Shown: positions 1-40,439 of the stretch, piece after piece
Layout of the letters: each line of letters opens with the position of its first letter
Position numbering within the stretch: position 1 is the stretch's first letter
Source of the DNA: Bacilli bacterium
Lineage (GTDB): Bacteria; Bacillota_I; Bacilli_A; RFN20; CAG-826
NCBI GenBank assembly: GCA_028690575.1
Contig: JAQVAY010000004.1
Span: 1-40,439 of the forward strand
Reading direction: 5' to 3'
Length of the DNA stretch: 40,439 nucleotides
Translations under genes and position numbers: made by a program
Notes under the pieces: generated by a model
The model's input: only the letters and a program-made list of their open reading frames with translations
Databases searched by the model: none
Told to the model about the DNA's origin: nothing

Positions 1-28
1 TTTTTCATTTGAACGAAGAATTAAATAG

Positions 29-1057
29 TTAATTCATCACATCATCTTCTGTAAATATTAAGCCCTTGATTTCGTCTTTCTTTTTTCGGGAGAAGAGTTT
101 ATTAATGGTTTGAGAAACATCTAATTTATCGTGAACAACTTCATATACAACATCAATAATAGGAAGTTCGACATGATATTTAGTTTCTAACTCTTTGGCG
201 GCTTCGAGAGCGTGTAATCCTTCGACGACTTGTCCAACTTCAGCGAGAGTTTTCTCTAAAGTATAACCTTGACCAAGTAAATACCCAGCCTTATGGTTAC
301 GTGAATGGACACTGGTGGCGGTCACAACGATATCCCCGATGCCAGCAAGGCCAATAAAAGTCTTTTCATGGCAGCCCATGGCTTTGCCAAGCTTAGTTAT
401 TTCCACTAAACCACGGGTTATAATAGCGGCTTTAGCGTTGTCTCCATAACCGAGGCCATCAGACAAGCCAGCAGCTAAAGCAATAATGTTTTTTAACGCC
501 CCACTTATTTCTACTCCTCGCACATCTGGGTTTGTGTAGACGCGCATGGTTTGATTAGAAAAAGTATCTTGCACGATTTGGGCAGTTTTGGGATTTTGGC
601 AGGCTGATACAATCAAGGTCGGTAGCCCAAATGCGACTTCTTCAGCATGAGTAGGTCCAGAAAGAGACACATAATCAAATTCTTTTCCTAAAACATCTTC
701 AAGAATTTCACTCATAGTTAAAAGCGTTTTTGGTTCGATTCCCTTTGCGACATTAACAATAATTTGATTTGAATTCAAATGTGGTTTAGTTAATTCAGCA
801 GTTTGACGAATAAAAACCGAAGGAGTGGCAAAAACGATAATTGATTTCCCGTGGCATACTTCTTTTAAGTCAGTTGAAAAATGTAGATCATCCGATAAAA
901 CACAACCGGGAAGATTCTTATGCAAATGGGTGTTTTTTAATGTGTTAATTTCCTCTTCAAAACGCGACCAAAGTGAAACTTGGTGTCCACTTTTAGCGAG
1001 CATATTGGCCAAGGCGGTGCCCCAAGTACCGGCACCTATTATTCCGATTTTTTTCAA
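29..1057 (-). CDS. gpsA: NAD(P)-dependent glycerol-3-phosphate dehydrogenase
   Basis: N-terminal GIIGAGTWGTALA Rossmann motif; SGPTHAEEVAFGLPT and GLGYGDNAKAAIITRGLVEI blocks typical of GpsA. The start codon appears to be TTG, with GAGGGA upstream. Confidence 0.97.
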   Translation of the reverse strand: MKKIGIIGAGTWGTALANMLAKSGHQVSLWSRFEEEINTLKNTHLHKNLPGCVLSDDLHFSTDLKEVCHGKSIIVFATPSVFIRQTAELTKPHLNSNQIIVNVAKGIEPKTLLTMSEILEDVLGKEFDYVSLSGPTHAEEVAFGLPTLIVSACQNPKTAQIVQDTFSNQTMRVYTNPDVRGVEISGALKNIIALAAGLSDGLGYGDNAKAAIITRGLVEITKLGKAMGCHEKTFIGLAGIGDIVVTATSVHSRNHKAGYLLGQGYTLEKTLAEVGQVVEGLHALEAAKELETKYHVELPIIDVVYEVVHDKLDVSQTINKLFSRKKKDEIKGLIFTEDDVMN

Positions 1058-1058
1058 T

Positions 1059-3680
1059 TTAATTCCCTCGATAGGCTTTTCTCAAAATTTCCACCATATC
1101 ATCAACCATTGGCAAACGAGGGTTGGCAGGTGAACATTGATCTTCGTAAGCTAATTCAGCGATGGTTCTTAAACGAGATTCCCATTCAGCTTCTTTAATG
1201 CCATAGGATTCAAAGTTTGGATCAAGTCCGATTTCACGTATTAGTTTAATTACCGCTTGAGCAAGAGACTCCACTCCTTCTGCGGGAGTACTGGCTTTTA
1301 AACCAAGTAATTGGGCAATTTCTTGATACTTCTTATCAGCACAATAAACATTATACTTTGGCCAGACTGATAGTTTGCTAGGAACACTGCCATTATAACG
1401 GATAACGTGAGGTAGAACGATTGCGCAGGTATAGCCATGAACAGTGTGGAATTCCGCACCTACTTTATGTGCCATAGAGTGCGCCATTCCTAAGAAAGCG
1501 TTGGCGAATGCCATGCCAGCGATAGTCGCTGCATTGTGCATTTTTTCACGAGCCTCTAAATCATGAGGTCCATCTTTAACAGCACGTGGTAAATAGTCAA
1601 AAACGAGTTTAATGGCCTTTAAGCAAAGCCCATCAGTATAGTCATTGGCCATCACCGAAACATAAGCTTCAACAGCGTGAGTCAAGACGTCCATTCCGGT
1701 CATGGCAGTCACCTTTGGTGGAAGATTGGTGGTGAACTCGGGATCAATAATTGCGATAGTTGGAGTCAAAGAATAATCCGCTAATGGATATTTCTTGTTA
1801 TTCTTCTTATCGGAAATAACTGCGAAAGGAGTGACTTCACTACCAGTTCCGCTAGTGGTCGGGATACAAATAAGGCGTGATTGTTTGCCTAATTCAGGAT
1901 ATTTAAAGGCACGTTTACGAATATCCATGAATTTTTGTTTTAAATCATCAAAGTTGATTTCAGGATGTTCGTAGAATAACCACATACCTTTTGCGGCATC
2001 CATCACTGAACCACCACCTAAGGCGATGATTGTATCTGGTTTGAAAATGTTCATCATCTCTGTGCCTTTGTGAACGGTCTCGATATCTGGATCAGGCTCG
2101 ACAGCAGAGAATAATTGCATGACAACTTTATTGCGACGGGAGTTGAGCATATCGGCAATCTTTTTAAAGAAACCGAGCTCCACCATTGAAGTGTCAGTGA
2201 CGATAAAGACTTTATTTAAGTCCTTAGCTGATTGAAGATATTGAATTGAATTTCGCTCGAAATAAATTTTTCGAGGCACTTTAAACCATTGCACAGTATT
2301 TCTCCTTTTTCCTACTTTTTTAATATTTAATAAATTAACAGCACTGATATTTCCTCCGATGGAGTTGTGTCCATAACTTCCGCACCCAAGAGTCATGGAT
2401 GGCAGGAAAGAGTTATAGACGTTTCCAATACCACCAAAGGTGGCTGGAGAATTCCAAATGATGCGCATTGCTTTGACTTTTTCTCCAAATTTATCAGCCA
2501 TCGCTTGTTCTTTACAGTGAATAACTGCGCTATGTCCAAGTCCATAGAAAGCAACCATTTCTTCGGATCTTTCAAAGCCTTCTTTTTCATTTTTCACTTT
2601 AAATAAAGCGAGAACAGGAGATAATTTTTCACGGCTCATCGGTTCTTTAGCACCAACAATATCGCACTCGACTAATAAAATGGAAGTTTCTTTTGGGACA
2701 TTAAAACCAGCCTGCTCGGCAATAAATTGAGCAGTCTGCCCTACGACAACAGGGTTCAATTTGCCTAATTCAGCGTCTTTATCGCCAAAGGCATAACCAA
2801 ACATATATCGAGATAATTTTTTCTTTTCTTCAGGGCTTACAACATAAGCTTTAAAACGTTTGAAGAGATTGACAGTTTCATCAAAGATGTCAGCATCGAC
2901 AATCGCGGCTTGTTCAGAAGCACACACCATGCCATTATCAAAGGATTTAGAAAGAACAATATCGTTAACTGCTTGTTCGACATGGCAACTTTTGTTCATG
3001 TATGCAGGAACGTTCCCCGCTCCGACACCCATGGCTGGTTTTCCACAACTATAAGCTGCTTTGACCATCGCGTTACCACCAGTGGCTAAAATAGTAGCGA
3101 CATCAGGGTGATTCATCAAAGCGCTTGTTGATTCCATACTTGGATGTTCAATCCATTGAATGCAATTCTTTGGTGCTCCAGCAGCTTCCGCCGTTTCTTT
3201 CATAACAATCGCGGCTTGTTTGCTGCATTGCTGAGCGTTTGGGTGGAAAGCAAAAATAATAGGGTTGCGAGTTTTTAAACAAATTAGAGACTTAAAAATC
3301 ACAGTTGAGGTAGGGTTAGTAACTGGCGTAATACCACAAATAACACCGATGGGTTCAGCAATTTCGGTGATACCAGTCACTGGATCATCAGAAATCACTC
3401 CGACTGTCTTGAGATGTCTCATATTATTGACAACATATTCGCAAGCAAAGAGATTCTTGGTCGCTTTGTCTTCAAAGACACCGCGCTTTGTTTCTTCAAT
3501 TGCTGCCTTGGCTAAAGATCCGTGATGATCTAGTCCAGCGACGCTACACTTAGCGACGATGAAGTCGATTTGTTCTTGTGTAAAACCTTCGAATTCTTCG
3601 AGAGCTCTAATTCCATTAGCGACTAATTCATCAACTTCTTTTTGGAAATCTGGAACAGGTGTGTTATTGGCCATATTCAT
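1059..3680 (-). CDS. adhE: bifunctional acetaldehyde-CoA/alcohol dehydrogenase
   Basis: 873 aa: N-terminal aldehyde dehydrogenase domain (FDNGMVCASEQA catalytic Cys) fused to a C-terminal iron alcohol dehydrogenase domain (GGGSVMDAAKGMW, FLGMAHSMAHKVGAEFHTVHG). Confidence 0.97.
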   Translation of the reverse strand: MNMANNTPVPDFQKEVDELVANGIRALEEFEGFTQEQIDFIVAKCSVAGLDHHGSLAKAAIEETKRGVFEDKATKNLFACEYVVNNMRHLKTVGVISDDPVTGITEIAEPIGVICGITPVTNPTSTVIFKSLICLKTRNPIIFAFHPNAQQCSKQAAIVMKETAEAAGAPKNCIQWIEHPSMESTSALMNHPDVATILATGGNAMVKAAYSCGKPAMGVGAGNVPAYMNKSCHVEQAVNDIVLSKSFDNGMVCASEQAAIVDADIFDETVNLFKRFKAYVVSPEEKKKLSRYMFGYAFGDKDAELGKLNPVVVGQTAQFIAEQAGFNVPKETSILLVECDIVGAKEPMSREKLSPVLALFKVKNEKEGFERSEEMVAFYGLGHSAVIHCKEQAMADKFGEKVKAMRIIWNSPATFGGIGNVYNSFLPSMTLGCGSYGHNSIGGNISAVNLLNIKKVGKRRNTVQWFKVPRKIYFERNSIQYLQSAKDLNKVFIVTDTSMVELGFFKKIADMLNSRRNKVVMQLFSAVEPDPDIETVHKGTEMMNIFKPDTIIALGGGSVMDAAKGMWLFYEHPEINFDDLKQKFMDIRKRAFKYPELGKQSRLICIPTTSGTGSEVTPFAVISDKKNNKKYPLADYSLTPTIAIIDPEFTTNLPPKVTAMTGMDVLTHAVEAYVSVMANDYTDGLCLKAIKLVFDYLPRAVKDGPHDLEAREKMHNAATIAGMAFANAFLGMAHSMAHKVGAEFHTVHGYTCAIVLPHVIRYNGSVPSKLSVWPKYNVYCADKKYQEIAQLLGLKASTPAEGVESLAQAVIKLIREIGLDPNFESYGIKEAEWESRLRTIAELAYEDQCSPANPRLPMVDDMVEILRKAYRGN

Positions 3681-3820
3681 ACCTCACTTAAAGACTTTAA
3701 GACTTTAACATGATACTAGTTTATATTTTTTTGCCTTTTTCAACAACTCTATTGATTAAAAACAAACTTCTTTATATTGACCTCATTTATTTATAGAGCA
3801 AAATAGTTTATAGTTTCATT

Positions 3821-4633
3821 ATGAAAAAGTGGATGTTTTTGCCTATTGTACTTATCAGTTTATCGGGTTGCAATTCAATAGATAATCCTTACTCAATTCG
3901 TGTCTGCCAAAATATCGATTTTCAAGTGAATGAGGGGAATCCAACTTTTAATGAAGTTTCCAACGTAGATTTGTTCTCTTTGATAAACTCCAATAGTGCT
4001 TTTGCTCTTTTCCTCTATTCAGAATCGTGTAATTATTGTGAAAGCGCGAAAGAAACTCTTTCCACTTATGTTAATAAAAATAATTTTTTGATTTATTCTT
4101 ATGAATATGTCACCCAAGCTTATAACAATCTAGTTAGCTCTTTCCCTTCAATATTTCCCAACCAACCTTCTATTCCTTCACTTTATTTAATAAGTGAGAA
4201 ATCATTAACCTATTCCTTTGACACTAAAGTTTTGTTTAGTTACAGCAATTTTAGACCTGTCGCCGATCAACATATTTTCAATTCTTACATTCAAACTTTT
4301 TTTGAGCAATCCAGCTTTGATTACATTATCGAAAATCAAAGAGAGAATTTTGTTTTTCTCTATGGCGATTCTAGCCTCGAATCGCTTTCGATATTTAACG
4401 AGGTGATTTACCCTTTGGCGATTAGTCAAAAAGTGAAATATGTCACACTACTTGATGAAAATGCTCTCAATAGTGACATTATTTCCTCAATTTCTGAATA
4501 TTATCAGATTGATGTCGAAGCACGTAATATAGCATTATATAAAAACAAAAATGGAGTTATTACCTCCACTTTGTATTTGCTTGATAACGGCTTAGAATTA
4601 GACTCCCTAATTAAGACTTATCTGTCTGAATAA
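3821..4633 (+). CDS. putative lipoprotein with thioredoxin-like fold
   Basis: Signal peptide with lipobox LSGC; ALFLYSESCNYCESAKETL carries CxxC followed by a later PSIPSLYLI (cis-Pro-like) segment. Confidence 0.7.
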   Translation: MKKWMFLPIVLISLSGCNSIDNPYSIRVCQNIDFQVNEGNPTFNEVSNVDLFSLINSNSAFALFLYSESCNYCESAKETLSTYVNKNNFLIYSYEYVTQAYNNLVSSFPSIFPNQPSIPSLYLISEKSLTYSFDTKVLFSYSNFRPVADQHIFNSYIQTFFEQSSFDYIIENQRENFVFLYGDSSLESLSIFNEVIYPLAISQKVKYVTLLDENALNSDIISSISEYYQIDVEARNIALYKNKNGVITSTLYLLDNGLELDSLIKTYLSE

Positions 4634-5021
4634 GACGGATGCGATTAAGTGCGCGAGCGAGAGCTAATTTGGCTCGATTTTTATCAATGTTTTTGTCTTC
4701 TAGATCGCTTAACCTTTTTTCAGCTCTTTTTTTTGCGTCAAGTGCTCGTTGTAAATTTATTTCATCGGATCGTTCAATTGAGTCTAATAAAAGAATAATT
4801 CCGTTCTCATTGATATTGATAATTCCTCCGCCAATGGCATATATATAGCGGACTGAATTAATTTCAATTACCATCTTGGAAATTACTAATGTCGAAACTA
4901 ATGGAGCGTGACCAGCCATGATACCAAGTAAATAGTCTTCTGACTGCACTTCTAAAAATGTGGCATTAGTTTTCAAATAATGGCCAAATGGGGTATAAAT
5001 ATCAACGAAAAATGTATTCAT
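4611..5021 (-). CDS. atpC: F1Fo ATP synthase epsilon subunit
   Basis: Position at the end of the atp operon; epsilon-like pattern (YLLGIMAGHAPLVSTL, YAIGGGIININENGIILL). Confidence 0.93.
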   Translation of the reverse strand: MNTFFVDIYTPFGHYLKTNATFLEVQSEDYLLGIMAGHAPLVSTLVISKMVIEINSVRYIYAIGGGIININENGIILLLDSIERSDEINLQRALDAKKRAEKRLSDLEDKNIDKNRAKLALARALNRIRLIQTDKS

Positions 5022-5022
5022 A

Positions 5023-7289
<2,267 letters not shown>

Positions 7290-7295
7290 ATTCTT

Positions 7296-8807
7296 TTATT
7301 TTTCTTTTGTAATAGCAAAATATTCTTCAATAGAGGAATGAAGTTTGCTCTCAATATCCGGTTTAATAACTTTATCTTTGTCTATTGCGTTAAGCAATGC
7401 CTTATGGCTTGTTTCAATATAGTGAAAACTATCAACAAGAACATGTTGGACCTGGTTGGGATCAATCTCATCTAAATAGCCGTGTTTAGCAATAAATAAG
7501 TCAAAAATTTGATGAGATAACGAATATGGTTGATATTGATTTTGTCTTAAGACACGCATTAATACTTCGCCATGTTTTAGTACTTTTAAGGTGCTAGAAT
7601 CTAAGTCACTACCGAACTGAGCAAAACTCTTCATTTCGGAGAAGTTCGCTAGCTCGATTTTTAATGATCTTGTCACTTGTTTCATCGCGCTGTATTGAGC
7701 ATCTCCGCCAACACGAGAAACTGAGAATCCACTATCAATAGCTGGTCTTTGTCCGGAATTGAATAGATCGGTGTTTAAAAAGATTTGTCCATCGGTAATT
7801 GATATGACATTGGTTGGAATATAGGCCGATATATCACCAGACTGAGTTTCGACAATTGGGAGAGCAGTGAGAGATCCTCCACCATATTTTTTATCGAGTT
7901 TGCAAGCTCTTTCTAATAGACGGCTATGGAGATAGAAAACATCGCCAGGGTACGCCTCTCTTCCGGGAGAACGTTTTAGAAGTAAGGATAGCGCTCGATA
8001 GCTAACGGCATGTTTGCTTAAATCGTCATAGATAATCAGGACATCTTTGCCTTGGTGCATCCATTCTTCTCCAATCGCACATCCGGCATAAGGAGCGATG
8101 TAAAGCAAAGGAGCTGGCTCGCTGGCTGTAGCTGCGACCACAACAGTGTAATCCATAGCATCATATTTCTTTAAGCGATCAACAATTTGAGCGACGGTCG
8201 AATTTTTCTGGCCAATCGCCACATAGATACACAAAACGCCCTTGCCTTTTTGATTGATAATTGTGTCGATGGCAATGGCGGTTTTTCCGGTTTGACGATC
8301 ACCAATAATAAGCTCTCTTTGGCCTCTACCAATAGGAATCATCGAATCGATAGCTTTGATACCGGTTTCTAAAGGAGTATTGACGCTTTCACGCATGATA
8401 ACTCCTGGAGCAATCACTTCAATTGGGCGATGCTTCGTTGTTTTGATTTCACCAAGGCCATCAATTGGCTGTCCAAGAGAGTTAACAACTCTGCCAAGCA
8501 TTTCACTGCCAACAGGGACTTCCATCACTTCTTTGGTTCGCCTAACAGTGTCTCCTTCTTTGATTAAAGAATCGTCGCCTAAAAGAACGACACCCACTTG
8601 ATCAGTTTCTAAGTTCATCACCATGCCATAAATGTCATGTGGGAATAAAAGTAATTCACCAAGCATCGCTTGGTCTAATCCGTAGACAATGGCGATGCCA
8701 TCCCCCACTGATACAACAACCCCCACATCACTACTTTCGACTTCGTGATGGTAATTCTTGATTTGTTCTTTGATAAGAGCACTGATTTCATTCGCATTAA
8801 TTTTCAT
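7296..8807 (-). CDS. atpA: F1Fo ATP synthase alpha subunit
   Basis: [19 protein letters not shown]-loop; [33 protein letters not shown]. Confidence 0.99.
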
Positions 8808-9348
8808 GGAAGCGATCCTCCTTTCCTAAAAGGCTATGTTTAATTTTTTCAATTTTTCCGCTGATTGATCCGTCGTAGATACGGCTGTTTATTAACACTT
8901 TCACACCACCGACAAGGCTTGGATCGATTCGATTGGTCAATTCAACGGAACACTTTTCTAATTGGGCAATTTTTTCTTCGATTCGGTGTTTGGCGTCTTC
9001 GGGAATTGGAATGGTCGAATAAAGAATGCCTTCCTTTATTCCTCGATGCTCATTGCAATAAGAATTAAAGCTATCGAGAATATCTAATATGAATTTCGCT
9101 CGATTGTTCCGACAAATGACTTTCAAGAAATTTTTAACATCTTCATCAATTCCAGGTAAATTTTTATCAATGATTTTTACCCTGTCGTCTAAAGAGAGAA
9201 AAGATGAATTAAGGACAGTGATAAAATCAGCATTTTCTTTTAAAATGCTTCTTAATTCTTTCACTTCCGTTTGTCGTTTTTCAACAAGGTCTTGTTCTTT
9301 TGACAAAGAGAATAAAGCTAATCCATAAGATGCGGCAATTTCATTCAT
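8797..9348 (-). CDS. atpH: F1Fo ATP synthase delta subunit
   Basis: Operon position; C-terminal [29 protein letters not shown] typical of AtpH. Confidence 0.95.
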
Positions 9349-9349
9349 A

Positions 9350-9898
9350 CTAGTTTAATTTCTCAATAAAATCCTCTGCCAGTTTGGCATTATCTTTTTC
9401 GTTAACTTCGCGTTTGAGAATTTCTTTACTGGCCGCTAAAGCAACAGTTACCATCTCGCGGCGAATTTCTTCTAAAGATTCTTCTTTCGATTTTTGAATA
9501 TCCAACTCGGCATCTTTTTTGAGTTTTGAAATATTCAATTTGGTTTCTTCTTCGAGAAGTTGTCTCTCAGATAAAGCTTTTTTATTTGCATCGCTGATGA
9601 TGCGTGAAGCTTCTTTTTTGCTTGCAAGAATAGCTTCATTGGACTGTTCAAGGTTTTGCTTGGCGAGAGCTTTATCTTTTTGACTATCTGAAATGTTGTT
9701 TTCAATATAGTCCGCTCTCTTCTTGAGCATCTTTTTAACTGGTTTATAAGCCACAAAAAAGACAACCAAAATAAGGACCAATAAGGAGCATAATTGGACA
9801 ACAAGAGAGGGCCAAGGAGGAATTAATCTTTCATTAATATCCCCGAATAGATCTCCTAAGCTTCCACTGAGAACTAGTATTCCGATGTAATCATTCAT
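9350..9898 (-). CDS. atpF: F1Fo ATP synthase b subunit
   Basis: Single N-terminal TM, YKPVKKMLKKRADYIENNI, long charged coiled coil; operon position. Confidence 0.95.
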   Translation of the reverse strand: MNDYIGILVLSGSLGDLFGDINERLIPPWPSLVVQLCSLLVLILVVFFVAYKPVKKMLKKRADYIENNISDSQKDKALAKQNLEQSNEAILASKKEASRIISDANKKALSERQLLEEETKLNISKLKKDAELDIQKSKEESLEEIRREMVTVALAASKEILKREVNEKDNAKLAEDFIEKLN

Positions 9899-9913
9899 GA
9901 CAAAAACTCCTTT

Positions 9914-10126
9914 TTAACCGAGGAAAATACAAAGAATTGAGACAAGGAGCGAATAAATCGCGGTTGTTTCAACAAGGGCACAAGCCAAAATCATGCTGCT
10001 ACGAAGTGTTTTGGCGGCTTCAGGATTGCGCGAAATACCATCGATAGCACGGGAACAAACCCAAGCTTCTCCAATTGCGCTAGGAATAACGCCCCAAATC
10101 GCGATGGCTGCTGCAATAATGTTCAT
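9914..10126 (-). CDS. atpE: F1Fo ATP synthase c subunit
   Basis: 70-aa helical hairpin with polar loop SRNPEA and ion-site helix ALVETTAIYSLL; operon position. Confidence 0.96.
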   Translation of the reverse strand: MNIIAAAIAIWGVIPSAIGEAWVCSRAIDGISRNPEAAKTLRSSMILACALVETTAIYSLLVSILCIFLG

Positions 10127-10129
10127 ATG

Positions 10130-10888
10130 TTATTTACCTCCTTTCCTAATTAGTTTCACATCAGAAGACAAAATTTCGTCTTCATCGGGAATTTCTTGAC
10201 CAATAAAAATTGTGGTCAAAGAAATGAAAATCATAGTTTGAATTAATGCCGAGAATAAATCGAAATAGAGGTGGAGAATTGGAGCAATAAGAGGAGCAAT
10301 AAAGATTCCGCTCCAATCTCCTGGGATAAAATTTCCAAAAATCATAGTCGATAAGTTTTCCAAAGAATAGTAGACGATATTCATTAAGACATAACCCGAA
10401 AGAGCGTTGCCAAATAAACGGAGAGTTAATGATAATAACGGTGCCCACATTGACAAGAGATTAATGGGCAAGAAAACAGGAAATGGTTCAACATATCTTT
10501 TAAAATATCGCCACTTAGTATATCTAATAGAAGTTAAATGAATAGCGAAGAATGATATTAAGCCAAGTGATAAAGGAACCGCCATATTTGTAGTTGGTGA
10601 AGGCAATCCAGTTAATCCAAAAATAAATGATAAAAATAGATAAACAGCAATGGCCATAATGAAACCACCAAAGCCCGACAATTTGGTTCCAATCAAATCC
10701 TTAGTAAAGTTATCAAAGAACTCAACTCCGATTTCAGCAAGAAAAAGCAAACCTTTTGGCTTTTTCAAAGGATCATGAAAATGGGCCATGATGCCAATCA
10801 CAATCGAAAGGATAATAATGATACCCATTACGATTAAAGAGGACATAATCTCAGCTGTAATTTCAAACTTAAAAAAGTTATCGAACAT
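10130..10888 (-). CDS. atpB: F1Fo ATP synthase a subunit
   Basis: SLTLRLFGNALSGYVLM contains the conserved stator Arg motif; multi-TM protein. Confidence 0.97.
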   Translation of the reverse strand: MFDNFFKFEITAEIMSSLIVMGIIIILSIVIGIMAHFHDPLKKPKGLLFLAEIGVEFFDNFTKDLIGTKLSGFGGFIMAIAVYLFLSFIFGLTGLPSPTTNMAVPLSLGLISFFAIHLTSIRYTKWRYFKRYVEPFPVFLPINLLSMWAPLLSLTLRLFGNALSGYVLMNIVYYSLENLSTMIFGNFIPGDWSGIFIAPLIAPILHLYFDLFSALIQTMIFISLTTIFIGQEIPDEDEILSSDVKLIRKGGK

Positions 10889-11285
10889 CAGATGTTTCCT
10901 TCTTCTGTAAAACAGTCAAAATCAAAAGGACAATTAATGGGTATAGATATCCGCCAACAAGAGAAAAGATATTAAAGATTTGGACATTTTGCTCATAATA
11001 TAGCCACCCAACCAACACAATAGTTGAAGCAAGAATTATGAAACGAGATACCGTGACAATAATGTTGCCGATTCCTTTTGAGTTTTTCTTGGCTTTTTGT
11101 TCAAGTAAACCCAATGCAAAATAACCGACGATATTGATGCACGCTCCGAGGATTAATCCGAGGGGTATATCAAGGTGGCCGATGAAAAACAAGAAAGTGA
11201 GAGCCATAGTGAAAAGGACTAAGAGAATTAACGAATAGATAGTCACACGAAAATAGATATTTAGTTTATTAAATCTCTCTTTCAT
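10878..11285 (-). CDS. small multi-TM protein at AtpI position
   Basis: 135 aa, four hydrophobic segments, immediately upstream of atpB and overlapping it by 11 bp; the AtpI assignment rests mainly on synteny. Confidence 0.6.
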   Translation of the reverse strand: MKERFNKLNIYFRVTIYSLILLVLFTMALTFLFFIGHLDIPLGLILGACINIVGYFALGLLEQKAKKNSKGIGNIIVTVSRFIILASTIVLVGWLYYEQNVQIFNIFSLVGGYLYPLIVLLILTVLQKKETSDVR

Positions 11286-11287
11286 TT

Positions 11288-12499
11288 TTACTCTTTTGCT
11301 TTAATCCTCTTTAAACGAGTTACTTCAGCAATGCCGTCTTTACATTTCAAAGTTATTTCACCTTCGATGAGAGGAGAAAGATATTTGCGGAATTCTTCTG
11401 ACATGCGAGTGTTATCCACAACCATTGAGTCAGGAATACGAGCTTCTGCGTTAGCGACTTTGTTTAAATCAGCTAATTCATAATTAATGATATAAGGGTG
11501 AGTAGAAATTCTTTTGAAAACTACCATTTGCCCAGTAATGCCTTGCAAAGCGGTTTGAACAGCGATTTCACCAGTGCGAACAGCCTCATTTCGATCAGTC
11601 AAAGAAATAAAAGCCGGGAACGCTCTTTGAGTAAGCGAAAGTTCGACTGAACGAGTAGGAATATTCAAACGATCCTCGACAATGTTGCATAAGTCAGCTG
11701 CGGCTCCGCCTAATTGAGCGTGGCCAAAACCATCAACACGGACTCGCGACATATCGCGTGGAAAGACAATTCCTTCAGAGATAGCAACAAGAGCATATCC
11801 TTTTTCTTCGTAGACTTTTTTGACATCCATTAAGAATTTTTCAAGATCGAATGGGCGTTCCGGAATATAAAATAAATGAGGTCTTGTATCTTCAGGAAGT
11901 AAATCTGGAGCAGCGGTTAACCATCCAGCATTACGTCCCATGATTTCAATAATGTGAATTTTGCCTTTTTTAAAACACTTAGCATCCATAGCAAATCCGT
12001 TAATAGCATTGATGACAAATTTGGCTGCGCTGGGGAACCCTAAAGAGTGATCAGTACATGCTAAATCGTTATCGATGGTTTTTGGAACACCAATGACGAT
12101 CATATCTAAGCCAAGTTCTTTAACTAATAAAGATAACTTATTACAGGTATCCATCGAATCATTTCCACCATTAACAAAAACATATTTGATGTGATGCTTT
12201 TTGAGATTATCAATAATTTTTAAGTAGATTGGATCATGAAAATCCTTTGGCAGTTTTCTTCTTGTGGTTCCCAAGATGGATCCTGGAGTTTGAAGAAGCA
12301 ATTCAATTTGTTCACTATCTTCTAAACCAAGATCGATGAGATCATCATCAATAAGTCCCTCAATACCATGTTGAGAGCCATATATGTGATCAATGAGATC
12401 GGGGTGTCTTTTGCCTTCGAGAATCGCTCCATATAAAGAGGAATTAATTACTGAAGTTGGGCCTCCCGATTGAATGTATACCATATTTTTGCTTTCCAT
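11288..12499 (-). CDS. 6-phosphofructokinase, probably pyrophosphate-dependent
   Basis: SGGPTSVINSS, NGGNDSMDT, GVPKTIDNDL, GRNAGWLTAA. The Asp in GGND and Lys in PKTIDND match PPi-type rather than ATP-type (GGDGS/PGTIDND) enzymes. Confidence 0.85.
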   Translation of the reverse strand: MESKNMVYIQSGGPTSVINSSLYGAILEGKRHPDLIDHIYGSQHGIEGLIDDDLIDLGLEDSEQIELLLQTPGSILGTTRRKLPKDFHDPIYLKIIDNLKKHHIKYVFVNGGNDSMDTCNKLSLLVKELGLDMIVIGVPKTIDNDLACTDHSLGFPSAAKFVINAINGFAMDAKCFKKGKIHIIEIMGRNAGWLTAAPDLLPEDTRPHLFYIPERPFDLEKFLMDVKKVYEEKGYALVAISEGIVFPRDMSRVRVDGFGHAQLGGAAADLCNIVEDRLNIPTRSVELSLTQRAFPAFISLTDRNEAVRTGEIAVQTALQGITGQMVVFKRISTHPYIINYELADLNKVANAEARIPDSMVVDNTRMSEEFRKYLSPLIEGEITLKCKDGIAEVTRLKRIKAKE

Positions 12500-12531
12500 A
12501 TATTAATTTTCCTTTATTCTTACTAGGTAAT

Positions 12532-12560
12532 ATTATCCTAATATTCTAATCAAATTTCAA
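12532..12560 (-). promoter_or_regulatory. sigmaA-like promoter of the pfk-atp operon
   Basis: Minus strand TTGAAA - 17 nt - GATAAT, a few tens of bp upstream of the pfk start. Confidence 0.55.
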
Positions 12561-12729
12561 TAGTTATTGGTCCTGGTAGTCAATAAAGAGAAAGTGAAAT
12601 CAATATTTTTCTTTCATCAATAATCTTTCATTTAATGTGGTCATACCAAAATTGTTTATTTTATTTGCATAATAACGGCGTCCCATATAAAATCAATGTG
12701 CTAGTTTTATATACTAAGGAGGCTATAAT

Positions 12730-14370
12730 ATGTCATTTGCTGTGACCTTTAAACAAGAAACAAAAACTTATGAAAAACCAGTTAGCGTACTCGAGGTGAT
12801 TGGTAATAATCGAGAATACTTATGTGCTTATGTTAATAATCGAGTTCGCGAGTTGACCTATTTGATTAACAAGGACTCTGAAGTAACTCCCTTGACTGTC
12901 AAAGATCGTGATGCGAAACCAACTTATGAAGCATCCCTTCGTTTTTTAGTGGCAATGGCGATGAGAAATATTCATCCAGAAATCGAAATTCGTTTTTCAT
13001 ACAATGTTTCTCGTTCCATTTTCATGCAAATTCTCAATCCAGGTGTGACCAGCACGAACCAAATGGTCAAAGAACTCATTGCTGAAATGAATAGAATTAT
13101 TGACAGAGACATGCCGCTCGTTAGAAGTATTGTCAGCAAAGAAGAAGCTGCCCGTATTTTTAAAGAGGAAGGTTATCAAGATAAAGTTGACATTCTCGAC
13201 TATCGTCCAGAGAAGACTGCTCATATCTATACATGCGGCGGGTATAACAACTACATGTACAACCGTATGGTTCCTTCTACCGGATATATCACTAAATGGG
13301 ATATTAAGTTCTATCATCCTGGCATTATCATTCGTTATCCACGACCTGAATGCGGAGGCGAAATTCCCCCATTTGAAGATGCCCCAACTTTCGGAAAGAC
13401 TTTGAAAAGAGCTCACCAATGGGCAAAAGCCACTGGAGGAGACACCATCGTCAGCATCAATCGTCATCTCAAAGAAGGCGGCCCAGTTGACATGATTAAC
13501 TTAAGTGAACACAAACACAATCAACAATTCTCTGAATTAGGAACAATGATTGAAGTCGACAAAGAAAATATTCGTCTAATTTGTATTGCTGGTCCTTCTT
13601 CTTCCGGAAAAACTACTTTTGCTAATCGTTTAAGAATCGAATTACTCTCTCGAGGAATTAATCCAATCAGAATTTCAATGGATGATTATTATCGTCCCAA
13701 AGCCGAAGCTCCAAAAGATGCTGATGGCAATCCTGATTTAGAATCAGTTGAAGCATTAGATATCGAAACCTTTAACCAAAACATCTCCGATCTTATTTGC
13801 GGATTACCAGTTGATTTGCCAAAATTTGATTTCAAAGTTGGACATCGCGTTAAAGGAAGAACCCTTCAAGTTGGGAGCGATCAACCAATTATCATCGAAG
13901 GCATTCATGCTTTAAATGAAAGAATGACTGCTTCTATTCCTAGCCACCAAAAATTCAAGATTTTCATTGCTCCACAAGCTCAAGTTAATATTGACAACCA
14001 CAACCCATTATCTCTTACTGATTTGCGTCTTTTACGCCGTATCGTCCGCGACTACCAATTCCGCGGCAGCAGCGCAACTGAAACAATGTCAATGTGGGAT
14101 AGCGTTCGCCGTGGCGAGTTCAAGTGGATTTATAACAATCAAGAAGGTGCGAACTATGTTTTCAATTCTTTCTTAACTTATGAATTATGCTGCATGAAAA
14201 AATATGCTTTACCACTACTTGAAGTTATCGATAGTGAAAGTGAATACTTCCCTGTCGCCGAGAGATTAATCAGAATGTTAAAGTTCTTCGAGAATCTTCC
14301 TGATGAATGGGTGCCATGCAATTCCTTAATGCGCGAATTTATCGGCGGCTCATGTTACGCGGATGTGTAA
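12730..14370 (+). CDS. nucleoside kinase (uridine kinase/PRK family) with N-terminal ThrRS-like/TGS region
   Basis: CIAGPSSSGKTTFANRLRIEL P-loop, SMDDYYRP, IIIEGIHALN; N-terminal region resembles the ThrRS-like extension of this family. AAGGAGG Shine-Dalgarno upstream. Confidence 0.88.
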   Translation: MSFAVTFKQETKTYEKPVSVLEVIGNNREYLCAYVNNRVRELTYLINKDSEVTPLTVKDRDAKPTYEASLRFLVAMAMRNIHPEIEIRFSYNVSRSIFMQILNPGVTSTNQMVKELIAEMNRIIDRDMPLVRSIVSKEEAARIFKEEGYQDKVDILDYRPEKTAHIYTCGGYNNYMYNRMVPSTGYITKWDIKFYHPGIIIRYPRPECGGEIPPFEDAPTFGKTLKRAHQWAKATGGDTIVSINRHLKEGGPVDMINLSEHKHNQQFSELGTMIEVDKENIRLICIAGPSSSGKTTFANRLRIELLSRGINPIRISMDDYYRPKAEAPKDADGNPDLESVEALDIETFNQNISDLICGLPVDLPKFDFKVGHRVKGRTLQVGSDQPIIIEGIHALNERMTASIPSHQKFKIFIAPQAQVNIDNHNPLSLTDLRLLRRIVRDYQFRGSSATETMSMWDSVRRGEFKWIYNNQEGANYVFNSFLTYELCCMKKYALPLLEVIDSESEYFPVAERLIRMLKFFENLPDEWVPCNSLMREFIGGSCYADV

Positions 14371-14391
14371 TACTGACAAAAATAAAAAAAT

Positions 14392-14414
14392 AAGGGAACT
14401 TAGTTCCCTTTTTT
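14392..14414. terminator. bidirectional Rho-independent terminator
   Basis: AAGGGAAC-TTA-GTTCCCTT hairpin with T-run downstream and A-rich tract upstream; lies between convergent genes. Confidence 0.8.
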
Positions 14415-15536
14415 CTTGCTTTTTTCCTGAAGTTCCTTAAAATTAACGCTTTCTCGTTTGTGTATATTCACGAGTTGCGAGTAGTAAACGTTTCGCATCG
14501 CTTCATATCTTTTCATTTGTTCAGGACTAACTTCTTTGGCAAATAAAGAAACAAATATTTTTTCTAAACGGAAGAAAGACTCATACAAACTAAGTAGAGT
14601 GATGTAGTAAAAATAATCGCGATTGGAATAAATAAGCATCGGGGTACTATGTATGATTTCAGAGCTCATTTCATAACGTGAATTATACATTGATAGACCA
14701 GCCACTTTTTCTAGTCCATCACGAAAATTTAGTTTAAATGTAGAATCCTTTCCCACTTCCGGAATAGCATATAACCAACCATATTCAATAAACTTTTTTA
14801 TGTCTTTGCTCTTTAGGTCGTATTGTTTCATTTCTTCTTTCATTTGGTTGAATATTTCAGTCTGCTTTTCTTTATTTTCCATCACGTCTTTGAAAGCAAT
14901 ACCATACTGCATATGTTTTAAATAACGATTAATTAGAGGGCGGCCAAAATGTTCTAAAAGTATGAGAGTGCATTCACATTCATGAAGAGTTCTCCAAGAA
15001 GAGAAAGCTTCCGTTTCAAAACCATCAACCAAAAGTGATAAGGCACACTTGGCAATGCTAAGTGATTTCATGAGCAAGTCAGTAATCAAAGTCGAGGCTG
15101 GGTCGTTCTTATTATATTTTTGTAAAATATTGAGGGTAAAATTGATGTAGACACTGAGAGAGGATATCGGTGGAAAGTAGGAGTTGGCGATTCGCCTTTC
15201 CTTGTGTTGAAGTTTAGAAAGGCTAATGTACTTATCGGCCACTATCGAAGCCATCGAAGCTTTAATGTTTTCGTTTTTAATAAATTCGTCGATTTGTTCA
15301 GGGGAACGGACAACGATACTATATAAAAATTCACCAATGCAGTATTCGATAATTTCTAAAGAATTAACATTCACAATTGTCTCAAAAGGAGCCATATCGG
15401 CTAATTGAGAAATGGCCTCCATCGCTAAATCGTAAATTTCAAAAATAAAGTCCTTGTCGAGTGAAGAAGGAACCTTTAAAAAATCGATAATTTTAAAAAC
15501 TTGTTCTTTCCCGAGAGCGTTAATTTTCTTATTCAA
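14400..15536 (-). CDS. DUF5677-like protein
   Basis: All-helical 378 aa; FSSWRTLHECECTLILL and SEIIHSTPMLIYSN resemble the conserved Arg/Glu and late His motifs of DUF5677 proteins (from memory, not searched). Confidence 0.5.
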   Translation of the reverse strand: MNKKINALGKEQVFKIIDFLKVPSSLDKDFIFEIYDLAMEAISQLADMAPFETIVNVNSLEIIEYCIGEFLYSIVVRSPEQIDEFIKNENIKASMASIVADKYISLSKLQHKERRIANSYFPPISSLSVYINFTLNILQKYNKNDPASTLITDLLMKSLSIAKCALSLLVDGFETEAFSSWRTLHECECTLILLEHFGRPLINRYLKHMQYGIAFKDVMENKEKQTEIFNQMKEEMKQYDLKSKDIKKFIEYGWLYAIPEVGKDSTFKLNFRDGLEKVAGLSMYNSRYEMSSEIIHSTPMLIYSNRDYFYYITLLSLYESFFRLEKIFVSLFAKEVSPEQMKRYEAMRNVYYSQLVNIHKRESVNFKELQEKSKKKGN

Positions 15537-18500
15537 TTTCTCTTTCCTCCCCTGTCAGCGCACTGACTAGATATAAACGAATTGGTTTATCGCTGATACT
15601 TTTAATATAATCCCGATAAACATGTAATTGCTTGATGTATTGTTCATCATCGAGGTTTTTCAGTTTAAAATCAACAATAATAATTTCATCGTTTTTAATA
15701 ATCAAACAGTCAATTATTCCGTGAACTTCATTAATGTCATCGTAAAATTCATATTCATGACGAAGGTCTTCGTTTTTGACATTCCTAAATATTGAGGTTT
15801 CTAAAACGTTAAAAACGCATCTTGCTAGTTGTTTGTTTTTTATAAAAGAAATGTCCTTATTTTCATAATCGACAACCTCTAAAAGATGATGGAGTTGAGA
15901 TCCAAATTCCAGAGCTGAAGTATCGGCGAGAACATTTGTTTTCTTACTCGCTGATTTCTTTTCAACCAACTTCGATGGTAGCGATATTTCTTTAATTTTA
16001 ACCATTTTAATCGCTTTTTGCTGAGTTTTTTTATTTATGGATGCATTTTTTAATACATAATCAACACCAATCTGATTTGGTAATTCTAAATATTCAAGAA
16101 AGTCTTTGAAGGATGTCGAACGCTTTAGATCGCCAACAAAAAAAGCCTTTTCGCCTTGGGGATACAGGAAAATTAGTTGCTCTCTTACTCTAGTTATTGC
16201 AACATAGAACAACCTCAATTTTTCTTCGAAATCCTCATGGATATATTTCTCTTTGATTAAATGATGAGGGAATGAATCGAATCCAAAATCATTTGGTAAA
16301 GGAAAGAATATTCCATAAAGGGGTGAAGCGAGAAAAGAGGTGTTTATTTCCTTACGGTAGAAGTTCTTAAATAATCCTGGTAAATAGACTATTGGGTATT
16401 CCAATCCTTTTGAGCGATGAATGGTAATTAAAGTAACAGCGTTGTTTTGACTGCCTTTACGGGGAACTGTTACTTCTAAACCATATTCGGTTAATTCGCT
16501 AAAATATGAGGAAAGTTCGTCAATTGAAAAGCCTAAATCATCCATTGATTTGGCAAAGGAAAGGAAAGAGTCCACCATTTCGACATTGTTATTAAAATTA
16601 TCAAGAGTTAAGAGTTTATGATAGATATCAAATTCTTCATAAAGGGAACGGAGCATTTCGTACAAGGAACGATTTTTGGTTAATTCCACCACTGCCTCAA
16701 TCTTTTGATATAAGGGGGTATGATAATAGAGTTTATTTTTGACAATGTCATATATTTCTTGATCAGGGACACTCAATAAAAAGGAACGAGAGATAGCGAC
16801 GTATGCGTGATTAAATGAATCATCCATAACTCTTTTTGCCACACAGGAAAATAAGGTGATGAGGTTTTTAGTCACAAAACCCAACACTGAATTATCAATT
16901 CGTTCATCTTTAATGACGTTCAAGGGAATTCCAAGAGAGGAAAAATGGCGGTGGTATTTTTCGAAATCACTACCACGATCAACAATGATTGCGAAGTCGC
17001 CATAGCGAGCGGGGCGGTCTACTTTGGTTTCTTTGTCGTAAACTGAAAATTGGTTTTTGATTTTATCGAGGATATCATCAGCGATGATAATGATTTCTTG
17101 ATTCACATTGTCATCATTTTTTCCACTTGGATATCGGTAAATTGTCGGTTGATGGTTTAAGTTTTCTTTGTCACTAGCCCCATAAATAACTGGTTCATAG
17201 AGAAATGGGTGTCCATTTTCATAATCAATTATGTTATTCTTCGCAGACATAAGTTTAGAAAAGGATTTATTAATGAAATTGACAATCTGAAAACGAGAAC
17301 GGAAACTAACATTGAGGTCAATTTCTCGACCTCCACGATTATCTTTATAAGCATTAAATTTATCTTGGAAGATTTGGCAATTAGCATTGCGGAAACGATA
17401 GATTGATTGCTTAACATCACCTACCATGTATAGATTATCACGCGCCAAGGACTGAATTACTCGTTCTTGAACATCTGAGGTATCTTGATATTCATCCACC
17501 ATAATGTAATCAAAGCCATTTTTAATTTCTTTTAAGACTTCAGGTATAGAAATTATCTCAATAGCCATGCGTGCGATATCGGGAAAATCATAACTATGAG
17601 TCTCTTTCTTAAAATCTAAAAATCTCTCTTCAATGGTTTTGACCATATCGACGAGAATTTTCGCGAATGGTTTATAAACAATGAAGCTTTTCAAGATATC
17701 TTCCTGGTGACCGAAGTGACGCTTTTTCAAAATTGAAAATGTCTCAGCAATATAACCTCGTAATGGCTTGTCTTCTTCAGGATAATTTACCTTTTGTTTC
17801 GGTAATGACAAAACATCAAGTAAATCAAAAAGGTTATCGTAGTTCTTAGCGTCAATTAATTGGTCGAGGACATCACAAATCGTGTTGCTATCCTCCGCAT
17901 CGCTGAGTGACTCGCTCATGTTTCTGAGTTCACGAAAAGCAGCAAGAGTTTGCTGATAATAATCTGCGATATAAGAGGAAATGAGCTTTTCATCGTAACA
18001 TTCTTCACTTAGAAAATGGAAAAATGAATCCTTATTAATCTTCAAATTGACAACCTTAATAATTTGATCGACATAATCTCTTAAAACTTGGTCGCTTTTC
18101 AAGCAGAAGGTGTTAATCATTTGGATAAAAAGAGGATCATTTGAAAGATAATATTCATGGAAAACTTGGTCGATAATCTTCTTCTTTTGAATATTAAGCA
18201 AACTAGAATCCATCACATTGATATCGCTTGGAATATGAAGAAATGAACTATATTTTTTGACCAAATATAGGCTAAAAGCATCGAATGTTTCGATATGAGC
18301 CGCTTCAAGTTCGCTTGTTAAATGGCTGGTGGCTGGATCACTTAATAATTTGTCGCGAAGGCGAATTTTCATTTCGCTAGCGGCGGGTTTGGTAAAAGTA
18401 AGGACAAGAAATTTAGACAGTGGGTGACCAGACTTAACAATTTGAAAAATGCGTTCAGTCAAAACAGCAGTTTTGCCACTTCCCGCTCCAGCTGACACCA

Positions 18501-18561
18501 AAACATTGCTCCCAAGAGTTTGAATAGCGTCGATTTGATTTTGTGACCATTTAAATTCCAC
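15529..18561 (-). CDS. addA: ATP-dependent helicase/nuclease subunit A
   Basis: UvrD-like motifs SAGAGSGKTAVLTERI, VDEYQDTSDVQE, VGDVKQSIYRFRNA, LYVAITRVREQLIFL; C-terminal PD-(D/E)XK nuclease GIIDCLIIKNDEIIIVDFKLKN. Confidence 0.96.
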   Translation of the reverse strand: MEFKWSQNQIDAIQTLGSNVLVSAGAGSGKTAVLTERIFQIVKSGHPLSKFLVLTFTKPAASEMKIRLRDKLLSDPATSHLTSELEAAHIETFDAFSLYLVKKYSSFLHIPSDINVMDSSLLNIQKKKIIDQVFHEYYLSNDPLFIQMINTFCLKSDQVLRDYVDQIIKVVNLKINKDSFFHFLSEECYDEKLISSYIADYYQQTLAAFRELRNMSESLSDAEDSNTICDVLDQLIDAKNYDNLFDLLDVLSLPKQKVNYPEEDKPLRGYIAETFSILKKRHFGHQEDILKSFIVYKPFAKILVDMVKTIEERFLDFKKETHSYDFPDIARMAIEIISIPEVLKEIKNGFDYIMVDEYQDTSDVQERVIQSLARDNLYMVGDVKQSIYRFRNANCQIFQDKFNAYKDNRGGREIDLNVSFRSRFQIVNFINKSFSKLMSAKNNIIDYENGHPFLYEPVIYGASDKENLNHQPTIYRYPSGKNDDNVNQEIIIIADDILDKIKNQFSVYDKETKVDRPARYGDFAIIVDRGSDFEKYHRHFSSLGIPLNVIKDERIDNSVLGFVTKNLITLFSCVAKRVMDDSFNHAYVAISRSFLLSVPDQEIYDIVKNKLYYHTPLYQKIEAVVELTKNRSLYEMLRSLYEEFDIYHKLLTLDNFNNNVEMVDSFLSFAKSMDDLGFSIDELSSYFSELTEYGLEVTVPRKGSQNNAVTLITIHRSKGLEYPIVYLPGLFKNFYRKEINTSFLASPLYGIFFPLPNDFGFDSFPHHLIKEKYIHEDFEEKLRLFYVAITRVREQLIFLYPQGEKAFFVGDLKRSTSFKDFLEYLELPNQIGVDYVLKNASINKKTQQKAIKMVKIKEISLPSKLVEKKSASKKTNVLADTSALEFGSQLHHLLEVVDYENKDISFIKNKQLARCVFNVLETSIFRNVKNEDLRHEYEFYDDINEVHGIIDCLIIKNDEIIIVDFKLKNLDDEQYIKQLHVYRDYIKSISDKPIRLYLVSALTGEEREIE

Positions 18562-20881
18562 TATCTTCTATCTCCTCTTGTTTTATTTCTTTTGGAAAAA
18601 CTTTTTGTTCGTATTTGACATAGCAAATATCCTTAAACGGGCAACGTTTGCAAGGCCCGTCTTGATCCAAAAATTGAGGGCGAACGGAAAAAATGTTTTG
18701 CCGAATATTCCTATTTCCCTCAATAAATAATTGAAGAGCCATATCACTTAGCGACTTAAAATAGTCCTTCGTTTGGACGTGACTGTATTTATAGAATTGA
18801 TTATTTTTTGTTAGTTTTAGGCTTTTTATGAATGCAGATTCTTCTCCCGGAATGCCAAAAGTCCCATCAAAACTGCGGATGATATCGATATTATCGATAA
18901 CATAGCCATCCAATTTAAGATAATTGGGAATCAGGGCATCTTCTTTCTCTTCTCTACCAATCGAATCAGGAATGATGTGATGAATGAAGAGCCCAGATAG
19001 GGAATAGTCTTTAAATTGAGGAGATTGAGAAGTCAAAAAAGCGTAAGTCGGTAGCTGAAATGAACTTCCGTATTCAACTAAACTGGGTGTGAACGTTTCC
19101 TTCCCTGTTTTGTAGTCCAGTAAAAACATGTGTTGATTATTTGTTATGATAATTTTATCGATAATACCTTCCACAGTCGTGTTTTTATCAATAGAGATGG
19201 AAAGAAACTTTTCAGTAAATACTTGGGCTTTTTCCATTTTTGAATTGTGTAATTGAATGGCCTCTACCGCCACTTTAATATCAGCTTTTAACTGAATCAA
19301 AAGAACTTGTTCTTCTTCGGTAAACTGATAATCGTTATTATTCAAAGCTGCTTGGTAGGATTTTTCAAAATCAAAATGATCTTGATACATATCTTGAAAT
19401 ATATGATGAGCAACAGTACCCAAAGCAGTGCTAAAGTTACCGGAAAACGGATCAAGCTTGAGGCCAAAGGAAGCATAGTACTGAAATGGACAGGCATAGT
19501 ATGTTTTCATTTTTGAATAGGAATGTTTAAGAAGCATTGAATCATCAAAAACCCGGGCTCCGGTAAAATTGTTATCATAAGAATCGTAAGGAATAGAAAC
19601 AAGTTCTTTTAAAGCATAAAAGTCTTCATTTTTTTCTTGGTAAAATTTGTTTGAATCACAAAGGGTTGCTAAAATCATTTCAGCGTAAGTTTTGCTGTAG
19701 TAAGTTTCTGGTAAATGAGCTTCAACTATTTCCATCCCCCAAATTTTGGCAAAAGGAGATGGATAATAATTATTAGTGGCATATCTTTCAGAATACGAAA
19801 AGTAATAATAATTCTCTTGAGCAAAGAAAGAGGTCAAGACCTGAGATGATATCTTTCCTTTTTCAAGAGACGTATTAAGGGAGATAATGCCTTTTTCTTG
19901 GTCTGTTAGATAGTCACTATCCTGGTAGGATGTGGGAAATAATCCCTCGCGAAAACCAAGCACAAAAACATGAGAGTTTTTTACCATAATTGGTTCACTA
20001 ATAAAGCAAATTGAAGGATGGTAAATATCATCAGGAATTTGGTGATTTTTCAAAGAAGAAAGGAGATATTGATATTGAGCTTCAAAGCTAAAACGTTCAT
20101 CAAAAACTTCGTTAATAACGTCATTCAAAAGGATTTTATTTTCTTCAGAAATCGACATTTGAGAAATACTCTCACTGGCTTTCTTTAAATTTTTGTTTTG
20201 ATGATAATTTTTTAAAAAATCGCAAACAAAGTTTTGACTATATAAGTTCCTAAATAAGGGAATATTAATGTGAAAATGAAAATCGGTTTGAAATCGATTG
20301 AGATAATAGAGGTAATTTGTATCAGAGCAATAAATATATATATCTTTTGAGTTGACTCCCGAATCTAATAAAGAAGAAATTTTATTTAAGCAAGAAAGAA
20401 CCTCTTCATAAATCGTGGGGAACTGCTTTAGTGTTTGGTTATTTCTAATCAATTCGCTGGAGTGAATGTTGATTTGACAGCCAAGAGAGATCAAAGGATT
20501 AATAAGTTCTTTATCTAAAACTGAATAGCCATAAACATCTACACTATTGCCTTTAAAAAGCATGGACAAATAGGGATCTTTTTTTATTAGTCCAAGACCA
20601 TCCATTTTTTCTTTAATGCGAAAAAGGTTTTTCAACTTATCAATGGAATAATTTTTATCAATAAAAGGAAGTAATTGAACGATTTTTTTTGCCACATCAT
20701 CAGAAACATTTTCCTCTATCATGATTTCTTTAATGGCTTGAGTATTAATCTCGCTGAAAAATGAAGCTAAAAAATCTCTTTTATCAATCGTTTTGATATC
20801 AGCAAAAGAATCGGTTTGGCGAAAGAAATTCAATAAATTTTTATGCATTGCATAGGGAGCAATAATATAACGTCTTGTCAT
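18551..20881 (-). CDS. addB: AddB/RexB-like PD-(D/E)XK nuclease subunit
   Basis: GIIDKIIITNNQHMFLLDYKTGK nuclease motif; Fe-S type Cys set (YYACPFQYY plus CKRCPFKDIC); directly upstream of addA with 11 bp overlap. Confidence 0.85.
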   Translation of the reverse strand: MTRRYIIAPYAMHKNLLNFFRQTDSFADIKTIDKRDFLASFFSEINTQAIKEIMIEENVSDDVAKKIVQLLPFIDKNYSIDKLKNLFRIKEKMDGLGLIKKDPYLSMLFKGNSVDVYGYSVLDKELINPLISLGCQINIHSSELIRNNQTLKQFPTIYEEVLSCLNKISSLLDSGVNSKDIYIYCSDTNYLYYLNRFQTDFHFHINIPLFRNLYSQNFVCDFLKNYHQNKNLKKASESISQMSISEENKILLNDVINEVFDERFSFEAQYQYLLSSLKNHQIPDDIYHPSICFISEPIMVKNSHVFVLGFREGLFPTSYQDSDYLTDQEKGIISLNTSLEKGKISSQVLTSFFAQENYYYFSYSERYATNNYYPSPFAKIWGMEIVEAHLPETYYSKTYAEMILATLCDSNKFYQEKNEDFYALKELVSIPYDSYDNNFTGARVFDDSMLLKHSYSKMKTYYACPFQYYASFGLKLDPFSGNFSTALGTVAHHIFQDMYQDHFDFEKSYQAALNNNDYQFTEEEQVLLIQLKADIKVAVEAIQLHNSKMEKAQVFTEKFLSISIDKNTTVEGIIDKIIITNNQHMFLLDYKTGKETFTPSLVEYGSSFQLPTYAFLTSQSPQFKDYSLSGLFIHHIIPDSIGREEKEDALIPNYLKLDGYVIDNIDIIRSFDGTFGIPGEESAFIKSLKLTKNNQFYKYSHVQTKDYFKSLSDMALQLFIEGNRNIRQNIFSVRPQFLDQDGPCKRCPFKDICYVKYEQKVFPKEIKQEEIEDSGI

Positions 20882-20943
20882 GGAAATATTATAGATAATA
20901 TCAATCTAGATATCAATGTAAGCATCAGAAAGGGGCGACAAAA

Positions 20944-20961
20944 AAGAGCCCGAAGGCTCTT
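20944..20961 (-). terminator. Rho-independent terminator with UUCG tetraloop
   Basis: Minus strand AAGAGCC-TTCG-GGCTCTT followed by a T-run, just downstream of the lipoprotein stop. Confidence 0.88.
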
Positions 20962-20986
20962 ATAAAATGAATCTAGGCAATATTAA

Positions 20987-22117
20987 TTAGTTAATAGGAT
21001 TCATTACTGGGTAGGAACTTAAATCTGTTGGAAGAACGACAGAGACGTCATCGCCATATTTCATTCTTAAGTCAGATTTAAGAGCAACGTTAAATTCAAC
21101 GCCCTCGCCACTTTCGCCAATAGTCATTTCACTTAAAGAAGTGTCAATAGAAACATCGATATCAACCAAGAAGTCTGTTAATAGAGCATCTTCGTTGAGT
21201 AAGATTGTAACTTTTAAAGCACCGACATCTAAGATTTTGCCAACTTCAGCGACAATAGCTTCAACTTCTTGTCCAGATGCTTCTTCATTAATCGATGAGA
21301 TAATGATTTTTGCAAGAGAGAGGATATCTTCTTCGCTTAAATCAATTCCAATACCAAAACTTCCATCATCATAGTCAAGAACTGTAATGTAGTCATCAAG
21401 GATTGCAAAAACTGGTTCATTAATTACTTCACCTAGCATGGTCATAAGGTCTTCGTGGGTCGGCAATTCAGCACCAACAAGTCCCAACAAGGAATCGAAA
21501 ATTGGAAGAGCTTCTTCAGGAATGAGACCAGGAACTTGGAATGTTTCAGGAATAGAGTCCATAATATTTCCTTCGACAGGTTCGCTGAAAATTAGAGCTG
21601 AGATTGTACTAATTATTTCTGGTATAAATTCACGTAATTCAGGATCAGAGGCATTAACATAAAGGTTGCCTTCGCCGACATAAGCTGCGAAATCAATATC
21701 GCTAAAGTTAAAATCAAACATGGCTTCGCTTTCTTCGCCGAATTCGGTGCCAACATAAACATCAAGTTTAAGATCGTCGACTTTGACTTCGGCAGCCAAA
21801 TCATCAAGAGAAGTGCTTGTTAAACCAGTGGCGGCAAATTTTGTTTTCACCGAAGCATCGGCATTAACAATTCCATAACCACTTTCTTCGCTTTCGGTAA
21901 TAGCTATTTTTGCATCAACATGAGCTCTCTTTAAATCGAAATTAGCTTCAAATGAGTCTAAATCAAGCATAGAGTCATAAGCTCGGCCGATTGCTTCAGC
22001 AGTACTAGCGGCAGTTGCGGGATGTCCGCCTGCTGGCAAAGTTCCAGCACCCATTCCACCACAAGCGGAAAGAAGCAGTGAACTTGTTGCAACAATTAAT
22101 ATTTTTTTAAGTTTCAT
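20987..22117 (-). CDS. acidic lipoprotein of unknown function
   Basis: Signal peptide with lipobox LLSACGG; remainder is strongly acidic and rich in alternating hydrophobic residues. Confidence 0.75.
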   Translation of the reverse strand: MKLKKILIVATSSLLLSACGGMGAGTLPAGGHPATAASTAEAIGRAYDSMLDLDSFEANFDLKRAHVDAKIAITESEESGYGIVNADASVKTKFAATGLTSTSLDDLAAEVKVDDLKLDVYVGTEFGEESEAMFDFNFSDIDFAAYVGEGNLYVNASDPELREFIPEIISTISALIFSEPVEGNIMDSIPETFQVPGLIPEEALPIFDSLLGLVGAELPTHEDLMTMLGEVINEPVFAILDDYITVLDYDDGSFGIGIDLSEEDILSLAKIIISSINEEASGQEVEAIVAEVGKILDVGALKVTILLNEDALLTDFLVDIDVSIDTSLSEMTIGESGEGVEFNVALKSDLRMKYGDDVSVVLPTDLSSYPVMNPIN

Positions 22118-22198
22118 AATAAACCCCCTTTATTGTTGACACCAACATTATATATTATTAATAAACGCAAAAGTATGATTTTTCGCTAGCTCAATAAA

Positions 22199-22217
22199 AA
22201 AACGGATTTTCCGTTTT
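22199..22217 (-). terminator. Rho-independent terminator after glpK
   Basis: AAAACGGA-hairpin-TCCGTTTT with T-run on the minus strand, about 40 bp past the glpK stop. Confidence 0.75.
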
Positions 22218-22259
22218 TAATAATAAATGGATATCGGCAAAAAAATGAGAAAAAATTAA

Positions 22260-23738
22260 TTAAATCTTGAATTTTCGAACCGCTGAAATAGCTTTCTTCC
22301 AACCTTTATACCGGCGTTCAATTTTTGCCTTCGGCATTTTAGGTTTGTATATAATTTGGTATGAATGAATCTTTTTTATTTCATCGAGACTTTTAAAGAA
22401 CCCGCTATTTAGTCCAGCCAAATAAGCTACTCCAAGAGCAGTAGTTTCTAAACATTGTGGGAGCATAATTTCTAGTTGAAGAATATCGCTTTGAAATTGC
22501 ATCAAATAACTATTCGTAGTAGCTCCACCATCAACACGTAAGTTTTTTATACTACATTTTGATTCTTTATCCATGGCTGTAAATACATCTTTGCATTGGT
22601 AGGCAATGCCTTCAAGAGTTGCCTTAATGATTTGATTCTTGTCAGATGCTCTTGTAATTCCTAAAATTGCTCCACGAGCGTCATCATCCCAATAGGGTGT
22701 TCCTAGTCCGACAAAAGAAGGCACAAAATATAAACCTTCAGTGTCTGAAGCAAGATTAGCGGCTTTTTCACTTTCGCTGGATTTACTTATCAAACCCATT
22801 TCATCACGCAGCCATTGAACTGCTGCACCACCGACAAAAACCGATCCTTCGAGAGCGTATGTAACGTTGTTTCCGATTTGCCAAGCCACAGTTGTCAATA
22901 AACCACAATGAGAAAATACTGGCTTATCTCCCGTGTTAAGAAGCATAAAGCAGCCTGTTCCATAGGTATTTTTGCTTTCTCCTTTTTCAAAGCAAGTCTG
23001 TCCAAATAAGGCAGCCTGTTGATCTCCAGCTACACCCTGAATGGTAATGTTCGGATGAAAAAAGTTTGCGGTTCCATATAAGAAACAGGAAGGCTTTACC
23101 GTTGGCAACATTTTCATCGGGACATGGAATAAATCACATAATTCTTTATCCCACATTAATGTATTGATATTGAACAATAAAGTTCGTGATGCGTTTGAAA
23201 TATCAGTGGCGTGGACCTTTCCTTTGGTCATCTTATAAATGAGCCAAGAATCAATCGTACCAAACAATAATTCGCCATTTTCCGCTTTCTTTTGACTTCC
23301 GGGAACATGATCCAAAATGAATCTAATTTTGCTAGCGGAGAAATATGGATTGATTAAAAGGCCAGTTTTTTGATGAATTGATTCTTTCTTATCACTCAAT
23401 CGGTCACAAATTTCGGAAGATTGTCTGGATTGCCATACAATCGCATGATAAATAGGCATTCCAGTTTCTTTATTCCATACGACAGTAGTCTCGCGTTGGT
23501 TTGATAAACCAATTGAATCGATTTCGTTCATTGTGATATTGGCTTTGATTAAGACTTCATTGATTACATCAATTACAGACACCCAGATAGAAAGGGCATC
23601 AGCTTCAACCCAACCAGAATGGGGATAAAGGCACTGAATCTCTCTTTGAGCGATGAATTTCGCTAATCCTTGATTATCAAAAAGAATCGCTCGTGTTGAG
23701 GTGGTCCCTTGATCAATGGAAAGAATATACTTTTTCAT
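22260..23738 (-). CDS. glpK: glycerol kinase
   Basis: SIDQGTTSTRAILFD, HSGWVEADALSIW, GVAGDQQAALFGQ, RVDGGATTNSYLMQFQSDIL; very characteristic. Confidence 0.97.
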   Translation of the reverse strand: MKKYILSIDQGTTSTRAILFDNQGLAKFIAQREIQCLYPHSGWVEADALSIWVSVIDVINEVLIKANITMNEIDSIGLSNQRETTVVWNKETGMPIYHAIVWQSRQSSEICDRLSDKKESIHQKTGLLINPYFSASKIRFILDHVPGSQKKAENGELLFGTIDSWLIYKMTKGKVHATDISNASRTLLFNINTLMWDKELCDLFHVPMKMLPTVKPSCFLYGTANFFHPNITIQGVAGDQQAALFGQTCFEKGESKNTYGTGCFMLLNTGDKPVFSHCGLLTTVAWQIGNNVTYALEGSVFVGGAAVQWLRDEMGLISKSSESEKAANLASDTEGLYFVPSFVGLGTPYWDDDARGAILGITRASDKNQIIKATLEGIAYQCKDVFTAMDKESKCSIKNLRVDGGATTNSYLMQFQSDILQLEIMLPQCLETTALGVAYLAGLNSGFFKSLDEIKKIHSYQIIYKPKMPKAKIERRYKGWKKAISAVRKFKI

Positions 23739-24995
23739 TTAGAAACGGGTTTTAAAAAGCCTTTCGATATCTTTTATTTCTTTAACAATGCCTTTAGATA
23801 GACATTCACCACGACCATTGCTAATAAGAATATTATCTTCAATACGAACCCCGATACCTTTATCGACTAAATATAGACCTGGTTCAACAGTGATAATATT
23901 GCCATTTTCTAATGGTTTTTCCCGATCAGAGCAATCGTGAGTATCGAGTCCCAGATGATGAGAAACATTATGGTAGTAATATTTAATAACGTCTTCATCT
24001 TCCCCAAGGATACCTATTTTCACGCACTCTTTTTTTAAAAAGTTTCGGGCAAATTCTTGCAATTGAGCCAGAGTCATTTCTGCGCGAACATATTCGATTA
24101 CAGCTTTATTGCAATTGAGGACGGCTTGATATACTTCTTTTGCTAATCCAGTAAATATTCCATTCACTGGGAAAGTGCGGGAAATATCAGCGGAATACCC
24201 ATGTGATTTATAGCCAATATCAAAGAGAATTAAGTCATTCTCTTTTAAAGAGTCATTTTGGGACGGGTAATGGAGGCAAGTAGCGTTCTTACCGGAAGCC
24301 ACTATACTTGGGAATGACAATTCCCTAAAGCCGTGTTTGCGGCCAAAAAATTCAAAAGTATCAGCGAGCTCTTTTTCAACAACTCCTGGCTTAATCACTG
24401 AAATTAGCTGACCGATTCCGTTATTGGTGCCGTTAATCGCGTTGAGAACTTCACCAATTTCTTCGGATGATTTTATCATTCGTAATTCAGTGACCATTGG
24501 GTAAACATTAATGGTTTTGATAAAAGGATACTCACTTAAAATAAATTGTTCGAATTCTTGCGTTGAATAACTTTCTTTTATTTTTAATTCTGGCGATAAA
24601 TCGAGATAGAGGGTGTCGATTTTTCCATATTGGTTATTTTTATTAGTCAAAGCGAGAGAAAGCATGCTTTCAAATGAGTTATTGAGATAGACATTTTGGA
24701 TTCTTGAAAGATTCCTCGCTTCGGTGACAGTTAATCTTTTTCCTGTCCATTTTTCTTTTAATTCACTGAAATCATCAATGAAAAGATATATTTTCTTTTC
24801 GCTGATGCCTTTGACAAACAATAGAACGGAATTTTCTTGTTCAATGTTACTTAAATAATAGAAGTGACGGTTTGAAACAAAAGGATAAGTTTCATCTTCG
24901 CTTCTTAGCTTTGGAGTACCCGCGAAAAACAAAGCCGCGGAGTTTTCTTTCATCTTCGCAAAGAGGCGTTCACGACGATTTTCAATATCACTCAT
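23739..24995 (-). CDS. Xaa-Pro aminopeptidase (M24 family)
   Basis: N-terminal AMP_N-like domain; LFDIGYKSHGYSADISRTFPVNG, HHLGLDTHD, ITVEPGLYL and IRIED metal-ligand motifs. Confidence 0.94.
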   Translation of the reverse strand: MSDIENRRERLFAKMKENSAALFFAGTPKLRSEDETYPFVSNRHFYYLSNIEQENSVLLFVKGISEKKIYLFIDDFSELKEKWTGKRLTVTEARNLSRIQNVYLNNSFESMLSLALTNKNNQYGKIDTLYLDLSPELKIKESYSTQEFEQFILSEYPFIKTINVYPMVTELRMIKSSEEIGEVLNAINGTNNGIGQLISVIKPGVVEKELADTFEFFGRKHGFRELSFPSIVASGKNATCLHYPSQNDSLKENDLILFDIGYKSHGYSADISRTFPVNGIFTGLAKEVYQAVLNCNKAVIEYVRAEMTLAQLQEFARNFLKKECVKIGILGEDEDVIKYYYHNVSHHLGLDTHDCSDREKPLENGNIITVEPGLYLVDKGIGVRIEDNILISNGRGECLSKGIVKEIKDIERLFKTRF

Positions 24996-24997
24996 AA

Positions 24998-25822
24998 TTA
25001 GTTCTCCTTTTCAATGACTCTTTGAGTCACATTCTCCATTTCTGGGAAAACAATATCTTCCACTTGTCCTTTATCAATTAATGCCGTGTGTTCAGGATTA
25101 AGAGGGAGGCGACCTAGTATGTCAAAATGCAGTTCTTTTGCAAATTTTTCGAGATGCGAAGATCCAAATATTTCAATTTTTTTGCCACAGTCAGGGCAAG
25201 AAAGATAAGACATATTTTCGACGACACCTAAGACATTGATATTCATCATCTCCGCCATCTTAATTGCTTTAGTAACGATTAGTGATACTAAATCTTGAGG
25301 GGAAGTGACGATAATCAAATCGTCAATTGGCAAAGATTGAAAGATTGTCAAGGCAACATCTCCGGTTCCTGGAGGCATATCAATAAGTAAAAAGTCCAAT
25401 TCTTCCCAAAGAACATCTTCATAAAATTGCTTTACTAAATTAGCAAGAATCGGCCCTCTCCAAATAATCGGGTCAGAGTCATTTTCTAATAAGCAATTAG
25501 CGGAAATTACCTTAATTCCTGATTTAGTGAAAAGCGGATAAATGAGGCTTCCTTCACCAGTGGCTTTTTCAGAGACATTAAAAGCTTTAGGGATACTTGG
25601 TCCAGTCACATCAGCATCAAGAATACCTACTTTGTAACCTCTCTTTTTTAAACTTACGGCTAATAGAGAGGTGACGAAAGATTTTCCCACTCCTCCTTTA
25701 CCAGATAGAACTCCAATGATTCTTTTAATATGTGATGCTTCATTTAATTTAGCTTTAAAACTTTTGCTATCGCAAGATTCACTAGTCGCGCAGTGTTCAC
25801 AGTCATGATTGCATTCTGGCAT
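24998..25822 (-). CDS. Mrp/NBP35 family iron-sulfur cluster carrier ATPase
   Basis: GVLSGKGGVGKSFVTSLLAVSL deviant Walker A; IDMPPGTGDVALT; SCPDCGKKIEIFG; Cys-rich N-terminus. Confidence 0.95.
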   Translation of the reverse strand: MPECNHDCEHCATSESCDSKSFKAKLNEASHIKRIIGVLSGKGGVGKSFVTSLLAVSLKKRGYKVGILDADVTGPSIPKAFNVSEKATGEGSLIYPLFTKSGIKVISANCLLENDSDPIIWRGPILANLVKQFYEDVLWEELDFLLIDMPPGTGDVALTIFQSLPIDDLIIVTSPQDLVSLIVTKAIKMAEMMNINVLGVVENMSYLSCPDCGKKIEIFGSSHLEKFAKELHFDILGRLPLNPEHTALIDKGQVEDIVFPEMENVTQRVIEKEN

Positions 25823-25835
25823 AATAATTTTCCTC

Positions 25836-26213
25836 CTATAGTTGTACTAATTGTGCTTTGTTGAGCACACTGACGCCGGCTTGAACGTAAGTCCGGAGTA
25901 ATCGAGAAGCACCAAGCTTAATGCCGCCAAAGTAACGGGCGACGAAAATTACTACTTGATCCATTTCTCGCTTGTGAAGAAGTTCAAGTAAAGGTCGACC
26001 GGCTGTTCCTTTTGGCTCTTGATCGTCACAAGATTTGCTTTTGTCTTTAACGCGATAGGCATAAACAATGTGCTTTGCTTTCGTGTGTTCTTTTTTTATT
26101 TCCGCCAATAATTTTTTAAAATTATTAGCATCGTTGAAGGGAAGAATAATCGCGACAAATTTCGATTTATTAACTTCCAAAGTCTCTTCGCACCGAACTT
26201 GAACTGTTTGCAT
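25836..26213 (-). CDS. YigZ/IMPACT (UPF0029) family protein, single-domain
   Basis: KHIVYAYRV, DDQEPKGTAGRPLLELL, VVIFVARYFGGIKLGASRLLRTY; about 125 aa, so only the N-terminal family domain. Confidence 0.88.
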   Translation of the reverse strand: MQTVQVRCEETLEVNKSKFVAIILPFNDANNFKKLLAEIKKEHTKAKHIVYAYRVKDKSKSCDDQEPKGTAGRPLLELLHKREMDQVVIFVARYFGGIKLGASRLLRTYVQAGVSVLNKAQLVQL

Positions 26214-26215
26214 AA

Positions 26216-29200
26216 TTAACTTAATGCAAAATGGTCTACTAACGATGTCCCATAAGTGCTGAACAAGAATCCAGGAACATAGACATTAGCAGTATAGTCA
26301 CTCCATGTCGGAGGAACAGTTTGAGTAATAGTTCCAAGGTTATTGTGAGCACGGGCGAGATATAATATTTTTGAGGCTTGGCTGTTATCCATCAACGTAA
26401 AGGTATTAATTAATTCACTTCTGGTTGGAAAGATTGTTTCGGACATAATCTTATTAATAATTAAGATAGTATCAAACGCACCGTTTAAGCCATCACATTC
26501 AGCAAAACTGACGTTGTTATAAACATCCTCATCGATATCCAAATATGAACTTGCTCCAAAATGGACTTCTTCGTAATAATAGGTGAATCCATCAATTACA
26601 TCATATTGAATTTCCATAAATTGATCTAAGAGACTCGATATAATTTCGCTGGCGAAATAAGAGCGGATGTTGGTGCTATCTCCAAAAGCATCAGTAGCAA
26701 TGCGCATAGAAGAAGTTAGAGCACTGCGAGCCTCTGTAACAGCATTAAAGTCATTAATATTGAGATTATTACTATCGATTTCATCGGAATTGGATGCCAA
26801 AGCAAACAATCCTTTTGATTCGGCTAAATCGTTGTAATTTGGAATGGTAAATATTCTTGAAAGGGTCGCAATCTTTTCTTCTGGAGTGGCTCCGGTAATG
26901 TATTGTCCAAGGTTCGCCCCATCGCTTGGGTTACTCGATCCTGCAGTTAAAATGTTGTAGAGTAGCAAACCGCGAGCGGAGGCAGGATAGGATGACAAAT
27001 CCCACATCGTATTAAATGAACCAGCTGAATCGGTATTTAAGATTCGACTATGGCTAATAAAGCGAATAATGCCATCAAAGTTATCCGTGTTTTCAGATAG
27101 GGCAACGAGATTATTAAGACCATAATAACCATCAAAGTTATTTTCCCCATCAACCCTTACCATGTTATTCAAAGCAGCATAGATGTTATTAATCTCACAG
27201 AACTCAAGATTGGACATACTGCGATCTCCACCATATTGGTACTGGCCAATATTGAAGTGCGAATAAGAAACAGAATTATAAGTAGCCAGAGTGTTCAACC
27301 CAATTGCATCTAAGCCTTGATTAACAAACACTGGCAAAACATCACTGAGGAAGTCAACTTTATTAATGGCCATCATGATAGTTTTTGTTTCATCTGGATT
27401 GATATTGTTCATTTGCAAGTCAGCGACATCCATAGTTCCGCTTTCGCCAAGAATCGATTGACTGATGGAAATAAAATCGACAAGAGCGTGAATCTCATCG
27501 TTATTTGTGACGCGCAGCCAATTCTCATGGTAACCAGTGGTATTTATGGTTGTGACATTTACTTTATAGGCTTCATCAAGAGTGGTAACAGCTTTGATTT
27601 TAGCCATCATAGTGGCATCACCATTCACAGGATAAGCATAGTTGGTCAATCCCGATCGAGAAACGAACATATTGACGACTTGTTCGAAAACTGTCATGTG
27701 AGTCGAGGAGGCAAGATATTCATTAGAGGAATGCAAAATGTTGCTTGCATAAGCATCTACTAGAATGTCGTAAATATAACCATTCTCCATCAAAGCTTTA
27801 ATTACCGCCAAATCTTCCATGTCATTAGTGCCTACAATACCAGTGAAAAGCTGATAATCATTAACTAGTGTAATGATGTTATCGATTTCATCGACATCGT
27901 ATTTCACATTGTAATTTGTTATTCCGGATATCTCATAGTGATAGAAGGAGGAAGCGTCTGACAAATCGACACCTTGGAAAGTGGCGAAATCACGATTCAT
28001 CATTGTATAAATAAGATTGGGGACGGCATCATAAAGTGAGTTGCTATCATTGAGGGCAACGAGGACTTCGCGAGCATCACTAGTGTTGATCGACATCAAA
28101 TCCATCGAGTTAAAGTTAGAAGCGTTGAAATCCAAAGCCGCAACCATGAAATCAGCAATATTATCGATTTCTAAAGTTTGAGCGGGGAGTGAAAGAGCAA
28201 GGGCTCCTTGACCATCAAAAGCGAACAAACTTTCGGCTAAATAAACAGCTTTTTGATCAGCGTTTGAATAATTACCTAAGGCTATGTTGGCTTGATCTTT
28301 CGGAGAATTAACATCAAAGAGAGATGACGAAATCGAGTCATGGGAAAATAGTTCAACGCATATTTCTTGGAAGATGGTCATTCCTGTGGAAGAGGCATTA
28401 TTCAAGACAACATTGTGGTTGACATCAATATATAAGGAAAGTATTGGACCACCAGTGTGGAATATTTTGCTTTCATTTAAGTCATGAAGGAAATTTTGCA
28501 AGTTAAGAATTGAAGTTGAAGAGGTACTTATTGTATCTAAATCAGGGAAGGCTGAGGGTTCACCATTTTGATTCTTTGAAACCTCTCTAAGAATATCGCA
28601 CACTAGTGATAACTCTTGTTCATCAAATTTTGCTTCCCAATTATAGGACTGTGTACCGACAAGATTGGCCTCATCAAAATAGTGATAGAAGACATTTGCA
28701 TCAGCAAAATCAACATGGGTCAAACTACTCACCAAATCGTATTGTGAGGCATTTTCCAAAGATAGAGAGATGATGTTTGAAACGCTATCATACATGGTAT
28801 TGGTTTCATTTAATGCGGTGAGAATTTGATTGACCGCTAGGGCATTACCAATATTGGTGATGTCAAAGTTTTCAAAACTGAATGTAATAGAGCCATCTGC
28901 TTTTCGAAGTCCCTGATACTTTTGATTAGTGCCTTCGATTGGTCCACCAACAATGGCATCAATAACAGTGAAGATAGCGTTAACTTCGTTAATTTGTTGA
29001 TTATAACTGAAATTTTTAGCTCCTGCAAAATCGAAATAGTTATCGAGTATGTAATCAGACTTGGCTTTAATGACATCTTTTTCAGTCACCGGAGATAAAT
29101 CGGGATCTAAATAAGCAGCGTAATCATCATAGTAGAAAATGTCTTTGGGATTATTAGCGTTATAAACAATAGTCCCCATATTCTCAGCGGTTAAGAATGC

Positions 29201-32200
29201 ACCCATGGCATTTTGAAAAACAGTCGGATAATACCCATCCAAATCATTGCTCAAATCAGGATCTAAGATTGAGCCTTTTCGATGGAAAACGATCGATTGT
29301 TGAACGCCGACTATTGAGCTGCGAATTCGCAAAGCAACTTCTTCATCAATCATATCGGTAACAAATTGGTTATTGCTATCTAAAACACCTTTATCAATCA
29401 TGTAACGATAAGTCGAATATATTTCAGTCAGATGTTCGATCTCAACTTGCCTTAAAACTTGAGAGGTATCGTAATCATAGATGTATCCGTCACAGGAAAT
29501 CAAATATGGAGTATTGGCTGGTTCTAAATCAAAGAATGCGGAAGATGTGCCACCCGTAAATGCTGATTTAGCTACCTCAAAATAATTATAGGTAGAAACT
29601 CGTAAACAAGTAGTATCGTTGAGAGAATTAATCAAACCTTCAAAAATTCTCACCGGCATACTTAATAAGTCATTTGTCGCAACAGCCTGAGAAACCCAAT
29701 AAACTATCTTGCAAATTTTGCCAATCTCATCAAGTTCAAGAATTGGGGAATAATCTTCGATAAATTGAGGGTTATCCCAATAATTTGTATAGCTTGTAAA
29801 AGGCAAAATGTAAATTGAAGTATTGAAAGAAGAAATGAATTCATCATTATACCAATCAGCCTTTTCATTAAGGGAAGCAAAATCATTTTTGACAATCGTG
29901 TATTGATCAGGGCCTTGTTCGCCCCAGGTAGGATCCCAAGTAGAAGGGTCTTGAAGTAAATTAAAGGTGTTAACCCCATCAGAAAAATTCGTCAAACTAC
30001 TCTCGGCCTTAGCATATAACCAATTGGAGAATAAATAATCACCACTTGTCTTATCGACAAAGATTGATGAATCAGCTAGAGAGTGAAGAAGATTATTTAA
30101 ACCAACAATATTAGTTACGGCATTTAAATCAAGATTAGATATGTCGATTGCTGCTTCGCCAATTGTGGTCAGCAAAACACCAAGTTTTTCACCTTCTTCT
30201 GCCCAATCAGTGACATTAGTGAAGGAAACGCCTTGATCTAAAATTCCAGTTTGTTGAAGTTGGGCATCGAGGAAAGTCCCCATCGTGCTTGAAAAAACGA
30301 TACTTCTTCCGACAGCTGCCAATACGGTAGACAAATGATAATCATTTTCTAATGAAGCGAGATTAGCAGTAATGTTACTGCCCGACAAATAATTTGGATC
30401 GGTCATTACTGTCATGATGTCTGAAACACCAAGCGCTCGGATGACATTTGCAATAGCGCCGTTTTCACCATCATAGATGGGTCGGCCAAATCTATCATGG
30501 AAGAAATTACCATTACTATCAGTGGAGTTTGACCACTTAATACTTGGATTGCTTAGCAAAGATTGATCAAAAGAAAGACCATCAACATTTAGAGAATCGC
30601 CAAAAATAAAACTCATCACATTGAGGAAGTTTTCATTAGCGGTATAAGTATCAGTTGGTAGAGGGATAGGATTAATAATGCGGCAACTATAAATAGCATC
30701 AAGAGCATAAGCGATGGATTCGTTGGCTTGACCTAATTGAGAGATTAAAGTTGGCACATCGCTTCCACTAGCAAGAATGTCAGTAAGAGTGCCGATGGAT
30801 TTCACCGAACTAATTACTTTAGCTAATTCGGCACCAAGGGTTCGTGAGGCTTCCGCTTTATCTATTCCATCAGTAACAATATCGATATCAATACCGCTAC
30901 TTGTAAAGGCATCCGCAACACTACCAGAAGTTAATAAAGAACGTATCGTGGGCAGTAAAATTGCATAGATAATTTTGGAATTATCCATTCTTTTTAAAAC
31001 TTTGCTAAGAACTTTAATTAGATTTTCATCAATATCGCTTAAAGAACCACCTTCAGGAATTAACTCTCCACTTAGTAGAGTATTTAAAGCACTCGTATCG
31101 TCTCCAAAAGCGGAGAAACAATAGAATAATGCATTAAATTCTTCTTTAAAGTTTTTCATCCATTTACCATCTGACAATTCTTCAATAACAGAAGTGACGG
31201 CAGCAGAAGCAGTTTCGTCAGTAATAACCGAATCCAATAGTTGAGGAAGAGATGAAAGAATAGTTTTACATAAAGAAATGTCCAATAAACAGTAACGGCG
31301 CCCAGGAATTCGGTTTCCGTTGGAATATACAATAGTTCGTCCATTACTATCGATATTAATTAATTCATTAGAGGAATTGGTTTCGCCAACGAGAATTCGT
31401 CGATAAGAGTCAATATTTTCTAAAATAACGTCCATTAGATTGACTTCTTCAGGTTCTTCTCCAGCTCGGAATGGGGACAAACCACTAACTTCTCCTTCAG
31501 GAGTGGCAGAGTTCATGCTCAGAATCGCGGTAACAATTCGGTCATCAACACAATACATTTGGTAAAGGCAATCATAGATAGTGCTGAGTTCAAACCCCCA
31601 ATCAATATCATTGAGAGCTTCAAAGGAAGCTGGGAAATAGGCACTCATTGTTTCTCCACCATTGGCGATGAAATATTGAATTAAAGCAGGAATACTGCGT
31701 GATAATAATTTTGATTTACTAATTGTCGACAGGGCATGATAAGTATATTGATAAGTTTTGTTGGTCAATAAACTGGTAACTATGCTCGCTGGGTCACTTG
31801 GAATAACAATGTTGCCTTCTTCATCCATGAATGAGTCGACCAATCCGCTATTAGCGATATCAATAGTGATGGTTTCAATTGCATCTAATTCTTTGTCCCA
31901 TTCGGCATCCGATAAATCGAGCATAGACATATCAACAACATCGGCCAACAGATCGGAATTAATCGAAAGTTGAACCGCGATAGGAATAATCGTCATGAGA
32001 AGATTAGAATTCTTTAATGATGCAAATAAAGCTTCGATATATTCTTGGTTGATCATTTCGGGAATACTATAAGTAATTTCCCCATTTGGCCCAATTAAGA
32101 CATTTTCAACAAGGACGCTCGCGATATTGGTTAGTTCAGAAACACTGCTGATAATACCGATTGAACCATTTTCCAAAGATGATGAAGTCAAATTATTAAG

Positions 32201-32965
32201 AATCGTTGCATCAAGAGTTAAGCCAGAAGAAGAATCAACTGTCCAGTTAAAGAACGTCTTTGCAAAAAGAGAATTGTCATATGAATCCATGAATCCATTA
32301 AGATAGGATACAATCTGATTATCATCGTTTCTTCTGGAATAATTTTGGTTAATTATATTAACCATTGATGTTAAAGGCGAAAGTAAAAGAAAACCAACTA
32401 CTACATAAGAAACAGAATTCATTATTGCTCCCGCCCAACGAACTTTGATTTTGTTTCTAGCGAGTTTGGGTATCAAACGTTTGAACAATGCGTGCCACAA
32501 AATAGTACTTAAAAGCCAACCAACGGTGACAATAAGAATCATGATGACAACGAAAGACACCAATTTGACAGTGGAATAAGCAAGAGCTTCAGCAAATTCG
32601 GTCGCGGCGGCATAACTGCCTGAGACATTATATAAATAATAAAAACCTCGTAAGCACGAAACTAATGTTTCATGAAAAGAAGTAATTGGGGCAAAATAAA
32701 CCATCCCAGTTTTAGCATTTGTCAGGACAATTGTTTCATAGGGTATAAGAGGATCGAGATTAAGATTGCCAATAATTTCCGCTATAGCAGACAAAGACAA
32801 TAACCCAGCAGAAACGAGAATCAACATAAAAATCATGCGGTAAGTAGAAGACCAAATACCACGTTTGTAACCGATGAAGGCAGCAATAACAAAACCAACA
32901 ATAATTAAAACAAAAAGAACAACGAGGCCGATATTGACAATTTGAGCAAATAAACCAGCTGACAT
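26216..32965 (-). CDS. giant membrane-anchored repeat protein with CvpA-like N-terminus
   Basis: Single uninterrupted ORF. The track starts it at 33022, but the ATG at 32965 (MSAGLFAQ) has GGAGATGAGG upstream, giving about 2,249 aa. Four N-terminal hydrophobic helices, then about 2,000 aa rich in Asp/Asn/Ser/Thr. Confidence 0.85.
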   Translation of the reverse strand: MSAGLFAQIVNIGLVVLFVLIIVGFVIAAFIGYKRGIWSSTYRMIFMLILVSAGLLSLSAIAEIIGNLNLDPLIPYETIVLTNAKTGMVYFAPITSFHETLVSCLRGFYYLYNVSGSYAAATEFAEALAYSTVKLVSFVVIMILIVTVGWLLSTILWHALFKRLIPKLARNKIKVRWAGAIMNSVSYVVVGFLLLSPLTSMVNIINQNYSRRNDDNQIVSYLNGFMDSYDNSLFAKTFFNWTVDSSSGLTLDATILNNLTSSSLENGSIGIISSVSELTNIASVLVENVLIGPNGEITYSIPEMINQEYIEALFASLKNSNLLMTIIPIAVQLSINSDLLADVVDMSMLDLSDAEWDKELDAIETITIDIANSGLVDSFMDEEGNIVIPSDPASIVTSLLTNKTYQYTYHALSTISKSKLLSRSIPALIQYFIANGGETMSAYFPASFEALNDIDWGFELSTIYDCLYQMYCVDDRIVTAILSMNSATPEGEVSGLSPFRAGEEPEEVNLMDVILENIDSYRRILVGETNSSNELINIDSNGRTIVYSNGNRIPGRRYCLLDISLCKTILSSLPQLLDSVITDETASAAVTSVIEELSDGKWMKNFKEEFNALFYCFSAFGDDTSALNTLLSGELIPEGGSLSDIDENLIKVLSKVLKRMDNSKIIYAILLPTIRSLLTSGSVADAFTSSGIDIDIVTDGIDKAEASRTLGAELAKVISSVKSIGTLTDILASGSDVPTLISQLGQANESIAYALDAIYSCRIINPIPLPTDTYTANENFLNVMSFIFGDSLNVDGLSFDQSLLSNPSIKWSNSTDSNGNFFHDRFGRPIYDGENGAIANVIRALGVSDIMTVMTDPNYLSGSNITANLASLENDYHLSTVLAAVGRSIVFSSTMGTFLDAQLQQTGILDQGVSFTNVTDWAEEGEKLGVLLTTIGEAAIDISNLDLNAVTNIVGLNNLLHSLADSSIFVDKTSGDYLFSNWLYAKAESSLTNFSDGVNTFNLLQDPSTWDPTWGEQGPDQYTIVKNDFASLNEKADWYNDEFISSFNTSIYILPFTSYTNYWDNPQFIEDYSPILELDEIGKICKIVYWVSQAVATNDLLSMPVRIFEGLINSLNDTTCLRVSTYNYFEVAKSAFTGGTSSAFFDLEPANTPYLISCDGYIYDYDTSQVLRQVEIEHLTEIYSTYRYMIDKGVLDSNNQFVTDMIDEEVALRIRSSIVGVQQSIVFHRKGSILDPDLSNDLDGYYPTVFQNAMGAFLTAENMGTIVYNANNPKDIFYYDDYAAYLDPDLSPVTEKDVIKAKSDYILDNYFDFAGAKNFSYNQQINEVNAIFTVIDAIVGGPIEGTNQKYQGLRKADGSITFSFENFDITNIGNALAVNQILTALNETNTMYDSVSNIISLSLENASQYDLVSSLTHVDFADANVFYHYFDEANLVGTQSYNWEAKFDEQELSLVCDILREVSKNQNGEPSAFPDLDTISTSSTSILNLQNFLHDLNESKIFHTGGPILSLYIDVNHNVVLNNASSTGMTIFQEICVELFSHDSISSSLFDVNSPKDQANIALGNYSNADQKAVYLAESLFAFDGQGALALSLPAQTLEIDNIADFMVAALDFNASNFNSMDLMSINTSDAREVLVALNDSNSLYDAVPNLIYTMMNRDFATFQGVDLSDASSFYHYEISGITNYNVKYDVDEIDNIITLVNDYQLFTGIVGTNDMEDLAVIKALMENGYIYDILVDAYASNILHSSNEYLASSTHMTVFEQVVNMFVSRSGLTNYAYPVNGDATMMAKIKAVTTLDEAYKVNVTTINTTGYHENWLRVTNNDEIHALVDFISISQSILGESGTMDVADLQMNNINPDETKTIMMAINKVDFLSDVLPVFVNQGLDAIGLNTLATYNSVSYSHFNIGQYQYGGDRSMSNLEFCEINNIYAALNNMVRVDGENNFDGYYGLNNLVALSENTDNFDGIIRFISHSRILNTDSAGSFNTMWDLSSYPASARGLLLYNILTAGSSNPSDGANLGQYITGATPEEKIATLSRIFTIPNYNDLAESKGLFALASNSDEIDSNNLNINDFNAVTEARSALTSSMRIATDAFGDSTNIRSYFASEIISSLLDQFMEIQYDVIDGFTYYYEEVHFGASSYLDIDEDVYNNVSFAECDGLNGAFDTILIINKIMSETIFPTRSELINTFTLMDNSQASKILYLARAHNNLGTITQTVPPTWSDYTANVYVPGFLFSTYGTSLVDHFALS
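27162..27394 (-). repeat. intragenic protein repeat copy 3 (core, more divergent)
   Basis: DETKTIMMAINKVDFLSDVLPVFVN...SVSYSHFN...EINNIYAALNNM; in frame, 229 codons after copy 2. Confidence 0.6.
27848..28081 (-). repeat. intragenic protein repeat copy 2 (core)
   Basis: SDAREVLVALNDSNSLYDAVPNLIY...VDLSDASSFYHYE...EIDNIITLVNDY; in frame, 253 codons after copy 1. Confidence 0.7.
28575..28840 (-). repeat. intragenic protein repeat copy 1 (core)
   Basis: LAVNQILTALNETNTMYDSVSNIIS...VDFADANVFYHYF...ELSLVCDILREV. Confidence 0.7.
32330..32965 (-). other. CvpA-like 4-TM membrane domain of the giant protein
   Basis: TM1 followed by GYKRGIWSSTYR; TM3 followed by the basic segment KRLIPKLARNKIKVRWAG; then TM4. 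Positive-inside rule gives N-out, C-out. Similarity to CvpA is by pattern only. Confidence 0.45.
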
Positions 32966-33059
32966 TATTACCTCATCTCCTATCAGTCCATAACTAGTAG
33001 TTATTATTACTGTTAAAGTCATTTTTAGTGTATAGTTTTTTTATTAGGAAATAAAGCAA

Positions 33060-33881
33060 ATGTTAATAAGAAACACTAATTGTCCTAAATGCGGTCATAT
33101 CTATGATTCAATCGAAAGACACTGCCCAAAGTGCAGTGAAGCAAATCCAAACCCAATGTCTCATAAAAAGTGCCGCGGTTTAGTTTGGCTTCCGAAGTGG
33201 CAGGAAATTACTTTTTTTCTACTTGGATGGTTTGGTTTAAATATAATCGCCACACTCGTCCAATTGGCTTTTTCGTATTTAAACACTGATGGAAACGAAG
33301 TTTTATTCATGTCAATTACTCAGTTTATCACATACGGAATTTTGTTCTTAGGAATGGTTATTTTGGTCGTTAATAATCATCGAAAAATATTCGTTTCTTT
33401 TAAAAAAATAGAACCATATGTGATTGGAATAGGAATCGGAGCGATTATCATCTTACTAAGTGGTTTATATAGTAGAATCGTTTCTTCATTTTACACTTTT
33501 AATGTAAACGAAAATGAGTCTCTAATTAGAGAAATAACGATTTCTTACCCGGTGTTCGCTTTTTTAATTTTTGTATTTGTCGGCCCAATATGTGAAGAGT
33601 TAACGTATCGTCTTGGTTTGTTCACTCTTTCTGCTCGTTTAGGAAAATGGGTGGCTTATCTTGTTACTGTCTCTTTCTTTGCACTTATCCACTTTGATTT
33701 TTTTGCAGGAAGTGCTGAAGGTTATATTGTCGAACTTCTTAATTTACCTTCTTATATAATTGCCGGCGCTCTTTTGTGTTTTGCCTACGATTATTTCGGT
33801 CTAGCTGCTTCAGTAACTGCTCATGTTGTAAATAATATGATTGCCATTACTTCAATTTTATTTCTTAACGGAATTAGCTAA
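33060..33881 (+). CDS. CPBP family intramembrane metalloprotease with N-terminal zinc ribbon
   Basis: NCPKCGHIYDSIERHCPKC zinc ribbon; CEELTYRLGLF (EExxxR), ALIHFDFF and HVVNN motifs of CPBP/Abi proteases. Confidence 0.87.
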   Translation: MLIRNTNCPKCGHIYDSIERHCPKCSEANPNPMSHKKCRGLVWLPKWQEITFFLLGWFGLNIIATLVQLAFSYLNTDGNEVLFMSITQFITYGILFLGMVILVVNNHRKIFVSFKKIEPYVIGIGIGAIIILLSGLYSRIVSSFYTFNVNENESLIREITISYPVFAFLIFVFVGPICEELTYRLGLFTLSARLGKWVAYLVTVSFFALIHFDFFAGSAEGYIVELLNLPSYIIAGALLCFAYDYFGLAASVTAHVVNNMIAITSILFLNGIS

Positions 33882-33893
33882 AGGTTAAAAATA

Positions 33894-34781
33894 ATGAAAA
33901 ACGAACAAAGGTGGCTTATTTTCTCGAACTTCAGTTTAAAGATAATGGCTTTATTATTCATGACTCTCGATCACATCGGTTTTCGACTTTCTTATTTTTT
34001 CCTTGATGATGGTTCCCCAATTGTCTTAATTTTAAGAGGCTTGGGAAGATTAGCAATTCCTCTATTTGCATTTTTGATTTACGAGGGAGTAACCCATACA
34101 AAAAGTTTTAAAAAATATGCTTCAAGGCTCGGGATTATGGCTCTTCTTATTAGTGGAGCTTTTGCATTTTTGATTTATGTTCCCAATCCATTCCTGTCTG
34201 GCGGGTTAATTGATAGTGGAAACATTTTCCTTGACTTATTACTTGGGGCTGTTGGAGTTTTTCTGCTAAAGAATAAGAGTATAAAAATTAAACTACTTTC
34301 TTTACTTCCTGTTATTTATTCAATTGTTTCTTTTGCAGTCACAACATATCAAATTAACAATGGCGTAATCGTTGACTGGTTCCCCTTCTATTTAAGAACA
34401 CAATATGGTTGGTTAGCCGTATTTATGATTATGGGATTCTACCTCGCTAAAGTCTTAAAAGATTTGTACCTTCGCTATACTGCAAAAAATATGGGTGTGG
34501 ATGTCGAAGTTTTGATTTTATCTCCTTATGATTTTTGGGCCACTAATTTATTTAATATGATGACAGTAGTATTTTTTGCTATCGCTGCCTATGTATTAAC
34601 ATGGTTCTTTGTAACTCCTTTCTTACCTTATCAATGGATATCTCTTTTTTCTGGAGCACTTCTTTTGTGTTACAACGGCAAGCGTGGCTATAATAAGAAA
34701 TGGTTTGAGTATGGGGCGTATCTTTATTACCCCCTACATCTAGCCATATTGGCAGTAATATTCTACTTACTGACCCTATAG
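33894..34781 (+). CDS. TraX-like multi-TM protein
   Basis: LKIMALLFMTLDHIGF N-terminal motif, LRGLGRLAIPLFAFLIYEG; multi-TM. Confidence 0.8.
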   Translation: MKNEQRWLIFSNFSLKIMALLFMTLDHIGFRLSYFFLDDGSPIVLILRGLGRLAIPLFAFLIYEGVTHTKSFKKYASRLGIMALLISGAFAFLIYVPNPFLSGGLIDSGNIFLDLLLGAVGVFLLKNKSIKIKLLSLLPVIYSIVSFAVTTYQINNGVIVDWFPFYLRTQYGWLAVFMIMGFYLAKVLKDLYLRYTAKNMGVDVEVLILSPYDFWATNLFNMMTVVFFAIAAYVLTWFFVTPFLPYQWISLFSGALLLCYNGKRGYNKKWFEYGAYLYYPLHLAILAVIFYLLTL

Positions 34782-34790
34782 GAGAAAATT

Positions 34791-35099
34791 ATGATTAAAC
34801 ACGTTGAAACAGCCCAAGAATTTGATTCTTTGTACAACAAAGGAAGAGTATTAGTTGATTTCTTTGCCACCTGGTGCGGACCATGCAAAATGCTCTCGCC
34901 GGTCATTGAATCTATTGATGCCAGTGGTAAGGCAAAAGACACATTAATTTTGAAAGTTGATGTTGATCTACTTCCCAGAACTGCTTCCCAATTTGGAGTT
35001 CAGTCAATTCCAACATTGATTCTTTTTGAAGATGGTAAAATTGCTAAACATTCCCTTGGCTATATGAACCAAAATCAACTTCTTGAATTCTTGAAATAA
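34791..35099 (+). CDS. trxA: thioredoxin
   Basis: FFATWCGPCKMLSPVIE active site and QSIPTLILFEDGK cis-Pro region. Confidence 0.96.
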   Translation: MIKHVETAQEFDSLYNKGRVLVDFFATWCGPCKMLSPVIESIDASGKAKDTLILKVDVDLLPRTASQFGVQSIPTLILFEDGKIAKHSLGYMNQNQLLEFLK

Positions 35100-35105
35100 A
35101 AGCAA

Positions 35106-35134
35106 TTGTCAAATTCGCAAGCCAGTTATATAAT
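35106..35134 (+). promoter_or_regulatory. sigmaA-like promoter of tRNA-Gly
   Basis: TTGTCA - 17 nt - TATAAT, ending 17 bp before the tRNA 5' end. Confidence 0.8.
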
Positions 35135-35151
35135 ATAACTCGCTGCGAACC

Positions 35152-35225
35152 GCAGGTGTAGTTCAGTGGTAGAACACTAGCCTTCCAAGCTAGTTATGCG
35201 GGTCCGATTCCCGTCACCTGCTCCA
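35152..35225 (+). tRNA. tRNA-Gly (anticodon TCC)
   Basis: GCAGGTG/CACCTGC acceptor stem, U discriminator and encoded CCA; anticodon arm CTAGC-CTTCCAA-GCTAG; GGGTCCGATTCCC T arm. Confidence 0.96.
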
Positions 35226-35237
35226 GATGATTGTTAG

Positions 35238-35260
35238 GCGAGACTTTGTTCTCGCTTTTT
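35238..35260 (+). terminator. Rho-independent terminator after tRNA-Gly
   Basis: GCGAGA-CTTTGT-TCTCGC followed by TTTTTATTTTATT. Confidence 0.85.
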
Positions 35261-35395
35261 ATTTTATTATAAAAGAGCACATATGGTGTTTATTTTGAAA
35301 TTTTTAGTTAAAATATAATATGACAACTAATTAATTAATATTTTATAAATATTGATTAGTGTATAGTTATCTTAACGCTTCAAAGGAGGCTGCCT

Positions 35396-36262
35396 ATGAA
35401 AAACAAAAGCTCAATTGGAATTGTCATCGATTCCACCACCACACTGGATCCTCAGTTAATTAAAGAATACGACATCGAAGTCGTCTCTTTAAATATTCAC
35501 ACTCAAGCATTTAATAAAAGAGAAATAGATACGCTGGATGAAGAAATAATCCCATTATTAGATGATGTAAAAAATCTCTCCACCTCTTCGCCATCTCCAA
35601 ATGACTTTGCCGAAGCTTATAATCGTTTGTTCCAAAAAGGTTATAAACACATTATCTGCCTTCCTCTCTCAAAAGAAATATCTTCCACCTATCAATCAGC
35701 GTTGATTGGCAAAACTTATGTAGACAATGCCGACCAAATTTTTGTTGGAGATACTTTGATTTGTAATTATGGATTAGCCAATTTAGTCGAAACACTATTA
35801 CCTTTATTTGAAAGTAAGTTAGCTTCATTTGGTGACATTGTTGAAGCATATAATCAAAGAATTGGCAATACAGCAATCCAATTCAGTGTTTTAAATTTAA
35901 AACACTTAGTAAACGGGGGTAGGCTCTCCAAAATCGCCGGTTTATTAGGAGCTATTTTACATATCAAACCTATCATTGAGATGCAAAATGGTAAATTGAG
36001 ACTCTTCAAAAAAGAGCTAAACATGGCTAAAGTAATTGGCACCTTTATCAATACCATCAAATCTTTTTCTGATAGGTTTACAACCCTATTTGTAAAGATT
36101 GTTGATTTGCAGCAGAACGATTTGGCAGAAAAATTAGTTAATCTAATTTCCACAAACTTTCCGAAAATTAATGTTTCTCGCATCAGAACAGTTAGACCCG
36201 TCTATTTTATCCATTTAGGAAATAATGGATTAGGAATAAGTGTAGTTGCCTATAACAGCTAA
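35396..36262 (+). CDS. DegV family (fatty-acid-binding) protein
   Basis: IGIVIDSTTTLD, LSTSSPSPNDFAEAY, LPLSKEISSTYQSA, LKHLVNGGRLSKIAGLLGAILHIKPII. Confidence 0.95.
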   Translation: MKNKSSIGIVIDSTTTLDPQLIKEYDIEVVSLNIHTQAFNKREIDTLDEEIIPLLDDVKNLSTSSPSPNDFAEAYNRLFQKGYKHIICLPLSKEISSTYQSALIGKTYVDNADQIFVGDTLICNYGLANLVETLLPLFESKLASFGDIVEAYNQRIGNTAIQFSVLNLKHLVNGGRLSKIAGLLGAILHIKPIIEMQNGKLRLFKKELNMAKVIGTFINTIKSFSDRFTTLFVKIVDLQQNDLAEKLVNLISTNFPKINVSRIRTVRPVYFIHLGNNGLGISVVAYNS

Positions 36263-36263
36263 T

Positions 36264-36866
36264 ATGAATTTTGAAATGGTGTTGGCGACCAACAATCCCC
36301 ATAAATTGGAAGAAGTTCGCCAAATTCTAGCTCCACATGGCATTGTTGTTTATGGTTTAAAAGATCTGAACATCCATCCAGAAGATGTTGAAGAAAATGG
36401 AAAAACATATTTTGAAAATGCCCTTATTAAAGCTTTATCGGTAAAGAAATTAACAAACTTGCCAATTATCAGCGATGATTCAGGATTAGAAATTGAAGCA
36501 TTGGATAATCAACCAGGTTTGCATTCCGCTCGTTTTGCCCAAAAATACAACGGTCATCAAAACGCCATAACCGAGATATTAAAACAATTAGAAAACAAAG
36601 ATAGAAAAGCGACATTTGTCTGTAGTATTACTCTTTTAAATGTGGAAGATAAACCTCTTCGCTTTGAATCGCGCATACCGGGAAAAATTGCTTTAGAACC
36701 ACAGGGAGAAACTGGTTTTGGTTATGACCCAATTTTCGTTGAGGAGTCGAGCCAACTAACCTACGCTGAAATGACTCAAGAACTTAAAAATAAGCTTTCA
36801 CATCGTGGAAAAGCCCTCAATAAATTATTAACCTATTTAAAAATAAATCAGCTTATTAAGCGATGA
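36264..36866 (+). CDS. rdgB: RdgB/HAM1 family non-canonical purine NTP pyrophosphatase
   Basis: VLATNNPHKLEEVRQIL, ISDDSGLEIEALDNQPGLHSARFA, GFGYDPIF, SHRGKAL. ATG at 36264 preferred over the in-frame TTG at 36246; ends in TGA. Confidence 0.95.
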   Translation: MNFEMVLATNNPHKLEEVRQILAPHGIVVYGLKDLNIHPEDVEENGKTYFENALIKALSVKKLTNLPIISDDSGLEIEALDNQPGLHSARFAQKYNGHQNAITEILKQLENKDRKATFVCSITLLNVEDKPLRFESRIPGKIALEPQGETGFGYDPIFVEESSQLTYAEMTQELKNKLSHRGKALNKLLTYLKINQLIKR

Positions 36867-37909
36867 CGTTTTACCAAGCGATACAAACTGAAAAAATAAG
36901 CACCAAGAAAAGCAATTGCGCCTGCGAATAATACACTTGTTACTATTACGAGCATTTGATAAAAGGCCGTTGTTTGGAAAGCGAAAGTACACATCAAACT
37001 AATAATGCCTAAAACAAATAAAACAATCATTGTCGGAAGAGAGATTTTTTCAAGGCGATAAAGATATGAAAAATTAGGAAAAACCTGGTCCTTAATTACT
37101 TTATTTTTTCTTTCTGCTCTTTCATGAAGCAAAGCTTTGGGATGATATCGAGAAATTTTTACAGCGTTAATTTTATCGCTTCTACCAAGGAGAAGGTCTC
37201 CCGATTCAGAAGTCCCTACATAACCGTATGTATATCCATCTGCCGTTATCCATTTCTTATTCATTTCTTCGCTTTGAGAACTGATGGATTGCTCTAAAGA
37301 GGCAATCGCCAGTTTAATCTCTGGATGGTCATGACGAGTTTGGATGAAATGGTATTCCTTTAAAATAAGGGTTTTAAGTTTTTGAATGCTATTCAAGTTT
37401 TTAAAATACAATTTTATGCAGTCGATATCATAAAAATAATGATGGGTGATAAGTTTTTTTCGAAAGAGAACAAAGTATTCATCAAGCGCATAGCAAACGC
37501 GATGCAAAAAAGCGATATATAGCTTTTCATTCGATACTTTTCGGAAGATATCTTTCTCTTCATTAAGCAGCAAACCAACATTTTGAAAATGGGTTTTCCT
37601 TAAAGTTGACATATAAATAAGAGCGAGCAATCTTCCAAACAATGCATGAGTATTATTCGGGTCTAATTCTAATATCCGCGCATACATTAAATATGATTTA
37701 TAGTAACCGATCGCTGAAAAAAGGTTTCTATCGGCTTGGTTAATTTGTTTGGCGATAAATAACTCAAAAGCTTTGATGGGAATCGAAGGAATATATTGCG
37801 TCATACAGCGTGGACAAAAACACGCTTCCGCGTCAGAATTTACTTCAAAGATTCGTTCTTTCTCATCACTCACATGACAATGAGTGCAATACGCTTTCTT
37901 GAGAGCCAT
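36848..37909 (-). CDS. hypothetical protein: N-terminal zinc ribbon, TPR-like segment, two C-terminal TM helices
   Basis: CTHCH...CFCPRC; YARILELDPNNTHALFGRLLAL is TPR-like; two hydrophobic helices near the C-terminus. Confidence 0.6.
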   Translation of the reverse strand: MALKKAYCTHCHVSDEKERIFEVNSDAEACFCPRCMTQYIPSIPIKAFELFIAKQINQADRNLFSAIGYYKSYLMYARILELDPNNTHALFGRLLALIYMSTLRKTHFQNVGLLLNEEKDIFRKVSNEKLYIAFLHRVCYALDEYFVLFRKKLITHHYFYDIDCIKLYFKNLNSIQKLKTLILKEYHFIQTRHDHPEIKLAIASLEQSISSQSEEMNKKWITADGYTYGYVGTSESGDLLLGRSDKINAVKISRYHPKALLHERAERKNKVIKDQVFPNFSYLYRLEKISLPTMIVLFVLGIISLMCTFAFQTTAFYQMLVIVTSVLFAGAIAFLGAYFFSLYRLVKRHRLIS

Positions 37910-37970
37910 GCCTGATTATAACACTTTTAAAAGACAATTCCTACTTTCTTGGAGGAATTACTGCTAAAAT

Positions 37971-39038
37971 ATGGACGTGAAATTTACAATTAAACAATCA
38001 GATCTTAATAAAATTAAACATCTCTTCGAAATCAAAGATATCAATATTTCTATTGCCGAGATGCTCCAGTATTTTTTTAAGATTTCGGATAGCAATGAAA
38101 AAGCTACTTCCGAAGAAGATTTTCTTATCAAAATGTTGGCTAAATGCGATGTTTTTTTAACGAATGAAGAAGACAACGACATTGTTCAAAAGCAGATTAA
38201 GCCTTGCCTTAAATGTTTAGATAAAAAAATCATAACAAATGATCCATATATTCAATCGTTAAAAATCCCGGAAACTACATTCGGAAATTACACTTTCAAA
38301 AAGGAATCTTATAAGCCTTACCAAGCCTTCCCATATGATGAAATTAGTGTTGTTGAAGAAGATTATCGTGAAATCCAAAAAGTTGGCTACTTTGCTTCAT
38401 CGGTTGAGTATTTAGCTTTTGCTCAAAAGGGCGAGGTTTGGATGTCAATTATTCCAAATGAAATTAACACTCATATAGGCCCCATTAGCCACGCTCATGG
38501 GAATGTTGTAACTTTTGGTTTAGGCATGGGTTATTTTGTTTTTCATGCGATTGAAAAAGATGATGTCAAATCGCTAACCGTCATTGAAAAAGATAGGAAA
38601 ATAATTAATTTCTTTAATCAATATATCCTTCCTCAACTATCAAAAAGAGAAAAAATTAATATCATATGCGCGGATGCATATTCCTACATCAAAGAGAATC
38701 ATGATTTTGATTACGCCTATGTAGATTTATGGCATAATCCAAATGATGGATTGCCATTCTACATCGCTTTTAAAAAAGCCGAACATAATTTCCCAAATTG
38801 CTGTTTTGATTATTGGCTTGAAACATCAATTCTATCGCTTTATCGAAGGTGCTTATTGACAGTGATTGAAGAGCAGTTAAACGACACTCCTGAAACCGCC
38901 TATTTGAAGTCAAAAACTAGCGAAGATCAAATTATCAACGACTTATATTTCAAAACAAAAAATCTTGTCATTTCTTCTTATCGGCAGGTTCATGATTTGT
39001 TAAAAGAAAAGTCCTTAAAAGATTTGATTTCTAAATAA
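37971..39038 (+). CDS. SAM-dependent methyltransferase-like protein
   Basis: NVVTFGLGMGYFVFHAIEKDDVKSLTVIEKD motif I region, IICADAYSYIKENHDFDYAYVDLW; spermidine-synthase-like Rossmann fold after an unassigned N-terminal region. Confidence 0.65.
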   Translation: MDVKFTIKQSDLNKIKHLFEIKDINISIAEMLQYFFKISDSNEKATSEEDFLIKMLAKCDVFLTNEEDNDIVQKQIKPCLKCLDKKIITNDPYIQSLKIPETTFGNYTFKKESYKPYQAFPYDEISVVEEDYREIQKVGYFASSVEYLAFAQKGEVWMSIIPNEINTHIGPISHAHGNVVTFGLGMGYFVFHAIEKDDVKSLTVIEKDRKIINFFNQYILPQLSKREKINIICADAYSYIKENHDFDYAYVDLWHNPNDGLPFYIAFKKAEHNFPNCCFDYWLETSILSLYRRCLLTVIEEQLNDTPETAYLKSKTSEDQIINDLYFKTKNLVISSYRQVHDLLKEKSLKDLISK

Positions 39039-39052
39039 TACCTATAAAAATA

Positions 39053-39068
39053 GCCCGTTTTTGCGGGC
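39053..39068. terminator. terminator-like hairpin between convergent genes
   Basis: GCCCG-TTTTTG-CGGGC followed by AATTTTATT. Confidence 0.6.
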
Positions 39069-39095
39069 AATTTTATTAAATGTTGATATTTTTAA

Positions 39096-40379
39096 TTATT
39101 GAGCAGTAGTTTCTTTTTCAATGCGATCAGTAATCTCTTGAACTTTTTTATAAATGTCTTTGATTGATTCATCGACTAAGAATTTTCCTTCAAGGTAAAG
39201 CATTCTTCCGTCAATCATTGTCATCTTAACATTGTCCTTAGAACCGCTATAAACAATGTTATTAACAATATCGTTTAGTGGTTGCATATTGGGTTTAAAT
39301 AAATCTATTTCAATAATGTCTGCTTTCTTGCCAATATCAAGTATATCGCAATCGCTTAATCCCATGGCTTTAGCTCCATTTACAGTCGCCATTTTTAAGA
39401 CCTCGTAAGCCGGTAAAGAACGAGGATCCTGAGTGCTTAATTTGCTTAGGCTAAAAGCGAGTGTCATCTCTTTAAACATATCCAAACAATTGTTGCTAGC
39501 TGGGCCATCAGTTCCGATTCCGATGTTGATTCCAGCTTGGCGGTATTTTTCTAAAGGAATAATACCACTAGAGAGTTTGGAATTGCTCCCTGGACAGGTA
39601 ATAATATTAAGATTATGCTTTTGGAAAATTTTAATATCATCATCACTGAAATATATGCAGTGATATCCACCTCCGCCATAATCGAAAAATCCTTCTTTTT
39701 CAAAAAAGGAAACCGGAGACATTCCTCTTCGAATGTAGCAATCTTCCACCTCTCCTTTTGTCTCACTGATGTGAACATAAAAAGGCGCCTTCGCGATGTG
39801 AATTGCTTTATTTAATGCTTCAATTTCATCAACTTGGGCAGTATATTCAGCGTGCATTCCAAAACAGTACCTAACAAGGCTGTCTTTATCCGAGTGATAA
39901 TGATGAAAGAGATTAACAAGATCCTCAGCGTTTGTTTCGTGATTGAAGGTTCCAAGAAGTAAAATTCTCATGCCAATGTCTTTTGCGGCTTGGCCGGACA
40001 TCAATGGATAATAATACTGATCAAAACATGCAGTGATACCACTAGTTAAATATTCAAGATAAGCAATCTTAGAAAGATGATAGACATCGCTCGGGGTCAA
40101 TAATTTTTCCCTTGGAAAAACGACATTGAAAAGCCAATCGTGAAGAGAATGACCATCAGTCTTGCTTCTTAAGAAGGTCATTGCGCTATGGCTATGAGCG
40201 TTCTTAAAGCCTGGCATTAATACATTTCCCTGACAGTCATGAATAAGGTCAAAGGGGCCATATTTATCACTATTGGAGCCAATATAAACAATTGTCCTAT
40301 TTTCCACCACTATATCACCGTTAATAAGAGGTTCATCATTCATCTTTAAAATGCGAGCGTTTTTTAATAAAGTTTTCAT
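39096..40379 (-). CDS. amidohydrolase, MtaD/SAH-deaminase-like
   Basis: LMPGFKNAHSHSAMTFLRS (HxH), HAEYTAQ, YVHISETKGE, IGTDGPASNNCLDMFKEM; ATZ/TRZ-type metal-dependent deaminase pattern. Confidence 0.88.
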   Translation of the reverse strand: MKTLLKNARILKMNDEPLINGDIVVENRTIVYIGSNSDKYGPFDLIHDCQGNVLMPGFKNAHSHSAMTFLRSKTDGHSLHDWLFNVVFPREKLLTPSDVYHLSKIAYLEYLTSGITACFDQYYYPLMSGQAAKDIGMRILLLGTFNHETNAEDLVNLFHHYHSDKDSLVRYCFGMHAEYTAQVDEIEALNKAIHIAKAPFYVHISETKGEVEDCYIRRGMSPVSFFEKEGFFDYGGGGYHCIYFSDDDIKIFQKHNLNIITCPGSNSKLSSGIIPLEKYRQAGINIGIGTDGPASNNCLDMFKEMTLAFSLSKLSTQDPRSLPAYEVLKMATVNGAKAMGLSDCDILDIGKKADIIEIDLFKPNMQPLNDIVNNIVYSGSKDNVKMTMIDGRMLYLEGKFLVDESIKDIYKKVQEITDRIEKETTAQ

Positions 40380-40439
40380 GCCGCTATCATATCATGAAGA
40401 GATATTTTATAGGTAGTCAAAGGTTGGCAGAAATAAAAT

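What the first reader, a model, noticed from the sequence alone, without database searches (positions are those of the whole stretch)
26216..32965. Giant (~2,249 aa) CvpA-like membrane protein with a ~2,000-aa predicted extracytoplasmic tail
Seen: one uninterrupted ORF of about 6.75 kb, roughly a sixth of the window, with four N-terminal hydrophobic helices and then a long tail with no further clear TM, LPXTG, lipobox or catalytic motif. Established: CvpA-family proteins are short multi-TM proteins with an RG-type motif after TM1. Inference: positive-inside residues (GYKRGIWSS and KRLIPKLARNKIKVRWAG) put the tail outside, so a CvpA-like module may anchor a very large surface stalk, adhesin or envelope scaffold. 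I know of no named system with this architecture.
Basis: partly seen in the sequence, partly recalled or inferred. Interest (0 to 1): 0.82.

Follow-up and report, generated by a model that had tools for sequence, protein, structure and literature searches.

The report
Giant membrane-anchored repeat protein, Bacilli
This gene encodes a very large membrane protein whose small four-helix anchor, distantly related to CvpA, carries about 2,000 residues of helical repeats predicted to lie outside the cell; related giants of roughly 1,000 to over 6,000 residues, apparently undescribed, are widespread in small-genome and often wall-less Bacilli.

Summary
The ORF is complement(26216..32965), 2,249 aa, with a Shine-Dalgarno sequence before its ATG. 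It has four N-terminal TM helices and no Pfam hit of its own. It is a real, selected gene: homologues occur in 143 of 247 genomes of its order, the synteny is conserved, and the tail has dN/dS 0.10-0.23. The CvpA link is remote but holds up by profile-profile comparison (P 8.5e-8; reversed control negative) and through bridging relatives that pass Pfam's CvpA cut-off and carry the same repeats. Charge statistics put the tail outside. The tail is not featureless: it is an array of divergent ~70-90-aa helical repeats (414 hits in 50 of 50 proteins against 0 in shuffled controls; one relative has 25 copies spaced ~85 aa). AlphaFold models its first half as an all-alpha, HEAT/ARM-like solenoid. 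Head-plus-giant-tail proteins of ~950 to >6,000 aa occur in several families of the class, and in none of the sampled genomes outside it. The window's genome lacks PBP transpeptidases and sortase. Best reading: a sortase-independent, membrane-tethered extracytoplasmic alpha-solenoid scaffold. The architecture is well supported; the cellular role (scaffold, adhesin or CvpA-type envelope-stress module) is inferred.

The parts
26216..32965 (-). Giant CvpA-headed repeat protein, 2,249 aa (2,268 aa if the upstream in-frame ATG at 33022 is used)
32971..32980 (-). Shine-Dalgarno-like GGAGATGAGG, about 6 nt before the ATG at 32965
   Evidence: sequence read directly
32861..32959 (-). TM helix 1 (residues 22-54, 2,268-aa numbering), followed by the conserved G-x-K/R-G loop (GYKRG)
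32768..32857 (-). TM helix 2 (residues 56-85)
32474..32614 (-). TM helix 3 (residues 137-183), followed by the very basic loop KRLIPKLARNKIKVRW
32342..32440 (-). TM helix 4 (residues 195-227), containing the conserved P-L/F-T/S motif
26219..32341 (-). Acidic, helix-rich extracytoplasmic tail (residues 228-2268)
31841..32044 (-). Tail repeat, residues 327-394 (E 2e-12)
31553..31735 (-). Tail repeat, residues 430-490 (E 2e-12)
31106..31279 (-). Tail repeat, residues 582-639 (E 6e-4)
30794..31009 (-). Tail repeat, residues 672-743 (E 2e-6)
30161..30334 (-). Tail repeat, residues 897-954 (E 2e-5)
29411..29644 (-). Tail repeat, residues 1127-1204 (E 1e-3)
28577..28834 (-). Tail repeat, residues 1397-1482 (E 6e-7)
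27857..28069 (-). Tail repeat, residues 1652-1722 (E 2e-10)
27161..27385 (-). Tail repeat, residues 1880-1954 (E 3e-6)
22260..26213 (-). Downstream, tightly packed: UPF0029/YigZ, NUBPL/Mrp-type ATPase, M24 aminopeptidase P, glycerol kinase-like FGGY kinase; conserved neighbours in the order
33060..35099 (+). Divergent neighbours: CPBP (Rce1-like) membrane protease, TraX-like membrane protein, thioredoxin; conserved neighbours in the order

Best explanation
The protein is a membrane-tethered extracytoplasmic alpha-solenoid. A four-helix CvpA-type module anchors the chain with both ends outside. About 2,000 residues of divergent helical repeats then leave the membrane as a long, acidic, HEAT/ARM-like superhelix. 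It most likely works as a structural or docking scaffold of the envelope in bacteria that lack sortase and, in the window's own genome, detectable penicillin-binding transpeptidases. There it would take the place that wall-anchored proteins occupy elsewhere. Shown by computation: coding reality, selection, head homology, topology statistics, repeats, and helical fold for the N-terminal half. Inferred: solenoid continuity to the C-terminus, surface exposure, and the scaffold/docking role.
For: Homologues in 143 of 247 genomes of the order, mostly as single ORFs of >1,000 aa. Head-to-head CPBP-TraX-Trx pairing kept in about 52 of 57 records inspected, and the downstream yigZ/mrp/pepP block in most of them, so it is a vertically kept chromosomal gene. 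Tail dN/dS 0.10-0.23 in eight pairs; the tail diverges about as fast as the neighbouring membrane proteins, so it is not hypervariable. Remote CvpA homology: order giants against CvpA profile prob 94%, P 8.5e-8, reversed control prob 1%; wider-class giants against CvpA P 3e-13 and against order giants P 6e-29. Bridging protein L105:3200-6436 has CvpA above Pfam's cut-off, a head match at 5e-29 and 6 tail repeats. Inner loops K/R-rich, tail acidic (16 D+E against 6.6 K+R per 100). Repeats: 414 against 0 (shuffled) and 2 (reversed); 25 tandem copies at about 85 aa spacing in L037. AlphaFold of residues 1-1140 mean pLDDT 75.6, all-alpha tail; best PDB fold matches are karyopherin/importin-type HEAT solenoids, weak (E 2.8e-3, prob 0.69). 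No PBP transpeptidase and no sortase in the window's genome.
Against: AlphaFold is poor for the C-terminal half (mean pLDDT 55), so continuity of the solenoid there is unproven. Fold matches have low TM-scores and none has E<=0.001. There is no direct evidence of surface exposure. The family is not confined to wall-less genomes: 29 of 103 long-frame carriers in the class sample encode PBPs, so 'wall substitute' cannot be its general role. Some well-assembled genomes of the same family lack a detectable copy.
Confidence: 0.5

Rival explanations
1. Adhesin or host/particle-binding stalk: the solenoid reaches away from the membrane and presents binding faces to host glycans, substrate or other microbes.
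For: Great length, acidic extracytoplasmic tail, sortase-free genome. Giant surface proteins do this job in Mycoplasma mobile gliding (Gli349, Gli521; PMC6935860).
Against: No adhesin or carbohydrate-binding domain found by Pfam. The tail is under steady purifying selection and diverges no faster than neighbouring membrane proteins. It is usually a single-copy gene in a conserved housekeeping neighbourhood.
Confidence: 0.2
2. CvpA-type envelope-stress or permeability module: the head forms the working membrane unit, as in E. coli CvpA (deoxycholate resistance), and the tail is a sensor or substrate-capture arm, comparable to the periplasmic protease arm of MarP.
For: Head homology to CvpA. E. 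coli cvpA is needed for bile-salt resistance (PMC6705877). MarP-type proteins have four N-terminal TMs and a periplasmic C-terminal domain (PMC4992679); the window head has a faint NCBIfam MarP match over residues 139-221 (E 0.046).
Against: No catalytic domain in the tail. The biochemical function of CvpA is itself unknown, and homology of the head does not fix the role of the tail.
Confidence: 0.22
3. The tail is cytoplasmic: a giant internal scaffold held at the membrane (N-in/C-in), as intracellular HEAT proteins are.
For: Most known large HEAT/ARM solenoids, including all the top PDB matches, are intracellular.
Against: Positive-inside statistics over 50 homologues are strong and opposite: the two short basic loops must be inside.
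Confidence: 0.06
4. Artefact: chance ORF, mis-assembly or fusion of separate genes.
For: In G001 the gene is in two overlapping frames; G000 is a draft of 101 contigs.
Against: Single uninterrupted orthologous ORFs in dozens of independent assemblies, including near-complete ones; conserved synteny; dN/dS far below 1.
Confidence: 0.01

Closest known systems
CvpA / Colicin_V family (PF02674)
   Same: Four TM helices, G-x-x-(R/K)-G loop after TM1, basic loop between TM3 and TM4; remote profile homology
   Different: Canonical CvpA proteins in the same class are about 160-360 aa with no large tail; the window protein is not hit by the Pfam model
MarP / Rv3671c (NF033740)
   Same: Four N-terminal TM helices followed by an extracytoplasmic C-terminal part (PMC4992679); weak head similarity
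   Different: MarP carries a trypsin-like protease; here ~2,000 aa of helical repeats with no protease
HEAT/ARM alpha-solenoids (karyopherin beta-2, importin beta, XPO1)
   Same: All-helical repeat array; best, though weak, Foldseek matches
   Different: No sequence match to any Pfam repeat family; the known ones matched are intracellular and not membrane-anchored
Mycoplasma mobile giant surface proteins Gli349 and Gli521
   Same: Very large surface proteins of wall-less Mycoplasmatales (PMC6935860)
   Different: No sequence relation was tested.

Membership tests
CvpA / Colicin_V (PF02674) | Scores above the Pfam gathering cut-off | tested here: not met
   No hit at E<=10 for the window protein; own genome negative. 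A short paralogue of a relative hits at E 1.8e-4, below the cut-off
CvpA / Colicin_V (PF02674) | Four-TM topology with a glycine/basic motif after TM1 | tested here: met
   TMs at 22-54, 56-85, 137-183, 195-227; G51 and G55 nearly invariant
CvpA / Colicin_V (PF02674) | Profile-level homology beyond the single-model cut-off | tested here: met
   hhalign P 8.5e-8 (prob 94%), reversed control prob 1%; bridging 1,078-aa relative above the cut-off with the same head and repeats
CvpA / Colicin_V (PF02674) | Role in colicin V export or bile-salt resistance | not testable with these tools
   needs genetics
HEAT/ARM repeat proteins | Sequence match to HEAT/ARM repeat models | tested here: not met
   no Pfam repeat hit at E<=10
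HEAT/ARM repeat proteins | Tandem helical units stacking into an alpha-solenoid | tested here: inconclusive
   Repeats with ~85-aa period; N-terminal half modelled all-alpha at pLDDT 75.6 and best matched to HEAT solenoids at E 2.8e-3; C-terminal half low confidence
MarP | Trypsin-like protease domain after the TM head | tested here: not met
   no protease family in the tail
Sortase-anchored surface protein | C-terminal sorting signal and a sortase in the genome | tested here: not met
   C-terminus ends ...LVDHFALS without LPXTG or hydrophobic tail; no sortase in the genome

The most novel reading that the evidence does not exclude
A class-wide, sortase-independent surface-display architecture: CvpA-type heads tether extracytoplasmic alpha-solenoids of ~1,000 to >6,000 residues in many small-genome Bacilli lineages, and in peptidoglycan-deficient lineages such as the window's these solenoids form a major part of the protein coat that takes over envelope-organising functions of the wall and its anchored proteins.
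Probability: 0.22. Interest if true: 0.85.

Novelty: new variant of a known kind. Interest (0 to 1): 0.62.

Why it matters
CvpA-family proteins are widespread but mechanistically unexplained. A lineage in which the same head carries thousands of residues of extracytoplasmic solenoid gives a handle on what the head does (tether, translocation or complex assembly). It also qualifies the published inference that sortase loss in RFN20 and ML615J-28 probably means reduced surface protein expression (PMC10868615): the window's genome has no sortase and yet encodes a giant, conserved, predicted surface protein. Few extracytoplasmic bacterial solenoids of this size are known to me. The family has no Pfam or NCBIfam model that recognises the window protein.

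Tried and rejected
Pfam and NCBIfam scans of the whole protein gave nothing useful. A genome-contig scan with the window protein alone found no relative, and whole-length alignments were too diverged or too long to search with; an N-terminal alignment worked. A first CvpA profile was built from mis-oriented loci; it was rebuilt correctly and superseded. The AlphaFold model of the C-terminal half was too poor for a fold search. PDB sequence search of the first 520 residues: no match. 'Replaces the cell wall' was tested: long-frame carriers are enriched in PBP-less genomes (74 of 103 against 91 of 195 non-carriers; Fisher p 3e-5, not corrected for phylogeny), but all sampled carriers of two families (f12, f14) and part of two others (f3, f23) have PBPs, so it was rejected as a general role. 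Promoter/terminator scan: no more sites than chance. Literature: no description of such a family found; most subscription papers were not searchable.

Full report
Observation. An upstream in-frame ATG at 33022 would give 2,268 aa, but the closest relative starts at the equivalent of the downstream Met. The numbering below uses the 2,268-aa form. Hydropathy and the AlphaFold helices give four TM segments (22-54, 56-85, 137-183, 195-227) and none convincing afterwards. No Pfam family matches at E<=10.

Reality of the gene. In relatives, the same architecture appears as single ORFs of 1,586-3,907 aa. A profile of the N-terminal ~520 residues finds homologues in 143 of 247 genomes of the order, 108 of 298 of the class, and, in a phylum-wide draw of 249, only in genomes of the same class. 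A few of these matches are short paralogues of 250-300 aa; the rest are mostly long frames, the longest just over 6,000 aa (G356). In the order, the gene is divergent from CPBP protease-TraX-thioredoxin in about 52 of 57 records and is usually followed by yigZ, mrp, pepP and glpK. Tail dN/dS in eight closely related pairs is 0.10-0.23. Between the window and its genus-mate the tail is 56-69% identical, the head 62%, and the neighbouring membrane proteins 61-65%, so the tail is constrained and not hypervariable. Chance, mis-assembly and gene fusion are excluded.

Head. The window protein itself does not reach Pfam's CvpA model. Three results still place the head in that family. First, profile-profile alignment of the order's heads with canonical CvpA proteins of the class: prob 94%, P 8.5e-8, reversed control prob 1%. 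Second, heads of the wider-class giants match CvpA at P 3e-13 and the order's heads at P 6e-29. Third, bridging proteins such as L105:3200-6436 (1,078 aa) pass Pfam's cut-off, match the order's head profile at 5e-29 and carry six of the tail repeats. This is remote homology, not proof of CvpA function.

Topology. Averaged over 50 homologues, K+R per 100 residues is 15.9 and 27.4 in the TM1-2 and TM3-4 loops, and 3.6, 4.1 and 6.6 in the N-terminus, the TM2-3 loop and the stretch after TM4. Tails contain 16.0 D+E and 6.6 K+R per 100 residues, with 0.5% Cys. By the positive-inside rule, both termini are outside. MarP, which has four N-terminal TM helices and a periplasmic C-terminal protease (PMC4992679), is a precedent for such a topology.

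Tail. An iterated repeat profile (consensus DeLxxlLxsLNdSkLLsdaLPnlLdxaLeN...dWgxEIdnLlDilddL) gives 414 hits at i-E<0.01 in 50 of 50 giants, 0 in four-fold shuffled tails and 2 in reversed tails. The profile was seeded on window and G027 segments, so those proteins are favoured, but the other 48 were not used as seeds. One relative (L037) has 25 copies at 77-93 aa spacing. In the window protein nine copies are significant; spacing near the C-terminus (1397, 1652, 1880) suggests a ~230-255 aa super-repeat of one clear and one eroded unit. Wider-class tails carry the repeat too, more weakly (98 hits in 23 of 24 proteins; controls 0 and 2 over both sets). AlphaFold on residues 1-1140 with 13 sequences gives mean pLDDT 75.6, pTM 0.55 and an almost purely helical tail. 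Foldseek against the PDB gives HEAT/ARM solenoids at the top, none at E<=0.001. The C-terminal half models badly (pLDDT 55), probably for lack of sequences.

Host. The window's genome (1.02 Mb, 101 contigs, 95% complete) has no PBP transpeptidase and no sortase; in the class sample no f1 genome appears among the PBP matches. This fits the peptidoglycan-deficient RFN20 families described in PMC10868615 (read), which also reports that RFN20 and ML615J-28 lack sortases. Enrichment of the giants in PBP-less genomes (Fisher p 3e-5, phylogenetically confounded) is seen in the sample, but 29 PBP-encoding genomes also carry them.

Interpretation. A membrane-tethered extracytoplasmic alpha-solenoid is well supported up to about the middle of the tail. 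I favour an envelope scaffold or docking arm (0.5) over a CvpA-type stress module (0.22) or an adhesin (0.2), because the gene is usually single-copy in the order, vertically kept, conserved in sequence and without recognisable binding or catalytic domains. These three readings are not mutually exclusive, and none has been tested.

Novelty. The head belongs to a known superfamily. The giant solenoid architecture, its class-wide spread and its size range appear undescribed in the papers I could search. I therefore file it as a new variant of a known kind.

Noticed in passing
L105:3200-6436:+ with 7205-19501:+; L099:9065-12061:- with 1-8783:-; L111:1169-4696:- with 4846-12936:-; L096:3150-11975:+ with 12082-14949:+: In other families of the class, CvpA-headed giants occur as tandem pairs, one of about 950-1,200 aa next to one of about 2,700-4,100 aa or more.
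   Followed up: partly
L031:7194-8102:- and 8112-9236:-; L032:7290-8129:- and 8186-9358:-: Short CvpA-like proteins (279-302 aa) of relatives sit directly after a membrane-anchored gene that looks RmuC-like (by eye, not searched), at a locus separate from the giant.
   Followed up: no
L026:7962-9419:+ and 9349-13726:+: In the nearest relative (same genus) the giant is split by a frameshift into two overlapping ORFs: either an assembly error or a real break.
   Followed up: no
window 3821-4633 +: Predicted lipoprotein of 270 aa with a CNYCESAK (CxxC) motif, probably thioredoxin-like; no Pfam hit.
   Followed up: no
window 20987-22117 -: Predicted lipoprotein of 376 aa after glpK; no Pfam hit.
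   Followed up: no
window 36848-37909 -: 353-aa protein with an N-terminal CxxC...CxxC zinc-ribbon-like segment and two C-terminal TM segments; no Pfam hit, though a 347-aa look-alike lies near the giant in L027 as well.
   Followed up: no
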